This document shows positions 1 to 64,000 of a stretch of DNA of 64,000 nucleotides, piece by piece (positions within the stretch are counted from its first letter, which is position 1; the number at the start of each line of letters is the position of its first letter). Below the pieces are notes generated by a model. That model saw only the letters and a list, made by a program, of their open reading frames with translations. It had not been told where the DNA came from and made no database searches. The position numbers and the translations under genes were made by a program. Source of the DNA: Candidatus Rokuibacteriota bacterium (GTDB lineage Bacteria; Methylomirabilota; Methylomirabilia; Rokubacteriales; CSP1-6); the NCBI GenBank assembly GCA_030647435.1, contig JAUSJX010000060.1:1-64000 (forward strand). The letters run 5' to 3'.

Positions 1-968
1 ATGTCGAGCGGATCGTGCGCGGCTGGCGGCGGGTGGATCGGCGGGCCGAGGCGCGGGAGAGTGCGCTGCGGCATGCGGGCCGGGCGCTGCACGTCTACCA
101 GGATGAGGACGGCATGGTGGTCCTCAGGGGGCGGCTCGAGCCGGAGGTCGGGGCGCTGCTCCTGCAAGCCCTCGCAGCCGCGCGCGAGGCCCTCTACCAG
201 CGGGCCCGGGTACCGGACGGGGCGGTTGGGCCCGGCGACGTTTCCGCGGAAACGCCCACGCTGGCCCAGCGGCAGGCCGATGCCCTGGCCCTGCTCGCCG
301 AGACGGCCCTGCACCATGGGCTCGATCCCGGCGCCCCGGGGGAGCGCTACCAGGTGGTGGTCCACGTCGACGCCCCCGTGCTGGCCGATCCGGATCAGCC
401 CGGCCAGTCCGTCCTCGAGGACGGCGCGCGCGTTTCCGCGGAAACGTCCCAGCGCCTGGCGTGTGACGCGAGCCGGGTGGTGATGCGCCATGATGATGCC
501 GGGCGCCTGCTGGAGATCGGGGCCCGGACCCGGACGATTTCCCCCGCCTTACGGCGAGCGCTCCAGCATCGGGACCGGGGCTGCCGCTTCCCGGGCTGCG
601 GTGTCCGCTTCGGCCAGGGGCATCATCTCCGCCACTGGGCCCACGGGGGCCCGACCACGCTGTCGAACCTCGCCCTCCTCTGCCGCCGGCATCACCGCGC
701 CGTCCACGAGGAGGGCTATCAGGTCGCGCGCGGCCCCGACGGCGCGCTCCGCTTCCGGCGGCCGGACCGCCGCCCGCTGCCTGAGGTGCCACCGCCTGCC
801 GCGGTGCCCGGTGATCCCGTCGAGGCTCTCCGCGCGTGTCACGACGCGCTGGGCCTGCGCCTCGACGCGCGCACGGCATGCCCCGGCTGGCTCGGGGAGC
901 GGCTGAATGTGGGCTGGGCCATCGACGTCCTGCACCCTCTCGCCCAGAGACCGAGCCCATGCCGATAA
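1..968 (+). CDS. HNH endonuclease, DUF222/13E12-repeat type (5' partial)
   Basis: The frame is open from base 3, so the N-terminal DUF222 region begins outside the window; about 321 residues are visible. The C-terminal third carries an HNH nuclease fold: a C-x4-C knuckle (CRFPGC), then HH with the GGPTTLSNLALLC stretch, then H-H-x-x-V-H-E, which supplies the metal-binding and catalytic histidines. Proteins of this kind are abundant in actinobacterial and soil genomes, often in many copies, and are thought to be mobile or selfish nucleases; no target is known. The segment VSAETSQRLACDAS is typical of the family. The 3' end faces the VOC gene on the other strand, whose open frame runs antisense through this gene. 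Confidence 0.85.
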   Translation, partial: VERIVRGWRRVDRRAEARESALRHAGRALHVYQDEDGMVVLRGRLEPEVGALLLQALAAAREALYQRARVPDGAVGPGDVSAETPTLAQRQADALALLAETALHHGLDPGAPGERYQVVVHVDAPVLADPDQPGQSVLEDGARVSAETSQRLACDASRVVMRHDDAGRLLEIGARTRTISPALRRALQHRDRGCRFPGCGVRFGQGHHLRHWAHGGPTTLSNLALLCRRHHRAVHEEGYQVARGPDGALRFRRPDRRPLPEVPPPAAVPGDPVEALRACHDALGLRLDARTACPGWLGERLNVGWAIDVLHPLAQRPSPCR

Positions 969-1476
969 TCCGAACAGGCATTGCCCGGGGTGCTGCTCGA
1001 GGCGGGTGGGGCGACGGCGGAGAAGCTGCTGTGCCAAGGCTCGGTCCACGCGCGGATGATGAGGTCGTGCGTCTCGCGATAGCGCCAGCGTACAGAGGCA
1101 GCCGCGGCTCCACGCGGACGCCGTCCGGGTCGTGGACGAAGACCGATCTCCCGTTGCGCCGTTCCAGGGGTCCCTTGACGATGTCGATCCTGGCTTGGTG
1201 CAGGTGCGCGACGAGGTCGTCGATCGAGGCGGCCTCCATGGCGAGGCAGAAGTGGTCCACGCCGACGGCAGTCTCGGGAGCGGCCGGGACGAAGTCGGCC
1301 CGCGCGAAGAGATTGAACTCCTGGCTCCCGGCCTGGACGACGGCCGACCGCAGCCCGTCGGCGTTGGGCCCGGACCTTCGCAGCACCATGAGCCCGAGCG
1401 CCTCGTAGCAGCGAAGGCTCCTGTCCATGTCGGTCACCTTGAGGCCGACATGATCGAGGCCCGTGGGGCGAGCCAT
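124..1476 (-). CDS. VOC/glyoxalase-fold protein with anomalous antisense C-terminal extension
   Basis: The ATG at 1476 has a GAGGAG ribosome site about 8 bases upstream and begins a normal vicinal-oxygen-chelate domain: GLDHVGLKVTDMDRSLRCYE, GVDHFCLAMEA, then HDPDGVRVE near residues 115-125. Such proteins are metal-dependent lyases, isomerases or dioxygenases; the substrate cannot be read from the sequence. A usual family member would end near base 1090. Here the frame stays open to 124, running antisense through the HNH gene, and the extra ~320 residues are low-complexity Arg/Pro/Gly. The real gene therefore probably ends near 1090 after loss of a stop or a frameshift. It is divergent from the Rieske gene. 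Confidence 0.6.
   Translation of the reverse strand: MARPTGLDHVGLKVTDMDRSLRCYEALGLMVLRRSGPNADGLRSAVVQAGSQEFNLFARADFVPAAPETAVGVDHFCLAMEAASIDDLVAHLHQARIDIVKGPLERRNGRSVFVHDPDGVRVEPRLPLYAGAIARRTTSSSARGPSLGTAASPPSPHPPRAAPRAMPVRIIGMGSVSGREGAGRRWPSPHSAAPRASRGMPCARRGAGPARRDTRGEPRRDHRAPRQAVAPQAAGGGPAAGSGARRRGRARPDSPPRGRRGDAGGRGGRGSTAWSGPRGPSGGDDAPGRSGHRSPGSGSPGPDAGALAVRRGKSSGSGPRSPAGARHHHGASPPGSRHTPGAGTFPRKRARRPRGRTGRADPDRPARGRRRGPPPGSAPPGRRDRAHGAGPSRRAGPGHRPAAGPAWAFPRKRRRAQPPRPVPGPAGRGPRARLRGLAGAAPRPPARAAP
239..446. repeat. two identical 16-bp perfect palindromes inside the HNH gene
   Basis: CGTTTCCGCGGAAACG occurs at 239-254 and again at 431-446. Each is a perfect inverted repeat. Both lie in the same reading frame exactly 64 codons apart and encode Val-Ser-Ala-Glu-Thr. 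The second copy falls in a motif common in this nuclease family, so peptide constraint explains part of the match, but not the identical synonymous codons. Confidence 0.9.
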
Positions 1477-1583
1477 CGGGAGGTCTCCTCGTCGCAGGGG
1501 TGGAGTCATGTCGTCATCCCGACGTCCAGGTGTCGCATGGTATTCTGCCGACACGAGTATCCAGCCCCAGGAGGTTCTACCCA

Positions 1584-2921
1584 ATGTTGACCAGGGAAGA
1601 GAACGAGCTCCTCACGAGGACGGGACCGGGGACGGCGATGGGCGCCCTCCTTCGGCGGTACTGGATTCCCGTCGTCCAGTCCGGCGAGCTCGAGGCCGGC
1701 GGCCGCGTCAAGCGGGTCAGGCTTCTCTGCGAGCCCCTGATCGCCTTCCGGGGCAAGAGCGGCCGGCCCGGGCTCATCGGCGAGTTCTGCCCTCACCGCT
1801 TGGCGTCCCTCTACTTCGGGCGCGTGGACGACGACGGGATGAGCTGCGTCTACCACGGCTGGAAGCTGGGCGCGGATGGTCGCTGCCTCGAGATGCCCAG
1901 CGAGCCGCCGGAATCGAGCTTCGCGTCGAAAGTTCGCCACGTCGCGTATCCGTGCGAGGAGCGGGGCGGGGTCATCTGGGCGTATATGGGAACGGCGGGG
2001 GGGCCCGCGAGCCCGCCGCCGCCGCTGCCGCAGCTCGAGTGGACCCTCCTGCCCGAGTCCCACACGCTCATCTCCAAGCGCGTCCAGGAGTGCAACTGGT
2101 TCCAGGCGCTCGAGGGCGGGATCGACTCGAGCCACATCTCGTTCCTCCACGCGCCGATCAGCCACACCGACACGGAGATCGCGCGCGAGCTCGACCGGGC
2201 GAGCTTCGGTATCGGCGAGGCCGTCCAGACGGCCGACCGCGCCCCGCGCTTCGAGGTGGCGGACACTGACTACGGGGCGCTCATCGGCGCGCGCCGGTCG
2301 TGGCCGGACGGGCAGCACTACTGGCGCGTGAGCCAGTTCCTCATGCCGTTTTACACGATGCCGCCGACCGACCGCGACGAGAAGATGACCCAGTCGCACA
2401 TCTGGGTGCCCATGGACGACACCAACGTCGTCAACTGGATGGTCACGTGGCACCCCGACCGCGCGCTCACGGACGAGGAGCGGGCGCTCCACATCGCGGG
2501 CAAGGGCGCGCACGTCTGCGATTACGCGCCGGCGACGTCGGACGCCTACGGCGACGTGCGCACCGCGGCCAACCGCGACAACGACTACGGGATGGACTGG
2601 GAGGCGCACCGCACCCGCATGTTCTGCGGCATCCCGGGCTTCGGCGTGCAGGACCAGGCCGTCCAGGAGAGCCAGGGGCCCATCGTGGACCGCACGCAGG
2701 AGCGGCTGGGGACCAGCGACACGGCGATCATTCATGTCCGCAGGCGGCTCATGGGCCTGGCGAGGGCGCTCCACGAGCGAGGGGAGCTGCCCGCCGAGGC
2801 CAGCCCGGAATCCTTCTGCGTGCGCTCGACCTCCTTCCTGCTGCCCGCTGGGGCCAATTGGGTCGAGGGCGCCATGGGGCGCGTTGTCGTCAAGCCCGGC
2901 GGCCACCTGACCCTGGCCTGA
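1584..2921 (+). CDS. Rieske [2Fe-2S] ring-hydroxylating oxygenase, alpha subunit type
   Basis: 445 residues from ATG 1584, preceded by an AGGAGG site. The N-terminal Rieske domain has CPH (in FCPHR) and, 17 residues later, C-x-Y-H-G-W, the Cys2His2 ligands of the 2Fe-2S cluster. The catalytic domain carries GGIDSSHISFLHAP, which fits the D/N-x2-H-x4-H part of the mononuclear iron triad. The architecture matches phthalate 4,5-dioxygenase-like or O-demethylase oxygenases, which take electrons from a reductase and hydroxylate or demethylate aromatic rings. No reductase or ferredoxin gene is adjacent. The next gene, an SDR 8 bases downstream, could act on the product, suggesting a two-gene catabolic operon. 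Confidence 0.9.
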   Translation: MLTREENELLTRTGPGTAMGALLRRYWIPVVQSGELEAGGRVKRVRLLCEPLIAFRGKSGRPGLIGEFCPHRLASLYFGRVDDDGMSCVYHGWKLGADGRCLEMPSEPPESSFASKVRHVAYPCEERGGVIWAYMGTAGGPASPPPPLPQLEWTLLPESHTLISKRVQECNWFQALEGGIDSSHISFLHAPISHTDTEIARELDRASFGIGEAVQTADRAPRFEVADTDYGALIGARRSWPDGQHYWRVSQFLMPFYTMPPTDRDEKMTQSHIWVPMDDTNVVNWMVTWHPDRALTDEERALHIAGKGAHVCDYAPATSDAYGDVRTAANRDNDYGMDWEAHRTRMFCGIPGFGVQDQAVQESQGPIVDRTQERLGTSDTAIIHVRRRLMGLARALHERGELPAEASPESFCVRSTSFLLPAGANWVEGAMGRVVVKPGGHLTLA

Positions 2922-2929
2922 GCGCACGC

Positions 2930-3706
2930 ATGGCTTCGCGCATGGCCGGCCGCGTCACCATCGTCACGGGCGGGGGAGGCGGCATCGGAGAGGCGACGGG
3001 CCGGCTGTTCGCCGAAGAGGGCGGGCAGGTCGCCCTCGTGGACAGCGACAGGGCCGCTGTCGAGGCGGCCGCGGCCGGCATCGCCAAGGCGGTGCCCGGC
3101 GCGCGCGTGTCGGCGATGGTCGCCGACCTCAGCAGCGAGGCGGAGGCTCGGCGCGTCGTGGATCACACCCTCGCGGCTTTCGGCGCGCTGTATACCCTGG
3201 TCAATGTCGCCGGCGTCAGGCTCTACACGCCGCTGGCGGCGGCTGATGCTGCGGGCTGGGAGTACATCCTCGGCGTCAACGTTCTTGCCACGGCGTACTG
3301 CTGCAAGGCCGCGCTGCCGTCGCTGCGGCTCGGCGGGCGCGGCTCGATCGTTAACGTCTCGTCCGTCTACGGCGTCAAGGGACGGGCAGGTATGGGCCAG
3401 TACGACACGACCAAGGCCGCCGTGCTCGGATTCACCCGCGCGCTGGCCGTCGAGGAAGCGCCCCACGGCATCCGCGTGAACGCGGTGTGCCCGGGCGGGA
3501 CGATCACGCCCTTTCACATCCGCCGCGCCGCCGCTCAGGGCGTCTCGGAGGCCGAGTTGCGCGCGCAGCGCGCGGAGGACAACCTCCTCGGGCGCTGGGC
3601 GGAGCCGCGGGAAGTCGCCTACCCGATTCTCTTCCTGGCCTGCGACGAGTCCTCCTACATCACCGGCGCCACGCTCATGGTGGACGCCGGCAAGTCCATC
3701 CTTTAG
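2930..3706 (+). CDS. SDR-family NAD(P)-dependent oxidoreductase
   Basis: 258 residues. The classical short-chain dehydrogenase pattern is complete: TGGGGGIG nucleotide-binding loop near residue 14, NVAG near 93, catalytic Ser in NVSSVYG, then Y-x3-K (YDTTK), followed by the PGG turn. It probably oxidises or reduces an alcohol/ketone in the pathway of the Rieske oxygenase that ends 8 bases upstream. A second in-frame ATG lies four codons in (2942), so the start is uncertain by four residues. The C-terminus (GATLMVDAGKSIL) is a normal SDR end, so the gene is full length. Confidence 0.9.
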   Translation: MASRMAGRVTIVTGGGGGIGEATGRLFAEEGGQVALVDSDRAAVEAAAAGIAKAVPGARVSAMVADLSSEAEARRVVDHTLAAFGALYTLVNVAGVRLYTPLAAADAAGWEYILGVNVLATAYCCKAALPSLRLGGRGSIVNVSSVYGVKGRAGMGQYDTTKAAVLGFTRALAVEEAPHGIRVNAVCPGGTITPFHIRRAAAQGVSEAELRAQRAEDNLLGRWAEPREVAYPILFLACDESSYITGATLMVDAGKSIL

Positions 3707-3769
3707 TAAGCAGTCGGGCGTGGGGCCGGCGCGCTCGTCATTCGCTACAAGCTCAGGAAGTACGGGCTG

Positions 3770-4606
3770 TCATAGGACGAGGCACCAGCCCTCGATGGCT
3801 TGGCGCATGGCCTCGGGCTGCTCGGTCGGGATCCAGTGCCGCGCTTGCAGGCAGACCACCCGACAGCCCTCGAGCCGCTCCACCAGACGCAGGGTGACCG
3901 CGGGGTCGGTGAAGCCGCCGCCAGGGGTGACGAGGGCGAGCGCAGGGGTGCGGATCGCCTCCATCTCGGGGGTCGGGCCGGTGAGCGCGATGAGGTCCTG
4001 CAGGTAGACGGCGGTCGCCGTTGTGCGCAGGTCGAGCAGGGGAGAAGCGTAGCGCGCGAGAGCCTCGGTCGAACCGGCCTCGGCCATGAGCGCGCGGGTC
4101 TCGCGGTCGAGCGCCTCGAGATCGAGGGGCGCGAGCCTTCGGCGGTGAACGCCGAGGGCGTTCACCGCGAGCACGAGGCGGGCAAGCAGGATACAGAGCC
4201 GACGGAAGCGGACGAGCCGCCGCATGCCTCCGATCAGGGCCTCCTGGAACACGGGCTCGATCAGGATGAGCCCCGCCGCGCGACCGGGCTGGCGGACGGC
4301 GAACTCGGTGGCGATGCCGGCCCCGAGGCAGTGCCCCGCGATCACCGCTCGAGGGTAACCCTCGGCGGTGAGGACGCCGGCCAAGTCGGCGCACCATTCG
4401 GCCATCCCGATGTGCCCGCGGTGAAGCGAGAGACCGTGGCCGCGGAGATCGAGGCGCAGAAGGTCCCACGAATCCCTGAGCGTGGTCCGCCCGACGAACT
4501 CCGTCCACCGGGTCATGTTGCTGCCAACGCCGTGGAGCAACACCAGGAGCCGGCGCGGCGCGCCCGGCTGCCAGAGCCGGTACCCGATGGCCGCGCCGTC
4601 GGGCAT
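3770..4606 (-). CDS. alpha/beta hydrolase with Cys at the nucleophile position
   Basis: 278 residues; ATG at 4606 with an AGGAG site. The oxyanion motif LLHGVGSN and the RLDLRGHGLS strand are typical of the fold. The nucleophile elbow reads G-H-C-L-G-A, with cysteine where almost all relatives have serine. The C-terminal histidine is probably in ARHWIPTEQP and an acid candidate in GFTDPAV. Cysteine nucleophiles are known in dienelactone hydrolase, so the protein may still be active, but the substrate is unknown. It lies 40 bases downstream of the amidase on the same strand, so the two are probably co-transcribed. Confidence 0.85.
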   Translation of the reverse strand: MPDGAAIGYRLWQPGAPRRLLVLLHGVGSNMTRWTEFVGRTTLRDSWDLLRLDLRGHGLSLHRGHIGMAEWCADLAGVLTAEGYPRAVIAGHCLGAGIATEFAVRQPGRAAGLILIEPVFQEALIGGMRRLVRFRRLCILLARLVLAVNALGVHRRRLAPLDLEALDRETRALMAEAGSTEALARYASPLLDLRTTATAVYLQDLIALTGPTPEMEAIRTPALALVTPGGGFTDPAVTLRLVERLEGCRVVCLQARHWIPTEQPEAMRQAIEGWCLVL

Positions 4607-4646
4607 CGTTAATCTCCTGAGTGTGTCTCCAGTGCGATCGATCGCG

Positions 4647-6056
4647 TTATCCGACCGGGTCGATGGGCGTGGGAAGGCCGCGCTGGGCTTCGATGACCTC
4701 GGCGGCGTCGAGGCAGAGGTCCTCGCGGTAGCGCCCGCCGATCACCTGCACGCCGAGCGGCAAGCCGCCCCAGAGGCCCGTCGGCACCGAGACGGCTGGA
4801 AGCCCGAGGAGGTTGACCGCCACCAGCAGCCGCTGGGCTCGCAGGACGTCCCGCGTCCTCTCGAGGCTCTCGACGTCGAAGCCGACGGTGAAGGGCGGCT
4901 CGGTCGAAACCGGGCCGACGACGAGCGGGTAGCGCTCGAAGAAGAGCATCCAGTCGCGCACGTGCTTGCTCCGCTCGCCGAGGGACTTGAGGTAGGCGTC
5001 GAGCCCCAGGTCCGGCCCCTGCTCGAGCGTGAGCTCCGTGCACCGGATGACGTCGGCGTCTCCGTGCTTGAGGATGTAGGGCAGGGTGACGTGGCGTAGC
5101 TCGGCGCAGATGAGCGCGGCCCAGCAGGCGGCGGCTCCGGCGACGTCGGGCGGGTCCACCTCTTCGACGGCATAGCCCGCTTCGGCCAGGGCGTTCCCGG
5201 CGGCGCGAACGGCCGCCGCGACGTCGGGATGGACGCCCTGCTTCCCGGGATCCACGGAGAGCGCGACGCGGATCGGGCGCACGGTGGGAGGACCCTCGAG
5301 CGGCGCCGGTACCCACCACGGATCGCGCGGGTCGCGCTGGGCCATCGCGGCCAGGCCGAGGCGCACGTCGCGCACCCGCCGCGCGAGCGGACCCTGGACG
5401 GACATGAGCTGGAGCGCGGGCGGGCGCTCCTCCGTCGCCGTCTGGTTGTAGGCCGGGACGCGGCCGAGCGTGGGACGGATGCCGGCGACGCCGCAGCAGT
5501 AGGCCGGATACCGGACCGAGCCGCCGAGGTCGTTGCCGTGGGCCAGGGGAGCGATGCCGCTCGCCAGCGCTGAGGCCGCGCCGCCGCTCGAGCCCCCGGG
5601 TGTGCGCTCGCGCGCCCAGGGGTTGAAGGTGCGGCCGCGGAGCGCATTGTCCGTGTGCCACCGGAGGCTGAAGCCGGGCGTGTTGGTGCGCCCGATGATG
5701 ACAGCGCCGGCCCGCGCCCAGTTGGCGACGGGCGGGCTGTCGCTCTTGGCGATCACGTCCTTGAACGCGACGATACCGTTGGTAGTAGCCTGGCCGGCCT
5801 GGTCGATGTTCTCCTTGATCGTGACCGGGACGCCGTGGAGCACCCCCACGACCTCGCCGCGCTTGACCGCGACGTCGGCGGCATCGGCGGCGCCCAGCGC
5901 CTGTTCACCCAGCACCCCGGTGACGGCATTGATCGCGGGGTTGACGGCCTCGAGACGCCCGAGCACCGACTGCACCGCCTCCCGGCTCGAGATCGTCCGC
6001 ATCCGGATGGCGGCGGCCAGCTCCACAGCGTCCCAGCGCCACAGCTCGCGTTCCAT
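4647..6056 (-). CDS. amidase, amidase-signature family
   Basis: About 469 residues. The Ser-cisSer-Lys catalytic triad of the amidase signature family is visible: Lys in VTIKENID (residue 83 counted from the upstream ATG at 6062), cis-Ser in TPGGSSGG (158) and Ser in DLGGSVR (182); the 24-residue spacing between the serines matches GatA-type enzymes. It hydrolyses an amide bond; there is no GatB/GatC neighbour, so a catabolic amidase is more likely than tRNA amidotransferase. Two starts are possible. AGGAGG lies directly against the ATG at 6062 but seven bases from the ATG at 6056, which I prefer. The alpha/beta hydrolase follows. Confidence 0.88.
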   Translation of the reverse strand: MERELWRWDAVELAAAIRMRTISSREAVQSVLGRLEAVNPAINAVTGVLGEQALGAADAADVAVKRGEVVGVLHGVPVTIKENIDQAGQATTNGIVAFKDVIAKSDSPPVANWARAGAVIIGRTNTPGFSLRWHTDNALRGRTFNPWARERTPGGSSGGAASALASGIAPLAHGNDLGGSVRYPAYCCGVAGIRPTLGRVPAYNQTATEERPPALQLMSVQGPLARRVRDVRLGLAAMAQRDPRDPWWVPAPLEGPPTVRPIRVALSVDPGKQGVHPDVAAAVRAAGNALAEAGYAVEEVDPPDVAGAAACWAALICAELRHVTLPYILKHGDADVIRCTELTLEQGPDLGLDAYLKSLGERSKHVRDWMLFFERYPLVVGPVSTEPPFTVGFDVESLERTRDVLRAQRLLVAVNLLGLPAVSVPTGLWGGLPLGVQVIGGRYREDLCLDAAEVIEAQRGLPTPIDPVG

Positions 6057-6251
6057 CGGCATGCCTCCTCAGGGGTGGCCCGCGCGGGGCGCGCGAATGA
6101 GCGGTATGGTACCACCCGGGGGCCGGAGGCGCGGCCGCGTTGACAAGACCGACAGGCCTGTGGTTCCCTCTTCGCTGTCGGCAGGAGGATGGACGGCGTA
6201 GCCCACCCCCCGGCGTGAGCCCAACGTTTCGAGCGTTCCAAGGAGGAGCCC

Positions 6252-7844
6252 ATGAAGTTCCTGCGCCGTTCTGCAGCCGCGTGTGCGGCCGTTTCCGTGC
6301 TGTGGTGTCTCGCCGGCGCTCCGCAGCCCGCGGGCGCTCAGACCGTCCTCAAGGTCGTCATGCACTCAGACCTCAAGATCGTGGACCCGATCTGGACCAC
6401 CGCCTACATCGTCCGCAACCACGGCTACATGGTCTACGACACCCTCTTCTCCACCGATGCCAAGGGCGAGATCAAGCCCCAGATGGTCGGCAAGTACAAC
6501 ATCAGCGCGGACAAGCTGACGTACACCATGACGCTCCGCGACGGGCTCCTCTGGCACGACGGCAAGCCGGTGACGGCCGAGGACTGCGTCGCCTCGATCA
6601 AGCGCTGGGCCCAGAAGGACACGATGGGGCAGAAGATGATGTCCTTCGTGAAGGACCTCGTCGTGGTGGACGCCAAGACCTTCAAGATCGTCCTGAAGGA
6701 GCAGACGGGACTGGTGCTGCCCGCGCTCGGCAAGCCCAGCTCGAACGTGCCGTTCATGATGCCGAAGCGCGTGGCCGACACGCCCGCGAGCGAGCAAATC
6801 TCGGACTTCACGGGCTCGGGCCCCTTCGTCTTCAAACGGGACGAGTGGAAGCCCGGCGACAAGACCGTCTACGTCAAGTTCGCCCAGTACAAGCCGCGGA
6901 GTGAGGCCGCGTCGGGCCTGGCCGGCGGCAAGGTCGTCAAGCTCGATCGTGTCGAGTGGCGGGCGATCAGCGACCACCAGACGGCGATCAATGCCCTCCT
7001 GGCGGGCGAGATCGACTATATCGAGTCGCCCCCGCACGACCTCCTGCCGGTGCTCAAGAAGGACGCCAACATCAATCTGGTGACCGGCAACCCGCTTGGC
7101 AACCAGTACGCGTTCCGCTTCAATGTGCTCGCCAAGCCTTTCGACAATCCCAAGATCCGGCAGGCGGTGATGATCGCCTTCAACCAGAAGGACTTCCTCG
7201 AGGCCGTCATCGGCGATCCGGCGTATTACAAGGTCTGCAAGGCGCTCTTCCCGTGCGGCTCGCCGAACGAGTCGTTCAAGGGCATGGAGGGCTTCCTCGA
7301 CTCGAACTTCGAGAAGGCCAAGGCGCTGCTCAAGGAGGCGGGCTACGACGGCACGCCCATCGTGCTCATGCACTCGACGGACCTGGCCGTGCTGGCGAAC
7401 CTCGCGCCGGTGGCCAAGAACCTCATGGAGAAAGCCGGCTTCAAGGTAGACATGCAGTCCATGGACTGGCAGACGCTGGTGGCCCGGCGTGCGAAGAAGG
7501 ACCCGCCGGCGCAGGGCGGCTGGCATGCGTTCCTGACCTCGTGGGTCGCCGCGGACCTTCTGAACCCGATCGGTTCGGGCTTCATCAACGCTTCTTGCGA
7601 CACCGCCATGTTCGGCTGGCCCTGCGACAAGGAGCTGGAGTCGCTGCGGGACCAGTACGCCCGCGAGACCAACCCGGCCAAGCTCAAGGGCATCGCCGAG
7701 GCGGTGCAGGTACGGGAGACGCAGTATCCGACGCATATCTGGCTGGGGCAGTGGTACGGGCCTGCCGCCATGCGAAAGAACGTCACAGGCCTGATCCTGG
7801 CGCCTGCGACGGTGTTCTGGGGCATCGAGAAAACGGGCCGCTGA
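6252..7844 (+). CDS. ABC transporter substrate-binding protein, SBP_bac_5 (peptide/nickel) family
   Basis: 530 residues with a Sec signal peptide (basic start, hydrophobic core, cleavage near AGA-QT at about 29-31). The body follows the DppA/OppA pattern: LKVVMHSDLKIVDPIW at the mature N-terminus, YDTLF, LRDGLLWHDGKPVTAEDCVASIKRW, FNQKDFLEAV and a C-terminal lobe. It is the periplasmic receptor that delivers ligand (oligopeptide, opine or other small solute) to the two permeases downstream. The ribosome site AAGGAGGAG sits upstream of ATG 6252. It begins an operon with the permeases at 7899 and 8837. Confidence 0.92.
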   Translation: MKFLRRSAAACAAVSVLWCLAGAPQPAGAQTVLKVVMHSDLKIVDPIWTTAYIVRNHGYMVYDTLFSTDAKGEIKPQMVGKYNISADKLTYTMTLRDGLLWHDGKPVTAEDCVASIKRWAQKDTMGQKMMSFVKDLVVVDAKTFKIVLKEQTGLVLPALGKPSSNVPFMMPKRVADTPASEQISDFTGSGPFVFKRDEWKPGDKTVYVKFAQYKPRSEAASGLAGGKVVKLDRVEWRAISDHQTAINALLAGEIDYIESPPHDLLPVLKKDANINLVTGNPLGNQYAFRFNVLAKPFDNPKIRQAVMIAFNQKDFLEAVIGDPAYYKVCKALFPCGSPNESFKGMEGFLDSNFEKAKALLKEAGYDGTPIVLMHSTDLAVLANLAPVAKNLMEKAGFKVDMQSMDWQTLVARRAKKDPPAQGGWHAFLTSWVAADLLNPIGSGFINASCDTAMFGWPCDKELESLRDQYARETNPAKLKGIAEAVQVRETQYPTHIWLGQWYGPAAMRKNVTGLILAPATVFWGIEKTGR

Positions 7845-7898
7845 GCGACCCCGTGCGCCCCGCCGGCCGTTAGCGCGACCGGCGGGGCGCTCCGTCCC

Positions 7899-8840
7899 AT
7901 GCTGGGCTATATCGTCCGCCGTATCCTCGCCACGATCCCGGTCGTCACGGTCGTGGCGGTCTTTGTCTTCCTCCTCCTCCGCCTCACGGGTGGCGACCCC
8001 GCCGCCATCATCGCGGGTGACAGCGCCACCACACAGCAGGTGGCCGAGATCCGGGTCAAGCTCGGTCTCGAGCGGCCCATCGTCCAGCAGTTCGCCATAT
8101 GGGTCGGCCGAGTCGCCCAGGGTGATTTCGGCGAGTCCTTCTTCTTCAAGAAGCAGGTCGCCGAGCTGATCCGGGACCGCCTCGAGCCCACGGCGGCGCT
8201 GGCGCTCTGCACCGTCCTGCTCGCGGTGACTGTCGCCGTGCCGCTCGGCGTCGTCGCGGCCGCCCTGCGAGGGACGTGGATCGACCGCGCGGTGATGGGG
8301 TTTGCTGTGCTCGGCTTCTCGGTGCCGGTCTTCGTGATCGGCTACCTGCTCATGTACCTCTTCGCCATCCAGCTCGCCTGGCTGCCGGTGCAGGGGTACC
8401 AGCGGCTCGCCGAGGGATTCTGGGGCTTCCTCCAGCGGCTGATCCTGCCGAGCGTCACGCTGGCCGTGATCTACATGGCGCTGATCGCGCGCATCACGCG
8501 CACCAGCGTTCTCGAGGTGCTGGGCACCGACCACGTCCGCACGGCCCGCGCGAAGGGCCTGGGCGAGGGCGCCGTGCTGCTGCGCCACGTGCTCCGCAAC
8601 GCCGCCGTGCCCATCGTCACCGTCATCGGCCTCGGCGTGGCGTTCCTGATCGGCGGCGTCGTCGTCACTGAGTCGGTCTACGGCATCCCGGGCCTCGGCC
8701 GGCTGACCGTGGACGCGGTGCTGGCCCGCGACTACCCGACCGTCCAGGCCGTCATCCTGCTCTTCTCCGTTGCCTACGTCCTGATCAATCTCCTCGTGGA
8801 TCTGACGTACACTTTTCTCGACCCGAGGATCCGGTATTGA
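7899..8840 (+). CDS. ABC transporter permease, DppB/OppB type
   Basis: 313 residues. The N-terminus (MLGYIVRRILATIPVV) is the canonical first membrane segment of DppB-type permeases, followed by a periplasmic loop and five more hydrophobic segments. The EAA coupling loop is present around ARAKGLGEGAVLLRHVLRNA. It forms the inner-membrane channel with the DppC-like protein encoded next, with a 4-base overlap (TTGA). Confidence 0.92.
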   Translation: MLGYIVRRILATIPVVTVVAVFVFLLLRLTGGDPAAIIAGDSATTQQVAEIRVKLGLERPIVQQFAIWVGRVAQGDFGESFFFKKQVAELIRDRLEPTAALALCTVLLAVTVAVPLGVVAAALRGTWIDRAVMGFAVLGFSVPVFVIGYLLMYLFAIQLAWLPVQGYQRLAEGFWGFLQRLILPSVTLAVIYMALIARITRTSVLEVLGTDHVRTARAKGLGEGAVLLRHVLRNAAVPIVTVIGLGVAFLIGGVVVTESVYGIPGLGRLTVDAVLARDYPTVQAVILLFSVAYVLINLLVDLTYTFLDPRIRY

Positions 8841-9697
8841 AAGCGGTGCAGAACCGGAGTGTGCTGATGGGCGGGGCGATCCTCGCCGTCATCCTGCTGA
8901 TCGGCCTCACGGCGCCGTTCCTCGGCACGCGCGATCCCGCGCAGATCGACCCGGCCTCGCGCAACAAGCGTCCCGGGGCCGTTCGCGTTCTGACGGGCGC
9001 CGACGGGCGCCAGGTGTCGACGACCTACTGGATGGGCACGGACAGCCTCGGGCGCGACATCTACAGCCGGGTGCTGTACGGCGCCCGCGTCTCGCTGCTG
9101 GTCGGCGTCACCGTGGCCCTCATCAGCGTCACCGCCGGTCTCGTGATCGGCCTCCTCGCCGGCTATCTCCGCTGGCTCGACGGTTTCGTCATGCGCATCA
9201 TGGACGGGCTCATGGCGGTGCCCGCGATCCTCATCGCCATCGCGCTGGTGTCGCTCTCCACGGCTGGTCTGCGCGCCGTCATCGTCGCCATCGTCATCCC
9301 GGAGGTGCCGCGCGTGGTCCGGCTCGTGCGCTCGGTCGTGCTGTCGATCCGCGAGGAGCCCTACGTGGAAGCGGCGATCGCGCTCGGCGCGCGCACGGTC
9401 CCGCTCATCGTGCGCCACGTCCTGCCAAACGCGCTGGCGCCGCTCATCGTCCAGGCGACCTACGTCTGCGCCTCCGCGATCGTGATCGAGGCGATCCTGT
9501 CCTTCCTGGGCGTCGGGATCCCGCCGGAGACGCCGACCTGGGGCAACATCATGGCCGAGGGGCGCGCGCTCTTCCGCCTCTTCCCCCACAACATCTTCTT
9601 CCCGGGCATCTTCCTGGCGGCGACGGTGCTCGCGGTCAACATCATGGGCGACGGCCTGCGCGACAGCCTCGACCCGAGGCTGCGCAAGCGGCTCTGA
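8837..9697 (+). CDS. ABC transporter permease, DppC/OppC type
   Basis: 286 residues. The TTG start at 8837 overlaps the previous stop (TTGA), indicating translational coupling. It has the extra N-terminal segment of DppC proteins, DSLGRDIYSRVLYGARVSL, five further membrane segments, and an EAA loop around IALGARTVPLIVRHVLPNALAPLIV. The C-terminus ends GDGLRDSLDPRLRKRL, a normal DppC ending. No dppD/dppF ATPase genes follow: tRNA genes begin 54 bases later, so ATPases must be encoded elsewhere or shared. Confidence 0.92.
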   Translation: MKAVQNRSVLMGGAILAVILLIGLTAPFLGTRDPAQIDPASRNKRPGAVRVLTGADGRQVSTTYWMGTDSLGRDIYSRVLYGARVSLLVGVTVALISVTAGLVIGLLAGYLRWLDGFVMRIMDGLMAVPAILIAIALVSLSTAGLRAVIVAIVIPEVPRVVRLVRSVVLSIREEPYVEAAIALGARTVPLIVRHVLPNALAPLIVQATYVCASAIVIEAILSFLGVGIPPETPTWGNIMAEGRALFRLFPHNIFFPGIFLAATVLAVNIMGDGLRDSLDPRLRKRL

Positions 9698-9709
9698 GGG
9701 GCTGGCTTC

Positions 9710-9739
9710 TTGACAGGCCCGAAGGGGCCGTCATACACT
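9710..9739 (+). promoter_or_regulatory. sigma70-type promoter for tRNA-Gln/tRNA-Glu
   Basis: TTGACA (9710-9715) and TACACT (9734-9739) are separated by 18 bases and end 11 bases before the tRNA-Gln gene. The match to a housekeeping promoter is good and the position fits transcription of both tRNAs. Confidence 0.65.
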
Positions 9740-9750
9740 GCCCGAGGGCT

Positions 9751-9824
9751 TGGGAGATCGTCTAATGGTAGGACGCGGGGCTCTGGACCCCGTAGTGGAG
9801 GTTCGACTCCTCCTCTCCCAGCCA
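9751..9824 (+). tRNA. tRNA-Gln (CTG)
   Basis: A full cloverleaf can be drawn: acceptor TGGGAGA/TCTCCCA, D-arm, anticodon stem CGGGG/CCCCG with loop CTCTGGA (anticodon CTG), T-arm GGAGG-TTCGACT-CCTCC, discriminator G and encoded CCA. Confidence 0.97.
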
Positions 9825-11645
9825 ACCGCCTCGTCCCGCCGACGTGGCCCCATCGTCTAGAGGCCCAGGACACGGCCCTCTCAAGGCTGAAACACGGGTT
9901 CGAATCCCGTTGGGGCCACCATAGGAAGTGGGCCACGTGCTGGCCGCCAGCAGCCCGCCGAACGTGCCGTCGCCGGTGAACGCGTAACCCCGCGTCCCGG
10001 CGACGAGCACGGGCGTGCAGTCGACGCGATCCACCAGAAGTGTCTGGAGCGCCTCACGCGCCTGTGCACCATGACGGCGGAGCACGCCCCGCATATCGTC
10101 CGCGCGGGTGCGTAGCTCGCGGGCCACGTGGTCGCGATCTACCGAGATGACCGCCGTCGGCTCCGGTAGCGTGGCGAGCTGCTCTTCTAGGATTTTTCTT
10201 CGAGTCTCCTCACCGCGGAGCGTGCTGAGCAGGGCCTCAGGGGCAGCGTCACCGGGGCTCCCGTGCGCGATGGCATCGGCAAGCCGCTGTTCCCGACCCC
10301 GCGCCTCGGCGATCTCGCTCTCCAGCATCGGCCGCCGGTCTGCTGTCTCCGCAGCGGTCTCCGTCAGCCGCGCAAACGCCTGCGCCACGGCGGCCTCCAC
10401 CAACTCGGCATCGAGAGCATGGACCATGGCGCCCAGTACGGCCTCGTCGAGGATCGCTTGCGGGAGATGAAGGTTGTTCGAGCAGATGGCCGGGCCCCGC
10501 TTCGAGTTGTGGGCGCACCCGTAGAAGTAGCCCCGACGGCGGCCGTGGTGACGGCTCATGGCGATGATCGGCCCGCCACACGAGGTGCAGCGGGCGAGCC
10601 CACTCAGCAGGTACGGCGACGGCGGCGTCAGCTGCGGAAGGGGCTCCGCCTCGGTCAAGGCCCGGATCTGGGGAACAAAGACGCTCGCCCGGCGATCGAG
10701 CGCCGCATGCGCGGCCTCCCAGAGGTCCTCCGAGATGATCCGGCAATCAGGCAGCTCAACGTCGACCAGGTCTGCGGGCGGCCGCGTCTCCTGCGTCTTC
10801 GTCCCCCGCCGGTGGGCCTTCTTGGTGCGATTCCAGAGGCCCCGGCCGCGGTAAAGCTCATTGTGGAGCATCTCGCGGATGGCGGTCGGCGCCCAGCCAT
10901 GCTCACCACCGCGGGGAGGGGAGACCCCTTCCTCATTGAGCTGCTTGGCGATGCGCGTGATGCCCCAGCCCGCGGCCGACAGCTCGAAGATGCGGCGGAC
11001 CACGGCGCCCTGCGCCGGATTAATCACCCGCCGCGCTGGTGGCCGGTGTGCCCCACCGCCCAACCCGGGCGTGCTGGCCCGGACGTTGTCGTAGCCGTAG
11101 ACCTTGCCGCCGGTGACAAAGCCGCTCCGCGCCAAGCGCGACAGGGCGTCGTGCGTCCGCTGCTGCCCCCGCTCCCGCTCCATTTCGGAGGCGAAGCTGT
11201 GGAGCGAGAGAAGGATCTTCTCGGTGGCCGAGTCGAGCGTGCGCTCCCGATCGTCGAGGTAGTAGAAGATCCGTACTCCGGCATCGAGGATCTGCTTGAT
11301 GACGTAGGCCGTCTCGATCTGCTCCCGCCCGAGCCGGCTTTCCTCACTCATGATGAGCACCTGGAAGGGCGGGTGCGGCCGGAGCGTGTTCAGGAGCCGC
11401 GTCAGTCCCGGTCGCTTCCGAAACTCGGCTCCACTGATCCCATCGTCCACGAAGATGTACTCATCCCGGACGACCCAGCCGTGCGCCAGCGCATAGGCCC
11501 GGGCATGCTCGGTCTGCCGGGTCACCGACCGCTGCTCGTCTGTTACGCCGACCTGTTCCGTCGACTTTCGGGCAAGGACGGCGGCCACCACCGGGCCGGC
11601 CGCTGCCAAGGGGCGGGGACTCGACCGACCCGTCCGTGCACTCAT
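9762..11645 (-). CDS. large serine recombinase, reading through two tRNA genes
   Basis: 627 residues from ATG 11645 (GAGGAG site). Domains in order: resolvase catalytic domain with the nucleophile Ser in LARKSTEQ (about 28) and EESRLGRE; recombinase domain (about 205-330); zinc ribbon CTSCGG...C...C (about 355-395); coiled coil; C-terminal tail. Large serine recombinases integrate and excise elements between short attP/attB sites. The last ~60 residues are antisense translation of tRNA-Glu and tRNA-Gln, so insertion beside the tRNA probably replaced the natural C-terminus, or the natural stop was lost. It is translationally coupled (ATGA) to the small gene upstream, with an excisionase-like gene further up. 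Confidence 0.88.
   Translation of the reverse strand: MSARTGRSSPRPLAAAGPVVAAVLARKSTEQVGVTDEQRSVTRQTEHARAYALAHGWVVRDEYIFVDDGISGAEFRKRPGLTRLLNTLRPHPPFQVLIMSEESRLGREQIETAYVIKQILDAGVRIFYYLDDRERTLDSATEKILLSLHSFASEMERERGQQRTHDALSRLARSGFVTGGKVYGYDNVRASTPGLGGGAHRPPARRVINPAQGAVVRRIFELSAAGWGITRIAKQLNEEGVSPPRGGEHGWAPTAIREMLHNELYRGRGLWNRTKKAHRRGTKTQETRPPADLVDVELPDCRIISEDLWEAAHAALDRRASVFVPQIRALTEAEPLPQLTPPSPYLLSGLARCTSCGGPIIAMSRHHGRRRGYFYGCAHNSKRGPAICSNNLHLPQAILDEAVLGAMVHALDAELVEAAVAQAFARLTETAAETADRRPMLESEIAEARGREQRLADAIAHGSPGDAAPEALLSTLRGEETRRKILEEQLATLPEPTAVISVDRDHVARELRTRADDMRGVLRRHGAQAREALQTLLVDRVDCTPVLVAGTRGYAFTGDGTFGGLLAASTWPTSYGGPNGIRTRVSALRGPCPGPLDDGATSAGRGGWLGEEESNLHYGVQSPASYH
9846..9921 (+). tRNA. 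tRNA-Glu (CTC)
   Basis: Acceptor GGCCCCA/TGGGGCC, anticodon loop CTCTCAA (anticodon CTC), T-arm CGGG-TTCGAAT-CCCG, discriminator A and encoded CCA. It marks the left edge of the accessory island: the serine recombinase on the other strand begins beside it and its reading frame runs antisense through this tRNA and tRNA-Gln. Confidence 0.97.
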
Positions 11646-11932
11646 GTCGAGATCTCCTCGGGACCGGGCTCATACGGGGGCGTCACCACGTCTCGAATCA
11701 AGGCCGAGGCGAGCGCGTCCACGACGGCCGTGCGCACGGCGTCGGGCCAGAACTGCGACGGCACAAACGTCACGGGGCGTGCCCTGTACCGCGCCGGCAC
11801 CTGCCACGCGCCCAGCGGTCCGAGGACGATGGCCGAAGCACAGACAAGGCTCACATAGATGGACGACACCGGTATGGGAGCGCCATAGATGTCGTCCGCC
11901 CGTCCACCGTAGATGCTCTCCTGTATCTGCAT
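11642..11932 (-). CDS. small uncharacterised protein coupled to the recombinase
   Basis: 96 residues from ATG 11932, which has a clear GGAGGAG site; the stop overlaps the recombinase start as ATGA. I do not recognise the family. There is one modestly hydrophobic stretch (VSLVCASAIVLGPLGAW, about residues 28-44) and an acidic tail. Its place between an HTH/excisionase-like gene and the recombinase suggests a role in, or co-regulation with, element mobility. Confidence 0.65.
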   Translation of the reverse strand: MQIQESIYGGRADDIYGAPIPVSSIYVSLVCASAIVLGPLGAWQVPARYRARPVTFVPSQFWPDAVRTAVVDALASALIRDVVTPPYEPGPEEIST

Positions 11933-12028
11933 GGGTATCTCCTCCGTATGTCCGTGGTATCTCCCATATCCTATAGGGGATACACTCTGCCATCCCATAG
12001 GGGGAGGGATCCCCGTCGAGACCCCCCG

Positions 12029-12067
12029 GTCAGGACCCCCTGTCAGGACCCCCTGTCAGGACCCCCC
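12029..12067. repeat. three tandem 13-bp repeats upstream of the recombinase operon
   Basis: GTCAGGACCCCCT is repeated three times head to tail (12029-12041, 12042-12054, 12055-12067, the last with C/G changes at its end). It lies about 100 bases upstream of the coupled gene pair, where an operator or recombinase/RDF binding array would be expected. Confidence 0.8.
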
Positions 12068-12108
12068 GCTACACCCCGTCGGGCCAGTGATGGCCGCACG
12101 CGGAGATC

Positions 12109-12453
12109 TCACTCCCTCAGCCGCCGCCGACCCTTCCGGCCAGGCCGCGATGCCTCCTCCTTCAGGTACGCCTTGATCGCGGCCAGGGAAACCCGGATAT
12201 CGCGACCGCGCTGGATCGCGTCGAGCCGCCCATCCCAAATCGCCCGGTAGACCGAAAAGACATGCCGCACGCCCAGGGCCGCCGCAGCTTCCGGGACATC
12301 CAGCCAGTCACTTGGGCCAACCTCACGTTCGTAGACCTGCCCGCGCCAGACTCGTTCAATGCTGCCGCCCGACCTCGGCCCCGGGGGATTGTCCCAGTAG
12401 AACGTGATCCGCGGCCGTCCGGCGACCGGTCGGGGTGCCCGGCGTCGCGCCAT
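12109..12453 (-). CDS. excisionase/MerR-like helix-turn-helix protein
   Basis: 114 residues from ATG 12453; a TTG at 12489 is an alternative start. The C-terminal half (WLDVPEAAAALGVRHVFSVYRAIWDGRLDAI then RGRDIRVSLAAIKAYLKEE) has the pattern of HTH_17/excisionase domains: a winged helix-turn-helix followed by the R-G-R-x-I-R-V-S strand that sets DNA contacts. It lies upstream of a serine recombinase on the same strand, so a recombination directionality factor or operon regulator is the likely role. The tail is very basic. Its upstream DNA holds a perfect 10-bp palindrome, ATGTATACAT (12461-12470), which could be an autoregulatory site. Confidence 0.7.
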   Translation of the reverse strand: MARRRAPRPVAGRPRITFYWDNPPGPRSGGSIERVWRGQVYEREVGPSDWLDVPEAAAALGVRHVFSVYRAIWDGRLDAIQRGRDIRVSLAAIKAYLKEEASRPGRKGRRRLRE

Positions 12454-12574
12454 GGCCCATATGTATACATCAAAATAACTCGAACGCAAGCCTCGCAGGA
12501 CATATGTATCTCCGTGACACGCCTTGGGTCGCCCGCACTTGGGCCGGTGGGATGCGCTACTTCAAGGCTCTGCC

Positions 12575-12641
12575 GGCTGGTTCAAATCTGGCTGGTTCAA
12601 ATCGCGGGCTGGATTTGAACCAGCGACCTTTGGGTTATGAG
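12575..12641 (-). pseudogene. tRNA-Met-like 3' fragment with duplicated T-arm sequence
   Basis: On the minus strand 12641-12604 reads like the 3' half of a CAT-anticodon tRNA: CTCATAACCCAAAGGTC then the T-arm CTGGTTCAAATCCAG. The 5' half is missing. The T-arm sequence GGCTGGTTCAAATC is present twice more in the opposite orientation (12575-12588 and 12590-12603), giving a perfect 13-bp inverted repeat (12591-12603 with 12612-12624). tRNA 3' halves are common leftovers of integration. Confidence 0.6.
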
Positions 12642-12790
12642 GGGAATCCCTAGCGCGACGGCACCCAACGCCCCCCAAGCAAATCCGCGAAACGCCTAGC
12701 TCTCAACGCTATCTGCTTGGGGTGTGATTGGGCAGTGTTGGGCGTCGCTTTCGGACAGTTTTCGGACACCCTCTGACTCTGCTAGACTCC
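12640..12790 (+). repeat. structured promoter repeat, copy 1
   Basis: About 150 bases homologous to 13486-13635. Shared blocks: AGGGGAATC at the start, TAGCGCG, CGCGAAAC, an inverted repeat whose arms differ between copies but pair within each copy (CCCCAAGCA with TGCTTGGGG here), a pair of direct repeats (TTTCGGACA twice, 12749-12770), and TCTGACTCTGCTAGACTCCC at the end. The last block contains an extended -10 (TGC-TAGACT, 12783-12788) 16 bases from TTCGGA (12761-12766), so it is probably the promoter of the lipoprotein gene at 12854. Confidence 0.75.
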
Positions 12791-12853
12791 CCGTCGGTGT
12801 GCCGATAGTGGCACTGAGGCCCTCAAACGCCCGCCTCGCAATGGAAGGTGTTG

Positions 12854-13447
12854 ATGAGCAATCGGCGCGCTCAGTTGTTGGGACTCTTCACCGGCTACCT
12901 CCTGCTTTCCGTGTTGGTGATGGCCTGCTCGCGGAGCGGGGATATAACAGGAACCATCTTTGTAACCATGAAATCTGGGGATGTTAAGCGGGGTGCAGAT
13001 GTTGAAGTAGTCCTTATTGCCCGCTCAGAAAAGTTTGACCAAGAATGGACGCGATTGAAGAAGGAATCTCGTGAAGAGTCCTCGAAGGCACAGGCAGGTT
13101 ATGACGCCGCGTACCAAGCATACTCAAGCTTGAGGTATGACAGTGGCTTCTTGAAGTCCTACGGCGACAATTGGGCCGCCTGGGCCGCCAGGCTCTCTGA
13201 AGTACGAGCCACGTATCTCGCCCGTGCTCGCCCGATTCTAGCGGCCGCGGTGGCGAAGTCCACCCGCACTGACGTCAACGGCACCTATGCCTTCAGGACG
13301 GTGCCGAGAGGTAAATACTATTTGTATGCGGAATATAAAGTCTTCGATAACGAACTTAGCTGGCTCGTACCAGTTGAGATCACTGGCGAAGAGCAGAAGA
13401 TGGACCTGTCAAATAGCAACTCCGGCGCACTCCTTTCTACGCGCTGA
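12854..13447 (+). CDS. lipoprotein with carboxypeptidase-regulatory-like repeat domain
   Basis: 197 residues from ATG 12854 with GGAAGG upstream; GTG and TTG codons just before are weaker alternatives. The N-terminus has a lipoprotein signal (LLSVLVMAC, Cys near 25). A central charged helical stretch (about 65-130) is followed by a short beta-sandwich-like segment, RTDVNGTYAFRTVPRGKYYLYAEY, typical of carboxypeptidase-regulatory-like or transthyretin-like surface domains. No enzyme motif is visible. Codon use is less GC-rich than in the catabolic block, in keeping with an acquired island. It follows structured repeat copy 1. Confidence 0.75.
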   Translation: MSNRRAQLLGLFTGYLLLSVLVMACSRSGDITGTIFVTMKSGDVKRGADVEVVLIARSEKFDQEWTRLKKESREESSKAQAGYDAAYQAYSSLRYDSGFLKSYGDNWAAWAARLSEVRATYLARARPILAAAVAKSTRTDVNGTYAFRTVPRGKYYLYAEYKVFDNELSWLVPVEITGEEQKMDLSNSNSGALLSTR

Positions 13448-13485
13448 AGGTCCGGTCGGGCGTCCAGCCCTTGCGTTCGGCATAC

Positions 13486-13635
13486 AGGGGAATCTTTAGC
13501 GCGGTGCCGCCCAGAGCGCCCCAGAGAAACTCGCGAAACTCCTGACGCCCGCCTTTTCGGCTATGGGCCGCTCTGGGCCTTGTTGGGGCCTACTCTCGGA
13601 GAACTCTCGGAGAGTTTCTGACTCTGCTAGACTCC
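13486..13635 (+). repeat. structured promoter repeat, copy 2
   Basis: Homologue of 12640-12790. Its internal inverted repeat is CCCAGAGCG/CGCTCTGGG, differing from copy 1 in both arms so that pairing is kept. The direct repeats are CTCTCGGAGAA/CTCTCGGAGAG instead of TTTCGGACA. The promoter elements CTCGGA (13606-13611), 16-base spacer and TGC-TAGACT (13628-13633) are conserved, 30 bases before the ATG of the next gene. Confidence 0.75.
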
Positions 13636-13662
13636 CGCCCAGCCTGTAAGGAGGGCTCCGGT

Positions 13663-14214
13663 ATGAAACCGACCCGATCAGCCGCCTTCCAGCAGCTTCG
13701 AGAATTCCTCGAACACGACATAGAGCACACACTGGCGATGGGCCACGGCGGCAATTACATGGCCGCCCTGGTCTTGATGGTCGGTGCCGAAGCCCTCAGT
13801 CTCCTCGTGGACGGCGACGAAAATGATGTCCCGATCAAGCTGCTCGCGCGGAACGAGGTGGATAAGTTTATGGCCCTAGACGTGATGACCGCGCTTCGCG
13901 ACGGCATCGCGCACACGTACGAGACCAAGTACGTCAAAGTCGGGGCCGAGTTGATCGAGATGGTGGTGAGTTGGGGGGAAAGGCAGCATCTCACGCTTCG
14001 GGTTGACCCCCTCGGCTTGTATGTCAACGTCCGCACTCTGTGGGGTGATTTGCGTGAAGAGTTAGGGGCCGTCGAGGCACGTCTCAAAGCTAATGCGGAA
14101 TGGGCCGGACAAGTGCCCAAGAAGTCTCCGGGGTGGATCAGAGAGGCGACGAAGGATTCCCGTCCGGGCTGGGAGAAGCTACTTCAATCTTACGGGAAGG
14201 GGGTCCAACCTTGA
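13663..14214 (+). CDS. HEPN-like uncharacterised protein
   Basis: 183 residues; AAGGAGG precedes ATG 13663. The middle is helical and contains A-L-R-D-G-I-A-H-T-Y (R to H spacing Rx4H near residue 84), which fits the catalytic R-x4-6-H signature of HEPN ribonucleases, preceded by a hydrophobic helix (AALVLMVGAEALSLLV). HEPN proteins are frequent in toxin-antitoxin and phage-defence loci, but I see no antitoxin-like nucleotidyltransferase next to it. The assignment rests on one motif. Its stop overlaps the start of the next small gene (TTGA). Confidence 0.6.
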   Translation: MKPTRSAAFQQLREFLEHDIEHTLAMGHGGNYMAALVLMVGAEALSLLVDGDENDVPIKLLARNEVDKFMALDVMTALRDGIAHTYETKYVKVGAELIEMVVSWGERQHLTLRVDPLGLYVNVRTLWGDLREELGAVEARLKANAEWAGQVPKKSPGWIREATKDSRPGWEKLLQSYGKGVQP

Positions 14215-14375
14215 GGGCCGCCATCTACACCGGATTCCTCTTCGTCATCCTCTGCACCCTGCTCGCCGTCGCCACGTCGGCCTCGGCGGAGTGTACGTGG
14301 TTGCTATGGCAGGAGGACCAGGACAATATCCATCCTTCGACGGCCAAGAAGCTGATGGTCGGTTGCCGTGCCTGA
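14211..14375 (+). CDS. small exported protein
   Basis: 54 residues starting at TTG 14211, which overlaps the previous stop (TTGA) and has a GGGAAGGGGG purine run just upstream. A signal peptide is clear: basic start, FLFVILCTLLAVA, cleavage at ASA-EC. The mature part is about 30 residues with two cysteines. It overlaps the next gene by eight bases. It is probably real because of the signal peptide and coupling, but it has no recognisable family. Confidence 0.5.
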   Translation: MRAAIYTGFLFVILCTLLAVATSASAECTWLLWQEDQDNIHPSTAKKLMVGCRA

Positions 14376-15090
14376 CCCACGCTCCCTCCTGCCCTTCGCG
14401 GAACTTGCAAAGCCGAGAACACCCGCCGAATTGGCTGCGTGGGTAGACGAGACAATCGCCGCGATCGCCGAAGTTGCGGACGCAAGAAAACCCGCCCTGA
14501 TGCACCAAGGACCCTTCAAGAAGTTCTATGAGGAGATTTATCCGCTGAATCTGTTCGTCAAGCACCGCTACTCGGGCCGGGAAGACATCCTAGTCACTCC
14601 CAATCCAGACAACCGATCTTTCGACGCCGTAGTCCGTGACGGCTCCGTCTCGCCACCATTGAAAGTCATGGTGGAGATAACGCAAGCGTGGGACCCTCAA
14701 GCGCATCTCCGCATGGAGTATTTCGTGACGCACGGAGGCGTACGCCTGTGGTCGCCCGTCATCAGTTCGGGCAACAAGCGGAACCGGAACACTCACGTCG
14801 AGCTAATGGCCGTTGATCGTGAGGAGCACGTGCGACGCGAGTGCGCCTGGATCAAGGAGGCAGCTGAGGGCAAAGCAAGCAGAACCGACCACTACGGTCC
14901 CTCCCATGTGCTAGTCATCGCCTTCGACGATTGGTGGAAGCCCAGTGATGGGGACATCGGCGAGCTGAGAGTATTCGTCACCGAGCATGTCCTTCCCTTG
15001 CCTCTGAACTTTTCGGCGCTGTACATTCTTGGGATGTCGGGTAGAACGTACCTACCATTCTCCCTGACCAGCTCGGGCGGCAACGGCTAA
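14368..15090 (+). CDS. uncharacterised protein
   Basis: 240 residues, GTG start at 14368 overlapping the previous gene by eight bases. Not recognised. The central region alternates beta strands and helices (FDAVVRDGS, LKVMVEITQAWD, HVLVIAFDDWW), which could fit a restriction-nuclease-like core with D and E-x-T, but the usual E-x-K is absent, so this is only a thought. It has no membrane segments. It sits in a run of same-strand small genes (13663-17732) that may be one transcription unit. Confidence 0.7.
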   Translation: MPDPRSLLPFAELAKPRTPAELAAWVDETIAAIAEVADARKPALMHQGPFKKFYEEIYPLNLFVKHRYSGREDILVTPNPDNRSFDAVVRDGSVSPPLKVMVEITQAWDPQAHLRMEYFVTHGGVRLWSPVISSGNKRNRNTHVELMAVDREEHVRRECAWIKEAAEGKASRTDHYGPSHVLVIAFDDWWKPSDGDIGELRVFVTEHVLPLPLNFSALYILGMSGRTYLPFSLTSSGGNG

Positions 15091-15093
15091 GCG

Positions 15094-15399
15094 ATGAAAA
15101 CACTCCATGTCCTCATTCTCGCCGGGTCCATCCTCGGCGCGTCGTGGATACTCAAGCCTGTCCCACTGGAACAGGTGAGTCAGGCTGAGCTACAGCGCCG
15201 GGAGGAACTTGAGCGGTTGATTCAGGAGCGATCCCTTGACGCGAAGCTAAGGAACTGTGCCGCTTCTCTAGGGAAGACCGTTGAGACTCTTGATCGGGAC
15301 GACCCGAAGCAGGCGACGGCCTTTGACAAGTGTGTGTGGCCGGAGGAGTCGCGAGGTCCCATCCGCAGAATGTGGGACAAGATTTGCGGCCTGCGGTGA
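15094..15399 (+). CDS. small membrane-anchored or exported protein
   Basis: 101 residues. One N-terminal hydrophobic segment (LHVLILAGSILGASWIL) is followed by a charged helical stretch with a short coiled coil (QAELQRREELERLIQERSLDAKL) and three cysteines. It begins three bases after the previous stop, so it is in the same operon. No known family. Confidence 0.65.
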   Translation: MKTLHVLILAGSILGASWILKPVPLEQVSQAELQRREELERLIQERSLDAKLRNCAASLGKTVETLDRDDPKQATAFDKCVWPEESRGPIRRMWDKICGLR

Positions 15400-15421
15400 G
15401 CGACCTAAAAAGGAACAATCT

Positions 15422-16543
15422 ATGACCACCCGCAAGCCCTACATCGTCGTCACCCTGCTCTTCTGCATCCTCGCCGTCGCGACCTTGGCCCATGCTGGAT
15501 GGGAGGAGGGCCAGAAGGCCTTTGCGCGGCGCGACTACAATTTGGCCCTCCGAGAATTTCTGCCCCTCGCCAAGGGAGGGCACGCGGAGGCTCAGCTAAA
15601 TGTCGCCTTCATGTATAACCAGGGTCTCGGAGTCCCTGTTGACCATGTTGTGGCTATTCAGTGGTACCGGAAAGCCGCTGAACAGGGATTAGCAGAGGCC
15701 CAAGCGCAACTGGCCGCCGTCTATTCGCTGGGCCTCGGGGTCCCGCGGAACTACCCTGAAGCCGTCAAGTGGTCCATCAAAGCCGCCGAACAAGGACACC
15801 CGCAGGGCCAGTTCAACCTCGGTGCATTCTATACGTACGGACTTGGTGGGCCGAGAGACTATAAGAAGGCAGCATTCTGGACCCGCAAGGCCGCCGAGCA
15901 GGGTGATGCTGCGGGCCAGTTTAATCTCTCTGTGCTCTACGAGGACGGGCTGGGCGTTCCTCGAGACAAGGTTGAAGCCCTGATGTGGCTCTTGTTAGCT
16001 CCGCAGCAGGTCGGGGATCCCTCTATCAGTATGCCGGCCCGTGGCGCGCCCGATATTGCTTCTCAGGCTCAGGCCGCTGGCAAATCCTTGGCGGCTCGAA
16101 TGAGTCCTGCTCAGATCGCTGAGGCGGAAAGGCGCGCACGGGAGTGGAAGCCGAAACCGGAGGCGACCCTGAAAACGGGCCTCCCCCTCTCTGCTCAGAG
16201 CGAAGGGCAGCAGCCAACAATCTCGGAGAAACTCGAAGAGCGCTACTTCACAACTCTTGACGATTGGGTGGCACGCGGCGGTCCAATCGACGACGTTCAA
16301 AAGACGGTGGTCCCGACGTGCGGGAAACTCGTGATGTGGACAGGGTCAGCAAGCGAGAAGATCGGTTTCTTGGCATCACAACGGGACGAGTTCGATTTCC
16401 GCGTCGACGTCTGCATGACGATGACCGTAAACCGCGTTCACAAGCAGCCCAACTTTGAGAAGCCGGAACTAGTCGAGTCTATCTGTGACAAGAGCGGCAT
16501 CCTGCTCTTCACCAAACTCTGCAGGCGAAGCGGCTTGCGGTAG
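15422..16543 (+). CDS. Sel1-repeat secreted protein
   Basis: 373 residues with a Sec signal peptide (cleavage near AHA-GW). Four Sel1-type tetratricopeptide units follow (about 40-190), each with the A-x2-W-x-R/I-K-A-A-E-Q-G then A-x-x-L-G/N-x-x-Y/L-x2-G-L-G-V-P pattern. These form a superhelical protein-binding surface. After a linker, the C-terminal ~100 residues hold four cysteines, probably disulphide-bonded in the periplasm. Sel1 proteins are adaptors; the partner is unknown. Confidence 0.85.
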   Translation: MTTRKPYIVVTLLFCILAVATLAHAGWEEGQKAFARRDYNLALREFLPLAKGGHAEAQLNVAFMYNQGLGVPVDHVVAIQWYRKAAEQGLAEAQAQLAAVYSLGLGVPRNYPEAVKWSIKAAEQGHPQGQFNLGAFYTYGLGGPRDYKKAAFWTRKAAEQGDAAGQFNLSVLYEDGLGVPRDKVEALMWLLLAPQQVGDPSISMPARGAPDIASQAQAAGKSLAARMSPAQIAEAERRAREWKPKPEATLKTGLPLSAQSEGQQPTISEKLEERYFTTLDDWVARGGPIDDVQKTVVPTCGKLVMWTGSASEKIGFLASQRDEFDFRVDVCMTMTVNRVHKQPNFEKPELVESICDKSGILLFTKLCRRSGLR

Positions 16544-16642
16544 GTGCAAGGAGGAGGCATGAGCGAGCGCGCCTTCCATCACACGAAGGAATGACGGAGC
16601 CACCATGCGGACCCGCGTAGGCGTTGGAAAGGACATGCAGCG

Positions 16643-17116
16643 ATGAAAGGTTGGCGCAGACAGGCGGTGCTTTACCACCTCTACGACATTCTCGTCGTGA
16701 AGTATTGGGCCTGGATCCTCTTGGGGTGTGTCCTCCTCGGCCTCGCGGCGACGGGCTATGTGGCATGGGGATGGGCACTCTTCGGGGTCGCCCTCATTTG
16801 GTACTGGATGAGTAAGAACTACGGGGCGAGGCAGTCGAACCACCTGAGCTTTTACATCGTCTACCTTCTGCTGGACGACGACATTCGTGAAAAACAGAAG
16901 AAAAGATTCCGTGAGTGGATTCGCTCGGAGAAGGCCCCGGGCGCGATGGCTTTGTCCATGCGGGCTATAGCCGCCATTCAACGGTCCGCCGACGTATTTG
17001 CCGTAGGTGACCCTCAGCAAGGCGTGGGCGGCTCGGCCCTTCAATCCCACCACATGATCTGGAGGGTAAAGAATGAGCCCGATACCGTCGACCCGCGCGG
17101 GCCGACGGGGAAGTAA
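16643..17116 (+). CDS. small membrane protein
   Basis: 157 residues. Two closely spaced membrane segments (YWAWILLGCVLLGLAATGYVAWG and ALFGVALIWYW, about 20-55) are followed by a cytoplasmic-looking domain with a basic helix (REKQKKRFREWIRSEK). No family recognised. The start at 16643 follows a GGAAAGGA purine run. The gap before it (16544-16642) contains nothing recognisable. Confidence 0.65.
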   Translation: MKGWRRQAVLYHLYDILVVKYWAWILLGCVLLGLAATGYVAWGWALFGVALIWYWMSKNYGARQSNHLSFYIVYLLLDDDIREKQKKRFREWIRSEKAPGAMALSMRAIAAIQRSADVFAVGDPQQGVGGSALQSHHMIWRVKNEPDTVDPRGPTGK

Positions 17117-17303
17117 GCAAGCCATGCGGCCCCATGCGCCGGTTGAAGTCGCTGTCCTAGCCTTCTTCGAAGAGCATCGGCGTTGCGGTGCGCTGGATAG
17201 CGGCGTCGCGGGCACACGAGTCTGGGTGCAGCGCCTTCATGGTGCACCCGCTTCGCGGTGTACCAGCCTTTAACGAATTGCGGTGACAGGAGCGGCGAAA
17301 CCC

Positions 17304-17732
17304 ATGTTCATCAACTCATTCGTGAGCGCGATTCTCGTGGTGCTCGTCGCGGGCGGCTGCGAGCAGGCCTGGACATCGAAGGCGACCGTGCTCGGACGCT
17401 GGATCGAAACGCCAGAGAGTCTGCGCGTGAAGTGGCAGAATGACCCATATTCGCATGAAGTTGAACTGTTCAAAGACGGCACCGGCGCTTCGATCCTGAG
17501 AAACCAGGAGTACATGAGCGGGCCACACGTAGTCCGGGCGGGTGAGGTTACAGAGTCTTTCACGTGGTCACTGTCCGACGATGGCAAACGGATCAAGACG
17601 GAGACCCAGGTGCGCGGCCAGGCCCCGGGGGTTCGGCGGGTGGTCGTGCAGCGAATCGTCAAGCTAACCGGCAATGAACTTCAGGTCGACGAGGTCGGGA
17701 TGCTCAAGGGCAGCTTTGTGAGAGGCCAGTAA
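17304..17732 (+). CDS. lipoprotein
   Basis: 142 residues from ATG 17304 (CAGGAG upstream; a GTG at 17283 is an alternative). The lipobox LVAGGC puts the lipidated cysteine near residue 19. The mature part is beta-rich (VLGRWIETPESLRVKWQND, FTWSLSDDGKRIKTETQV), resembling small lipocalin-like domains, but without a family call. It is the last gene of the rightward run, followed by a strong hairpin at 17831. Confidence 0.7.
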   Translation: MFINSFVSAILVVLVAGGCEQAWTSKATVLGRWIETPESLRVKWQNDPYSHEVELFKDGTGASILRNQEYMSGPHVVRAGEVTESFTWSLSDDGKRIKTETQVRGQAPGVRRVVVQRIVKLTGNELQVDEVGMLKGSFVRGQ

Positions 17733-17830
17733 GCCTCTCCATCTTTCATTTTACGGGAACGATTCATTACCTGAAGATGCTAGGCGGGCTAGGATCAACG
17801 ACGTGGTACTCCTGCATTCCTCCCCAACGC

Positions 17831-17865
17831 CCAAGGGGCTAGCCGACGCCCGGCTAGCCCCTTGG
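17831..17865. terminator. bidirectional hairpin terminator
   Basis: A perfect 15-bp stem, CCAAGGGGCTAGCCG with CGGCTAGCCCCTTGG, closes a 5-base loop. It lies between convergent genes ending at 17732 and 17904. There is no long T run, so it may act with Rho or as a stability hairpin. Confidence 0.7.
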
Positions 17866-17903
17866 TGCTTCCGCTGCAACCTGTGGGCCTTAGTCCTCTC
17901 GAA

Positions 17904-18212
17904 TCAGGAACTCTTCAGGATTCGCGCGAGCGTCTCCCGGTCGAGCGGAATATCGACTAACTCATTCCCCACCTGCACTCGAATGCGCCCCAGCTTCAAA
18001 CGTTTTGGAGTTTTTCCTGTCCTTTTCATCTTCGCCATATCCGCAAGTCCCTTCATGTACCAGCGTGCGGCGCGCTTGCCTCCTCGATGCCGGATCACGT
18101 CCGCAACTTCGGAGGCGTAGGGGACGCCTCGTGGAACTAACCCATCCTCCCGCAATTCCTTGCACACGTGCTTCACACCAATCACGACATGACCCATTGG
18201 CGAAACGCTCAT
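17904..18212 (-). CDS. uncharacterised small protein
   Basis: 102 residues from ATG 18212 with a strong CAGGAGGAAA site. The N-terminal part contains G-H-V-x-I-G-V-K-H-V-C and RGVPYASEVADVIRHRGGKRAARWYMKGL; the C-terminal half is basic, then ends with a short acidic strand and helix. It looks like a small nucleic-acid-binding protein, but this is a guess from charge and helices. It is convergent with the lipoprotein gene, and its upstream DNA carries the TTTCGGACA repeat also found in the structured promoter repeat at 12749. Confidence 0.6.
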   Translation of the reverse strand: MSVSPMGHVVIGVKHVCKELREDGLVPRGVPYASEVADVIRHRGGKRAARWYMKGLADMAKMKRTGKTPKRLKLGRIRVQVGNELVDIPLDRETLARILKSS

Positions 18213-18269
18213 CGTTTCCTCCTGCGAGTTTGTTCGCTTCAATTGGGCGGACGACCCGCCCGTCACTAG

Positions 18270-18291
18270 TTTCGGACAGTATTCGGACACC
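18270..18291 (+). repeat. third copy of the TTTCGGACA direct-repeat pair
   Basis: TTTCGGACAG followed by TATTCGGACACC matches 21 of 22 bases of 12749-12770. It lies 58 bases upstream of the ATG of the leftward gene at 18212, without the extended -10 block, suggesting a protein-binding site separable from the promoter. Confidence 0.75.
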
Positions 18292-18298
18292 GGAAGCA

Positions 18299-18331
18299 CA
18301 AAGGGTTGGCCGATGACCGGCCAACCCTTTG
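18299..18331. terminator. hairpin, 14-bp stem
   Basis: CAAAGGGTTGGCCG pairs perfectly with CGGCCAACCCTTTG around the loop ATGAC. It could terminate transcription entering from either side of the island edge. It is adjacent to repeat copy A. Confidence 0.55.
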
Positions 18332-18339
18332 TAAACAAT

Positions 18340-18403
18340 GGTTGCGGGGGCCCGCAATCACCGAAAGCGAACAACCTGACCTTCGGGGTCGACCTCGTCT
18401 GAC
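18340..18403 (-). repeat. 60-bp hairpin-ended repeat, copy A
   Basis: Read on the minus strand it starts GACGAGGTCGACCCCGAAGG, continues through TTTCGGTGA and ends in the stem TTGCGGG-CC-CCCGCAA. The same layout is found at 36062-36125 (minus) and 42014-42080 (plus). All three can be read as D-x-V-x-x-E-G-x-x-x-R-F-R followed by a stop and the hairpin, like the 3' end of a common gene or mobile element. Confidence 0.7.
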
Positions 18404-18418
18404 AGGTAGTGTGATAAG

Positions 18419-18676
18419 TGTCACGACGTGCGGGTCTGTAAAGTGCCACGACCTCCGGGTCGGGATGATCGTGGAAGACTGACGACCGGGGGAGAGGCCA
18501 GGGATCACGAAGGCCCCGGGAAGCATGACACCAGCCCATGGTGGCCGAGGTGCGTCGGGGCCGGTCGATGCGTCAGGAGGCGCAATACCGCTGCCACGTC
18601 GTCGCTTCTACGAGTGACCCGCAGGTCGTGACACATGCACACAAGCCATCTTCCAAGTGACCCGGAGGTCCTGACA
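18419..18676. mobile_element. internally deleted IS or MITE, about 258 bp, with multiple terminal repeats
   Basis: The left end has TGTCACGACGTGCGGGTC (18419-18436) and a second unit GTGCCACGACCTCCGGGTC (18443-18461). The right end has the inverse units GACCCGCAGGTCGTGACAC (18616-18634) and GACCCGGAGGTCCTGACA (18659-18676). TG...CA ends with two repeat units per side resemble the multiple-terminal-repeat layout of IS21-type elements. The interior keeps a short transposase-like start from ATG 18538 (MVAEVRRGRSMR) that breaks down quickly, so the element looks like a deletion derivative. Confidence 0.65.
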
Positions 18677-18791
18677 CCTGGCCGTTTGCTGTTAGAGGCG
18701 TGACACCGTGCCCGTCGGCGCGACGCGTCGCGTGATCGCATCATTTATATGTGCTGAACCTCATGTCCTGAACCCGGCGCATACTCCTGGC

Positions 18792-19496
18792 GTGGCGACG
18801 ATCGACTTCGCGAGCAAGCAGGTCCTGAGCTTCGACTGCTACGGCACGCTCATCGACTGGGAGACCGGCATCCTGGCGGCGCTGCGACCGATCCTCTCGC
18901 GTCACGGCGTGACCGTCGACGCCGACCGCATGCTGACGCTGTACGGCGAGATCGAGTCGACGGCCGAGCACGGCCCGTACCGGCCGTATCGCGAGGTGCT
19001 CACGGCGGTCGTGTCCGAGCTGGGCACGCGGCTGGGGATCACGATCTCCGGCGCCGACGCCGCGCGCTTCGCGGACTCGGTCGGCGACTGGCCCCCGTTT
19101 GCCGATACGCGCGCCGCGCTGGCCGCGCTCAAGCACCGCTTCAGGCTGGCGATCATCTCCAACGTCGACGACGACCTCTTCGCCCGCACGAATCAGCAGC
19201 TCGGCGTCGAGTTCGACTGGATCGTCACCGCACAGCAGGTCGGCAGCTACAAGCCGTCGCCCAACAACTTCCACCACGCGCTGGCGCGCTTCGGCCTGCC
19301 GAAGGCCGCGATCCTCCACGTCGCGCAGAGCCTCTTTCACGATCACGTGCCGGCGAAGCAGCTCGGCCTCGACACGGTTTGGCTCAACCGCCGGCACGGC
19401 AAGGCCGGATTCGGCGCGACGCCGCCGGCGACGGCACGGCCGGACCTCGAGGTCCCGGATCTGGCGACGCTGGCGCGCCTGGCGAACGCGACGTAG
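18792..19496 (+). CDS. HAD-superfamily hydrolase, haloacid dehalogenase type II-like
   Basis: 234 residues from GTG 18792. HAD motif I is SFDCYGTLIDWETG (nucleophile Asp near 15), motif II Ser is in IISNVDDDLF, motif III Lys in GSYKPSPNNF, and motif IV in HVAQSLFHDHVPA. The D-x-Y-G-T-L and the K-P-x3-x-F spacing are typical of L-2-haloacid dehalogenase-like proteins, which hydrolyse small 2-haloacids, although many relatives are phosphatases. It stands alone, just right of the repeat-rich island edge. Confidence 0.85.
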   Translation: MATIDFASKQVLSFDCYGTLIDWETGILAALRPILSRHGVTVDADRMLTLYGEIESTAEHGPYRPYREVLTAVVSELGTRLGITISGADAARFADSVGDWPPFADTRAALAALKHRFRLAIISNVDDDLFARTNQQLGVEFDWIVTAQQVGSYKPSPNNFHHALARFGLPKAAILHVAQSLFHDHVPAKQLGLDTVWLNRRHGKAGFGATPPATARPDLEVPDLATLARLANAT

Positions 19497-19580
19497 CGCC
19501 GAGCATCGCTGTCGCGCCGCTCATTGCTTGACGAGGGGGCGGCCGTCGCCCTAGGCTCTCGCAACCAGGGAGGAGCGCCC

Positions 19581-19876
19581 ATGCCAATGCTGCCGCTGAT
19601 CCTGCTCGTGCTCGCCTTCATCGCGGCGCCGCTCGGCGACACCGCGTTCGCGCAGTCGAAGTACAAGGAGGCGCCGATCCTGGCCGAGCAGGTGAAGGCT
19701 GGCAAGCTGCCGGCGGTGGACCAGCGGCTGCCGAGCGAGCCGCTCGTCGTGCCCACGGTCGAGCGCACGGGGCAGTACGGCGGCGTGTGGCGCCGCGCGT
19801 TCCTGGGCCTGGCGGACGCCAACAACTACGTGCGCGTGGTCTACGACGCGCTGGTGCGGCACTCGCCCGAGCGCGT
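19581..19876 (+). pseudogene. ABC substrate-binding protein, 5' fragment
   Basis: Starts at ATG 19581 after GGGAGGAG, with a good signal peptide (LLILL... cleavage near AFA-QS) and the opening of an SBP_bac_5-type protein: KYKEAPILAEQVKAGKLP, GQYGGVWRRAFLG, NNYVRVVYDALVRHSPE. After about 98 residues the match stops and the sequence becomes an IS5-type transposase. The remaining ~450 residues are nowhere in the window, so this is a truncation with rearrangement, not a simple insertion. Confidence 0.8.
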
Positions 19877-19887
19877 AAGTAACATAA

Positions 19888-20265
19888 AGCCTGTTCTCCG
19901 ACGCGGCGTCCCCGGCGGAGGTCACGCTCCTCAAACACACCCTCGCGAGTCAGCCGATCCGGGGCAGGCCGCAGCGGCTGATTGCCGATCCCGGCTACGA
20001 CAGCAATGCCGTGCGGCGCCTCCTCAAGCGGCGCCACATTCAGCCGATCATCCCCGCCCGCCGGAACAATACGCAGGCCACGGACCAAGACGGTGGTTGC
20101 CTCCGCCGCTATCGGCGGCGCTGGATTGTCGAACGCACGATCGGCTGGCTCGGCAACTTCCGCAGACTGACGGTGCGCTATGTCCGACGTCAGCGGAGAG
20201 GACGCCGCTCTCTCCTGATCTTTATCGTGCTAGACTCGTGGGCGCCTAACGCTCTGACTAGTTAA
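19888..20265 (+). mobile_element. IS5-family transposase, 3' fragment
   Basis: The open frame without a start begins at 19888 (FSDAASPAEVTLLKHTLA), continues RLIADPGYDSNAVRRLL with the second catalytic Asp, then RYRRRWIVERTIGWLGNFRRL with the catalytic Glu of the DDE triad, and ends at TAA 20265. This is the C-terminal ~125 residues of an IS5/IS427-type transposase; the first Asp and the N-terminus are missing. The junction at about 19877 is the breakpoint of the truncated ABC gene. Confidence 0.85.
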
Positions 20266-20266
20266 G

Positions 20267-21304
20267 ATGCCTTTTCAATATCTGCGCCCCGAGAAGATCG
20301 CCGCGCTGTCCGTCCGCCAACTCGGGCGCTACAAGGACGCGGCGTTTGACCACTGGCGATCGAAGGGCTTCCCTTATCCGAAGCTGTCCCGAAGCCAACT
20401 CGAGCAACAGTACCGTCAGTTCGCGATGTCGTGCCGTTCGGTTTTCGGCCGCGGCCGCTCCATCACCTGGTCGCCCCTCGGACTCGGCATAGCAAATTTC
20501 TTTCACCCGCACATGTGGGCGGTCAAGTGCCAGTACTTCCGCAGTCCAGTGCAGGTGTTTCGCAACGACACTCTACTTGCTCACTGCATAGACCGGTCGC
20601 TTCGCATCAACACCGACCGCACGCCTCTGAACGCGAACAACATGAGGGTGATGCTTGCAACGTTTTCCAACACCAAGCGAGTTTCGAATTTTCGGCCGAC
20701 TGCGGCCCGCGCTCTGTACCAGCGCTATTCGCGAGATGGAGACATCATCGTCGATCCCTCTGCAGGTTTCGGCGGCCGGCTGCTGGGCGCGTTGCCCCTG
20801 GACCGCGAGTACATCGGCATAGAGCCCAACACCCAGTCCGTGAAAGGGATGAGCCGCCTGCTCGACGCTCTCTCCGGCCATCCGCTCACCAAAGGCCGCG
20901 GACGCGTCCTCCAAGGTCGTTGTGAAACGTTGTTGCCTAAGTTGCCGGGACGCTATGCCGCCATGGTGATCAGCTCGCCACCCTACTTCGCGCGGGAACG
21001 ATACGGTCGCGGCCGGGAACAGAGCTGGGTTCGCTATCCTGAGTACGAAGAATGGAAAACCCACTTTCTCGCCTCACAGATGCGCGAGATTCACCGCATC
21101 CTCCAGCCGGGTGGGTTTTACTGCCTGAACGTCGAGAACACGGAGACACACGCGGTTGCCGATGACGCAATTGCGATCGCGCGACAGTTCTTTCGACCTT
21201 TCTTCGTGTACAAGCTCATGATTGGGTGTGTGCCCTATCATCGGAACGGACAGCGCGGCGGGCATCGATCGGAGCGACTTCTAGTCTTCCAGAAGGGCCG
21301 TTAG
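20267..21304 (+). CDS. DNA methyltransferase-like protein (SPPY motif)
   Basis: 345 residues; ATG 20267 lies directly after the IS5-fragment stop. A long N-terminal region (1-150) is rich in aromatic and basic residues and probably recognises DNA. The Rossmann core has motif I DPSAGFGGR (163-171), an acidic ribose-binding residue in GIEPNTQS, and catalytic motif IV SSPPYF (237-241), as in N4-cytosine and some N6-adenine amino-methyltransferases, then LQPGGFYCLNV. It should transfer a group from SAM or a SAM derivative to an exocyclic amine in DNA. The asparagine-synthetase-like gene starts three bases after its stop. There is no restriction endonuclease beside it. Confidence 0.78.
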   Translation: MPFQYLRPEKIAALSVRQLGRYKDAAFDHWRSKGFPYPKLSRSQLEQQYRQFAMSCRSVFGRGRSITWSPLGLGIANFFHPHMWAVKCQYFRSPVQVFRNDTLLAHCIDRSLRINTDRTPLNANNMRVMLATFSNTKRVSNFRPTAARALYQRYSRDGDIIVDPSAGFGGRLLGALPLDREYIGIEPNTQSVKGMSRLLDALSGHPLTKGRGRVLQGRCETLLPKLPGRYAAMVISSPPYFARERYGRGREQSWVRYPEYEEWKTHFLASQMREIHRILQPGGFYCLNVENTETHAVADDAIAIARQFFRPFFVYKLMIGCVPYHRNGQRGGHRSERLLVFQKGR

Positions 21305-21307
21305 ACT

Positions 21308-22705
21308 ATGTGCGGTTTGTTCGTCTCAACGTGCCCGCTCAGTGCCGCGGCCCACGTACGCGTCACGCATTTCGTTCAGAGGCGCGGAACGCTACCGGTC
21401 CGCTGGCACACGATGCCGAACGGCCACGTTCTGGCTCACTCTCTTCTGCCGATTCGCGGCCGGGCGCCTCGTCACCAGCCAGCGGTAGGCCGCCGCGGAG
21501 TTCTCGCGTTTACGGGCGAGCTCTGGGATGTGACGCAGAACCGTTCAGATACCGATGTGGTCCTCGCTCGACTTGAATCGATCGGCCCCAGGAAAGCATT
21601 CAGATCGTTCCACGGCAACTGGGCGATCGTCTACCTATCCAGCCATGACGGCTACATCCATTTCGCAACGGATCGGCTTGGTGAGCAGCCTCTTCACTTT
21701 GCCTACGACGGCACCCGTCTCAGTGTCGCTACCGAGATCAAGACCCTCGTGGCTGCCGGGCATCCGTTCGAAGCCGTCAGGCCCGTCGTTCCGGGCATTC
21801 ACTACACATACTCGGGAGAGCTTTTCGAAACCACGTACAAACCTGGCGGCTCCGACGCGAAGTACAAGAGCTTCTGCAAACGCGTGCTCCGCAGACGTAT
21901 TGCTGAGGCTGTCCGTTCGCAAGCCGCGGCGCACGACCCTCGTCACGAAGTGGTGATTCTCCTCTCCGGCGGTATCGACTCGACGATCATAGCTTTCGAG
22001 GCCGCCAAGTCGGGAGTCACGCGCGCCTTTACCGTTGCTGTCGACGCCCGTGCCCCAGACGCAATCAACGCGGCGCGAGTGGCTCGCGAGTTGGGGCTCG
22101 ACTGGGAGCTCGTGCTTGCACCCCCAGCGTCGCCCACCAGTGCAGTCGCTTGCGCGGAAATCGCTAATCGCAGCATCGTCGAAGAGCTCTGCATGCACCT
22201 CCATCTCGCCGCTCGCCTGCAGGAGCTCGGCATCCACATTGCGTTGACGGGATCCGGGGCCGACGAGCTCTTCGTGGGCTATGGCCATCTCCTGGGGCGT
22301 GTCCCTCACCACGCTCTTCAGGAACGCTTCCTGTCGACGTACTACCGCTTCGATCTGCGGGCCGTAAACAAAATCTACGGCGGGTACCAGGTAGAGGTCA
22401 GAAACCCATTCCTGTCGAGACACCTGGTCGAATACGCTCGTAGAATTCCAGGAGACGTGCTGATCGGTCCGTCGCGCGCACTCAAGTGGCCGCTCCGCGA
22501 GACATATCGCGACGTACTGGGCGCGTTCTCGACACGCCCAAAGCTCATCGCTCGAGAAACCATGGGCGTTAAATCGCTTTTCCAGAAGCGGTTTGGACTC
22601 TCACCCTACATCTACCGTCCACTGCTGAAGTCGCTGCTGCGCAGCAGCGCGGCAACCCTTCGCGCGATCTCGTGCGCACCGACGCGAATCAAAACAAAGC
22701 GGTGA
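21308..22705 (+). CDS. asparagine synthetase-like glutamine amidotransferase
   Basis: 465 residues. It begins Met-Cys-Gly-Leu-Phe, leaving Cys2 as the glutaminase nucleophile after Met removal. The class II amidotransferase domain continues with FTGELWD and DRLGEQPLHFA. The synthetase domain has the PP-loop LLSGGIDST (220-225) and TGSGADELFVGYGH. Both half-reactions (ammonia from glutamine, AMP activation of a carboxylate) therefore look intact. At 465 residues it is shorter than AsnB (~550). Its tight linkage to a DNA methyltransferase-like gene suggests it amidates something other than aspartate, possibly a carboxylated base. It overlaps the convergent TPR gene by 17 bases. Confidence 0.82.
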   Translation: MCGLFVSTCPLSAAAHVRVTHFVQRRGTLPVRWHTMPNGHVLAHSLLPIRGRAPRHQPAVGRRGVLAFTGELWDVTQNRSDTDVVLARLESIGPRKAFRSFHGNWAIVYLSSHDGYIHFATDRLGEQPLHFAYDGTRLSVATEIKTLVAAGHPFEAVRPVVPGIHYTYSGELFETTYKPGGSDAKYKSFCKRVLRRRIAEAVRSQAAAHDPRHEVVILLSGGIDSTIIAFEAAKSGVTRAFTVAVDARAPDAINAARVARELGLDWELVLAPPASPTSAVACAEIANRSIVEELCMHLHLAARLQELGIHIALTGSGADELFVGYGHLLGRVPHHALQERFLSTYYRFDLRAVNKIYGGYQVEVRNPFLSRHLVEYARRIPGDVLIGPSRALKWPLRETYRDVLGAFSTRPKLIARETMGVKSLFQKRFGLSPYIYRPLLKSLLRSSAATLRAISCAPTRIKTKR

Positions 22706-24797
22706 CCAGCGCATGGGTAGCCAGATTCGAGGCGGCCACTTCCTTCTCGGCGGTTGCGATGCGGACGGCCCGATCCTTCGCCCACCAAGTCGTGTGGCTG
22801 TCATAAAACGCCTTCGCATTCTTCAGCGACTCGAGCGAATTCTTCCGCTCGAGGAGGAACTCGGCCTCCTTCTCTTTCGCCTCGGTTTTGCTGGAGTGAA
22901 AGCCGCGGATCTTTTGGATGGCCCATACTGCTTTTGCCCAATGCAGTTCCCCGGGATCATCCGAGCGCGCGTTATGGAGCAACTGGTCGATTTCTGCGCG
23001 TTTTGCATCCCTCCCGTCCCCCGACAACGCCGACCACTCCCACATTGCTACTCGCGCTGACACCAGCAAGAGACCCTCATCATCGTCCCGCAGGGCCAGT
23101 GCCTTGTCGACATGCTCCCGCGCGAGTTTCAGATCGTTCCCCGAACCCGCCGGTTTTGCCGCCAGTCTTCCGTAGATCTGCGCGAGCTTGTAGTGACCCC
23201 AGTAGTCGTTCGGTTTCAACTTGAGGGACTGCTGGAAGTAATCCGCGGCCGTCGAGAGGTCGCTCAGGGCCGAGCTGAACGACGGCTCCGCATAGATTGC
23301 CCCCAGATTCTGCAGCACGGTGTACTGCCGCGGCTGTGCCGCGTTCGCCGACTCCAATTCGCGGATTGCTTGATCACACTCGGTCCGGAACTGCGCCTCA
23401 TTTGGCGCCTCAAGCAGCGCCTGACGATATCGTGTATATCCCTGCGCGCTCATGATCAAGCGTTGCAAGGCACGCCGCTCCGCTGTCGCGCTGTGCGCGC
23501 CCGACGTCCAATAGGGAATCGCATGTTGATCCGCGTCCTGCGCCTCTGTGAGAAATGCGCGGTGCGTGCTTGCAACCGCCGCAACGAATTCCTGAAGCGG
23601 CATCGTGGCCGTCTTGATGGCCTGTTGTGAAGCTGCGGCACGGGCCTCATTCAACGCGTCAATGGTCGCTCCACTGACCTTTTGCTTACGCTCAACGAAT
23701 GTCACCAGATGACCAGTAACGTCTGCGAGTTGCGCCGCGGCGTATGCGGCGAGACTCTGCACCTTGCGTGCCTCGTGCGCGCCAGCGGAACCCGCCTGCA
23801 GGTCGCCCCGAATCAGCCCGCGCAACGCACGAAGGTGCTTCAAAGACGTTGCGGCTCCATCAAGGGTATATCTGAAGAAGTGCGACTGTGACCGGTTGAG
23901 CTCGAGCTGATACCGTCGCGCCTTCTCATCGGGGCTCAGGCCTGCCAGCAACTGCTTGTCGAGCGGTGCGTCCGTCCGGAGCAACCGCCCGTAGATGCGT
24001 ATGGCCTGCTCTTCCTTTCGATCCTCGGCGAGGGCGAGGGCCAGCAGGGTCAGCCCCTGCTCGAATTGCGGCATCTCTTGCTCGACGATCCGAAGATTCT
24101 CAATTGCTGCCACGAGATCGGATTGCTTCTGGCCCTCCTGATAAAGCCGCATACGCTCGGCCCCGCGAACGAAGGCCTCCAGCGATTGAGCGTCTGGGAA
24201 CTCGGACGCCTTCCCCGGCGTCTGCTCGCCGAGATCGAACAGTACGCGGAAGACCGCCGCGTCAATGAGCACACTCTTCGCGTCATCGCCCTTCGATGCC
24301 TCGAACGGCTGCGAGAGTCGCCACTCGCGCTTCGTCTTGCCGTGCAGCTGCAATCGCAAAACGACGTAGTGAGTCTGACCGCTGGTCTCCCCTTCGACGG
24401 AGAGCAACTTGTAGGGCGGATTCAGGAACTTCTGCATCACCCCGAAGACATCTCCCGCCTTTACCCCGGCAATGGAGACATTCAGATCGGCGAGTTTCTG
24501 CTCAGCCCGCCAAAGATGGTCCGGCAGGAAGAGCACTTGCTGCGCTTGGTCCTTGCCGGCAGGGAGAGTGGCCCACTGTGAAAATCGCTCACGGAACGTG
24601 TGCGCCAGCGCATCCTCCGATTTGCCATCCCAATACACCTCGTGTACGTAAATCTCCGGCGGGGGGCTGATGTACTTCAGCAGGACACGGGCAACGTACC
24701 AGGTAACGGCCAGTCCGATGATGAGTACTAGCAGCAGCGCAAGGACATACGGAATGGTTCTGAGAACGGCCGCAATCGATTCGATCACTTCTGACAT
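22689..24797 (-). CDS. membrane-anchored TPR protein
   Basis: About 702 residues from ATG 24797; an in-frame start at 24833 would add 12. A single membrane segment (IPYVLALLLVLIIGLAVTWYVARVLL) is followed by a mixed domain (60-200) and a long helical region with tetratricopeptide-like repeats, clearest near ARQYTVLQNLGAIYAEPSFSS and YFQQSLKLKPNDYWGHYKLAQIYGRL. A scaffold or sensor is likely; no catalytic motif is visible. It is convergent with the amidotransferase gene. Whether it belongs to that locus or to the cassette side is unclear. Confidence 0.75.
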   Translation of the reverse strand: MSEVIESIAAVLRTIPYVLALLLVLIIGLAVTWYVARVLLKYISPPPEIYVHEVYWDGKSEDALAHTFRERFSQWATLPAGKDQAQQVLFLPDHLWRAEQKLADLNVSIAGVKAGDVFGVMQKFLNPPYKLLSVEGETSGQTHYVVLRLQLHGKTKREWRLSQPFEASKGDDAKSVLIDAAVFRVLFDLGEQTPGKASEFPDAQSLEAFVRGAERMRLYQEGQKQSDLVAAIENLRIVEQEMPQFEQGLTLLALALAEDRKEEQAIRIYGRLLRTDAPLDKQLLAGLSPDEKARRYQLELNRSQSHFFRYTLDGAATSLKHLRALRGLIRGDLQAGSAGAHEARKVQSLAAYAAAQLADVTGHLVTFVERKQKVSGATIDALNEARAAASQQAIKTATMPLQEFVAAVASTHRAFLTEAQDADQHAIPYWTSGAHSATAERRALQRLIMSAQGYTRYRQALLEAPNEAQFRTECDQAIRELESANAAQPRQYTVLQNLGAIYAEPSFSSALSDLSTAADYFQQSLKLKPNDYWGHYKLAQIYGRLAAKPAGSGNDLKLAREHVDKALALRDDDEGLLLVSARVAMWEWSALSGDGRDAKRAEIDQLLHNARSDDPGELHWAKAVWAIQKIRGFHSSKTEAKEKEAEFLLERKNSLESLKNAKAFYDSHTTWWAKDRAVRIATAEKEVAASNLATHALVTALF

Positions 24798-25743
24798 GAC
24801 CCATCCCGCCTTGGCATTCCTTCTTATTATCATCTCATTTTGTCTGGTAGCAAAGGAGCGTCAATCGTACCTACTTTGCCGAGAGTCAACCACTGTGATT
24901 GCCCGGGAGCAGCGAATGCAACCATCGTGTCGCAATCGAGGCGTGAAGGAGATAGTGCAGAATGCGCGAAGCGTGGCGTCGTCGTGCCGAGCGTAGGAAA
25001 CATTAAGGCCCCCCCTGAACTTCGCCCGGTTTCGTGGACACCCCGGATCGCACGAAAGTACGGGAGGAATCGTGTCACCCGCCCCGGCGGCTGCGCCCAC
25101 GGCGCCTCTGCCCCAGCCACCGCCAGCCCCAGCGCCACGGCTATGCCCGGCGCCATAGCGTATCGGACCCACTGTCGCGCTATGCCTTCAGTTGTTAGAA
25201 GACATTTCAAAACCGTTCCTCGGGTGTTCTGACGATGCCGAGGGCCTTGATTTTATGGGTTGCCCCGGTACCGCTGCCGAGGCCGCACGCGGTTTTCAAA
25301 TGGCTTCTAGTGAAATCACGAGCATTCCTCCTCCGACGCCCCGTTGCTTTTCGACCCTCTTCCAAAGTCTGCACCGTCGATTTGGCAAGATCATATACCC
25401 TTCCTTTGTCCGTGGGCGGTCCGCGTACTGCGTGTCTTGGTTGCGTCACACTTTTGTCGGGATTCAGCCCATCACTCCAAGCCGGAACTCCAGCGTCTCC
25501 TGCCGACCTGGTGTCGCCTACGTGTCCACGAATCAAGTGATTCTTGAACTCGCTGGCTGGATCCGCTAAGCCTCGTAACTCCAACCCTCGAGTGCAGCCA
25601 AAGCCCGGCAGTCATATGAACGCCGGGAGTCCTTGGTCGTAGACTTCAAAATCCTCCAGGACATCCGGTCGGCAAGTGCCTGTCCCTACAAGGGTCTGAT
25701 TGTGGTTAAAATCGGAGGTCTAAAGGAAATGATTGTAAATAAC
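24798..25743. other. gene-poor stretch
   Basis: I see no convincing gene. Around 25015-25046 the minus strand reads GTGTCCACGAAACCGGGCGA, similar to ends of IS3-type elements. A short minus-strand frame from 25156 (MAPGIAVALGLAVAGAEA) resembles a signal peptide but loses any sense at the IS-like end, so it may be a clipped exported-protein gene. The rest has frequent stops in all frames. Confidence 0.5.
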
Positions 25744-25804
25744 GGCTAACGACTGACGGCTCAGCGGCGCGCGCACGCGCGTCCGCTGCAACCGCTGGTT
25801 CGAC
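25744..25804 (-). other. integron attC site
   Basis: Read on the minus strand: GTCGAAC (R''-like), nine bases, CAGCGG-A-CGCGCG, TG, CGCGCG-CCGCTG, 11 bases, GTTAGCC (R'). The central stem is perfect except for one unpaired A, which is the extrahelical base IntI uses for strand choice. The orientation puts it at the 3' end of the HerA gene. Confidence 0.85.
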
Positions 25805-25915
25805 GGCTACCCAAAAATGGATCGAGAGGATGGGAAAGCTGATGCGGATCCTGCAAGACCGATACTTCGAGGCGCCGAAGCCAACGCCCAGCACCCCCAG
25901 CGGCAAGCTGGCGCT

Positions 25916-27706
25916 TCAAGCGAGCGTTCCCGCTGTGCGAGATTGCCGGCGCAGCGTTTCGACTGCTGCCACAACTGCGGCAGAGTCCGGAGCCTTTTCG
26001 CCCCACTCCTGCCAGAAGTTGCGGGTCTGGCTCAGCGGCTCGATGGTTGGGAACTTCAGCTTGATTCGGGCGGGTAGGAGGATCGCGTCGCCCAGTAACA
26101 AGGCTTCGCCGGTGTCGAGCAGCGGCAAGCCATCGAGGACACCCGCCAGGGAATCAGGCATGAGGCGACGGACGACATTCTGGTCCTGATCGTTGGTCAA
26201 GCGCAGGATAAGGAAGTTATTGCACTGGCTGAGGATGGTTCGGCTCACGTCCGAGGGGCGCTGGCTCACCACAAGAAGGGAGACGCCGTATTTTCGGCCT
26301 TCTTTAGCGATGCGCTCGAAGGAGTAAAGGGCCTGTTTCTCGACTGCGTCCGCGTCTTCACGGACCGGCAAGTACAGATGGGCTTCGTCGCATACGAAGA
26401 CGAACGGCGTCCGCTTGTCCGGCTGCATCCAGAACTGAACATCGTAAAGGAGTCGTGCGAATACGCCCGTGACAACGGGGAGCACGTCCGACGGCACTTC
26501 GGAAAAGTCCACCACCTTGATGCCGTGTTTTCCCTCGCCCGGGGCAAGCAGCTTTGCGATTTGCTTCGCGAGCCAGTGGTACTTGAGAGCAGCCTCTGGC
26601 GGCTTGAACATGAAGCCATACCGGCGGTCCTCCGCTTTGGCTTCGAGGCGGGAGATGAACCGCGTCAGTTTCCCGTTCCAATCTCCTTTGATCTCCGCTT
26701 TCGTCGTCCCAGGCTTCGTGCCCGTGTCGTCTTCTCGCAGCATTACGAGGAGATCGGTGAGCCTGTAGGGCACGGGCGAGTCCACGGTGAATGTTGCACG
26801 GACCGTCTCCTGCTTCTCGTCCTTCAGGGTCTTGTCCTTAAAGTCCCGCACATGAGTTGTAAATCGTGCTGCCTGGTTTGGCGCGTTCTGATCGCTGCGG
26901 TCCAAGATCATCGAGAGCATTTCGTCCCGGTTCAGGAGCCAGTACGGTAGGAAGAGTGCGTTTTCCGGTGGCTTGGCGAGATCACCCGGACCTGCGATCT
27001 TGAACCCGGCGGCAATAGGGATTGGCATTGTGCCGTCCTCACGAGCGGGCGGGTTCGCGAGCGAGGCGTACTCGCCGTGCATGTCGAACACGATGATGTT
27101 CGCGTGCTTGCGGGCGTGTGCACGTTCCAGGATCAACGACACCGCGCAACTCTTGCCCGAGCCGGTACTGCCAAGGATCGCCGCGTGCCTCTGAAAGAAG
27201 CGATCGCCGTTCGCGATCGCGGCGGCTGAGCGGTCGATGGCGAAGTAGCCGAGCTCGAGCCGCTGCGTCTCATCCAGGTCCTTGCCCAGTAACCCCATGA
27301 AACGCTGAAGGTTGCCGCCCTCGATGAGAAAACAATCGCGATCGATTTGTGGGAACGAATCAGCGCCCCGCTTGAACCGGTTGCGGACAGTTCCCTCGAT
27401 GGTGCGGTAGGTGCCGAGTAGGACGGCCCGGAGCGAATCGTCCGGCACGACCTCCACCGCGAGCGTCGTGGGTGCCATCGGATCAGGCGACGCTGTCTGC
27501 TCACGGAGCTGCCGGGTGACACGCTCCGTCATGCCAATCAGGAACTCCTGAGCGATCGTCCCCTGAATTGCGACAAGGCTCCCGACGGCAGCGCGTGGCA
27601 AGAGTGCGGCGTTTTCCACCGCGATGAGTACGCGGCTTGTGTCCACGGAGGCGACCTTGCCGAGCTTGCTCGGCGCGTCAAACGTCAGAATGGGTGCATC
27701 GCTCAT
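25916..27706 (-). CDS. HerA-family ATPase of a SIR2-HerA defence pair
   Basis: 596 residues from ATG 27706 (GGAG site). An N-terminal HAS-barrel-like region (about 1-120) precedes the FtsK/HerA motor: Walker A GSTGSGKS (179-186), VFDMHGEY, and Walker B FVFVCDEAH (D440 E441), then SQRPSDVSRTILSQCNNFLILRLTN with the sensor and arginine-finger region. HerA hexamers translocate DNA. Here the start overlaps the SIR2 stop as ATGA, the arrangement of the SIR2-HerA (Nezha) antiphage system, in which the two proteins form one large complex that depletes NAD+ and can cut DNA. An attC site follows 112 bases after the stop. Confidence 0.92.
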   Translation of the reverse strand: MSDAPILTFDAPSKLGKVASVDTSRVLIAVENAALLPRAAVGSLVAIQGTIAQEFLIGMTERVTRQLREQTASPDPMAPTTLAVEVVPDDSLRAVLLGTYRTIEGTVRNRFKRGADSFPQIDRDCFLIEGGNLQRFMGLLGKDLDETQRLELGYFAIDRSAAAIANGDRFFQRHAAILGSTGSGKSCAVSLILERAHARKHANIIVFDMHGEYASLANPPAREDGTMPIPIAAGFKIAGPGDLAKPPENALFLPYWLLNRDEMLSMILDRSDQNAPNQAARFTTHVRDFKDKTLKDEKQETVRATFTVDSPVPYRLTDLLVMLREDDTGTKPGTTKAEIKGDWNGKLTRFISRLEAKAEDRRYGFMFKPPEAALKYHWLAKQIAKLLAPGEGKHGIKVVDFSEVPSDVLPVVTGVFARLLYDVQFWMQPDKRTPFVFVCDEAHLYLPVREDADAVEKQALYSFERIAKEGRKYGVSLLVVSQRPSDVSRTILSQCNNFLILRLTNDQDQNVVRRLMPDSLAGVLDGLPLLDTGEALLLGDAILLPARIKLKFPTIEPLSQTRNFWQEWGEKAPDSAAVVAAVETLRRQSRTAGTLA

Positions 27707-28731
27707 GTCAGTAGCTCCTTTGCCAGAACGCCCAGATCCCACAAGTCGTGCCCCTGATGCTCGAACCGGAGTCCCTTTGTCACCATCGCGACTCCCGCCC
27801 ATGCCGGCGGTTTCGAGAGGCAAACGCAGCGCGGCGATTCCTCCGCCAGCTTCGCGACCTTCGAGCTCGCCGATTGATTCAAGATCAGCGTGGGCGTGCC
27901 GTCCTGAATCCGTTTTACGAGATGGGTTTGCAGGTGATCGTCGTTGAAGCCGTACCCCACGACCAGTAGACGCCCGGCCCGCTTGATGTAGTCGTTGGCC
28001 AAATCGCGATGCTTGTCAAAGGGCGAGTTGTAGCCAGCCCGGTACTTGTTGACGCCGGGAGTGATCATGAGACGTTCCGCGTCCAGATCCAGACTGCAAC
28101 GACGCGCGTCGTTGCCGGATTGGTACCAGTCAAAGCTCCCATGCGGCTTCAGGACGATCGCACGCGGGAAGTGGTCGAGGACGGTGGTCTTGGCGCGTGT
28201 TGTGATGCCCCGGCATGATCCCATGCAACTTCGGGCATGGTCGAACGCCCCCGCGTAGTGCCCGACGGCTGTGGTGTCTACATGGAAGCCCGCCATCTCG
28301 CATGCCACCTCGATGAGCCGATCATAGTTGGGTGTCAGGATCGGCAGCCCATTCGTCGGCTTCAACACCTTGGCCAGGAATGTCGTCAGGCGAAGGGAGC
28401 GATCGCCTCGGAGCACCGCACTCATGACTTCGCGTTCCTTCGGCATCAGGAGTTCGCACGTCCCTTGTGCGATCCAGACCTCAAGCGTGTCGGATGGCGG
28501 GTGCTTAAGCAGCGCCGCTTCCAATCCTTCCTCGGCAACCAGCACGGCCTTGATCTGATTCCACAGTGTCGCGTCGGTTCCCGTCAGCACGCTTCCGGCG
28601 TTGCTGAGATGCGTTGCAAGCGCGGGCATTCCCGGGATCCCCTCAGCGGCGGACAGCCCGGACCCGATCACCAACGCGAGACCGTCGGTGAAGTGCTCCT
28701 GCACGAATGTGACCAGTGCGCCGTAGTCCAT
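27703..28731 (-). CDS. SIR2-like NADase of a SIR2-HerA defence pair
   Basis: 342 residues from ATG 28731; a TTG at 28743 is an alternative, and neither has a strong ribosome site. SIR2 motifs: VIGSGLS (22-27), T-P-N-Y-D-R-L-I-E (catalytic Asn 135, Asp 137), KPHGSFDW (catalytic His 197) and VGYGFNDDHL (258-267). This bacterial SIR2 class hydrolyses NAD+ on phage infection rather than deacetylating proteins. It is translationally coupled to HerA. The gene lies between the attC-like region 28797-28926 and the attC at 25744, so the pair reads as one two-gene cassette. Confidence 0.92.
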   Translation of the reverse strand: MDYGALVTFVQEHFTDGLALVIGSGLSAAEGIPGMPALATHLSNAGSVLTGTDATLWNQIKAVLVAEEGLEAALLKHPPSDTLEVWIAQGTCELLMPKEREVMSAVLRGDRSLRLTTFLAKVLKPTNGLPILTPNYDRLIEVACEMAGFHVDTTAVGHYAGAFDHARSCMGSCRGITTRAKTTVLDHFPRAIVLKPHGSFDWYQSGNDARRCSLDLDAERLMITPGVNKYRAGYNSPFDKHRDLANDYIKRAGRLLVVGYGFNDDHLQTHLVKRIQDGTPTLILNQSASSKVAKLAEESPRCVCLSKPPAWAGVAMVTKGLRFEHQGHDLWDLGVLAKELLT

Positions 28732-28796
28732 CTTCGTACTCAATGTCGCGACCGTCTCAAGAGCAGCATCCTGCCAACTCGCGCCTCACAAGTCTC

Positions 28797-28926
28797 GACG
28801 AAGCCAACCAGGCGTAGAGCGACGTTCCTTGCGGTTGTTCTGTCCCTCGCACGCTTGGGTTCATCGGGGCGACAGCAGAAAACGAAGCATCACTCTTGAA
28901 GCGTTCGGTGCAAGGCGTGGTTAGGC
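28797..28926 (-). other. possible long attC site
   Basis: On the minus strand GCCTAAC (28926-28920) begins directly after the stop codon of the nuclease gene, as cassette attC sites do, and GGTTGGC about 125 bases later could be the partner core. I cannot draw a convincing inner stem, so this is weaker than the two short sites nearby. Confidence 0.35.
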
Positions 28927-29451
28927 TCATCTGTTACGGCCTTTGGGCGGTTGGAGTTGATAGATTCTGCAACCATATCTTGTCTTCCTGAGGTCTGCGT
29001 ATACTGCCTTGCCACGTTCCTCGAAACGACCGGTGGTTAGTTCTAGAACCTGAACGTGCGACTTGCGCCCGAAGACACATAGCAGAGCCATCGAACCTGG
29101 CTTGGCAGCAAGGAAGGCCCGAAGCTTGTCAACATCACGCTTTATGTCTGGCTTCTTTGATTTGACCCACTTAACTTCAATCGCAAGACGGAGCGAATGT
29201 TTTACGGCATAGAAGTCGAGGCGCTTCTTGTCACCTTGGTCCGGTTGCTCAATCCCTGGACACTTGTATTCGCACTTCACGGTGTAGCCTCGAGCCATCA
29301 GGATGCGGAGTATCGGCTCGTAAAGGGCGTATTCGCTGAACGCTTGATTCATCTCGCATGCCGCGAGGTAGCTTACGTAGGCGCTGAGCCCGCGCTTGAC
29401 TCGGAAGAGGACATTCGTTGGCTCGGAGTTCTTGCCCGTGGTCGTTGTCAT
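28927..29451 (-). CDS. PD-(D/E)xK nuclease-like protein (integron cassette)
   Basis: 174 residues from ATG 29451. A helix with YEPILRIL (Glu 46), then RLDFYAV (Asp 79) and LAIEVKWVKS (Glu 92, Lys 94) gives the E...D...E-x-K signature of the restriction-nuclease fold. The C-terminal part contains VQVLELTTGRFEERG. It is a small single-domain protein, probably a DNase or nicking enzyme. It is bounded by the attC at 29461 on its 5' side and a GCCTAAC core right after its stop, so it is an independent cassette on the minus strand. It is a plausible defence or toxin cargo. Confidence 0.72.
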   Translation of the reverse strand: MTTTTGKNSEPTNVLFRVKRGLSAYVSYLAACEMNQAFSEYALYEPILRILMARGYTVKCEYKCPGIEQPDQGDKKRLDFYAVKHSLRLAIEVKWVKSKKPDIKRDVDKLRAFLAAKPGSMALLCVFGRKSHVQVLELTTGRFEERGKAVYADLRKTRYGCRIYQLQPPKGRNR

Positions 29452-29460
29452 GTTCGCGAG

Positions 29461-29517
29461 GCCTAATGTTGTCGCTCAGCGGCCGGCGCGCCGGTCCGCT
29501 GAATCGGCTGGTTCGGC
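29461..29517 (-). other. integron attC site
   Basis: Minus strand: GCCGAAC (R''), nine bases, CAGCGG-A-CCGGCG, CGCCGG-CCGCTG, nine bases, ATTAGGC (R'). The inner stem is perfect apart from one extrahelical A. It begins one base after the stop codon of the membrane-protein gene. Layout and spacing match 25744-25804 and 51163-51222. Confidence 0.88.
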
Positions 29518-29518
29518 A

Positions 29519-30550
29519 CTACGGAGTCCCCGTGATGTTCCACGCAAGCCATTTGAACGCCTGTTCCACCATTATCGCTCCGGAGACCGCCGACACGACA
29601 CTCAGACTCACGCAGCTCCAGAAGAATTCCCATCCCACACGCAGGCGGCTAATGTGCCGTCGCATGACAAGCGCGGCGTTCATCCACCAGATGCCCCAAA
29701 AGGCAACTACAAGGAAGGCGAGAAGGAGTAAGTACGCGGGCCCGGTTCTCCAACTGTCCATGGTCCAGCAGACCGGCGTGCCTACACCTATGCCAACGCT
29801 GTACCAGCGGCGCACCAATCTTCGATGGCTAAGCTCAGGCTCAGTCGTCGTGGGGCTAGAACGAAAGTCGAAGATCATCGCATGGTATTGATAGCCAACA
29901 ACCGTTCCGAGAACAAAGGTGGCTGACGCCATCAGCAAGGCGGCCACGAGCGCTCGTGCCGTTCTCGCCACCAGTTCCGGGACGTTCTTTCTTATCGTTG
30001 TGACGTTTGGACCGTCCGCTACCAACGAGGGCTGCGCGGAGGACTTCGTCTGTATCGTCGCTTGCTTGTCGGCGTTTCTGTCGACCCCAATGGTGGGCGG
30101 TGTCTTTGTCTCCCTGGTCGATAGCGTCTCCATTGTGCTTCTAGACGCAGCACCGTGTTCAAGAGAGCGCAGGCCACCGTAAAAAACCGTGACGCTGCCG
30201 GTAAGGAATGCGGCAAGCGAAAGCCACATGAAAAGGATGCTCCAATGGCAGACACACGGTTCTCGCAGCTTCTTCCCGAAGATTTCACAAGGAGGTGGCC
30301 GATATTGGTGTTGTTCATAAAGCAGGGAGCAAATGCGTCGGAGTCGGTTGTGGACGACGGCAGCAATCAAGCCTGCCTGAAAGGTGAGCAAGGCGTAAAG
30401 AATCCCACGCGCAAGCCACTCGTAGCGCGGCTTATCGAGCACGGTCGGGAGAAAGGCCAATAGAGCAACGGTCGCACCACCGTTGATCAGAAGCAGCCCT
30501 TTGACATTCTCTGTGTCGATTTGGGCGCGTATCTCTAATCCCTTCGTCAT
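29519..30550 (-). CDS. multi-pass membrane protein (integron cassette)
   Basis: 343 residues, ATG 30550. The N-terminus (TENVKGLLLINGGATVALLAFLPTVL) is a pattern I associate with small uncharacterised cassette and phage proteins. About six membrane segments come in two groups (residues ~20-150 and ~195-330), separated by a hydrophilic loop rich in Thr/Ser. No transporter signature. The attC at 29461 follows its stop by one base, so it is a cassette gene, the one nearest the integrase remnant. Membrane proteins of this kind are frequent effectors in cassette-borne defence systems, but that is only an analogy. Confidence 0.7.
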   Translation of the reverse strand: MTKGLEIRAQIDTENVKGLLLINGGATVALLAFLPTVLDKPRYEWLARGILYALLTFQAGLIAAVVHNRLRRICSLLYEQHQYRPPPCEIFGKKLREPCVCHWSILFMWLSLAAFLTGSVTVFYGGLRSLEHGAASRSTMETLSTRETKTPPTIGVDRNADKQATIQTKSSAQPSLVADGPNVTTIRKNVPELVARTARALVAALLMASATFVLGTVVGYQYHAMIFDFRSSPTTTEPELSHRRLVRRWYSVGIGVGTPVCWTMDSWRTGPAYLLLLAFLVVAFWGIWWMNAALVMRRHISRLRVGWEFFWSCVSLSVVSAVSGAIMVEQAFKWLAWNITGTP

Positions 30551-30779
30551 GTCAGCACCGAACTACAATTCGGCCACTGGATAGGCTGACCTGCATAATA
30601 GGGCAACCCCTGCCAGCCCCTGCCGCGTCTACCGGTCGAGGGACTACCGCGTCGAACAGCGCCCGGCGCTTTCGTTGCCGCCCTTTGCCCGTGTCCGGAG
30701 CGACCCTCGCCGCTCCGGATAGGCTGCAGAGCGCTACAGCCTATCCCGCTGCATTTACCCCGCAAGGCCGCCAGGCGGC
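30551..30779 (-). other. spacer between integrase remnant and first cassette
   Basis: Contains GGATAGGCTG with CAGCCTATCC as a 10-bp inverted repeat (about 30715-30744) beside CCGGAGCG...CGCTCCGG, and another GGATAGGCTG near 30580. If an attI site survives it should be here, but I cannot identify one with confidence. Confidence 0.4.
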
Positions 30780-31066
30780 TCATGGGCCGACCATCCGGTC
30801 TGCCGTGCTCCGGATGCTGGCGGGCCTGCGGTTCCGGACGTGCGTGTAGGTCATGGTGTGCCGACGTCGCGGTGCCCCAGCAGCTCTTGGAGCGTGCGGA
30901 TGTCGTGTCCGTCCTCGAGGGGATGCTTCACGAACGAGTGGCAGAGGGTGTGGGGCTGGCGCGCTTGGGGAAGACCCCCCTGCCAGACCGCCGCGTGCCT
31001 GAGTGCACGCTGCAGGACGGTCTCGTGCAGGTGGTGGCGGGGACGCTGCCCGGTGACCCAAATCAA
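30780..31066 (-). pseudogene. integron integrase (intI), degenerate C-terminal part
   Basis: The minus-strand frame to 30851 reads RHHLHETVLQRALRHAAV...HTLCHSFVKHPLEDGHDIRTLQELLGHRDVG, and a second frame continues TMTYTHVRNRRP...ADRMVGP to the stop at 30780. This is the C-terminal catalytic region of an integron-type tyrosine recombinase: the H-x2-R box is damaged (Arg replaced by Cys in HTLCHSF), the box III HRDVG and the Tyr of YTHV survive, and a frameshift separates them. Upstream parts are unrecognisable. It points in the same direction as the cassettes, unlike class 1 integrons. Confidence 0.78.
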
Positions 31067-31803
31067 GGTGGACCCCGGGGCGGCTGGACTCGCCCTCGAC
31101 TGCGTATACCGCCGATCGCGGACGGGCCATGCCGGCGCCCTCCTTTAGGTGTGGACGCGGGCCGACTATAGCTTGCGGCGGACGGAGTGGCAAGGAGCGG
31201 CACCAGCTGTATGCGAGCCGGGATGCGGGGCTCGGGTGGGGGGCTGGTGAAGCCGCTCCGCATGGCCGGACAAAGCTCTCGCGAGGACCGCCGGTCCCAC
31301 CCGTTGGGGCGACGAAGGCTCTCCGGCGAACTGAGGCTATGCTGTTACCTTGAAGCGGAAGTCGAATGACCTGTTTGCCGGCAAGTGGTTGCGGGCCCCT
31401 GATTTGAATCAGCGAGGGGCAAAGAATGTGGCACCCCATTCTAGGGGACTGAAAGTCGCGTTTGAATCCCCGCTCGAGGATCCTTAGGGGCTTGGGCACG
31501 TGATTCTGGCGTTCCGAAAACCTCGGAGCCTGGGCCGCGTCGCCGCAGTGGAGTTGTGTGGACTTGGGGAAGACGGAAGGGCCGTGCAAGAACCACTTGA
31601 TTGATGGACGAGCCGAATCCCGACTGGAGTTTCGGTCGAAGGTGTTGCCAACGGCTTGGTTGGTAACACCGGCTGGTACCCAACAGGGTTCTACTTGACG
31701 TTTCACCTGCCTCCGTCGTAGCGTGCCAACGATGCCATATGGGCGCCACCGGTCGACAACTTCTGGCCCCTGACCTGCCGGACGGCTCTCTCACGGAAAA
31801 GCT
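31067..31803. other. gene-free stretch left of the NTase locus
   Basis: No gene recognised. Around 31386-31480 there are tRNA-like scraps (a T-arm-like TTTGAATCCCCGC and the palindrome CTGATTTGAATCAG) next to a GGTTGCGGGCCCC motif related to the hairpin of the 60-bp repeats. The sequence CCCGTTGGGGC near 31300 matches 11 bases of the tRNA-Glu 3' end. These look like debris of past integrations. Confidence 0.45.
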
Positions 31804-32562
31804 ATGACACCGGATGAGTACCTGCAGGGTATCCTAGATCGTGAGGCGGTCAACACCGGTCCACTATCCCCGGTCCGGGGCGTCCAGGCGGTGATTGCCC
31901 CGATCATCCGCGAGTGGGCCGGCGCCATGCTCCTCAGTGTTCAGCCGAGCGGTTCCTTCATGAAGGGCACCGCGAACAAGAGCGGGACTGATATTGATCT
32001 TTTTATCTCCATTTCGGAACAGACCCCCGACACGCTGAAGCAGATCTATGGAAAGCTATTTAACAGAATGACGGAGAGGGGGTACAAGCCCACGCGCCAG
32101 AATGTTTCAATCAATATCCGGGTAAATGGCTACTCCGTGGACCTTGTTCCCGGCAAGCGCCAGGATACCTACAGCGCCGATCACAGCCTGTACCGACGCA
32201 AGGCCGACACTTGGACTAAGACGAACGTGCTGACGCACATCAAGCATGTCACCGACGGCGGCCGACAGAAGGAAAGCCGCATCATTAAACTGTGGCGCGC
32301 CAAGAACAACCTCGACTTCCCATCCTTCTATCTGGAGTTGACAGTCATCAACGCCCTGGCGTTGCAGCACGGGACTCTCTCCGGCAATGTATTGAGGGTT
32401 TTTCAATACCTCAGTGACGCCTTCCAGAATGCGCGCATCGTGGACCCTGCCAACACCAACAACATCATTTCCGACGATCTTGCCGTCGCAGAGAAAACCA
32501 AAATCAAGGCAGCAGCAGCGCAGGCCCTGAAGGCAGCCAACTGGAGCCAGATCGTCATATGA
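31804..32562 (+). CDS. CD-NTase-like nucleotidyltransferase
   Basis: 252 residues. The polymerase-beta-type active site is complete: PSGSFMKGT (Gly50-Ser51), then GTDIDLF (Asp63, Asp65) and the third acid in YSVDLVPGKR (Asp113). The GSF-x-KGT...D-x-D spacing and the V-D-L-V-P strand match CBASS-type cyclic-oligonucleotide synthases and OAS-like enzymes. It should make a nucleotide second messenger or modify RNA ends. No SAVED, Cap2/Cap3 or transmembrane effector typical of described CBASS types is adjacent. Its stop overlaps the next gene as ATGA, so the two proteins are very likely made together. Confidence 0.85.
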   Translation: MTPDEYLQGILDREAVNTGPLSPVRGVQAVIAPIIREWAGAMLLSVQPSGSFMKGTANKSGTDIDLFISISEQTPDTLKQIYGKLFNRMTERGYKPTRQNVSINIRVNGYSVDLVPGKRQDTYSADHSLYRRKADTWTKTNVLTHIKHVTDGGRQKESRIIKLWRAKNNLDFPSFYLELTVINALALQHGTLSGNVLRVFQYLSDAFQNARIVDPANTNNIISDDLAVAEKTKIKAAAAQALKAANWSQIVI

Positions 32563-33275
32563 CCTGGTTTCTAGCCCAACTTCTTGCTGGACTCCACGAC
32601 GATATCGAGCGGCGCCTGGCAATGGCTCGCGAGGCCTTCGGCCACGCGGGCACGAAGGGCGATGCCAGCGAGAGCGTCTGGATTCAGCTCTTTCAGACCT
32701 ACCTGCCCAAACGCTATCAGACGGCGAGCGCCCACGTCGTCGACAGCAAAGGCACGTTCAGCGACCAGATCGACGTCGTGCTGTTCGACCGGCAATACTC
32801 GCCTTTCATCTTCCATTTCGAAGGCCAGATCATCGTTCCCGCGGAGAGCGTCTACGCCGTCTTCGAAGCCAAGCAGACAGTCAACGCCGCCCAGATCACC
32901 TATGCCCAGCAAAAGGTTGCCAGCGTCCGGCGTCTTCAACGGACGAGCCTTCCCATACCGTACGCCGGCGGCACATACGACCCAAAACCTCTCTCACCCC
33001 TCATCGGCGGCCTTCTCACGTTTGAAAGCGACTGGAATCCCGCTCTTGGCCAGCCGCTCGCCGACGCGCTCGCGGGCGGCGATCCGGCCGGTCGGCTCGA
33101 CGTGGGCTGTGTTGCCGCCCATGGCACGTTTGGCTGCGATGCTCAGGGTTGCTACAGCTTCGTCCCTCACGGCAAGGCCGCGACCGCGTTCCTCTTCGAC
33201 CTTATCGCCCGGCTTCAGAGCACCGCCACCGTCCCGATGATAGACATTCGCGCCTACGCGCAATGGTTGCCCTGA
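32559..33275 (+). CDS. DUF6602-like nuclease partner
   Basis: 238 residues, coupled to the NTase by ATGA. The N-terminal part has the pattern G-T-K-G-D-A-S-E...F...LPKRY...A-x-V-V-D-S-x-G-x-x-S-D-Q-I-D-V-V, which I recognise as DUF6602. Asp72 (QIDVVLFD) and E-A-K (Glu103, Lys105 in VYAVFEAKQ) make a PD-(D/E)xK active site. The C-terminal half is unique. I infer a nuclease that may be controlled by the NTase product; no ligand-binding domain is obvious. Confidence 0.75.
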   Translation: MTWFLAQLLAGLHDDIERRLAMAREAFGHAGTKGDASESVWIQLFQTYLPKRYQTASAHVVDSKGTFSDQIDVVLFDRQYSPFIFHFEGQIIVPAESVYAVFEAKQTVNAAQITYAQQKVASVRRLQRTSLPIPYAGGTYDPKPLSPLIGGLLTFESDWNPALGQPLADALAGGDPAGRLDVGCVAAHGTFGCDAQGCYSFVPHGKAATAFLFDLIARLQSTATVPMIDIRAYAQWLP

Positions 33276-33345
33276 ACCTCAATTCTTCCCGGGCGCGCGG
33301 CCACACGCGACCGTTAGACTGACACCGGGAGCGCCAGGAGTTAGC

Positions 33346-34800
33346 ATGTCTCTGCGGGCTCAAGAACCATGGGGTCGCGCCTTCGCGGTTCTCCCGTTCC
33401 TTAAGACCAGCACACCGGTCCGCCTCGGGAGTTTCACGTTTAGATCAACCGACGATACGACTGATCTCAGCGCGGAGGATTCCGCCCATCTTGCTGAGAT
33501 CACCCGCATGCTCTTTTTGAAGGATGACCTCCGAATCCGATCCGCCTCCTACACACTCTTGCCGGCACTCGATCTTGATTGGGGCGACCAATCCATCAAA
33601 CAGTTGGAGCACATCCAAGCGATCGTCGCTTATTGCTACATTGCCCCGCACCACATTTCCGGCGATCCGTTCCTGCACTTCGAGCACTCGAGCCTCGTTA
33701 TCTTCAGCCCTCAACCAGTATCCATTTACCTCGTCCGCCCAGAGCATCATGTGGAGCAAGTCTCCACGGGCCCGGCACTCACGCCAGACTCTTCGGGCCA
33801 CGTGCCAGGCTATCGGGGGCTGTACAATTTCCAACACCACTTTTGGGTCGCTGCCGGATCACGCGTGTATCCACCGGTGCCACACCTCAGCCTGAACATC
33901 AGCCAGAATCTAAGCTTCGACTGGGCTCAATCCTTAGCCGAAGCGCCCCACTTTCATCTCCTCCCAGAGCTGCTTACCCAGCCACTGAGTACGACCTCGG
34001 ATCGCGTTCTTACGGCCATATCCTGGTACAATCGGGCTAACGCTCTCGCGAGTGACCACGCTACAGCGATCGTAACCCTTGCTGTCGCCTTTGAAGCACT
34101 CCTGGGTCTGCCCAAGGAAGCCAAGACGGACCGCTTCACCGATTCCATTTCACTTCTGCTCGGGCGCATCTCGAGACTCGATCTGTGGGCACAGCAGTTC
34201 TACAATGCCCGTTCGGACATTCTTCATGAAGGACGCACAAAGCTCTTACGGTTTATGCCAATCAAGACACAGGACGCCACAAATGCGCCACTCTACCACT
34301 CCCTTTTAGGGTACGGCCGGCAGATCTTCCAACTTTGCGTGGGAACCTTATTGTTTGGCGCACATCTCGGAGTGCGCGCCGGTCTCCCTGACAAGCTCGT
34401 GACGAACCAGGAGCGCTTCCAACAAATCTGTGCCACGCTTGATGACGTGACCTTGACTATAGCTGACAAGTTCGCTGGTATCGCGGACGCCGTTGACCTT
34501 GCACATCATTACCAATTCGTACCAGAAGCCGGACTCCGCGTCGAAACGATGATCGGAGCTGTGCAACGGACCGCCCGAGCGCTTCTATCATGCTCTGAGC
34601 CCCTTGAGCCAGAGATGAAGGAGTCTCTTGAGAAGCTCGCCGTGACGCCAAAGTCTCTCGATTGGTACGAGGCTCTCGACGCCCTCCGAGCCCTGAACGA
34701 AGTAACCGCTCGGATAACACAGGCCCCACGCGGACCGAAAGCCATAACACTGCGACTGACCAGTCTAGTCTGGCGGTACACGTTTATGCACTACTATTGA
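33346..34800 (+). CDS. large HEPN-domain protein
   Basis: 484 residues. The N-terminal ~215 residues are beta-rich (an ApeA-like N-terminal domain is possible). Residues ~238-330 are helical: AIVTLAVAFEALLGLPKEAKTDRFTDSISLLL followed by YNARSDILHEG, the R-x4-H catalytic signature of HEPN RNases (Arg289, His294), as in Apea-like families. The C-terminal ~120 residues are helical. It begins 70 bases after the DUF6602-like gene on the same strand, so it may be a third component. The IS630 element is inserted exactly at its stop codon and adds only one Tyr, so the gene is not disrupted. Confidence 0.75.
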   Translation: MSLRAQEPWGRAFAVLPFLKTSTPVRLGSFTFRSTDDTTDLSAEDSAHLAEITRMLFLKDDLRIRSASYTLLPALDLDWGDQSIKQLEHIQAIVAYCYIAPHHISGDPFLHFEHSSLVIFSPQPVSIYLVRPEHHVEQVSTGPALTPDSSGHVPGYRGLYNFQHHFWVAAGSRVYPPVPHLSLNISQNLSFDWAQSLAEAPHFHLLPELLTQPLSTTSDRVLTAISWYNRANALASDHATAIVTLAVAFEALLGLPKEAKTDRFTDSISLLLGRISRLDLWAQQFYNARSDILHEGRTKLLRFMPIKTQDATNAPLYHSLLGYGRQIFQLCVGTLLFGAHLGVRAGLPDKLVTNQERFQQICATLDDVTLTIADKFAGIADAVDLAHHYQFVPEAGLRVETMIGAVQRTARALLSCSEPLEPEMKESLEKLAVTPKSLDWYEALDALRALNEVTARITQAPRGPKAITLRLTSLVWRYTFMHYY

Positions 34801-35902
34801 TCTTTCACTAAATAATGCATACGATTGGCCTGTGCTTCACTATGCTGGTCGGCATGAGACCTTTTGGCACTGCCGGGGAGTTGGAGAAGCGTCGACGCCG
34901 GGCGATCGCCCTACTGCAGGCGGGCAACCCATATCGCGAAGTCGCACGCGTGGTCGAGGCGTCCTTGAGCTCCGTCGTTCGATGGAAGCAAGCGTATCGT
35001 CGCGACACACGGAGAGGGTTACGCGCGCGGCCCACTCCAGGCCGCCCGCCACGGTTGACGACGGTCCAGCAGGCCCGCCTCCGGCAGGTGCTGCTTCGAG
35101 GCGCGCGGGCCGCCGGGCACACGACCGAGTTGTGGACCCTCAAGCGCATCGGCAAGGTGATCGAGACGCAGTTCGGCGTCCGCTACAGTCGGGTCGGCGT
35201 CTGGAAGCTCTTGCGGCACGGCCTCGGCTGGAGTTGGCAGAAACCAGAACGGCGTGCGCTCCAGCGAGACGAGGCGGCCATCGCACACTGGAAGACGAAG
35301 GTGTGGCCCCATATAAAAAAACGCCGCTCGACGTGGGGCCCACCTCGTGTTTCTCGATGAAAGCGGCTTTCTGTTGATCCCGAACGTGCGCAAGACCTGG
35401 GCTCCCGTGGGGTGTACGCCCACGGTGCGACACAGCTACAAGCGCGACAAGCTGTCGGCCATTTCCGCCGTGTCGGTGTCCCCCCAGCGCGCCCGCGTAG
35501 GGTTGTACATGCACGTCCATTCCGAAAACATCACAGGGGCGGAGGTTATGTTGTTCCTTCGCCACCTCCTTCGGCACCTCCGCGGGCCGGTCGAGCTGCT
35601 CTGGGATGGCGGCTCGATTCACAAGCGCGCCGACGTGAAGGCGTTCCTGCGCCGGCATCCGAAGCTGATCGTTCACCGGTTCCCTGCGTATGCCCCAGAG
35701 CTCAATCCCGACGAGTTCGTCTGGACCAAGATGAAGCATGACTTGGCCAACGGCGGACCTGAAGACATTCGTCACTTGGATGCTCAACTGCGGCGCTCGT
35801 TCCGTCGGCTCCACGGTTCCCAGCAACTCCTGTGGTCGTGCATCCTCGTGTCCGATCTGCCGTGGTCGTGAGTCATGTATCCATTATCTAGTGAAAGATC
35901 AA
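34797..35902 (+). mobile_element. IS630-family insertion sequence, complete
   Basis: Terminal inverted repeats begin TTGATCTTTCACTA at both ends and extend about 26 bases with two mismatches (ATAATG, ATAC conserved). The element is flanked by the TA target duplication (34795-34796 and 35903-35904), as expected for IS630/Tc1-mariner elements. It is 1106 bp with one transposase coding region. Near-identical ends and an exact target duplication suggest a recent insertion. Confidence 0.93.
34854..35871 (+). CDS. IS630 transposase, frameshift at an A7 run
   Basis: The first frame gives the helix-turn-helix DNA-binding part (MRPFGTAGELEKRRRRA... PYREVARVVEASLSSVVRWKQAY, winged helix, WSWQKPERRALQRDE). 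At 35315-35321 there is a run of seven A. The second frame, one base further on, continues through HLVFLDESGF (first catalytic Asp), ELLWDGGSIHK (second Asp) and AYAPELNPDEFVW (Glu). The DDE triad is intact if the frames are joined. Slippage at A runs is known for some IS elements, so this may be programmed rather than a mutation. Confidence 0.88.
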
Positions 35903-36061
35903 TAGTCTCCCAGGCCCCTCGGGAGCGACGAGGACCACAAGTCCATTCTCATCAAGGGCGGCAGTAACCCGAAGGCGATTTGTAAGCTGGTGGGACTTCT
36001 CCTGACCTTCGACATCCGGGTTATCGCCCTCGGCCGTTAGGTTCGGTCCCCTAGTCGTTGC

Positions 36062-36125
36062 TGGTTGCGGGGGCCCGCAATCACCGAAATCGACTCGCCT
36101 CACCTTCGAGTTGGACGTCGTCTAA
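36062..36125 (-). repeat. 60-bp hairpin-ended repeat, copy B
   Basis: Minus strand: GACGACGTCCAACTCGAAGG, TTTCGGTGA, then the TTGCGGG-CC-CCCGCAA stem. It lies between the IS630 insertion and the 3' end of the kinase operon. The neighbouring 35905-36061 and 36126-36314 hold no recognisable gene. Confidence 0.7.
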
Positions 36126-36314
36126 TTGCTGATCTCGCCGGATCTGGTCCCTGAGGCCTCCCACTTCACCTCACTGCGTGGGAATGAGGCAGGAATCGTC
36201 GCGGGAATCTCGTGGGAATGCGGGAATCGGACTGGGTTTTCGCCGGGCCGGTGCCGGACCCAGTTGGTTCCGAACCTGAACCTAGAGGCCAGCTACCGCC
36301 TGAGGGTTCTCCAC

Positions 36315-39188
36315 TCAGCACTGGGGCTCGCTTGCGGGCCCCTTGGGCCAGGTGAAATGGAAGGTCGCCCCGTGGCCCTTGGCAGATTCCACCCAGATCC
36401 GTCCCCCCCTCCCCTGGACGATCTTCTTCACGATCGCCAGTCCTACCCCAGTCCCATCTACCTCGACCTCCTTCAGGCGCTGAAAGACCTCGAAGATGCG
36501 CTCGTGATAGGCCGGATCGATTCCGATCCCGTTGTCCCGGACGTAACACTCGACGAGCGTCCCCCGGTCCACGGCCCCCACCTCCACCCGCCCCTCGGAC
36601 GTGTCGCCGAGATACTTGACGGCGTTTCCCAGCAGGTTCCTCATCACCTGCTCGATCTGCGTCCGGACCCCCCAGAGGGTTGGCAGCTCACCACGGATCA
36701 GCTGGATGCCCCGGTCCCGGATGGCGGTGGCCAGATCCGCGGCCACATCGTCCACCACCTCGGCGAGGCTCACGGCCGTGGCCGCCCTGGCCTCCCGCCC
36801 GACGCGCGCCAGGGCCAGGAGGTCCGCGATGAGGCGCTCCATCTGCTGGGTGTTGGCCTGGATCCGCTCGAGGTAACGCGCCGCTTCCCCTGGAAGCTGC
36901 TCCCGGTACTCCTCCAGGAGGAGGCCCGCCATCCCCTGAATGGTGACCAGGGGGGCCTTGAGATCGTGGGACACGCTGTAGACGAAGGTGTCGAGCTCCG
37001 CGTTCTTGCCCTGCAGATCGGCGCGCGCCCGCTGGCTCTCGTCGTAGAGCCGCGCGTTCTCTACCGACAGGGCTACCTGGGCGGCGATGGTCATGGCCAG
37101 ATCGACCTGGGCCGTGCTCCAGTGATGCGGCCGCCGGACGTCCTGAAGGCTCAGGGTCCCGATCACCTCGTCCTTGGCGATCAGCGGGACGACGAGCGCC
37201 GCGCGGATGCCGAACGCCTCGACCCAGTCTGGCGCCAGCAGATCATTGTTCCGCGCGTCCTCGACCAGGACCGGCTGCTTGAGGCGAATCGCCTGGGCGT
37301 AGGCCGGCACCTCTTCCATGCGCTGGCCGCGGAACGCTTTGAAGCGCGCCCACAACTCCGGGTCGGAGTGGCCATCGGCGAACTGCGACATGACAGGGAG
37401 GAGGTGTCCGCCGCGCCAGAGATAGATGGAGCATCGCTCCATGTCCAGAGCCCGAGCGGTCTGCAGGGCGATCTTCTTGAGCAGCGGCTTGAGCTCGAAC
37501 GTCGCGGTCGCCGCCTGGGTGATCTCGACCTGCGCGGCCAGCCCGGCCGCCCGGCTCCGCTCGTCGGCGTAGTGGCGCGCCGTGTCCACCGCCAGGGCCA
37601 CCTGCGCCGCGATCGTCATGGCCAGGGCCAGCTGCTGCTCCCCGACCGGGCTAGGGTCGGTCCTGTCCAGGTGCAGGGCGCCGATCACCGTGCCCCGGCG
37701 GATGAGCGGGACGACCAGCACGCTCGTGACCGCAAAGGTCTCGACCCACCAGTCGGGCACCAGGGGACTGACCCGCGCGTCCGGCACCACGACCGGCGCG
37801 GCGGATCGCATGGCCTCGGTGAGCGCCGGAATCTCCTCGATCCGGTACTGCTCGAGGCTCTTGAAGGCGGCCCACAGCTCGGGCGCCGCCCGGCCGTCGG
37901 CGAACTGCGACATCACCGGCTGCACCCGGCCGTCGCTCCACAGGAAGACCGAGCAGCGGTCGAACCCCAGTACCTGTGCCGTCCGCCGGGCGATCTCCTT
38001 GAGCACCGGCTCCAGGTCGAGCGGGGAGTTCAAGACCTCGGCGATCTTCAGCAGCGCCGCCGTCTCCCCGAGCTGCCGCTCGGTCTCCTCGAAGCGCCGC
38101 GCGTTCTCGACGGCGATGGCCGCCTGGGCGGCCAGTTTGGTCAAGACGGCCTGATGCCGGGCCGTGAACGGGCGCGGGCTGCGGTTCACAACCCAGAGCA
38201 CCCCGAGGATCTCGCCTTCGCGCAGGATAGGAACGGCCATGTTGGCGACGAAGCCCTCCTGCTCGGCCTGTGGGTTGTAGTCATGGCTGAGGCAGGGATC
38301 GCTGAGGTAGTCGCTGGTGACGAACGGCTGCCTGGTCTCTAGCACCTTCCCCCCGATCCCCTTGCCGGGCCGGATGCCCACGCCCGTGTAGACGTCGGTG
38401 CGGGTCCCGACGGACGCGACGATGGTGGCGACCCCGCGGGCCCGGTCATAGGGAGCGATGAAGGCCATGTCGCTGCCGCAGCGCTCCTGCGCGTACTCGA
38501 CGATCTTGCGAAGGACCGACCCCAGATCCAGCGACGAGGACAGGTCCCGGGTGATCTCGGACAGGAGCTCGGCCTCGCGTCGCTGCTCCGCCATGTCGGC
38601 ATACAGCCGGGCGTTCTCGATGGCGATGGCAGCATACTGGGCCAGGCTCGTCAGGAGTCGCACCTCGCGCTCATCGTAGGCGTGGGGCTGGTCCCAGTAG
38701 AGGCAGACCGCCCCCAGCACCGTCTCGCGGCTAAGCAGCGGCACGCCCAGAATCGCGCGATATCCTTGCTGCCGGACCATCTCGCGCATCGTCGCCCCGG
38801 CCTCCGGCCACGGCTCGTCGTACATCGGAAGCGGCTGCGACTCGACGTCGGGGCTGAAGATGACCTGCCGTCGCAGGGCGGCGCTCCCGGCCGCCCCCTG
38901 GCCCAGCCTGAGCGGCCAGAACGCTTGGCTCGGCGACATTCCCCGGGCGGCCCGCGCCTTCAGACGCTCATCGAGGGGATCGAGCTCGAACACCGCGCAG
39001 CGCTGGGCCCCAACGAGCGTGATGGCCCGGTCGGCGATGGCCTCCAGCACCCCCGGCAGGTGCAGCGTCGAGGTCAAGGCCTGTGCCGTCTCCTGCAGGG
39101 CGGCCAGCTCCATCGCCTGGCTGTCGGCGGTCCCCAGGGGGCGGTCCTCGATCGCGGATGGGCCCGCGGGCTTGCCGTCCACGCCCAT
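36315..39188 (-). CDS. multi-GAF sensor histidine kinase
   Basis: About 957 residues from ATG 39188; a GTG at 39200 overlaps the preceding stop (GTGA) and is an equally good coupled start. Four GAF domains lie in series (roughly 30-190, 200-360, 370-535, 540-700); the third and fourth are clearly duplicates (both contain CS-x-x-L-W, PVMSQFADG, and VLVVPLI or ALVVPLI). Then a HisKA dimerisation domain (SVSHDLKAPL, phospho-His) and a HATPase_c domain with N box NLLGNAVKYL, G1 DNGIGI and G2 GTGVGLAIV. No membrane segment, so it is a soluble sensor, probably of small ligands or redox/light via a GAF cofactor. It is the last gene of a three-gene phosphorelay operon. Confidence 0.92.
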   Translation of the reverse strand: MGVDGKPAGPSAIEDRPLGTADSQAMELAALQETAQALTSTLHLPGVLEAIADRAITLVGAQRCAVFELDPLDERLKARAARGMSPSQAFWPLRLGQGAAGSAALRRQVIFSPDVESQPLPMYDEPWPEAGATMREMVRQQGYRAILGVPLLSRETVLGAVCLYWDQPHAYDEREVRLLTSLAQYAAIAIENARLYADMAEQRREAELLSEITRDLSSSLDLGSVLRKIVEYAQERCGSDMAFIAPYDRARGVATIVASVGTRTDVYTGVGIRPGKGIGGKVLETRQPFVTSDYLSDPCLSHDYNPQAEQEGFVANMAVPILREGEILGVLWVVNRSPRPFTARHQAVLTKLAAQAAIAVENARRFEETERQLGETAALLKIAEVLNSPLDLEPVLKEIARRTAQVLGFDRCSVFLWSDGRVQPVMSQFADGRAAPELWAAFKSLEQYRIEEIPALTEAMRSAAPVVVPDARVSPLVPDWWVETFAVTSVLVVPLIRRGTVIGALHLDRTDPSPVGEQQLALAMTIAAQVALAVDTARHYADERSRAAGLAAQVEITQAATATFELKPLLKKIALQTARALDMERCSIYLWRGGHLLPVMSQFADGHSDPELWARFKAFRGQRMEEVPAYAQAIRLKQPVLVEDARNNDLLAPDWVEAFGIRAALVVPLIAKDEVIGTLSLQDVRRPHHWSTAQVDLAMTIAAQVALSVENARLYDESQRARADLQGKNAELDTFVYSVSHDLKAPLVTIQGMAGLLLEEYREQLPGEAARYLERIQANTQQMERLIADLLALARVGREARAATAVSLAEVVDDVAADLATAIRDRGIQLIRGELPTLWGVRTQIEQVMRNLLGNAVKYLGDTSEGRVEVGAVDRGTLVECYVRDNGIGIDPAYHERIFEVFQRLKEVEVDGTGVGLAIVKKIVQGRGGRIWVESAKGHGATFHFTWPKGPASEPQC

Positions 39189-39196
39189 GGTCGCCG

Positions 39197-40867
39197 TCAC
39201 CGCGGCCTGCCGGAGCTGACCGGCAGCCTTTCGGTCGCCGGCGCGCCCGCCAGTTCCCCGGAGTTGCGATCGTCGGCTTCCAGGCGCCCGCGCGCCCCTA
39301 CGATGAGCGCCTTCAGCGCCTCCGGGCTGACCGGCTTCGCGACCGTCCCGATGATCAGTTCGGAGTCGGCCGGCGGTACATCCACTTGGTTGCCCCAACC
39401 GGTCACCAGCCCCACGGCCAGCCGGGGCCAGCGCGATCGGATGGTGCGCGCCAGCTCCCACCCGGTCATGCCCGGCATCCCGAGATCGGTGAGGACAAGA
39501 TCGATCGTTGTGCCTCCGTCGAGCAGCGCGAGGGCCTCCCGGCCACTCGCCGCCTGGAGGACATCGTGGCCCTGACCGGCCACCAGGTCCACCAGCATCG
39601 AGCGCACCTCCTCGTCGTCGTCGACGATCAGAATGTGCTGCGGTGTCACCGGGGTCCGCTCCCTGCCTGACGCAGGACCGACTCCTTCGTCCGCGAGGCA
39701 GGCCGCCACAACTGGGAGACGGACCGTGGCCACCGTGCCTCGCCCCGGCGCCGACTGCAGGTCGAGTTCGCCGCCGTGGCTCTTGACAATGCCGTAGCTC
39801 ACGCTCAATCCGAGGCCGGTGCCCTTGGGCCCCTTGGTGGTGAAGAAGGGTTCCAGGGCGTGGCCCCTGACCTCGTCCGGCATGCCCATCCCGCTGTCGG
39901 CCACCGCCAGGCAGGCCCGCTTCCCCTCCAGAAAGGTCCGGATCTCGATCCGCCCTCCCGCGGGAAGCGCGTCCACGGTATTGAGGACGAGGTTCATGAC
40001 CACCTCCCTCAGCGCCGGTGGGTTGCCAGAAACCGGCCCGACAGTACCCGCCCGGAGGACCACCTCGATGGGGACCCCCCGGGCCTGGGCTTGGTCCTGC
40101 CAGCGCGGTTGCGTCATCTCGAGGACTTCGCGGGCCAGCGCGTTGAGGTCCAGTTCCTGGCGTTCCTCGGACGCGCCCATCCGCGCAAATCGCTGGACCC
40201 GCCGCACCACCTCCGCCGCGTCGCCCGCTGCCCGCGCAATCGCCTCAAGCGGTCGCCGACACGCCCCCACGTCCGCCGTCTGCAAGAGCAGCTGGGCCCG
40301 CCCGAGGACCACGGCCAGAAGGTTGTTGAGATGGTGGGCCGCTCCCGAGGCCATCTCGCCCAGCGCTCGCAGCGTGGCCCCCTCCACCAGCTTCTCCTGC
40401 GCCGCCTGCAACTCGGCCAGCGAGCGCTGCGCCTCGGCGTACAGCCGCGCGTTCTCCAGCACCAGCTCGTGCTGCTTCAGGACCTTCCGGATGACCGTCG
40501 GCAGCGTCGTCAGATACCCGCTGCTCTTGATCACATAGTCCGAGGCGCCCGCTCGCATGGCCTCCACGGCCACCCGCTCGTCCCCCTGCCCCGTGACCAT
40601 CACCACCGGCACCGATTCGCCCCGCCGCCGGATCTCCGCGAGCACCTCCAACCCGCTCAGGCGCGGCAGGCTGTAGTCCAGCAGGACGAGGGCATAGGAT
40701 TGCCGCGTCAAGGCCTCGAGACACGCCAGCCCGTCCCCCACGGCGGTGACCTCGAAGGACGAGTCCTGGCGCCGCAGGGTCCGGGCGACCACCTCGGCCT
40801 GATCGGCATCGTCCTCGACCAAGAGCATGGCGATCCGCTCGCCGGGTGTCACAGCGGCGCTCAGCAT
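39197..40867 (-). CDS. hybrid histidine kinase REC-HisKA-HATPase-REC
   Basis: 556 residues from ATG 40867, which overlaps the regulator stop (TGATG); a GTG one codon earlier is possible. An N-terminal receiver (LLVEDDADQAE, phospho-Asp in LVLLDYSLPR, Lys in YVIKSSG), coiled coil, HisKA-like helix with GEMASGAAHHLNNLLAVV, ATPase domain (VLNTVDALPAGG, DSGMGM, GTGLGLSVSYGIV) and a C-terminal receiver (ILIVDDDEE, LVLTDLGMPG, VAKPVSP). The order suggests it receives phosphate from one partner and passes it on. The second receiver may control the following GAF kinase, or the reverse. Confidence 0.92.
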   Translation of the reverse strand: MLSAAVTPGERIAMLLVEDDADQAEVVARTLRRQDSSFEVTAVGDGLACLEALTRQSYALVLLDYSLPRLSGLEVLAEIRRRGESVPVVMVTGQGDERVAVEAMRAGASDYVIKSSGYLTTLPTVIRKVLKQHELVLENARLYAEAQRSLAELQAAQEKLVEGATLRALGEMASGAAHHLNNLLAVVLGRAQLLLQTADVGACRRPLEAIARAAGDAAEVVRRVQRFARMGASEERQELDLNALAREVLEMTQPRWQDQAQARGVPIEVVLRAGTVGPVSGNPPALREVVMNLVLNTVDALPAGGRIEIRTFLEGKRACLAVADSGMGMPDEVRGHALEPFFTTKGPKGTGLGLSVSYGIVKSHGGELDLQSAPGRGTVATVRLPVVAACLADEGVGPASGRERTPVTPQHILIVDDDEEVRSMLVDLVAGQGHDVLQAASGREALALLDGGTTIDLVLTDLGMPGMTGWELARTIRSRWPRLAVGLVTGWGNQVDVPPADSELIIGTVAKPVSPEALKALIVGARGRLEADDRNSGELAGAPATERLPVSSGRPR

Positions 40868-41322
40868 CACGATTCAGGGGCGGGCAGGAGGTTCGTCAAG
40901 ACCCAGTAGAGCTTCAGGCTCCTGACCTTCTCCACGAAGTCGGCAAACCGGACTGGCTTGGACACGAAGCTGTTGGCGCCCGCCTGATAGCTCTGGCAGA
41001 TCTCGTCCTCCCGCTCCGAGGTCGTCAGCATGACCACCGGGATCGCCCGGAGCGCCTCGTCGGTCTTGATCCGGCGCAGCACCTCGTGTCCGTCCACCTT
41101 GGGGAGCCGGATATCGAGGAGGATGAGCTCGGGGCGGGGAGCCGTCGTCGGGTCGGCATAGCGCCCCCGGCGGTAGAGGAAGTCCAACGCTTCCTCCCCG
41201 TCCTTCACCCAGAAGATCTCGTTGAGCAGGTTCCCGTCTTTCAGGGCCTTGAGCGTGAGCTCGGCGTGGTCCGGGTTATCCTCCACCAGCAGGATATTCA
41301 CTTCCCTCTGCTGCCGTCCCAT
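40867..41322 (-). CDS. CheY-like single-domain response regulator, Rcp1 type
   Basis: 151 residues; GAGGAGG precedes ATG 41322. Receiver motifs: ILLVEDNPDHAELT, phospho-Asp in LILLDIRLPKVDG, Thr in VVMLTTSERE, Lys in SFVSKPVRF. No output domain. The DNP-D-H and the insert EALDFLYRRGRYAD are typical of Rcp1-type regulators that partner with GAF/phytochrome-like kinases, which fits the multi-GAF kinase two genes on. First gene of the operon 41322-36315. Confidence 0.93.
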   Translation of the reverse strand: MGRQQREVNILLVEDNPDHAELTLKALKDGNLLNEIFWVKDGEEALDFLYRRGRYADPTTAPRPELILLDIRLPKVDGHEVLRRIKTDEALRAIPVVMLTTSEREDEICQSYQAGANSFVSKPVRFADFVEKVRSLKLYWVLTNLLPAPES

Positions 41323-42208
41323 GCTGTCCTCCTCATTGATCGCTGGGTGCGCGCGTCTGGCGCCTCGGCGGTGAGCAGCCGGGGCCCCGGGCCTCTGTCC
41401 CGGTGAGATACACCTCTAGGCATATGCGTCCCCAATGAGGATCACGGCACGATCGATGCCACAACTCGCAAGGGCCCTAACTTCGCAAATCTATTCCCTT
41501 CTTCGAAGGGAGACTCCCGTGGGGGTGGCCCTTCACTCTGACGCGCCCTGTCACCGATTACCCATCCTTGGTCCATTGGCATGAGTTCATGACCGGCGGA
41601 GGCTAGAGCTGCGGTGCCTCCATGGCTTGGGCGGTGGAGGGAGTTATGGGCAGACAAAAGTGTAGAATCCGCCGCAGCCGCCCGCTGCCAACTCTTCTTT
41701 CTCCTGCCTGCCGTGAGTGGTGCAGCGCGGCCCGCCTCGTGCCACGCATCGAGCGGGCGCTCTCGTGTGTTCGGAGAATCCCGCCAGCTGAGGACCTCGC
41801 CAAGGTTGATTTCGGCCCGCCTCGCCCGAGCGTCATCGATCGTCGCCCGCAGGCGCATCCGGAAAACGAGCGTACAACGGTTGCCGAATCGCGTTTGGGG
41901 GACCTCTACATCGCCACGCCATCGGGCGGAGTTGCGGGCGAACTACAGGTCAACTCAGGTCCAACTCGAAGATCAACCAGGTCGATTCCGGTGGTTGCGG
42001 GCCCACGCTACCGTCTAGACCAAGTCAACCTCGAAGGCGAGGGTGTTCGATTTCGGTGATTGCGGGCCCCCGCAACCACCGACGTCGATTCACGGCGGGA
42101 GTTAGAGCTAGGCGGCGTCTCAGCGGCGGCCAGGTCGGTATCTCGATGCCCGACCTTTGGATCACTGCCCCAACGGTCGGGAGATTCAATAGAGCGCGCG
42201 ACAGCGCT
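41323..42208. other. gene-free stretch upstream of the phosphorelay operon
   Basis: No gene recognised. A plus-strand frame of about 145 codons ending at 42059 finishes with the D-x-V-x-L-E-G-x-x-V-R-F-R tail of repeat copy C and may be the relic of the element that carries that repeat. The promoter of the operon is presumably just left of 41450, but I cannot pick out -35/-10 elements. Confidence 0.45.
42014..42080 (+). repeat. 60-bp hairpin-ended repeat, copy C
   Basis: Plus-strand copy: GACCAAGTCAACCTCGAAGG, TTTCGGTGA, then TTGCGGG-CC-CCCGCAA. Partial relatives of its hairpin motif (GGTGGTTGCGGGCCC) also occur just upstream, near 41990, and at about 31387. Confidence 0.7.
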
Positions 42209-42570
42209 GAGGATTGATTATCCCGGTTCCTTTTCGGACCGAGGCGCGGATTGAGAATCCCAGGCTCCTTCAAAGCGCCGAGGATTGATTCTCCCGTGTC
42301 CTTCCGACTGGGAACCGAGGATTGAATATCCCTTGTCCTTCCCAAAAGGAGCCGAGGATTGGAAATCCCTGGGTCCTTCAGAGCGCCGAGGATTGATAGT
42401 CCTGTGCTCTTTCAGAGCGCCGACGATTGAGAATCCTGTGCCCTCTAGCAAGCGCAGAGGATTGATACTCCCGGGTCCTTTCGGGCGCAGTCGCACCGCA
42501 TGAGGATTGAACGACCTAATCTCAAGGAGAAGGCCAAGGACTAAGAATCCTGGGCTTCTTCAGAACGCCG
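42209..42570. repeat. tandem array of about ten ~36-bp hairpin units
   Basis: Units start GAGGATTGA(T/G)nnTCC and continue with a G/T-rich block, TCCTT(C/T), and AGCGCC or similar. Each start forms a small hairpin of the type GGATT-gan-AATCC. Unit lengths vary (about 34-45 bp) and each differs at several positions, so coding by a repeated peptide is excluded (the period is not a multiple of three). It lies between divergently placed operons with no gene. Confidence 0.8.
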
Positions 42571-42687
42571 ACCTGCTCATACGTGTAGGCGTTGAAGAAC
42601 ATGCGTCCGGCCGGCCGGTAGGTGAGGTAAGCAGGCCACGTTCTTGACGTTCGATCCCCGCGAGAACCTGGCCACACTCAGGCCCTT

Positions 42688-43389
42688 TCAGCCCGGAAGC
42701 ACGATGTGGTCGAAGCCCTCCGCGTACGTATAGTCTTTCGCCTTGCCAAGGGCGGCCGCGTGCGCTCGCATCCGAGCCTCTACGACGCTGAAATCGCCAA
42801 GCTGGCTCGCGTGACAACTGATGGCCTTCAGCTTGACGTCCATGGTGCCCGTGATGTCCACGATCAGGCTGGGCTGCTCCCACTGGATCAGATACACCTC
42901 CCGTACCTGGTGAGGCTCGTACTCCGGGAGAAGTTCGGGAAACGAGAGGTGGTCTCTGGCAAGCGGGTAGACGCAGTCGAGCACCACGCCTCCGGTGATC
43001 CGGTGGTCCCGGTGCCAGCCCGGGAAGTTGCTGTATGTGCGGTTCGGGTTCTGCGTGATGATCAGGTCGGGCCGCCATCGGCGGATCTGCCTCGTGACGT
43101 CACGCCGCAGGTTGCGCGTGTCCTCAACCTCACCGTCTTCGTAGCCGAGAAACTCTACCTGCTCGACGCCGAGCACCCGGGCGGCACGCCGCTGCTCTTC
43201 CTCGCGAATCGGCGCCAGGCGCTGCGAGGTGATGGTGCGGTCGCCCGACCCCTTGTTACCGTTCGTCACGATGACGTACGTGACCTCGCGGCCGTCCTTG
43301 ACCAGCTTGGCCACGGTCCCGCCCGCCAAGAACTCTGGGTCGTCTGGGTGCGCGGTCACCACCATGACGCGCCCAGTCGCTGTTGTCAT
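42688..43389 (-). CDS. PIG-L/LmbE-family deacetylase
   Basis: 233 residues. The zinc site is typical: A-H-P-D-D-P-E (His, Asp-Asp) near residue 14 and H-R-D-H near residue 125. Members remove N-acetyl groups from sugars or pseudo-disaccharides (GlcNAc-PI, mycothiol or bacillithiol precursors, antibiotic intermediates). The ATG overlaps the stop of the MFS gene (ATGA), so it is the third gene of the MerR operon and may act on the transporter's substrate. Confidence 0.9.
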   Translation of the reverse strand: MTTATGRVMVVTAHPDDPEFLAGGTVAKLVKDGREVTYVIVTNGNKGSGDRTITSQRLAPIREEEQRRAARVLGVEQVEFLGYEDGEVEDTRNLRRDVTRQIRRWRPDLIITQNPNRTYSNFPGWHRDHRITGGVVLDCVYPLARDHLSFPELLPEYEPHQVREVYLIQWEQPSLIVDITGTMDVKLKAISCHASQLGDFSVVEARMRAHAAALGKAKDYTYAEGFDHIVLPG

Positions 43390-44597
43390 GAGTCTCTTCG
43401 TTCTTTAGTGACGGCGACCGACATTGCGCTCGCTTGGCGGCGGCACTGCCACGCTGTCGCCGTCAGCAGTGCCGCTCCAAAGAGAAACGGCGCGGAGAGA
43501 TCCACCCCATCCGCAAAGGCGCCCAACACCAGAGGTCCCAGGATTTGCCCACTATCGGTCATCATGCGGAGCCAGCCGATCGCCACGCCTTGTAGAGGTG
43601 GCGGAACCTGATCGCCGATGACAGCCGTCGGGATGGCGGCCACAATGCCCGCGGCCGCGCCGATCGCCAGGCTCCAGACCCCGAGCACCACCGGGTGCGT
43701 CAGGAACGTCACAGTGCCGAGCAATGCGGCATAGCTCAGCAAGCCGGGGATCAGCACGCGCATGCGCCCCCACCGGTCCGACACGTTGCCCCCAAGCCAG
43801 AGCGCGAGGAGTCGGCCGAGCACGCTCAGACTGATAAGGAGCCCGATAGCCTCCGGGCCGACACCTCCCCGGCTGGTCAAATAGAGAGGAAAGAGGAAGA
43901 CGAGGACACCCGTCTGAATGGCGATCAGGGTCGCATTGATCGCGCCCATGAGGAGCACACCGGGTGTGCGCAAGATTGCTGTCAGAAGGCGCCAGTCGCG
44001 TGATCCTCGCGCCACCGGCGAGCAGTGGGTACCAAGCGACGCCCACCGCCCTACCGCCACCGCCGCTGCGAACACGCACGCCGCCTCGAACAGGAACGGG
44101 CTCGCCGCTCCGAGCCCCTGATACAGCCAGCCGCCCACAGCGCTGCCGAGCAAGAGCCCGGCCGTTTCGCTCATCAACAGCAAGCTGACCGCCCGCCCAC
44201 GCCGCTGTACGGTCGGGACATTCACCATGGCCGTGGTCGCGACTGTCGCGAACATGGCCCAGCCCACGCCGCCCAACGCGCGCAAGCCCAGGAATACGGT
44301 GTAGGTGCCGGTCATGACGCTGGCGAGGTCTATGAGCGCGATCAGCAGCAGGCCCCAGATCATGAGAGGTCGTCCGAGGCGGCCGAGCAGGTATCCGGTC
44401 GGCACGCTCGTGATCCATTTCCCCGCGCCGAAGACCACCGGGATCAAGGTCACCATCCTGTAGTTCGCCGCGAACGATCGTTGGAGGTAGAGCGGCAGCG
44501 AGGGACGGAGGGCGCCCTGACCAAGGTTGAATAAGAACGCCGCAGCAAGCACCGCGACCGGCACTCGCTGCTCCCGGTCAACGGGAGGCTCGCTCAC
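43386..44597 (-). CDS. MFS transporter
   Basis: 403 residues with twelve hydrophobic segments. The loop 2-3 signature is recognisable as GYLLGRLGRPLMI and its repeat in the second half as LWLGGNVSDRWGRMRV. This is the size and layout of a proton-driven drug or metabolite exporter (MFS_1). It overlaps both neighbours by four bases (ATGA each side), so MerR, transporter and deacetylase are translated as one unit. Confidence 0.9.
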   Translation of the reverse strand: MSEPPVDREQRVPVAVLAAAFLFNLGQGALRPSLPLYLQRSFAANYRMVTLIPVVFGAGKWITSVPTGYLLGRLGRPLMIWGLLLIALIDLASVMTGTYTVFLGLRALGGVGWAMFATVATTAMVNVPTVQRRGRAVSLLLMSETAGLLLGSAVGGWLYQGLGAASPFLFEAACVFAAAVAVGRWASLGTHCSPVARGSRDWRLLTAILRTPGVLLMGAINATLIAIQTGVLVFLFPLYLTSRGGVGPEAIGLLISLSVLGRLLALWLGGNVSDRWGRMRVLIPGLLSYAALLGTVTFLTHPVVLGVWSLAIGAAAGIVAAIPTAVIGDQVPPPLQGVAIGWLRMMTDSGQILGPLVLGAFADGVDLSAPFLFGAALLTATAWQCRRQASAMSVAVTKERRDS

Positions 44598-45049
44598 CCG
44601 GTACTTTCAGTGGCGTTCGCGTGGGCGGGGTCACCAACTTCCTCGATCTCCAGACACCGGCATCCTTCTCTGGGCCGCTCCCGTGGCGACGTCAACAGGC
44701 GGTGCAACACTTGTTCAAGCTGCTGCTGGAGCAGTCCGAGCTCGGCGGACTGGTCCTGCACGGCAGAGAGCTGCCGTCGGACCAGCGCCAGCAGACGAGG
44801 ACGCACGGGCAGGCGTGGTCCCCCATCAAGGCTCACGATCACTGTTTTGATGTCACGAAGCGGCAGGCCCAATGAGCGGGCCCGTCGGATGAAGCGCAGC
44901 CGCTGCACGCCAGACTGATCGTACTGTCTATATCCGGCTGCCGTCCGGCTCGGGGTCGGCAGCACGCCAATCTGTTCGTAGTAGCGAATGGTCTTCGCCG
45001 CCACCCCAGTCGCCGTGGCGAGCTGACCGATGGTGAGAGCGTGTGCCAT
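44594..45049 (-). CDS. MerR-family transcriptional regulator
   Basis: 151 residues from ATG 45049, chosen for the GGGAGGTGA site upstream. The N-terminal winged HTH is standard (LTIGQLATATGVAAKTIRYYEQIGVLPTPSRTAAGYRQYD), followed by the dimerisation helix and a short C-terminus with C-R-C (EGCRCLEIEE). The two cysteines resemble metal-sensing members, but are not spaced as in CueR (C-x7-C). It is first in its operon and its own promoter has the distorted spacer MerR proteins untwist, so autoregulation and induction of the transporter and deacetylase are expected. Confidence 0.92.
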   Translation of the reverse strand: MAHALTIGQLATATGVAAKTIRYYEQIGVLPTPSRTAAGYRQYDQSGVQRLRFIRRARSLGLPLRDIKTVIVSLDGGPRLPVRPRLLALVRRQLSAVQDQSAELGLLQQQLEQVLHRLLTSPRERPREGCRCLEIEEVGDPAHANATESTG

Positions 45050-45080
45050 CGGCTCACCTCCCTGTTTGATATGGGCTGCC

Positions 45081-45111
45081 ACGATAGACCTTCCAGCTAC
45101 TGGAAGGTCAA
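45081..45111 (-). promoter_or_regulatory. MerR-type promoter/operator with 19-bp spacer
   Basis: On the minus strand TTGACC (-35, 45111-45106) and TATCGT (-10, 45086-45081) are 19 bases apart. The perfect dyad GACCTTCCAG-TAG-CTGGAAGGTC (45109-45087) overlaps the -35 and fills the spacer. This is the hallmark of MerR-controlled promoters; the CCTTCC...GGAAGG half-sites resemble CueR-like operators. Confidence 0.9.
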
Positions 45112-45528
45112 GGAGAATTTAGGGATTCGTTACCCGGGGCGACCGGCCTGCTTGATCCTGGATAGGTAGCTGCGGGCATAGCGGACTTGGGTCCACCTAA
45201 GGCTGTACCACTCGCACCCCTTGGTGGTCGGGCACTTCTCCCTAAGAATCAGCCCGTCATTCCTCTCGTTTTGCGGATTCTCCGGAGAGAGCGGCGCCCG
45301 CACCCAAGCCCACTGGATCAGGTCCCGAGCTTCGAAATAGGCCAATAGTTAATGGAGCTGATCCGTGGGAACAAATGGTGTTCGATCAGTAGTGTCCCAA
45401 CGTTTAGGGTTGGATGGTCTGTAAGCTGCTGATCAAACAAGCGTAATCAATGAATTGTCTTGGTCTCGATTTGAACTGCGACCGCCGGTTCTGCGACCCT
45501 GCGAAGCACAACTTCGCGGGGGTGATCG
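45112..45528. other. intergenic region left of the IS4-type transposase
   Basis: No gene I can support. A 71-codon minus-strand frame (45345-45130) with a Cys pair (CPTTKGCEW) has no recognisable family. The left end of the IS should lie here, but I could not find its inverted repeat. Confidence 0.4.
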
Positions 45529-46722
45529 ATGAACCAAGGCAAGCTGGTGTTCGCGCAACTGATGCAGCACCTTCCGCTGACGACGTTTCGCCGATGCGTG
45601 GTCCGGTATCGGGGCGAACGCAAGGTTCAATCGTTCTCCTGCCTGGACCAGTTCCTGAGCATGGCGTTCGCGCAGCTGACCGTTCGCGAGAGCCTGCGCG
45701 ACATCGAAGCGTGTTTGCGCGCCCAGCACTCCAAGCTTTATCACCTCGGGATTCGCTCGACGGTGGCGCGCAATACGCTGGCCAATGCCAACGCGGTGCG
45801 CGACTGGCGCATCTACGCCGACTTCGCCCAGAGCCTGATCGCCATCGCGCGACCGCTGTATGTCGGCGAGCCGTTCGGCGTCGATTTGCAGGACACCGTC
45901 TATGCGCTCGACACCACGACTATCGACTTGTGCCTGTCGGTGTTTCCGTGGGCGCCATTCCGCTCGACCAAGGCGGCGGTCAAGCTGCACACGCTGCTCG
46001 ATCTGCGCGGCAACATCCCGACTTTTATCCATATCAGCGACGGCAAGATGCACGAGGTCAACATCCTCGATCAGTTGGTGCCCGAGCCCGGTGCGTTCTA
46101 CATCATGGATCGGGGCTTCCTCGACTTTGCGCGGCTGTACCGCTTCCACCAGGCCGGCAGCTTCTTCGTCACCCGCGCCAAGTCCAATACCAAGGCCCAA
46201 CGGCGATACTCGCATCGCATCGACCGCAGCACCGGGCTGATCTGCGATCAGACCATCTTCCTCACCGGGGTCTACTCGCCGCAGGACTATCAGGCCCCGC
46301 TGCGCCGCATTCGCTTCAAGGACCCGGAGACCGCCAAGACGCTGATCTTCCTGACCAACAACTTCACCTTGCCGGCCTTCACGATCACCGAGCTTTACCG
46401 CTGCCGCTGGCAGGTCGAACTCTTTTTCAAATGGATCAAGCAGCATCTTCGCATCAAAGCCTTCTTCGGCACGTCGGAGAACGCGGTCAAGTCGCAGATC
46501 TGGATCGCGGTGTCGGTTTACGTCCTGGTCGCCATCGTCAAAAAGCGTCTCAAACTTCCCGCCAGCCTCTATCAAATCCTACAAATCTTGAGCCTGACCA
46601 TGTTCGAACGAATGCCTTTGGATCAACTACTTGCGCACACCGTGACCGACGACATCGATATAAACCTGACGTATCACCTGGCGGGCGACACCCACGCGCA
46701 TAGTTCAGCGCCCTTTCTGTAA
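45529..46722 (+). CDS. IS4-family transposase (DUF4372 N-terminus)
   Basis: 397 residues, complete. The N-terminal MNQGKLVFAQLMQHLPLTTFRRCV segment is the DUF4372 domain of these transposases. DDE residues: VYALDTTTIDL (Asp), FYIMDRGFLDFARL (Asp), and the Y-(2)-R-(3)-E-(6)-K box YRCRWQVELFFKWIKQHL (Glu). The frame is intact, so it may be active. No flanking target duplication was identified. Its 3' end overlaps the remnant HTH gene on the other strand, which it probably truncated. Confidence 0.9.
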   Translation: MNQGKLVFAQLMQHLPLTTFRRCVVRYRGERKVQSFSCLDQFLSMAFAQLTVRESLRDIEACLRAQHSKLYHLGIRSTVARNTLANANAVRDWRIYADFAQSLIAIARPLYVGEPFGVDLQDTVYALDTTTIDLCLSVFPWAPFRSTKAAVKLHTLLDLRGNIPTFIHISDGKMHEVNILDQLVPEPGAFYIMDRGFLDFARLYRFHQAGSFFVTRAKSNTKAQRRYSHRIDRSTGLICDQTIFLTGVYSPQDYQAPLRRIRFKDPETAKTLIFLTNNFTLPAFTITELYRCRWQVELFFKWIKQHLRIKAFFGTSENAVKSQIWIAVSVYVLVAIVKKRLKLPASLYQILQILSLTMFERMPLDQLLAHTVTDDIDINLTYHLAGDTHAHSSAPFL

Positions 46723-46851
46723 GCCAGCGTTGGCACGCCGGAGGGCCTTGGTCACAGTCTTGTCGGAGACCTTGAGCACCCGGGCGATCGCGCACGCGGA
46801 CATCCCAAGGCGGTGCAATTCGCGCGCTTTTTCAGCGATTTGCAGGTAGAT
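46705..46851 (-). pseudogene. C-terminal HTH fragment of a recombinase or transposase
   Basis: About 48 residues before the stop read IAEKARELHRLGMSACAIARVLKVSDKTVTKALR, a clean helix-turn-helix of the sort that ends some serine recombinases or transposases. Upstream the frame has no recognisable content, so only the 3' end survives beside the IS4-type element. Confidence 0.5.
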
Positions 46852-47252
46852 AAAAGATGGCGCGGTATCGACAACTGCGAACCGGAATGGAACCTCGGCG
46901 AGGGTTCGAATTGGTTGCGATTGCGTCCACCATTTCCATGACCGCCCTGCAGGTCCTGGTTCAGTTCCAGGGCTTCCAGGGCGGTTTCGGATTAAGTAGC
47001 ACGGCCGGCCGACCGCATCTTCCCGGCATGACCCGCCCGGCTCTCGACCGCCACGCCGCCGCCGGCCGGACTCAACGGTTCCGCATAGCAAGGGCGCCAT
47101 TCGCGCGACGCGTATAGGCAAGCGGGCAATCTTCTGCGCTGATAACCTTCCCCGAAGCCATGGCGCGCGGGTTGCTAACCTGCGCGGCGCGCTGCGTCAC
47201 CGTTTCTCGATGGTTCCGTCCATTTCACGTTAGGCATCTCGGAGGCTAGCGC
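46852..47252. other. intergenic region with a GTTAGGC core site
   Basis: No gene recognised. GTTAGGC near 47230, 20 bases before the next gene, is the R' core of an attC/attI site; the inner stem seen at other attC sites in this window is not evident here. Confidence 0.4.
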
Positions 47253-48587
47253 ATGGCGATCGGAGCGGATCTGCGCGTTGAGGAACGTCTCGTTCAACTG
47301 CTCGAGCATTTGGGTCTCCCGGAGGCCCACGTCGCCGCGTGCCGGCCTGAAGACTGGGAGGGCCTCGTATCCCGGCACCCCGACCGCGTGGCATCGCTCA
47401 CGCTCGTGTGCCCCCACACGATGGACACGACGCCCCTGCGCCCCGTCGCGTCCCGACTCGTCGTGATCACGGGGGATCAGGGACCGTCGGTGGCGCGCAT
47501 CCGCCAATCCCTGGCGACCATCCCCGATGCGACGCTGATCACGCTGCGCGACTACGTCGCTCAAGGCTGGTCCGATGTGATCGCCGATCGCCTCGAGGAG
47601 ATTGGCACCGCGATGGGGGAGCATCTGCGACGCATGGATCGGCAGCGCCAGAGCCGGGCGGTGGCGATCCCCGAAGGCGAGGGCCACGTCGCGGGCCTCT
47701 CGTACAGGATCCGGGGGACGGGCCCGCCGCTCCTGCTGCTGCCCCTGGGGCTGGCCCCTTCGCAATGGGGGCCCCTGTTCGCGACGCTGAGTGCGCGCTA
47801 TTGCACGATCACACTCGGTGGTGCGGCGTTGGGCATGGTCGCGCTGCTGGAAAAGCGTGGCCACTCGGGCTACTGGCACGTGGTACGCAGCCTGATCGAT
47901 GCCATCGAGGTGCGGCCTGGCGAGGCCATCCTCGAGGTCGGGTGCGGCTCGGGAGTGCTCATCCGCCGGTTGGCGCGACAGACGGGAGGAGCCAACCGCA
48001 TCGTCGGCGTCGACATCAGCCCTTACTTGTTGCGCGAGGCTACGGCGCTGGCCAGGCAAGAGGGGCTCGAGGCCGCAATCACGTTCCAGGAAGGCAACGC
48101 AGAAGCGTTGCCATTCCCGGACAGCAGCTTCGACGTCACGATGGCATGCACCGTCCTCGAAGAGGGAGACGCCGATCGGATGCTGGCCGAACTGGTGCGG
48201 GTGACCAGGCCAGGTGGACGCGTGGCCGTCATCGTGCGAACCATCGACATGCCGTGGTGGGTGAACGCCCCGCTGGGACCGGCGCTGAAGACCAAGGTGG
48301 AAGCCCCCGGCGGTCAGAAGGGGTCCGGTGTTGCGGAGCGAGGCTGTGCCGATGCCACCATCTACCGGCGGTTTCATGCGGCGGCACTCACCAACCTGAG
48401 CGTGTTTCCCCAGTTCCAGACCGTGATGCCGGCGGAGCCGCGATTGGCGAGCTTCGAGCAGCAACTCCTGGCCCCGCTGAGCGCGGAGGAGGCCCAGGAG
48501 TGGCGGAGTGCGGTGACACAGGCGAAGGCGGAGGGGACGTTCTTCATCGCCATGCCGCTCCACTGTGCGGTTGGGACCAAGCCCTGA
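47253..48587 (+). CDS. alpha/beta-hydrolase remnant fused to SAM-dependent methyltransferase
   Basis: 444 residues; GGAGG upstream. The first ~200 residues resemble a hydrolase or lipase-like fold (YRIRGTGPPLLLLPLGLAPSQW, plus HPDRVASLTLVCPHT) but lack a GxSxG elbow, so this half is probably not a working hydrolase. Residues ~205-360 are a UbiE-type class I methyltransferase: ILEVGCGSGVLIRRLA (motif I), IVGVDIS, GNAEALPFPDSSFDVTMACTVLEE (motifs II-III). A metabolite methyltransferase is likely. It is flanked by GTTAGGC 20 bases upstream and GCCTAAC 14 bases downstream, which hints at a cassette. Confidence 0.82.
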   Translation: MAIGADLRVEERLVQLLEHLGLPEAHVAACRPEDWEGLVSRHPDRVASLTLVCPHTMDTTPLRPVASRLVVITGDQGPSVARIRQSLATIPDATLITLRDYVAQGWSDVIADRLEEIGTAMGEHLRRMDRQRQSRAVAIPEGEGHVAGLSYRIRGTGPPLLLLPLGLAPSQWGPLFATLSARYCTITLGGAALGMVALLEKRGHSGYWHVVRSLIDAIEVRPGEAILEVGCGSGVLIRRLARQTGGANRIVGVDISPYLLREATALARQEGLEAAITFQEGNAEALPFPDSSFDVTMACTVLEEGDADRMLAELVRVTRPGGRVAVIVRTIDMPWWVNAPLGPALKTKVEAPGGQKGSGVAERGCADATIYRRFHAAALTNLSVFPQFQTVMPAEPRLASFEQQLLAPLSAEEAQEWRSAVTQAKAEGTFFIAMPLHCAVGTKP

Positions 48588-48973
48588 TGGAGATCACGAG
48601 CGCCTAACCGATAAGGATTGAGACGACCGCCGCGGTCGTTTCAATCCGATGTTCAAGAAGCCCGGTGTGCGCGTCGGGGGTCCGCGGGATATGGGCAATG
48701 CTTCGGAGCGGATGGACGGGAGCGAGCGCTACGACGACGGAGGGGAGCCCGAGGGACCCTTGGGCATGCGCTGGCCGGAGTTCACCAAGCTATTCGCGCG
48801 CCGGGTCCGGCGGCAGCGGAGCCGGCGAGGGCGTCACGATGGCCAAGGCGCGTGGTGAGGGGCACACCGAGGCCGTACCGGCCCGTGCGGGTCGCGGGCC
48901 GGGTCAGAGATGGGGCGCCTCGCTGCCGGCGGAGCGCTTGCGATGCGCGGACGCAGAGGGCGCGCCGCGCGGA
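48588..48973. other. IS91-element 3' flank with hairpin
   Basis: GCCTAAC at 48602-48608 is followed by a 15-bp stem (GATTGAGACGACCGC with GCGGTCGTTTCAATC, one G-T pair, 48616-48646). The hairpin may be the terminator of the methyltransferase gene or the terminus of the IS91-type element. The rest has no gene I can support. Confidence 0.45.
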
Positions 48974-50125
48974 TCAGGGCCCCACAGGCAGGGCGCTGAG
49001 GGTGGACGACTCGCCGGCCCGCTGACCAAGCGAGGCCAGCCCGCCGAGCGCGGAGTCTCCGGCCAGGAGCAGGCGGGAGAATCGCAGTGCGCCCCCGCAG
49101 TGACGGCAGCGCAGGGCCGCCGGGGGCTCGCTCGCGGCCTCGGGGGCTGCCAGCGCAAACCCGCTGGCGATTTCGATACGAGCTTTGACGTCCTCGAGGG
49201 GCACCGAGGAGCTGGGCGAGAGGAACCCGTAGTAGCGCACCTTCATGAACCCGCGCGGGAGCACATGCTGGAGGAACCGGCGCAGGAACTCCATGATCGG
49301 GAGGGTCATGGTGCGCACCCGGTTGCTCTGCGGCTTTTGATACCGGAACCGCACGTGGTCTTCATCGACGCTCAGGATGCGGCGCTCCGAGATCGCCACT
49401 TTGAACACGTAGGGGGCGAGGTACTGCAGCGCCCTGCTGCCGTCGCCCGCCGGCTGGCAGTGGACGTTCCACTCCGTCGACCAGACCTCCCCCGGAATCT
49501 CCCCAAGCAGGCCGTGCGTGTCGATCCGGTCGCGAAACTTGGCCCGAACGATCCGCGACAATGCCCGCACCGGGAGATAGAACCCGGCCCGGGCCGGATG
49601 CCAGCGCCCGTCCTCGTGGCTCAACGCGCCGCCCACGACGACATAGTGAATGTGGGGGTGATACTGCACGGTGCGCCCCCAGGTGTGCAAAACTCCGAAG
49701 AACCCCGCCACATCCCCGCCGATGTGCCGGGGGTCGACGACCAGCGCCTTGATCGCCCCCGACGAGGCTTCGAACAGCGCCCCGTAGCCGATCTTCTGAT
49801 GCCGACGCAGGAAGGCGCGCAGGGGCTCGGGCACGGTGAAGGTGAGCAGGAAGTGCTCGCCGGGCAGCTGGCGCGCGCGTTGCCGCTCCAGCCATTCCTG
49901 CCCCTTCCCCTGCTGGCAGCACGGACAGTGCCGGTTGCCGCAGGAGCGATGGACCACGTGCCGCTGCCCGCACCCGTCGCACACATACAGGGCCGACCCG
50001 GCGGCCTCGGTATGGCAGTCGGCGATCGCTGCGATGACTTTCTTGTGGGCCTTGGGTATGGCCGACCCGAACCGGTCGAGGTAGGCTGGCCCATGCGTCC
50101 GAAAGAGCTCTTGGAGAAGACCCAT
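48974..50125 (-). CDS. IS91-family transposase (HUH type)
   Basis: 383 residues from ATG 50125. The N-terminus has the zinc-binding region of IS91 transposases (CDGCGQRHVVHRSCGNRHCPCC), then the HUH motif YHPHIHYVVVGG and the region ALQYLAPYVFKVAIS with the catalytic Tyr. The C-terminal CRHCGGALRF is a second Cys knuckle. These enzymes move DNA by rolling-circle transposition and can carry adjacent genes. It begins two bases after the stop of the tyrosine recombinase, a pairing seen in a subgroup of IS91 elements. Confidence 0.9.
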   Translation of the reverse strand: MGLLQELFRTHGPAYLDRFGSAIPKAHKKVIAAIADCHTEAAGSALYVCDGCGQRHVVHRSCGNRHCPCCQQGKGQEWLERQRARQLPGEHFLLTFTVPEPLRAFLRRHQKIGYGALFEASSGAIKALVVDPRHIGGDVAGFFGVLHTWGRTVQYHPHIHYVVVGGALSHEDGRWHPARAGFYLPVRALSRIVRAKFRDRIDTHGLLGEIPGEVWSTEWNVHCQPAGDGSRALQYLAPYVFKVAISERRILSVDEDHVRFRYQKPQSNRVRTMTLPIMEFLRRFLQHVLPRGFMKVRYYGFLSPSSSVPLEDVKARIEIASGFALAAPEAASEPPAALRCRHCGGALRFSRLLLAGDSALGGLASLGQRAGESSTLSALPVGP

Positions 50126-50127
50126 GG

Positions 50128-51000
50128 CTACAGGCCCTCCATCACCCGGTCGATCAAGGCATAGGCGTCCTCCGTGCCCTTGTGGGTGAGGTGCAGATAC
50201 AGCATGGTGCTCTCCAGGCTGGCGTGGCCCATGTGCCGCTGGATCACGCGGGGATTGACCCCGGCCTCGAGCAGATGCGTGGCATAGCAATGCCGCAGGG
50301 TGTGCACCGACACCCCGCGCTTGGCGACCCCCGCGGCGCGCGTGGCGTGGCGGAAGGCCCCCTGCACACTGCTCTTGGCCATCGGCGTCGTGGCGGTCGC
50401 GGCCGCACGCCCGTTGCGGCCGCACGCGGGAAAGAGCAGGCGGGGATTGCGGTGGCTGCGCCAGTGCGTGCGCAGGATGAGGAGGGTCGCGTGCGGCAGC
50501 GGCACGAAGCGGTCCTTGGCGCCCTTGCCGCGATGGACGTGGATCATCAGGCGCTGGCTATCGATGTCGGAGACCTCCAGATACTGCGCTTCCTGCAGGC
50601 GCAAGCCACATGCGTAGACCGTGCTCAAGAAGGCGTGGTTATGCTTCGTCCGCACGCAGCGCAAGATCCCCCGCACCTCCTCGGGGCTCAGGATCGCCGG
50701 CAGGCGCGCCTCACTCTTGGCGCGCAGGATGTCGAAGAGGTGCCAGTTGCGCTGCAGGACGTGCACGAAGAAGAATCGAATGCCGCAGTAGCAGATGCGC
50801 ATCGTGTTCGGCGACCAGTGGTCGACGTTGCGCCGCCGCAAGAAGTAGGCTTCGAGCTCGGGCTCGGTAATCTCGTCGGGCGGCTTGCTGTAGAAGGTGC
50901 TGAGCATCCGCACGGCTCGGGTGTAGGCTTCCTGCGTGCGTTCCCCTTTGCCGTTGAGCTGCAGGGCGTTGATGGAGCGCTGGTACCAGTCGGTCATCAT
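50128..51000 (-). CDS. tyrosine recombinase associated with the IS91-type element
   Basis: 290 residues from ATG 51000 (GGAGGAG site; the codon after it is also ATG). SAM-like N-terminal domain (1-95), then the catalytic residues Arg134 (CGLRLQEA), Lys159 (GKGAKDR), His233 and Arg236 (VHTLRHCYATHLLEAG), His259 (RHMGHAS) and Tyr268 (TMLYLHL): the set is complete. It resembles integron-type and phage-type integrases, but lacks the IntI-specific insertion. It is operonic with the IS91 transposase. Confidence 0.92.
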   Translation of the reverse strand: MMTDWYQRSINALQLNGKGERTQEAYTRAVRMLSTFYSKPPDEITEPELEAYFLRRRNVDHWSPNTMRICYCGIRFFFVHVLQRNWHLFDILRAKSEARLPAILSPEEVRGILRCVRTKHNHAFLSTVYACGLRLQEAQYLEVSDIDSQRLMIHVHRGKGAKDRFVPLPHATLLILRTHWRSHRNPRLLFPACGRNGRAAATATTPMAKSSVQGAFRHATRAAGVAKRGVSVHTLRHCYATHLLEAGVNPRVIQRHMGHASLESTMLYLHLTHKGTEDAYALIDRVMEGL

Positions 51001-51162
51001 GGGTCTCTCCTCCGCGGTAAGAGTTGGGGATCTCGCCGTGCGATACACGGCGCTCCCCGAGGAGAGCAGAGGGAGGCCGGCCTGGCTAGTCCCGCGGTCG
51101 GGACACCCGGATCGACGGACAACTACTCTGGCAGAAGATGACACCTGCCGCGAAGCGGCTTA

Positions 51163-51222
51163 CTTGAACTTCAGCTTGCAGCGGACGGCGTATTCGCGCC
51201 GCCGCTGAACCTGGCGTTAGGC
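51163..51222 (+). other. integron attC site
   Basis: Plus strand: CTTGAAC (degenerate R''), nine bases, CAGCGG-A-CGGCG, loop TATTCG, CGCCG-CCGCTG, eight bases, GTTAGGC (R'). It has the same CAGCGG-A bulge and nine-base spacing as the two minus-strand sites at 25744 and 29461. The cassette that should precede it has been replaced by the IS91-type element. Confidence 0.85.
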
Positions 51223-51303
51223 CCTGAGATAAGAACGAGAAGACACTCAAGCGAGTTGATGCTGCCTGTTTATTGAGAACCTGTATAGGAGGAGGGGACG
51301 ATC

Positions 51304-51630
51304 ATGCCGATCTATATGTTCCAGGAGTCCTACACCAGCGAAGCCTGGGCAGTCCAAATCAGGAACCCGCAGAACCGCATGGAAGTCGCGCGGCGGCTCA
51401 TCGAAGCCCAGGGGGGCAAGCTGCTGAGCGCGTACTATGCCTTTGGAGAGGACGATGTCGTCCTGATTGCGGAACTTCCAGACAATGTGAGCGCCGCTGC
51501 AATCGCCCTGACGGTTGCAGGCGGTGGCGCGGCGAAGGCGCTAAAGACCACCGTGTTGATGTCCGTTGAGGAGGGACTGGAGGCGATGCGCCGCGCCGGT
51601 GGTACGGGGTATCGCCCACCGGGGAGCTAG
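51304..51630 (+). CDS. GYD-domain protein
   Basis: 108 residues; GGAGGAGGG upstream. The ferredoxin-like GYD fold is visible: MPIYMFQESYTSEAW, LIEAQGGKLLSAYYAFGEDDVVLIAELPDNVSAAAIALTVAGGGA, TTVLMSVEEGLEAM. Such proteins are small cytosolic dimers of unknown, possibly monooxygenase-like, function and are frequent in environmental integron cassettes. It begins 82 bases after the attC site, so it was probably the first gene of the following cassette. Confidence 0.85.
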   Translation: MPIYMFQESYTSEAWAVQIRNPQNRMEVARRLIEAQGGKLLSAYYAFGEDDVVLIAELPDNVSAAAIALTVAGGGAAKALKTTVLMSVEEGLEAMRRAGGTGYRPPGS

Positions 51631-51637
51631 CCGCTGG

Positions 51638-51684
51638 GGTTAGACCGCGCGCGTTAGACCTCGCATTAGACCTCGCGTTAGACC
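51638..51684 (+). repeat. four TTAGACC repeats downstream of the GYD gene
   Basis: TTAGACC occurs at 51640, 51654, 51666 and 51678 within the context (G/C)G(C/T)(A/G)TTAGACC(T/G)CG. The first copy is preceded by CCGCTGGG directly after the stop codon, which resembles the right half (L' plus R') of an attC site. The later copies look like stacked R' cores. Confidence 0.7.
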
Positions 51685-51705
51685 CTCGTCCAAGGAGGAC
51701 GCGCC

Positions 51706-52092
51706 ATGTCTCAGCAGCAATCGGTGTCCGTGGAAACGGTGAAGGCCATCCTGGATGGCTTCAATGCCCACGATCTCGACGCGATCATGGAGTTTTTTGC
51801 GGATGATTGTTCGTTGGACCTGCCACGTGGGCCGGATCCCTGGGGACAACGTTTTGTGGGTAAGGCCGCCGTGCGAGAGGGATTGGCGACGCGCTTCAAG
51901 GGTCTTCCAGATGTCCACTATAGCGATGACCGCCATTGGATCAGTGGGAATCTGGTCGTTTCGGAATGGCTGCTGACGGGCACAACGCCCAATGGGGCCA
52001 AAGTCAAGGTTCGTGGGTGCGACCACTACGAGTTTCGAGACGGCAAGGCGATTCGGAAGGATGCGTATTGGAAGATAGTTGAGAAGCCATGA
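51706..52092 (+). CDS. SnoaL-like (NTF2-fold) protein
   Basis: 128 residues; AAGGAGG upstream. Typical NTF2 pattern: VKAILDGFNAHDLDAIMEFFADDCSLDLP at the N-terminal helix, GKAAVREGLATRF, then alternating strands VSEWLLTGTTPNGAKVKVRGCDHYEFRDGKAIRKDAYW. Related proteins bind or cyclise small hydrophobic ligands. It is followed by a second SnoaL-like gene, in the region bounded by the attC site. Confidence 0.85.
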   Translation: MSQQQSVSVETVKAILDGFNAHDLDAIMEFFADDCSLDLPRGPDPWGQRFVGKAAVREGLATRFKGLPDVHYSDDRHWISGNLVVSEWLLTGTTPNGAKVKVRGCDHYEFRDGKAIRKDAYWKIVEKP

Positions 52093-52140
52093 TGAGGTAT
52101 TGGGTCTACGCCGGCGCTGGACATTTACGGAGGAACACGC

Positions 52141-52545
52141 ATGACACTCGAAGAGCACAAGGCGATCGTGCGACGGTTCTTCGAAGAAGCCTGGAACCGC
52201 CAGAACTTGGATGTAGTCGATGAGATCTTCGCTCCGGCAGTGATCTTCAACGGGCAGTCGATTACTCGCGAGGCGCTCAAGCAGGCTCTGGCCGGCCGGC
52301 GTGTCGCGTTCCCCGACATTCAGGTTAGGGTTGACGATCAGGTCGCCGAAGGCGAGAAAGTCTCCACGCGTCGGACATGGCGGGCCACCCATAAGGGCAC
52401 ATATCGTGGGGTTGGCGCGACGGGTAAGGTCGTGACATGGACGCAGATCAGCGTGGTCCGCTTCTCACAAGGCAGGATTGTGGAAGATTGGACCGTCGCG
52501 GACGAGCTCAGCATTTTGCAGCAGCTTGGAGTGTTGCCCGCATGA
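52141..52545 (+). CDS. SnoaL-like ester-cyclase-family protein
   Basis: 134 residues. The N-terminal helix EEHKAIVRRFFEEAWNRQNLDVVDEIFAPAVIFNG and the C-terminal VVRFSQGRIVEDWTVADELSILQQLGVLP are standard for the ester cyclase/SnoaL group. It shares fold but little sequence with the preceding protein. GGAGG lies before the ATG. The 52546-52760 gap has no gene. Confidence 0.87.
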   Translation: MTLEEHKAIVRRFFEEAWNRQNLDVVDEIFAPAVIFNGQSITREALKQALAGRRVAFPDIQVRVDDQVAEGEKVSTRRTWRATHKGTYRGVGATGKVVTWTQISVVRFSQGRIVEDWTVADELSILQQLGVLPA

Positions 52546-52760
52546 AGAGGATCTGAGACGCGCGTCTCTCGCCGGGCTTGCCACGCTGGGAGGGAGTGTC
52601 CTCACGCCGCGCGGTCACTCGTCGGCACAGGCGCCGCCCGCTGGTGGTGCCCTGCTCTAGCCGCGCGCTGGAGCAGGCCGCCGCCTCGCCTACGCTCAAC
52701 GCGGGGCTCCTTTTGCTTCGCCCCACGGGCCGGCCGTTGATAGAATGGCGGGAGCCTCAC

Positions 52761-54311
52761 ATGCGTCCCATCTTCGTGCGAATGCTGGCCGCCTTCATGC
52801 TCTGCTGCGCCGCCCTGGCGGGGATGTCTCCCGCCGAGGCCGCCTCCGCTCGCCCGGCCGCCGTCGAGATCAAGGGACCCAAGGGCGCTCTCGGCCAGCT
52901 GACCCTCCAGGTGATGGACGACGGCAGCTCTTACGTCGCGGCCGAGCGTCTGGCCGGTCTCCTCAAGGGCTCCTGGGCCGTCAAGGGCAAGACGGGCACG
53001 CTGACGGTTGCCAAGCGGAGCGCCCAGTTCAACCGTGACCAGTCGCGGCTGACCCTCCAGGGCCACCCTCTCGTCCTCGAGGGAGCCCCGCGCGTCACTG
53101 CCAAGGGCTGGCTCATCCCGGCCGACTTCCTCGACAAAGGGCTGGGCCGACTGGCTCCGGGCGTGAGCGCCGCGCGTCCCGCCTTGGCGGCAGCGAAGTC
53201 GCCCGTCACGCGCGTGGATTCGAGCGTGGCCTTCGAGGAGCTGCGCTATCGCTCGTACCCGTCCTTCACCCGCATTGTCGTCGAAGCGGCCGCCAGGCTC
53301 TCTTACCTCACTGCGGCCGGCCGCAGCGAGATCCGCGTGAGGCTGAGCGGCCTCAACGTGGCGGGCGTCCATCTCGAGGAGATCGGCGACGGGCTCGTCA
53401 AGGAGGCGCGGCTCGAGGCGGCCGGGCCCGATGGCGTGCTCAACATCGTCCTCGAGGGCCCCGCCGCCGAGGTGAAGACCGCTTCGCTCCAGGATCCCTT
53501 CCGCGTGGTCGTGGACATCTACCGCGCGAAGGAAAGCGCGGGTACTGGAGGCTCGCGGGCCAACAACGGGGGCGCGCCGCCGCTCAAGCGGATCGTGCTC
53601 GACGCGGGCCACGGCGGCCACGACCCCGGCGCCAGGGGGCCCGGCGGCGTCCAGGAGAAGGACGTGGTGCTCGATGTGACCCGGCGCGCCGCGCGCATGA
53701 TCGAAGACGGCCTCGGCATCAAGGTGGTGCTGACGCGCAGCACGGATGTTTTCGTGCCGCTCCGCGAGCGGACCAACTTCGCCAACAAGCAGCGCGCCGA
53801 CCTCTTCGTCTCCGTCCACGCCAACGCGCATCCGCGATCCGTCTCCGAGGGCGTCGAGACCTACTTCCTCTCCTCCGAGGCGACGGACAACGAGGCCCGG
53901 CAGATCGCCGCCATCGAGAACGACGTCGTCCAGCTCGAGAGCCCGCAGTCGCGCCAGAAGACGGATCTCCTCAAGAGCATCCTCTGGGACATGGCGCAAT
54001 CCGAGTTCCAGCAGGAGTCGAGCTTTCTCGCCGAGACCGTCCAGGACTCGATGACCCAGTCGCTCCGCCTCACCAACCGCGGCGTCAAGCAGGCGGGCTT
54101 CTACGTGCTGGGCGGCGCCGCCATGCCGGCCATCCTGATCGAGATCGGATTCCTGACGAACCCGAAGGAGGAGAAGAAGCTCGCCTCCGGCGAGCACCGG
54201 GAAGCGATCGCCCGCGCCATCTACGCGAGCCTCGCCGAGTACAAGCGTCGCTACGACCAGCGCGTGCGGACAGTCCAAACGCAACCGGTCAGGAGTGGGG
54301 CGGCTAGATGA
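52761..54311 (+). CDS. amiC: N-acetylmuramoyl-L-alanine amidase (AMIN + Amidase_3)
   Basis: 516 residues, Sec signal peptide (cleavage near AEA-AS). Residues ~35-125 resemble a copper-amine-oxidase-type N-terminal domain ([15 protein letters not shown]), ~150-245 the AMIN septal-targeting domain ([21 protein letters not shown]), ~275-495 the zinc amidase: [11 protein letters not shown] (His, with Glu in QEKDVVLD), SVHANAH (His), [12 protein letters not shown] (catalytic Glu). It cleaves the bond between MurNAc and the stem peptide during cell separation. Start chosen at ATG 52761 with GGGAG upstream. Its stop overlaps rph as ATGA. Confidence 0.93.
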
Positions 54312-55048
54312 CCGTCAGGCACGACGGCCGGGCCTCGGACCAGCTGCGCCCGGTCCGGATCACCCGCGACTACCTGCGCCACCCCGAGGGCTCGGTCCTC
54401 GTCGAGTTCGGAGACACCAAGGTCATCTGCACGGCGTCCATCGAGGAAAAGGTGCCGCCCTTTCTCAAGGGACAAGGTAAGGGCTGGGTGACCGCGGAGT
54501 ACGGCATGCTGCCGCGCTCGACCAACACGCGCATGAATCGCGAGCGGAACGGGCCCTCCGGGCGCTCGCAGGAGATCCAGCGTCTCGTGGGGCGCTCGCT
54601 CCGTGCCGTGGTCGAGATGGCGAAGCTGGGCGAGCGCACCGTCTGGGTCGACTGCGACGTGATCCAGGCCGACGGCGGCACGCGCACGGCGGCGATCACC
54701 GGCAGCTTCATCGCCATGGCGGACGCCATCGGCACCGTCGTCAAGGCGGGGGCGCTGCCGAGCACACCCGTGCGGGACTGCGTCGCCGCGATCAGCGTCG
54801 GCATCGTCGGGGGCGCGCCCGCGCTCGACCTGAACTACGTCGAGGACTCGACCGCCGAGGTGGACATGAACGTGGTCATGACTGGTGCCGGCGCATTCGT
54901 AGAGGTGCAGGGGACGGCCGAGCAGACGCCCTTCGGCCGGGACAGCCTGGCCGCCATGCTGGCGCTGGCGGAGCAAGGCATCGGGCGCCTGATCGCCCTC
55001 CAGCGGCGCGCCGTCGACGCGCGCGGCGAGGCGTCCTTCGTCCTCTGA
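54308..55048 (+). CDS. rph: ribonuclease PH
   Basis: 246 residues, the normal length. Signatures: [38 protein letters not shown] with the R-x-R-E region [26 protein letters not shown], phosphate-binding [20 protein letters not shown], and the C-terminal [25 protein letters not shown]. It trims the 3' ends of tRNA precursors with phosphate. It sits in an operon with amiC and rdgB; rph-rdgB linkage is common in bacteria. Confidence 0.96.
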
Positions 55049-55049
55049 G

Positions 55050-55658
55050 TTGGCGGCCTCTAATCGGACGCTGGTGCTGGCCACGGCCAACCGCGCCAAG
55101 GCGCTGGAGATGGCCGCGCTTCTTGGAGACACCCCCTTCCGGATCCGGAATCTCACCGACTTCCCCGGAGTGACCCTGCCTCTCGAGGGCGAATCGTCCT
55201 ACGCGGAGAACGCCCTCGCCAAGGCGCGCGCCGTCGCGGCGGCGACAGGAGAGATGGCGCTTGCCGACGACTCGGGAATCGAGGTGGATGCCCTCGGCGG
55301 CGGTCCCGGCGTGCTCTCGGCCCGCTATGGCGGCCCCGGCTTGAGCGATCCCGAACGCTGCGCGGTCATGCTGAGAGAGATGGCGTCAGTGCCCCGCGAG
55401 AAGCGGACCGCGCGCTTTCGCTGCCTCATCGCCATCGTCTGCCCGCACCGCCGCCGCGAGACCACGGTCGAAGGCGTGGTCGAAGGCGTCCTGCTGGACG
55501 CGCCGCGCGGAGACGGTGGCTTCGGCTACGACCCGCTCTTCTTCTACCCGCCGCTGGGGCGCGGCTTTGCCGAGCTCGCGGCCGATGAGAAGAACCGCGT
55601 CAGCCATCGCGCGCAGGCCTGTCAGCAGGCCCGCGCCTGGCTGCTTTCCGAGCCTTGA
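55050..55658 (+). CDS. rdgB: XTP/dITP pyrophosphatase (RdgB/HAM1)
   Basis: 202 residues from TTG 55050, one base after the rph stop. Family motifs: ATANRAKALEM (S/T-x-N-x-x-K), SYAENALAKARA, ADDSGIEVDALGGGPGVLSARYGG, FGYDPLFFYPPLG and SHRAQA. It hydrolyses non-canonical purine nucleotides (ITP, dITP, XTP) to keep them out of nucleic acids. The stop overlaps the -35 box of the tRNA-Pro promoter. Confidence 0.95.
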   Translation: MAASNRTLVLATANRAKALEMAALLGDTPFRIRNLTDFPGVTLPLEGESSYAENALAKARAVAAATGEMALADDSGIEVDALGGGPGVLSARYGGPGLSDPERCAVMLREMASVPREKRTARFRCLIAIVCPHRRRETTVEGVVEGVLLDAPRGDGGFGYDPLFFYPPLGRGFAELAADEKNRVSHRAQACQQARAWLLSEP

Positions 55659-55684
55659 ACGGGCTTCGGGCCGGGCGGTATACT
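55655..55684 (+). promoter_or_regulatory. sigma70-type promoter for tRNA-Pro
   Basis: TTGAAC (55655-55660) and TATACT (55679-55684) are 18 bases apart, ending 13 bases before the tRNA. Confidence 0.75.
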
Positions 55685-55697
55685 CGCGAGGACACAC

Positions 55698-55774
55698 CGG
55701 GGTGTGGCGCAGCTCGGTAGCGCACCTGCTTTGGGAGCAGGGGGTCGGAGGTTCAAATCCTCTCACCCCGACCA
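55698..55774 (+). tRNA. tRNA-Pro (TGG)
   Basis: Acceptor CGGGGTG/CACCCCG, D-arm with GCTCGGTAG, anticodon stem CCTGC/GCAGG with loop TTTGGGA (anticodon TGG), T-arm GGAGG-TTCAAAT-CCTCT, discriminator A and encoded CCA. Confidence 0.97.
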
Positions 55775-55875
55775 GTTCACGACTCGCCGGCGGCCGCAGG
55801 GTTTGTGGTCGCCGGCGGGTCTTCTTTGCAGCGCACGGCGCAGGATGACCTCGTGGTCTCGAGGAGGAGATGCCC

Positions 55876-56286
55876 ATGCCAATCGTCAAGCGGGTGACGT
55901 ACTTCAAGATGATGGTGCCGAACCGTCCGGGACAGGGGGCGCGGGCCCTCAGCGTGCTCCATCAGGCCGGCATCAACCTGGTCGCCTTCTCCGGCTTCCC
56001 ACACCGGGGCGGCGCCCAGATGGACTTCATCCCCGCGAAGCCGTCCGCCTTCCGCAAGGTGGCCCGGAAGAACAAATGGAAGATCGCCGCCCCCAAGCGC
56101 GCCTTCCTCGTGCGCGGCGCCGATCGAGTCGGCGCGGGGGCCAAGCTCATGGCCAAGCTCGCGGCGAAGCGGATCAACGTCATCGCCATCGACGCTGTCC
56201 ACGCCGGCAGCGGCCGCTACGGGGCCATCCTCTGGGTCTCTCCCGGCCAGTACAGCAAAGCGGCGCGCGTGCTCGGGGCCAGATAG
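55876..56286 (+). CDS. ACT-domain-like protein
   Basis: 136 residues. Two beta-alpha-beta-beta-alpha-beta units of ACT type: VTYFKMMVPNRPGQGARALSVLHQAGINLVAFSGFPH (binding-site loop PNRPGQ) and KRAFLVRGADRVGAGAKLMAKLAAKRINVIAIDAVHAGSGRYGAILWV. It is probably a stand-alone amino-acid-binding regulatory protein. ATG 55876 is chosen over 55870 because GAGGAGGAG is too close to the latter. Confidence 0.8.
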   Translation: MPIVKRVTYFKMMVPNRPGQGARALSVLHQAGINLVAFSGFPHRGGAQMDFIPAKPSAFRKVARKNKWKIAAPKRAFLVRGADRVGAGAKLMAKLAAKRINVIAIDAVHAGSGRYGAILWVSPGQYSKAARVLGAR

Positions 56287-56305
56287 GCACACGGCAGGGC
56301 GCGCC

Positions 56306-57021
56306 ATGATGGAGCAGGGCGCGGGCCTGTCCCGGCGGGATCTACTGCGCCTGGCCGCCGTCGCGGCGGGGCTCGTGGTGGTGCGGGGTCCGCCGGCGCA
56401 GGCCGCGTCGCCGGGCCCCGGCGGTCCTCCCGCGGACGAGGTGCTCCAGCGGCTCCTCGAGGGCAATCAGCGGTTCGTGAAAGGGGAGGCGGCAGGTCCG
56501 CGGCGGCGGCCCGACGACTTCCGGCGCTCGCCGAGGGGCAGCATCCCATGGCCGTCATCGTCGGCTGCGCGGACTCGCGCGTGTCGCCCGAGCTTCTGTT
56601 CGACCAGGGCATCGGCGACCTCTTCGTGGTCCGCGTCGCCGGCAACGTCGTCAGCGGGGCGGGCCCGCCGGTGAAGGCGAGCATCGAGTACGGCGTGGCC
56701 GAGTTGGGCGTGTCGCTCGTCATGGTCCTCGGCCACACGGAATGCGGCGCCGTCAAGGCCGCCATCCAGCACATGAACGACCGAGATCCCTTGCCCGGCG
56801 CCCTCGGCCTGCTCGTGAACAGCATCCGGCCGGCCGTGGCCAAGACCAAGGGGATGCCGGGCGATCCGCTCGACAACGCGATCCGCGCCAATGTGGGCAT
56901 CGGCGTCGAGCAGCTCCGGAGCCTTCAGCCCATCGTGGCTCCGGCGGTGAAGCGCGGCCGGGTCAAGGTCGTGGGCGCCGTGTACGACCTGCGCACGGGC
57001 GGCGTGACGCTGACCGTGTGA
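56306..57021 (+). pseudogene. beta-carbonic anhydrase with Tat-like signal, frameshifted
   Basis: The first frame (56306 on) has a twin-arginine signal (LSRRDLLRLAAVAAGLVVV) and the family start VLQRLLEGNQRFVKG. The second frame, which has an ATG at 56548, carries the catalytic part: C-A-D-S-R (zinc Cys, Asp-Arg dyad), GHTEC (zinc His and Cys), and RVKVVGAVYDLRTGGV. The frames would join near 56500-56540 (RALAEGQHPMAV in the second frame), so a one-base indel splits a normal ~238-residue exported enzyme that interconverts CO2 and bicarbonate. It could be a sequencing error. Confidence 0.85.
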
Positions 57022-57038
57022 GGCCGACCCGCGGCAGG

Positions 57039-57416
57039 CTACTTGCCGGCGCCTGCCACGGGCCGGTACGCCACGTCACCGGACAGAAGCGCGAAGCGCG
57101 GTTCCATGCACGAGGCCGTCCAGCCGGTCTCCGCCAGATGCGTGCAGCCCTTCTTGCACGTGACGGCTCCCTCGTCTCCGAACCGCGAGCAGGAGACGAC
57201 GTCCGACGGCTCTTCGGAGCCGGCCTGCGTGAGGAACGCCGCCGTCACCCAGCGCTTGGAGAACGGGCAATAGAACCCCGCTCTCGCCACACTCGGCGAG
57301 GCGTAGAACACCCAGCTCACAGCCCCGAGAAGGAACACGGATCCCACGGCCACAGCCGCCGGGACCACCAGGAGGAACAGGACGAACGTTGCTACCAGCG
57401 AGCCGATCCATTCCAT
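57039..57416 (-). CDS. small membrane protein with Cys-rich tail
   Basis: 125 residues from ATG 57416 (GGGGGTG upstream; GTG 57425 is an alternative). Two hydrophobic stretches at the N-terminus (LVATFVLFLLVVPAAVAVGSVFLLGAVSWVFYA), then a domain with six cysteines (FYCPFSKRW, VVSCSRF, VTCKKGCTH, TASCMEP) that might bind metal or form disulphides. No family recognised. It is convergent with the carbonic anhydrase. Confidence 0.65.
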   Translation of the reverse strand: MEWIGSLVATFVLFLLVVPAAVAVGSVFLLGAVSWVFYASPSVARAGFYCPFSKRWVTAAFLTQAGSEEPSDVVSCSRFGDEGAVTCKKGCTHLAETGWTASCMEPRFALLSGDVAYRPVAGAGK

Positions 57417-57517
57417 GAGCTTCACCCCCAGTCAAACACGGTGAAACCATCCAAGCAAAGCATCCTCCTCCACGCCACGGAGCTCAATGATGCGGACAGC
57501 TCATTTCCCTGGGCTAT

Positions 57518-58858
57518 ATGGCCGAGAGCCGGCGGGCGCCGGATGTGAAGCCCGGCTCTCCTGACTCACTGGGCGACAGCCGAGGGCCGCACCGGACCCT
57601 CGGCCTCGGCGAGGTGACAGCCGGCGGTGTCGGAATCATCATCGGCGCCGGCATCTACGTGCTGATCGGCGCCGCGACGGCGCATGCCGGCGAAATGGTG
57701 TGGCTGGCCTTCGTTCTCGCGGCGGTGCTGAGCGCCCTGACGGGGCTCAGCTACGCCGAGCTCGCCTCGATGTACCCGAGCGCGGCTGCGGAGTACGAAT
57801 ACACTCGGCAGGCGCTGCCCGAATGGATCGCGTTCGTCGTCAGCTGGGTCATGGTCGCAGGGTTGGTCGTGGCTGCCGCGACGGTTTCACTCGGCTTCGC
57901 GCGCTACGCGGGGTATTTCTTCGACGTCGGCGTCCGTCCGGCCGCGCTCGCGCTCCTCGCGGGACTGGCAGTCCTTGCGACGATCGGCATCAAGCAGTCG
58001 GCACGCGTGACGGTGGTGCTCAGTGCCGTCCAGGTCGGGGGCCTGGTGATCGTGATCGTCATCGGCGCGCCCCACGTCGGCGATGTGAATCTCCTCACGG
58101 GCCCGGGCTTCGGCGGCGTGCTGAGCGGTGCGGCGCTGGTGTTCTTCGCGTTCATCGGCTTCGACGAGGTCATCACGCTGGCCGAAGAGACTCACGACCC
58201 GACGCGGACGGTGCCGAGAGCCCTGCTGCTTGCCCTCGGCATCTCGACCGTCCTGTACATCGCCGTGGCGGTGGCGGCGGTGAGCGTCCTGGGCGCGGGC
58301 GCTCTCGGCGCGTCCCACCGCCCGCTGACGGATGTGATGGCGCACGCCCTGGGGAGCCGGAGCGCCGCCCTCGTCTCGGCGATCGCCATGATCTCGACCA
58401 CGAACACGACCCTGCTCGCTTTGACGGCGGCATCCCGCCTCCTCTATGGCATGGCTGCCGGGCGGGCACTGCCGGGATGGATTGGCGCCGTCCACCCGAC
58501 GCGGCGCACGCCGGCCCGCGCGATCGCCGTCGCGGCAGTCGTGGCCGGAATGTTCGCCTTGATCGGCGATCTCACCCTGATCGCCGCCGTCACCGATTTC
58601 GCGGTCTATGTCGTCTTCCTCGCGGTGAATGCGACCGTGATCCTCCTGCGCTGGACGAAGCCCGGCATCCCTCGGGCATTCGCCGTGCCGTGGAGCGTGC
58701 GCGGGACCCCGGTCCTGCCGGTTCTCGGTCTCGCCTCGGTGCTCGTGATGCTGATCCAGTTGGAGGCGAGGGCAGTCTGGATGGGCCTCGCGGTGTGCGC
58801 CGCCGGCGTGATTGCGGCATTCCTGCGGCGATCCGGCAACCGGTCAGCGAGCGCGTGA
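57518..58858 (+). CDS. APC-family amino acid permease
   Basis: 446 residues with about twelve membrane segments. The first segment carries the substrate-binding GIIIGAGIYVLIGAA signature of the APC superfamily, then AELASMYPSAAAEYEYTRQALPEW and FFAFIGFDEVITLAEETHDPTRTVPRA, all characteristic of the CAT/LAT-like amino acid transporters. It stands alone, with no obvious regulatory site. Confidence 0.92.
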   Translation: MAESRRAPDVKPGSPDSLGDSRGPHRTLGLGEVTAGGVGIIIGAGIYVLIGAATAHAGEMVWLAFVLAAVLSALTGLSYAELASMYPSAAAEYEYTRQALPEWIAFVVSWVMVAGLVVAAATVSLGFARYAGYFFDVGVRPAALALLAGLAVLATIGIKQSARVTVVLSAVQVGGLVIVIVIGAPHVGDVNLLTGPGFGGVLSGAALVFFAFIGFDEVITLAEETHDPTRTVPRALLLALGISTVLYIAVAVAAVSVLGAGALGASHRPLTDVMAHALGSRSAALVSAIAMISTTNTTLLALTAASRLLYGMAAGRALPGWIGAVHPTRRTPARAIAVAAVVAGMFALIGDLTLIAAVTDFAVYVVFLAVNATVILLRWTKPGIPRAFAVPWSVRGTPVLPVLGLASVLVMLIQLEARAVWMGLAVCAAGVIAAFLRRSGNRSASA

Positions 58859-59029
58859 AAGCCTCGAATCCATTCAGACGTTGCCGGGCGTCCCCTAAAT
58901 GGCGATAATCCACGGACGCGGCATTTAGTCCATGAGGAGATCGACCATGCCACCCGCCGTATTCGCGGCCCCCTGCGTATTCTCGGTCGACGGCGCCGGC
59001 AAGGCCTGGTAGGCCGCGCGGCAACCCTG

Positions 59030-59833
59030 ATGCCGAGACCGCGCGCTTCCCGAAGTCTGGTTCTGACCGTCGCCACTGCAGCACTCGTGCTGACAGGAGC
59101 TTCCGATTCGCCGGCCCAAGGCCCGCGGACGCCCGCCTCTCAGTCCTCCCCCAAGCCTTCCGAGCCCGTTCCAGCCCGCTCCACGAACCGGCTCGAGAAG
59201 CTGGCCGCCGACACGGCGCAGGCTCTGGAGAAATATCGAGCCACACTCGAGCCTGTGCTGGAAATCTACGAGCGGGAGCTGGCGCGGCAAACCGAGCTGG
59301 CCCAAATCGGCCAGGATCTTTTCGAGCGCGGCGCACTGTCGGCGGACGAGCTTCAACAGAGCCGGCGGGCGTTCGCCGCGGCCCAGAAGAATGTGAACGA
59401 CACGCGCCGCGACAGGGCGGAGGCCGACCGCATGCTGACGGAAGCGCGGATCGTTGAGGTGGGCAGGCTCAGGCCGCTCAAGCTGGGTGGGTATGAGGAG
59501 ACGGCGGGCCTCGTCCGCTTCAACGGCCCCGCGAACTGGTCCCTGGCAGGCGACACGCCCAAGCTGCAGCGCTTCTTCGCTGCGCAATTCGGCCGGGCGC
59601 TGCCCATCAGCGCCTTCGGTCAGACGGCGCTCCACGACCGGATGGGATTCGATCACCGCCACGCGCTCGACGTGGCGGTGCATCCCGACGGCCCGGAGGG
59701 CCGGGCCGTGATGGGCTACCTGCGCGCGTCCGGCATCCCCTTCATCGCCGCGTGGGGGGCCATCCCCGGCTCGACCTCCGGCGCCCACATTCACGTGGGC
59801 CAGGCCTCGCCGCGGCTGACCGTGCGGCGCTGA
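59030..59833 (+). CDS. exported protein with M15-like metallopeptidase domain
   Basis: 267 residues, Sec signal peptide (cleavage near SPA-QG). Residues ~50-145 form a coiled coil (LAADTAQALEKYRATLEPVLEIYERELARQTELAQ). The C-terminal ~85 residues contain DHRHALDVAVHP and, later, GAHIHVG: H-x6-D...H-x-H spacing like D-Ala-D-Ala carboxypeptidases of the M15 group. It may cut peptidoglycan peptides. The flanking 58859-59029 region has no gene. Confidence 0.75.
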   Translation: MPRPRASRSLVLTVATAALVLTGASDSPAQGPRTPASQSSPKPSEPVPARSTNRLEKLAADTAQALEKYRATLEPVLEIYERELARQTELAQIGQDLFERGALSADELQQSRRAFAAAQKNVNDTRRDRAEADRMLTEARIVEVGRLRPLKLGGYEETAGLVRFNGPANWSLAGDTPKLQRFFAAQFGRALPISAFGQTALHDRMGFDHRHALDVAVHPDGPEGRAVMGYLRASGIPFIAAWGAIPGSTSGAHIHVGQASPRLTVRR

Positions 59834-59863
59834 GTCAAGCGTTGACCGTGGCAGAATGACGCC

Positions 59864-60700
59864 ATGCCAGCGCATCATCCCGTACCCGTTCCCGATTTTC
59901 TCTACGGTACCGCTTGGAAGGAAGACCGCACTCCGGCCTTGACCGAGTTCGCGGTCCGAATGGGCTTCCGGGGCGTCGACACAGCCAACCAGCGGCGGCA
60001 CTACGTCGAGGCTGGAGTTGGTCAGGGGTTAGCATCCGCCTACCGCGCGGGGGTGGTCACGCGCGCGGATCTCTTCCTGCAGACGAAATTCACCTACCGT
60101 CCCGGCCAGGATCACCGGCTGCCCTACGACCCTGAGGCCGACCTGTCCACGCAGGTCGCCCAGTCGATGGCCAGCTCGCTTGAGCACCTCGGGACCGACC
60201 ACGTCGACAGCTACGTGCTGCACGGGCCCGCATCCGGCTCCGGCTGGACCGACTACGACGCGGAGGTTTGGGTCGCGATGGTGAAGGAGCGCGATGCCGG
60301 CCGCACGCGGCTCCTCGGCGTGAGCAACGTCTCCCTGCGGCACCTGCAGCAGATGGTGGCCGCCCACGCCGAGACCCCCGCGTTCGTCCAGAACCGCTGC
60401 TTCGCCCGCGCCGGCTGGGACCGTGACGTTCGAGCGTTCTGCATGGATCGAAAGATCGTCTACCAGGGCTTCTCGCTGCTCACCGCGAATCCGGAGGTGC
60501 TGCGCCACCCGCTGGTGGCCGGGCTTGCCGCGCGCGGGAAGGCAACGCCGGCCCAGGTCGTGTTCCGTTTCGCGCAGGCGGTCGGAATGCTGCCGCTGAC
60601 AGGGACCACCGACGCCGGGCACATGAAGCAGGACCTGGCCAGCCGCGATCTGGCGCTCTCCGCCGATGAAGTGCGGGCGATCGAGTCGCTGGCCGGCTGA
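59864..60700 (+). CDS. aldo/keto reductase
   Basis: 278 residues. AKR pattern: FRGVDTANQRRHYVEAGVG (Asp, and Tyr displaced as in many bacterial members), LFLQTKFTY (Lys), DSYVLHGP (His), LLGVSNVSLRHLQQM, and FAQAVGMLPLTGTT near the NADPH-binding end. It should reduce aldehydes or ketones with NADPH. It is not coupled to its neighbours; the gap before the next gene (60701-60858) is empty. Confidence 0.88.
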   Translation: MPAHHPVPVPDFLYGTAWKEDRTPALTEFAVRMGFRGVDTANQRRHYVEAGVGQGLASAYRAGVVTRADLFLQTKFTYRPGQDHRLPYDPEADLSTQVAQSMASSLEHLGTDHVDSYVLHGPASGSGWTDYDAEVWVAMVKERDAGRTRLLGVSNVSLRHLQQMVAAHAETPAFVQNRCFARAGWDRDVRAFCMDRKIVYQGFSLLTANPEVLRHPLVAGLAARGKATPAQVVFRFAQAVGMLPLTGTTDAGHMKQDLASRDLALSADEVRAIESLAG

Positions 60701-60858
60701 CGGAGGCCAGACCCATCGTGCCTACTTGGGGTCCCATTCTCGAGTGAATACTTCAACCCTCCACCCCTCCCCTTGACCACGGGACCGCGTCGGCGCAGGA
60801 TGGCCTCCACCCGGCGCAGGCCCCTGACGCTCCGCCTCAACCTAAGGAGGGAGTGACC

Positions 60859-61290
60859 ATGGCGTACGACGTGCCGCAGCTTCTGAAGATGTCGCAGGCG
60901 GAGCTCGATGCGCTCTTCACCGGCAGCGCGGCCGGCGAGATCCCCAACGGCGAGGCGCAGGGCACCGCGATCATCGCCCCGGGCACGACCTACAGCGCGA
61001 AGATCGCCACCTTCATCAGCCACTTCGCGTGGCAGGGCAAGACCTTCGATGCAAAGAAGGGGGCGTTGAAGAACCGCCTCACTTCGTTCGGACTCAACGC
61101 CATCATCGCCAAGGTGTACAAGGGGCCGAGCTGGCTCGATGGCAAGGAATGCATCGTGCTCGACTACTCCGAGACCTCGCTCGTCGCCGGCTGGATCCGC
61201 GATGAAATCCGCCAGATCGGGCCCGGCCTGTATCTCGGGAAGGTGTACGGGGGCAAGAAGAGGCTGATCGACTTCGCGCTGAAGTTCTGA
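60859..61290 (+). CDS. uncharacterised protein, MAYD-type paralogue 1
   Basis: 143 residues from ATG 60859 (AAGGAGGGAG site). Not a family I can name. Features: LLKMSQAELDALFTGSAAGEIPNGEAQGTAI (a short helix then a turn), SHFAWQGKTFDAKKGALKNRL, IVLDYSETSLVAGWIRDEIRQI, and LGKVYGGKKRLIDFALKF. The related gene at 62328 shows which parts are conserved: LLKMS, PNGEA-x-GTAI, HFAWQGK-x-FDAK, VLDYS-x-TSLVA, RDEIR-x-I. The fold is probably compact and beta-rich, and lipid or ligand binding is possible. Confidence 0.7.
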   Translation: MAYDVPQLLKMSQAELDALFTGSAAGEIPNGEAQGTAIIAPGTTYSAKIATFISHFAWQGKTFDAKKGALKNRLTSFGLNAIIAKVYKGPSWLDGKECIVLDYSETSLVAGWIRDEIRQIGPGLYLGKVYGGKKRLIDFALKF

Positions 61291-61306
61291 TCCACGGGCG
61301 CGCCGA

Positions 61307-62314
61307 GTGGACGACTACCAGAACACGCCCTCGATCATCGGTCGCGAGATCGCGAGCTTCCGCGGCGGCCAAAGGCTCGCCTATGGCGACCTGACAGGCC
61401 GCGAGAAGCGCGACTATCTCTTCGACGCGGGGATCCGGGCCGCCGCCTACGCGAACGAGCCGGGCGGGAGCAGGCCCGATGTGCGCCAGGGGCTCCTCCA
61501 GTTCACTGCGTCGGCGCTCAACTCCATCGCCCACCACCTCCTCGCCGAGACCGTGACACGGTCGAGCGACGAACTGGAGATACCGAAGCCCAAGCTCTTC
61601 CATAGCTACGGAACGACCGCCGAGATCGTCTTCACCCCGGCGCCGGGCACGCCCTACACCGGGATATTCGGGGAGCAGGCCCGGGGCCTGGCGCGGTTCT
61701 CCTATGCCGGACCGGTTGTTGGAATCGGCGTCGTGCCCGGTCTCGGCTTGAAGTTTCCCGTCGACGGCGACCGCCCCTCGGAGAATGCCGTCGTGATGAG
61801 CATGCTCGATCCCCAATCGCAGCACTCGGTCTTTGAGAACGCGTTCACCAACATCCTTCCCGTGCCGCGATTCACGAACCTCGTGATGCGAGCGGTCAAG
61901 GCGGGATTCGAGACAGTCGTCGTCGAGGGATGGGGACTGCATCAGCCGGTCGAGAACCTCGCCCGCGTCCACCCGAGCGGCCTCCCGGTGGACGGAGCGG
62001 TCCGGGCTCCCTATCGACTCATCTTCGTGCCCACCGAGGCGGCGAGGCGAGCCTCGAACCCGGTGCTCGATTTCCGAGACGATCTCGCGCAGAACATACC
62101 CAGCGGGACGACCATCTACGAGGTGCTCGCCCTCGACGAGGCCCGTGAGGCGGCGTTGCTCAAGACCGGAGCGGCAGACCTCGACGAGCTCATCCCGCAT
62201 GCTGAGAGGATCGGCACCGTCACCACGGAGTCGGAGTTCATCGCCTCGAAATACGGGGACTACCGATCGTTCTTCAAGCACAGTGATGTCTTCCTGCGCA
62301 AGGAGCTGCGGTAG
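61307..62314 (+). CDS. catalase-like (heme-family) protein, tentative
   Basis: 335 residues, GTG start at 61307, 16 bases after the previous gene. The middle section ARFSYAGPVVGIGVVPGLGLKFPVDGDRPSENAVVMS has the shape of the catalase/allene-oxide-synthase heme-pocket region (R-F-S-x-G...G-x-x-L-K-F). The full catalase signature, including the distal His and proximal Tyr boxes, is not evident. It lies in an operon with two related small proteins and a cytochrome c, which would suit an oxidative-stress or lipid-peroxide function. Confidence in the family is low. Confidence 0.5.
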   Translation: MDDYQNTPSIIGREIASFRGGQRLAYGDLTGREKRDYLFDAGIRAAAYANEPGGSRPDVRQGLLQFTASALNSIAHHLLAETVTRSSDELEIPKPKLFHSYGTTAEIVFTPAPGTPYTGIFGEQARGLARFSYAGPVVGIGVVPGLGLKFPVDGDRPSENAVVMSMLDPQSQHSVFENAFTNILPVPRFTNLVMRAVKAGFETVVVEGWGLHQPVENLARVHPSGLPVDGAVRAPYRLIFVPTEAARRASNPVLDFRDDLAQNIPSGTTIYEVLALDEAREAALLKTGAADLDELIPHAERIGTVTTESEFIASKYGDYRSFFKHSDVFLRKELR

Positions 62315-62327
62315 GAAGGGAGGAGAC

Positions 62328-62768
62328 ATGGCATACGACCTATCCAAACTCCTGAAGATGTCCCCGGCCGAGATCGACAAGCTTTTCGCCGACAGCCCGC
62401 CGGGCCCCATTCCGAACGGCGAGGCGGAGGGGACGGCCATCGTCGATCCGGGGACGGCGAGGTCTCCGGACATTGCGAAGATGATCAATCATTTCGCCTG
62501 GCAGGGGAAGATCTTCGACGCGAAGAACAAGACGCTCGTCAATCACATCGGGCCGTTCGGCATGAAAGCGATCCTGGCCGAGGTCTACATCGGCAAGAGT
62601 CTCATAGGCAAGAAGGACTGCGTCGTCCTCGACTACTCGAAGACGTCGCTGGTGGCGAAGCACAGCCGCGACGAGATCCGGCGGATCGCGCCGAAGACCT
62701 ACCTCGTCCGGTCTACTGGGACACGAAGAAGCTGTTCTACTTCGCTCCCCAATTCAAGGGTTGAGTGA
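62328..62768 (+). pseudogene. MAYD-type paralogue 2, 3' frameshift
   Basis: ATG 62328 after GGGAGGAG. About 125 residues align with the protein at 60859 (MAYDLSKLLKMSPAEIDKLF, PNGEAEGTAIVDPGTA, NHFAWQGKIFDAK, VVLDYSKTSLVA, RDEIRRIAPKTYL). Then this frame degenerates (VRSTGTRRSC), whereas another frame reads VYWDTKKLFYFAPQFKG and stops at 62764, the expected end. One inserted or lost base near 62705-62710 is likely; only the last ~17 residues are affected, so the protein could still be partly functional, or this is an assembly error. Confidence 0.75.
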
Positions 62769-62779
62769 GGAGTCGACCG

Positions 62780-64000
62780 ATGGACCGATGGCGCCGGCGT
62801 TTCTGGATCCTGCTCGCGATCGTCGTGGGCGTACCGTTGCTCATCGGAATCATGCTGGCCATGCGTTTCCTGCCGGACCGGCCGGTGACGTACGCCAACA
62901 TCGAGGACCACTTCAAGTACGGCTCGACCGGCGGCGAGCGCAACGCCGGATTCCCGTTGTGGATGTGGAAGGCCTTACCGGTCGTGTTCGCGGACAAGCT
63001 CCCGAAGAACGGCGGTGTGGGCTACGAGGCCTTCGGCATGGTGTACGAGGACGACGAGCGCGGCCGGCGCAGAGAGCTGCCGGTCGGCATGATGCAGCGC
63101 CGCAACCTCGGCATCGATCGCGTGTTCGTCAACTGCGCCGTCTGCCACGCCACTACCGTGCGCGAGGCGCCGGACAAGCCGCGAAAGGTCTACGTCGCCA
63201 TGGGGGCGGCACACTTCGATCTCGGGCTGCTCGAAAAGTTCCTGACCGACATCGTTGTGGACGAGCGCTTCACCGCGGACGTCCTCGTCCCGGCCATCGA
63301 GAAGCAGTCCGGCGGGAGACTCAGTTTGCTCGACCGGTATCTGGTCTATCCGGTGGCCGTCGCCCTCGCGCGCGAGCGGCTGTTGATGCTGCGCGATCGT
63401 TTCTTCCCCATGGACCTCGAGTCGTGGGGGCCGGGACGCGTGGACACGTGGAACTCGGCGAAGGCGGGACTGAACTTCAATATCAGCCTGCTGCCGGAGC
63501 ACGAGCGGCGCGGCGCGACTGATTTCCCATCGATCTGGAACCAGCGCAAGCGCAAGCATCGTGACGACGGCAAGCCGATGGCGCTGCACTGGACCGGCAA
63601 CAACACCGAGGTCAATGAGCGCAACTTGAGTGCCGCCTTCGGCACCGGCGCCACGCCGGCGACCGTCGACCATGCGGCGATCGAACGCCTGCAGAATTGG
63701 CTGCTGGATGCGGCCCCGCCGCCGTTCCCGTTTCCCATCGACACGGCGAAGGCCGCTCGCGGCGCGGTGGTCTACAGGGAGTACTGCGCGAGCTGCCACG
63801 GCAAGAGCGGCCAGGACTTCAGCGGCCTGTACGTCGGACACGTCACGCCGATCGACGTCGTCGGCACCGATCCCGACCACTACGTCTCGTACACGTACGA
63901 GCTGAGCGCGAGCCAGAACACCCTTTACGCCGGCACGCCGTATCGATTCACCCATTTCCGCAAGACGGCCGGTTACGCCAACGCGCCGCTTGACGGCATC
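62780..64000 (+). CDS. di-heme cytochrome c, membrane-anchored (3' partial)
   Basis: ATG 62780; the frame is open to the window end (about 407 codons). A signal-anchor (FWILLAIVVGVPLLIGIMLAM) is followed by VFVNCAVCHATT, a first C-x2-C-H heme site near residue 120, a long middle domain, and YREYCASCHGKSGQDF, a second C-x2-C-H near residue 338. It is an electron-transfer or peroxidase-like cytochrome, exported to the periplasm. It closes the operon begun at 60859. Confidence 0.85.
   Translation, partial: MDRWRRRFWILLAIVVGVPLLIGIMLAMRFLPDRPVTYANIEDHFKYGSTGGERNAGFPLWMWKALPVVFADKLPKNGGVGYEAFGMVYEDDERGRRRELPVGMMQRRNLGIDRVFVNCAVCHATTVREAPDKPRKVYVAMGAAHFDLGLLEKFLTDIVVDERFTADVLVPAIEKQSGGRLSLLDRYLVYPVAVALARERLLMLRDRFFPMDLESWGPGRVDTWNSAKAGLNFNISLLPEHERRGATDFPSIWNQRKRKHRDDGKPMALHWTGNNTEVNERNLSAAFGTGATPATVDHAAIERLQNWLLDAAPPPFPFPIDTAKAARGAVVYREYCASCHGKSGQDFSGLYVGHVTPIDVVGTDPDHYVSYTYELSASQNTLYAGTPYRFTHFRKTAGYANAPLDGI

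Follow-up and report, generated by a model that had tools for sequence, protein, structure and literature searches.

A methyltransferase and an AsnB-like enzyme encoded side by side in a bacterial island: a possible relative of a putative CmoA-independent base-modification module on phage contigs

Introduction

A phage system for 5-carboxymethylcytosine consisting of CmoA, CmoX and CmoY has been described in Synechococcus phage S-B43 (Yang et al., 2025). This system needs CmoA, and for N6-adenine or N4-cytosine its authors report no CmoA-linked carboxymethyltransferase (PMC12783734). Enzymes of methyltransferase type can also transfer the 3-amino-3-carboxypropyl (acp) arm of SAM. Tyw2, which is of the Rossmann methyltransferase type, is one example; another is the methyltransferase-type enzyme of microcin C, which transfers acp and is paired with a PLP enzyme.

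Here we compare such systems with a gene pair in a stretch of 64,000 nucleotides from a Candidatus Rokuibacteriota bacterium (assembly GCA_030647435.1, contig JAUSJX010000060.1), which we call the window. An initial annotation of this DNA had proposed that the pair hypermodifies DNA, by transfer of a carboxymethyl group from carboxy-SAM and subsequent amidation.

Results

The two open reading frames lie on the forward strand, at the positions and with the 3-base gap first noted for them. The upstream gene (20267..21304, +) encodes a 345-aa amino-methyltransferase-like protein that matches PF01555 N6_N4_Mtase (3.8e-12, 47.1 bits against a cut-off of 26.7). The downstream gene (21308..22705, +) encodes a 465-aa AsnB-like protein with a class II glutamine-amidotransferase domain (GATase_7, 1.4e-11) and a PP-loop synthetase domain (PF00733 Asn_synthase, 2.4e-29). 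The pair had been described as fused in an operon; the adjacency is real, but the genes are separate and there is no fusion.

Motif I (DPSAGFGGR) and SPPY (motif IV, SPPYF), both noted earlier in the methyltransferase, were recovered. The protein retains the family-wide motifs, and its residues E244 and Y246 are invariant across the family. With its PF01555 match and SPPY motif, it is not of the PF00145 C5-cytosine type, which has SPPC and a carboxylate-binding Arg. The AlphaFold2 model (pLDDT 89) has a Rossmann methyltransferase fold. The nearest PDB structure was the Trm11 m2G10 methyltransferase, and other structural neighbours in BFVD were viral proteins annotated as N4-cytosine DNA methyltransferases. 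The model also matched the predicted structure of a 699-aa Satyrvirus protein named glutathione synthase (BFVD A0A3G5AD75), which may be a fusion with an amide ligase.

Against TIGR01536, the asparagine-synthase equivalog, the AsnB-like protein of the window scored 132.8 bits, half the cut-off of 267.1. Forty-five AsnB-like proteins, this one included, were aligned to compare its residues, which are numbered as in E. coli AsnB. Cys1, G75, E76, D98, the whole PP-loop (LSGGIDS) and K449 are kept. R49 is replaced by Leu and E348 by Ser in the window protein alone, N74 is replaced by Thr where all the others but one (Ser) have Asn, and the HRGPD box is absent. In AsnB, R49 and N74 help to bind glutamine and to form the oxyanion hole, whereas E348 is part of the synthetase site. 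The initial annotation had spoken of an amidotransferase with intact Cys2 and PP-loop. Both elements are present, but with R49, N74 and E348 lost they do not by themselves amount to an intact glutamine amidotransferase.

In the best trees, the window protein lay outside the AsnB clade on a very long branch of 2.6-3.3 changes per site, and the CmoA-linked clade was nearest to it. The AU test did not reject a grouping of this very long branch with true AsnB at the 0.05 level (p = 0.059). For a grouping with the methyltransferase-linked phage clade p was 0.039, a marginal value that long-branch effects may have influenced. Score, residues and tree position speak against a plain asparagine synthetase, even if the clade test is not decisive.

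The pair is located in a region of low GC (approx. 12000..36000), with values mostly of 0.58-0.62 against 0.66-0.72 on most flanks. A large serine recombinase (9762..11645, -; PF00239, PF07508, PF13408), the reading frame of which overlaps tRNA-Gln and tRNA-Glu at 9751-9921, is the likely integrase, and the segment 9751-36000 is probably an integrative island. Several proteins encoded in this segment have no Pfam match. A 62-base direct repeat, 84% identical, was found at 18339-18400 and 36062-36123, 17.7 kb apart. A fragment of a DDE transposase (20011..20265, +; PF01609, 2.2e-6) ends 1 base before the start codon of the methyltransferase. The gene for a membrane-anchored TPR protein (22689..24833, -; 714 aa, TPR matches) is convergent with the AsnB-like gene and overlaps it by 17 bases. 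The island also carries a defence pair of the SIR2-HerA type, made up of a HerA-like ATPase (25916..27823, -; PADLOC HerA, 6e-226) and its SIR2-domain partner (27703..28743, -; PADLOC SIR2, 6e-112).

In the methyltransferase tree, the window protein belongs to a clade of eight sequences with support of 100. The seven relatives (L023-L029) come from Acidobacteria, Verrucomicrobia, Bacteroidota and Rhodobacteraceae. Homologous TM/TPR proteins adjoin the methyltransferase in six of them (L023-L028), as in the window, and the TPR protein of the window is homologous to the one beside the L024 methyltransferase (9e-23). TM/TPR proteins and this methyltransferase clade possibly form an undescribed bacterial island system. 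An AsnB-like neighbour was found in none of the seven relatives; a PLP enzyme of the type found in phage M6 adjoins the methyltransferase in two (L024 and L029).

The methyltransferase family as a whole is rare. A scan of the genome collection yielded 35 loci, and in the phylum of G098 one of the 396 genomes searched has it, at the locus already known. In the phylum of the window, a search of 95 genomes gave no second representative of the window methyltransferase. Queries with the window AsnB-like protein or methyltransferase retrieved no close copy of the pair from relatives, the phylum, plasmids or IMG/VR. A match on a Tistrella plasmid (L141) was set aside: its AsnB-like protein overlaps a class I methyltransferase, and HMMs detected neither a window-type methyltransferase nor CmoA there.

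Phage loci were collected from the environmental contigs of IMG/VR by searches with AsnB-like alignments, and two kinds of locus emerged. The first, which corresponds to the described CmoA/CmoX/CmoY system, combines CmoA with a C5 methyltransferase, in which motif X, wherever our script recognized the motif, reads GRxVPP. The second combines a window-type methyltransferase with an AsnB-like gene, to which a PLP enzyme of the PALP family and a D-2-hydroxyacid dehydrogenase are usually added; the order of the genes takes several forms, and CmoA is never among them. In one scan, 12 of 80 AsnB-like loci had a window-type methyltransferase; in another, which overlapped the first in part, 26 of 78 did. 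The pairing of the two gene families on phage contigs exceeds chance. The AsnB-paired methyltransferases fall into more than one clade of the tree, and the pairing is therefore not one inherited block. The expectation that the pair would be conserved elsewhere is thus borne out at family level, on phage contigs, and fails for close relatives.

In a minimal set of seven loci (L246, L248, L249, L254, L257, L258 and L265), on contigs of 18-67 kb, one or more methyltransferases and an AsnB-like gene were the only members of the families searched for; no PLP enzyme, dehydrogenase or CmoA was detected on these contigs. A PNP_UDP_1 gene resembling MTA/SAH nucleosidases lies near the pair in L246 (12655-13227) and also in L248 and L249. 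Such a gene would fit acp transfer, and equally the removal of SAH. In the stretches around methyltransferase loci in general, none of the partners searched for was found at 67 of 80 viral and 30 of 35 genome loci. Queries of an annotated phage collection with the AsnB-like proteins of L178 and L246 returned distant AsnB-like matches and no such clusters, and we found no description in the literature of a module of methyltransferase, PLP enzyme, dehydrogenase and AsnB-like enzyme.

The PLP enzymes beside window-type methyltransferases had their best matches in the phage collection among M6-like phages (E down to 2e-19), where the PLP enzyme belongs to the M6/SN1 thymidine-hypermodification cassette. 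The M6 enzyme is said to decarboxylate a DNA-bound amino acid. Module PLP enzymes and the M6/SN1 enzyme have in common the C-terminal motif PFPCNxF(Y/W)D...FWN(I/L)G, which the bacterial L024 and L029 enzymes also carry with small changes. A model of the PLP enzyme resembled D-cysteine desulfhydrase and an ACC deaminase homologue. A search for the PLP enzyme in 27 phage records was empty, a weak result since no record known to match was included. Between PLP enzyme and dehydrogenase, L137 has a gene for a 329-aa protein without Pfam match (4185-5174).

The window matches the phage module in two respects, the window-type methyltransferase beside an AsnB-like enzyme and the lack of CmoA. HMMs for the PLP enzyme and D-2-hydroxyacid dehydrogenase families found nothing in the window, and elsewhere in the genome the PLP relatives are weak ones, probably with housekeeping roles.

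CmoA was not found in the window genome, which is 98.5% complete; the best matches reached 27 bits both with TIGR00740 and with an alignment of phage CmoA sequences. Nor was it found in the 7 bacterial genomes and 46 phage records examined that carry this methyltransferase family, or on 26 phage contigs bearing AsnB-like genes of the methyltransferase-linked clade; many phage contigs are fragments, so that absence from them is not proof. The positive control, CmoA of Streptomyces phage TurkishDelight, was found in both multi-record searches, with 89 bits against TIGR00740 and 433 bits against the phage alignment, of which the TurkishDelight sequence is itself a member. This phage and L014-L017 carry loci of the CmoA/CmoX/CmoY type. 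We also looked in the methyltransferases for a pocket residue specific to paired members and saw none; the one basic candidate, R171 near motif I, is nearly invariant throughout the family, unpaired members included.

Discussion

We tentatively favour the view that the window pair represents, in a divergent bacterial form, a DNA-base hypermodification module that is independent of CmoA and occurs on environmental phage contigs, while stopping short of calling this view probable. In such a pathway, the methyltransferase-fold enzyme would place a group on an exocyclic base amino group (cytosine N4 or adenine N6), and the AsnB-like enzyme would activate the carboxylate of that group as acyl-AMP and join an amine to it. 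The carboxylate would most plausibly come from the acp arm of SAM rather than from carboxy-SAM; the acp arm is the simplest source because CmoA is missing and minimal sets consist of methyltransferases and an AsnB-like gene alone. In the full phage version, the M6-type PLP enzyme and the D-2-hydroxyacid dehydrogenase may join the AsnB-like enzyme in tailoring the amino-acid side chain. The microcin C pairing may serve as a useful parallel to these phage clusters. The window has neither of the two additional enzymes and would therefore make at most a simple coupled product. Its amine would probably not be drawn from glutamine in the standard way, because the usual glutamine-site residues are changed. 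Acp transfer by window-type methyltransferases is inferred, and so are DNA as the target, the nature of the group that is moved, the sequence of the reactions and the activity of the window copy. The specific pathway, in which the acp arm is moved to an exocyclic base amine and tailored by the AsnB-like enzyme, with the window as a bacterial offshoot, appears rather unlikely when taken as a whole.

As a genomic finding the phage module is solid, and it is likely a base-modification pathway. The window copy provides weaker evidence, because its methyltransferase belongs to a TPR-associated bacterial clade and its AsnB-like half is aberrant. The favoured view is supported by the recurrent pairing on phage contigs, in several gene orders and more than one methyltransferase clade, by the M6-related PLP partner and the occurrence of the same PLP type beside window-type methyltransferases in bacteria, by the minimal sets, and by the AsnB-like enzymes of two other base-modification cassettes. 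It must accommodate a pair without close copy, a methyltransferase that stands alone in its phylum sample and has clade relatives without AsnB-like neighbours, and an AsnB-like protein that falls outside the methyltransferase-linked phage clade and lacks R49, N74 and E348; the PLP enzyme and dehydrogenase are missing as well.

Two other explanations of the window pair are serious rivals. The methyltransferase could be an ordinary N4-cytosine or N6-adenine DNA methyltransferase that works with the TPR protein, the AsnB-like gene being a passenger with a peptide, polysaccharide or metabolite substrate. A TM/TPR protein or pair is the constant neighbour in the window clade, partner enzymes are absent in five of its eight members and from most loci of the wider family, and the same island harbours the HerA-SIR2 defence pair. 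We consider this explanation possible but doubtful; against it stand the 3-base spacing in the window and the many phage contigs on which the two families are neighbours, in several methyltransferase clades. Alternatively, the pair could be a formerly working modification module with an AsnB-like half that is decaying or has turned non-catalytic. The length of the AsnB-like branch, the loss of three residues that nearly all of the 44 other proteins keep, and the transposase fragment abutting the start of the methyltransferase gene point in this direction. The frame is nevertheless open over 465 codons with Cys1, D98, the whole PP-loop and K449 in place, and we regard decay as distinctly improbable.

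The route put forward in the initial annotation, in which an amino group is carboxymethylated by means of carboxy-SAM and glutamine is used for the amidation that follows, has a precedent at C5 of cytosine in phages that encode CmoA, CmoX and the AsnB-like CmoY, and it is the CmoA-linked clade that lies nearest to the window AsnB-like protein. We reject this route because no CmoA was found in the window genome or in the genomes, records and contigs searched that carry this methyltransferase family or the AsnB-like clade linked to it. The near invariance of R171 and the changes at R49 and N74 argue in the same direction, and the route is largely refuted and very improbable. The broader idea of hypermodification involving an AsnB-like enzyme fares better: CmoY and the phage pairs support it in kind, and the carboxy-SAM chemistry is the part that falls.

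The phage clusters provide named candidates for an amide-forming base modification that uses amino-methyltransferases and no carboxy-SAM. If such a route is real, marine phage contigs would hold a side-chain chemistry new to DNA, with a link to a bacterial island system. The acp pathway in particular would be the first to yield an acp-type or N-linked amidated DNA modification via acp transfer and an AsnB-like enzyme.

Compared with known systems, the window protein resembles asparagine synthetase B in domain order, Cys1, PP-loop and catalytic Lys, and differs in length (465 vs 554 aa), in reaching half the family cut-off and at R49, N74 and E348. Mom of phage Mu is a GNAT-like acyltransferase; its likeness to the window rests on the hypothetical end product, an amide-bearing base, whereas its GNAT-type fold differs from the Rossmann methyltransferase fold of the window protein. 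Among PLP enzymes of known context, that of the M6/SN1 cassette is most closely related to the ones found next to window-type methyltransferases. The cassette differs in starting from 5-hydroxymethyl-dU and in using a kinase, aGPT-PPlases and a radical SAM enzyme; as shown, it is without methyltransferase or AsnB-like enzyme, whereas the window is without PLP enzyme. The 7-deazaguanine DNA modification cassette of Achromobacter phage Motura likewise has an AsnB-like gene beside base-modification genes, with QueC, QueE and TGT-like genes in place of a methyltransferase. The Motura gene (L316:5001-6281) lies between QueC and the TGT-like gene, which suggests amidation in 7-deazaguanine modification. 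AsnB-like enzymes thus serve two other base-modification cassettes, as CmoY and, by gene neighbourhood, in Motura. The CmoA/CmoX/CmoY system likewise combines, for the modification of phage bases, an enzyme of methyltransferase fold with an AsnB-like ligase, a type of ligase also present in the window, and a second cluster of its ligases retains the glutamine-hydrolysing domain. CmoX is a C5 methyltransferase with Arg at the position of HhaI N304, whereas the window-type module has an amino-methyltransferase and no CmoA.

Follow-up and report, generated by a model that had tools for sequence, protein, structure and literature searches.

In the window, that is, the whole 64,000-nucleotide stretch analysed (G000:C60:1-64000, from a genome of 5.79 Mb in 176 contigs), we found what we hold with good confidence to be a short integron array, in which a SIR2-HerA gene pair was captured as cargo, served in trans, and later fused to a nuclease gene. 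The presence of this full-length pair in a small integron with a broken integrase suggests that large defence systems can be housed in integrons of uncultured bacteria, with the integrase coming from elsewhere in the genome. The preliminary description of this DNA had proposed at least three cassettes in one orientation, one of them a complete SIR2-HerA system of about 3 kb. The single orientation is borne out by the minus-strand attC sites, and the cassettes are three by origin, but the nuclease and SIR2-HerA cassettes are now fused via a truncated attC; likewise, the complete pair is indeed cargo, but a complete attC lies downstream of it only, the upstream one being halved.

The attC sites and the nuclease/SIR2 border

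The attC sites were searched with a covariance model (R1) built from 13 training sites that lie elsewhere in the same genome, on the six contigs C96, C156, C64, C79, C168 and C48, and from none of the window, to keep the test non-circular. These sites were chosen by hand from pairing-rule scans, and such preselection for pairing favours the figures of the model: 91.9% of the cells are paired across 20 pairs, 12 of which vary on both sides, and the covariation score was reached by none of 500 shuffles. R1 took the place of two pairing-rule scans, namely a home-made one, which was too noisy (25 matches in the window versus 30 in the reversed window), and a stricter one, which recovered none of the window's sites and gave four matches in the reversed sequence.

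With its filters off, R1 returned 51 matches in the window, three of which are strong. The second and third in rank are the minus-strand sites at 25744-25804 (40.0 bits, E 6.3e-8), the attC of the SIR2-HerA cassette and the last of the array, and at 29461-29517 (38.5 bits, E 1.6e-7), the attC of cassette 1; the fourth-ranked match scores 15.9 bits (E 0.096). Thus, the covariance search for which the preliminary description had called gives significant scores to both sites at the positions and on the strand it had claimed. On the plus strand the same two sites score 12.5 and 8.5 bits, and this minus-strand advantage of 27.5 and 30 bits fixes the direction of the array. Both complete sites possess conserved cores and a stem, including the inner stem CAGCGG and the single extrahelical A noticed earlier. 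The RYYYAAC/GTTRRRY-type cores are present too, but each has one position that disagrees with the textbook consensus (R'' cores GTCGAAC and GCCGAAC; R' cores GTTAGCC and ATTAGGC). The ATT replacing GTT at 29467-29465, in the R' core of the 29461-29517 site, may weaken that site. When folded as single-stranded DNA, the two sites surpass shuffled sequences by a small margin only (z −1.35 and −1.66, respectively). The membrane-protein stop codon (29521-29519) is followed by one base and then by the attC, as claimed, while the HerA stop codon (25918-25916) is correctly placed upstream of its attC, at a distance of 111 bases and not 112.

The strongest attC of the window, at 51166-51222 on the plus strand (43.0 bits), stands alone; it adjoins a tyrosine recombinase ORF (50128-51144, within 48974-51144, minus strand), near an ORF (48974-50425) that by eye looks like an IS91-type transposase. 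Farther on, at 51639-51686 (plus strand), a small ORF precedes a run of four tandem units, each some 12-14 bases long and containing GTTAGACC or ATTAGACC (by eye), which resemble repeated R' cores. Over the whole genome, R1 gave at least 47 matches with E no higher than 1 and at least 41 below 1e-3, training sites included; these counts are lower bounds, since scoring covered 150 of the 22,122 first-look candidates. In the host group, 35 of the 38 genomes, the own genome included, have R1 matches at E 1e-4.

The GCCTAAC core reported directly after the nuclease stop codon is present (28926) and is the head of a genuine attC, but it belongs to no complete site. On a profile of attC 5' halves, the 25 nt at 28902-28926 (minus strand) score 20.1; the three complete sites reach 20.8, 20.6 and 20.1, and the next-best position of the window 14.3. 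Under a first-order Markov null, 100 simulated windows yielded two positions scoring at least 20, and no position in 1.36 Mb from other genomes scored at least 19. Since the 3'-half profile found no 3' half after 28902-28926, and R1 gave no match at the nuclease/SIR2 border at E up to 10 in the window, 28902-28926 is not a complete attC. The nuclease and SIR2-HerA are thus fused into one 3.7-kb unit, and the unit excisable today would comprise nuclease, SIR2 and HerA (29466-25750, 3717 bases).

The leader of SIR2 (28771-28845, minus strand) is partly shared with the relative loci L026, L029, L030 and L035. Because BLAST similarity to L026 extends up to 28845 (it has a shorter reach in L030, L029 and L035), the missing attC half was probably lost somewhere in 28846-28901. 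L027, L038 and L039 resemble the window only from 28766-28775 on, close to a GTTGGCA; we take this as a later change, though this GTTGGCA could be read as a cassette border. A complete attC running from the GCCTAAC at 28926 to this GTTGGCA (28778-28772) was rejected, as it is matched by neither R1 nor the 3'-half profile, and as the sequence upstream of that GTT is common to L026, L029, L030 and L035; the similarity start in L027, L038 and L039 nevertheless speaks for such a border.

The integron platform and the source of the integrase

Overlooked in the first reading, an integron platform of 839 bp with a broken integrase occupies 30561-31399 (minus strand). Two copies of it, 92% identical, occur in the same genome (C168:240-1078 and C168:18962-19800), so that this genome harbours three platform copies with different first cassettes, and a diverged (80-87%), interrupted copy occurs in G003, a genome of the same genus. 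The integrase remnant (30857-31054, minus strand; TIGR02249, 71 bits; PF00589, 31.3 bits) covers positions 229-293 of 315, after which its frame is broken; it reads HTLCHSF at the place of HxLRHSF, which we take to be the active-site motif of the integrase. Given this partial and broken integrase in cis, the locus is an integron remnant, or an attC cluster lacking an integrase, rather than a complete integron.

At the downstream end of the platform, 11 places from six genomes break off in the same way, their sequences being alike up to a GTT (30563-30561 in the window) and different thereafter save for a few core bases (12 rows were compared, one place appearing twice, and in three rows the BLAST end was shifted by two bases to the GTT). 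We read this shared break as the attI crossover, which would lie ten bases ahead of the ATG of the membrane-protein gene and place attI beside the first cassette. The upstream end of the platform (31344-31399) consists of 56 nt that other genomes of the group contain on their own.

In the stretches that were fetched, the own genome has nine loci resembling the platform over at least 279 bases (C156, C79, C64, C134, C96, C48, C168 twice, and the window), and a tenth, on C152, does so over 59 bases. At all nine loci the nearest downstream R1 site is on the strand of the integrase. A full-length integrase is found only at C156 (472 bits, in an open frame of 385 codons), while C79 and C64 retain large parts of it (284 and 234 bits, respectively); within the host group, 31 of 60 genomes, counting the own one, have integron-integrase matches. 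Since dead platform copies carry different first cassettes, loading of the cassettes in trans is likely. Going further, we tentatively propose, while leaning against it, that the platform is a non-autonomous integron, i.e., an integrase-less attI module that multiplies, spreads between species and is loaded in trans by an intact integrase, thereby building dispersed mini-arrays for cassettes of at least 3 kb. If true, such cassettes would be large enough to hold an entire multi-gene defence system, SIR2-HerA for instance.

The other arrays of the genome carry mixed cargo. Ten ORFs between R1 sites on C156 and C168 encode a phosphatase, a methyltransferase, a NUDIX protein, a glyoxalase, an ABC substrate-binding protein, a DUF4238 protein, an AbiU2-type HEPN protein, a hydrolase and two proteins without a family; PADLOC gave only two weak matches, one for the methyltransferase and one for the NUDIX protein. 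Defence genes are not the sole content of these integrons. The AbiU2-type HEPN gene of C168 (L112:4651-5343, minus strand; PF18734, E 4.8e-26) may be a further defence cassette.

Outside the array, a repeat located directly after the last attC (25517-25736, minus strand) is 89% identical to G001:C228:154-374, where no R1 attC is listed. As a diverged inverted copy of this repeat (63%) lies beyond the platform, at 31508-31609, the integron seems to be bracketed by inverted repeats; one of 191 random pairs scored higher than this pair. CBASS-like genes stand beside the integron on the plus strand (31804-34800), comprising a cyclase (PDLC00803, E 7.3e-94), a NucC-type effector (PDLC00745, E 3.5e-104) and a 484-aa protein with no Pfam or PADLOC match. 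A candidate attC 3' half between NucC and the next gene (33296-33319) was discarded, 22% of null windows scoring as high.

The cargo genes and their relatives

All cargo genes lie on the minus strand. Cassette 1 (29519-30550) encodes a 343-aa membrane protein with several hydrophobic stretches (by eye) and no family match over the cut-off. Cassette 2 (28927-29451) encodes a 174-aa probable PD-(D/E)XK nuclease (Pfam Hjc, E 0.018, below the cut-off), the structure of which, predicted without alignment, was uninformative (mean pLDDT 35.5). SIR2 (346 aa, 27703-28743; PADLOC PDLC04082, E 5.8e-112) and HerA (596 aa, 25916-27706; PADLOC PDLC04105, E 4.9e-226, in a PADLOC range one codon too long) span their PADLOC models nearly end to end. 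As noticed earlier, they are coupled through an ATGA, the SIR2 stop overlapping the HerA start at 27706-27703.

This pair has the features of SIR2-HerA (Nezha) systems, namely adjacent genes, the NADase N and H of SIR2 (N139 and H201, invariant in 9/9 aligned proteins) and the Walker motifs of HerA (GSTGSGKS and DEAH). Because it falls far below the cut-offs of the NCBIfam anti-phage families (25.2 of 500 bits for SIR2, NF042942; 298 of 850 bits for HerA, NF042944), it is classed by its sequence as a distant subfamily. Both genes are under purifying selection, with dN/dS values against seven relatives of 0.107-0.250 for SIR2 and 0.075-0.223 for HerA (the HerA frame of L038 being partial). By analogy with tested SIR2-HerA relatives, the pair would act in defence as an NADase.

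The nuclease, the membrane protein and HerA (at E 1e-60) were each found in one of 95 genomes of the class, the window's own, and SIR2 in three of 60, the own genome and two others at 30-33% identity. With the genes confined to the own genome, these weak SIR2 matches apart, there is no conserved synteny in the class; such synteny, in the absence of attC sites, was what the preliminary description had named as speaking against cassettes. Ten SIR2 relatives with 75-85% protein identity occur in named genomes of several phyla, and seven viral contigs encode more distant ones (26-47%), while no relatives of the nuclease were found in viral contigs or plasmids, nor any of the membrane protein in plasmids. 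From 114 relatives, 78 SIR2 loci were kept. In a BLAST with 25400-31300, the only DNA that relatives had in common with the array was the pair itself and its leader or tail. Outside the window, the pair was never seen with the nuclease next to it: similarity to the relatives at the DNA level stops somewhere from 28695 to 28845, or farther into the pair. By eye, the flanks printed for twelve loci are dissimilar. Clearly, the pair is also moved by means other than cassettes.

The same pair had been expected between attC sites in other genomes, and this expectation failed: none of the 78 loci has an R1 match at E ≤1 beside the pair; one of them, L026, carries an attC-like relic after HerA. The eight matches at E up to 5 include the best one, in L026 (24.3 bits, E 0.015), more than 4 kb from SIR2, and a chance-level one in L063, 0.75 kb upstream on the opposite strand (15.7 bits, E 2.4). 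R1 is fitted to this host group and can miss the sites of other hosts, so the attC negative in the relatives is a weak one. L026, from a different phylum, has both the spacer behind HerA and an attC relic in common with the window; its score is 42, where the highest of 1000 null values is 22 (22 versus 20 for the attC part by itself), and nine other relatives score 8-17. R1 does not recognise this relic (5.5 bits at best). Of eight genomes checked, that of L026 is the sole one in which an integrase exceeds the family cut-off (440 bits); this integrase lies on a different contig from the pair, with no convincing attC nearby (R1, 18.9 bits). As judged from these sequences, the relic and the integrase support a cassette form predating the split of the two copies.

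Origin of the array and comparison with known systems

By our preferred reading, an integrase, in all likelihood the product of the full-length C156 copy acting in trans, would have recombined attC hairpins into attI at 30561, on a recipient platform whose own integrase is broken. In integrons the newest cassette is nearest attI. The order by position would thus be SIR2-HerA first, the probable nuclease second and the membrane protein last. Later loss of the 3' half of the attC between the nuclease and SIR2-HerA would then have caused the fusion. The overlapping SIR2 and HerA genes would probably be expressed from their own leader, and their products, by homology to tested Nezha systems, would assemble into a complex and deplete NAD+ when a phage infects.

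Several of the above findings count against this reading, namely the missing complete attC upstream of SIR2, the 78 loci devoid of a significant R1 attC beside the pair, the unattained NCBIfam cut-offs, the failure of R1 to see the L026 relic and the similarity start of L027, L038 and L039 near GTTGGCA. The half-site lying exactly where SIR2-HerA begins would also fit entry of the pair into an existing array by illegitimate recombination or a transposon, cutting the attC of the nuclease, with the attC at 25744 left from a lost cassette; the relatives in other phyla, with their common leader upstream of SIR2 and no significant R1 attC, point the same way. We regard such an entry as rather unlikely, for the spacer and attC relic shared with L026 suggest that the attC travelled with the pair, and the search of 25744-30550 turned up no transposase gene. 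That all three genes now stand between two complete attC sites would suit their arrival as a single three-gene cassette, the half attC being due to chance, yet this half-site scores like the complete sites and directly follows a stop codon, against a chance expectation of about 0.02 per window, and the nuclease does not accompany the pair in relatives; we consider this arrival very improbable. Quite another matter is whether the array, captured long ago, is now an immobile relic, a view compatible with our preferred reading except for present activity. The integrase broken in cis, the ATT for GTT in one R' core and the truncated attC speak for it, whereas the full-length integrase frame on C156 and the different first cassettes of the dead platform copies speak against it, and we judge it a serious contender, leaning only slightly the other way.

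The finding holds and can be placed among the recently described integrons that carry defence genes as attC-bounded cassettes (Darracq 2025, Getz 2025 and Kieffer 2025, as cited in section 16 of PMC12409362). The 2025 work mainly concerns Vibrio and mobile integrons (PMC12409362), and Xanthomonas integrons also carry defence genes (PMC12444791). Unlike the Vibrio integrons, the present array differs in host, attC type and integrase direction. The integron-borne systems reviewed in PMC12409362 are reported as size-streamlined, those with more than two genes being absent, whereas the pair described here is full-length by PADLOC, takes about 3 kb and is fused to a third gene. Our search of open-licence PMC titles and abstract openings, with the 2025 primary studies known via citing papers, offered a weak indication of novelty in that it found no report of SIR2-HerA in an integron cassette. 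Its presence in an array of an uncultured lineage would extend both the host range and the cargo size of defence-carrying integrons.

With the SIR2-HerA (Nezha) systems, as presented in PMC11559045, the pair shares adjacent genes, the active-site N and H and the Walker motifs; it differs from the NCBIfam anti-phage families as a putative distant subfamily of predicted function. The fusion resembles those of class 1 integrons, where, according to PMC4670013, the first attC was partly lost and the pair was excised as one unit; those cassettes carry resistance genes, while the present fusion is deduced from sequence. In Treponema, the integrase reads toward attI (PMC3607928), and the integrase and cassettes run in one direction as in our array, where, unlike in Treponema, there are several platforms per genome, most with a broken integrase. 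What is unusual here is the combination of a large cargo with dead platform copies, apparently served in trans and carrying different cassettes, which makes trans loading testable.
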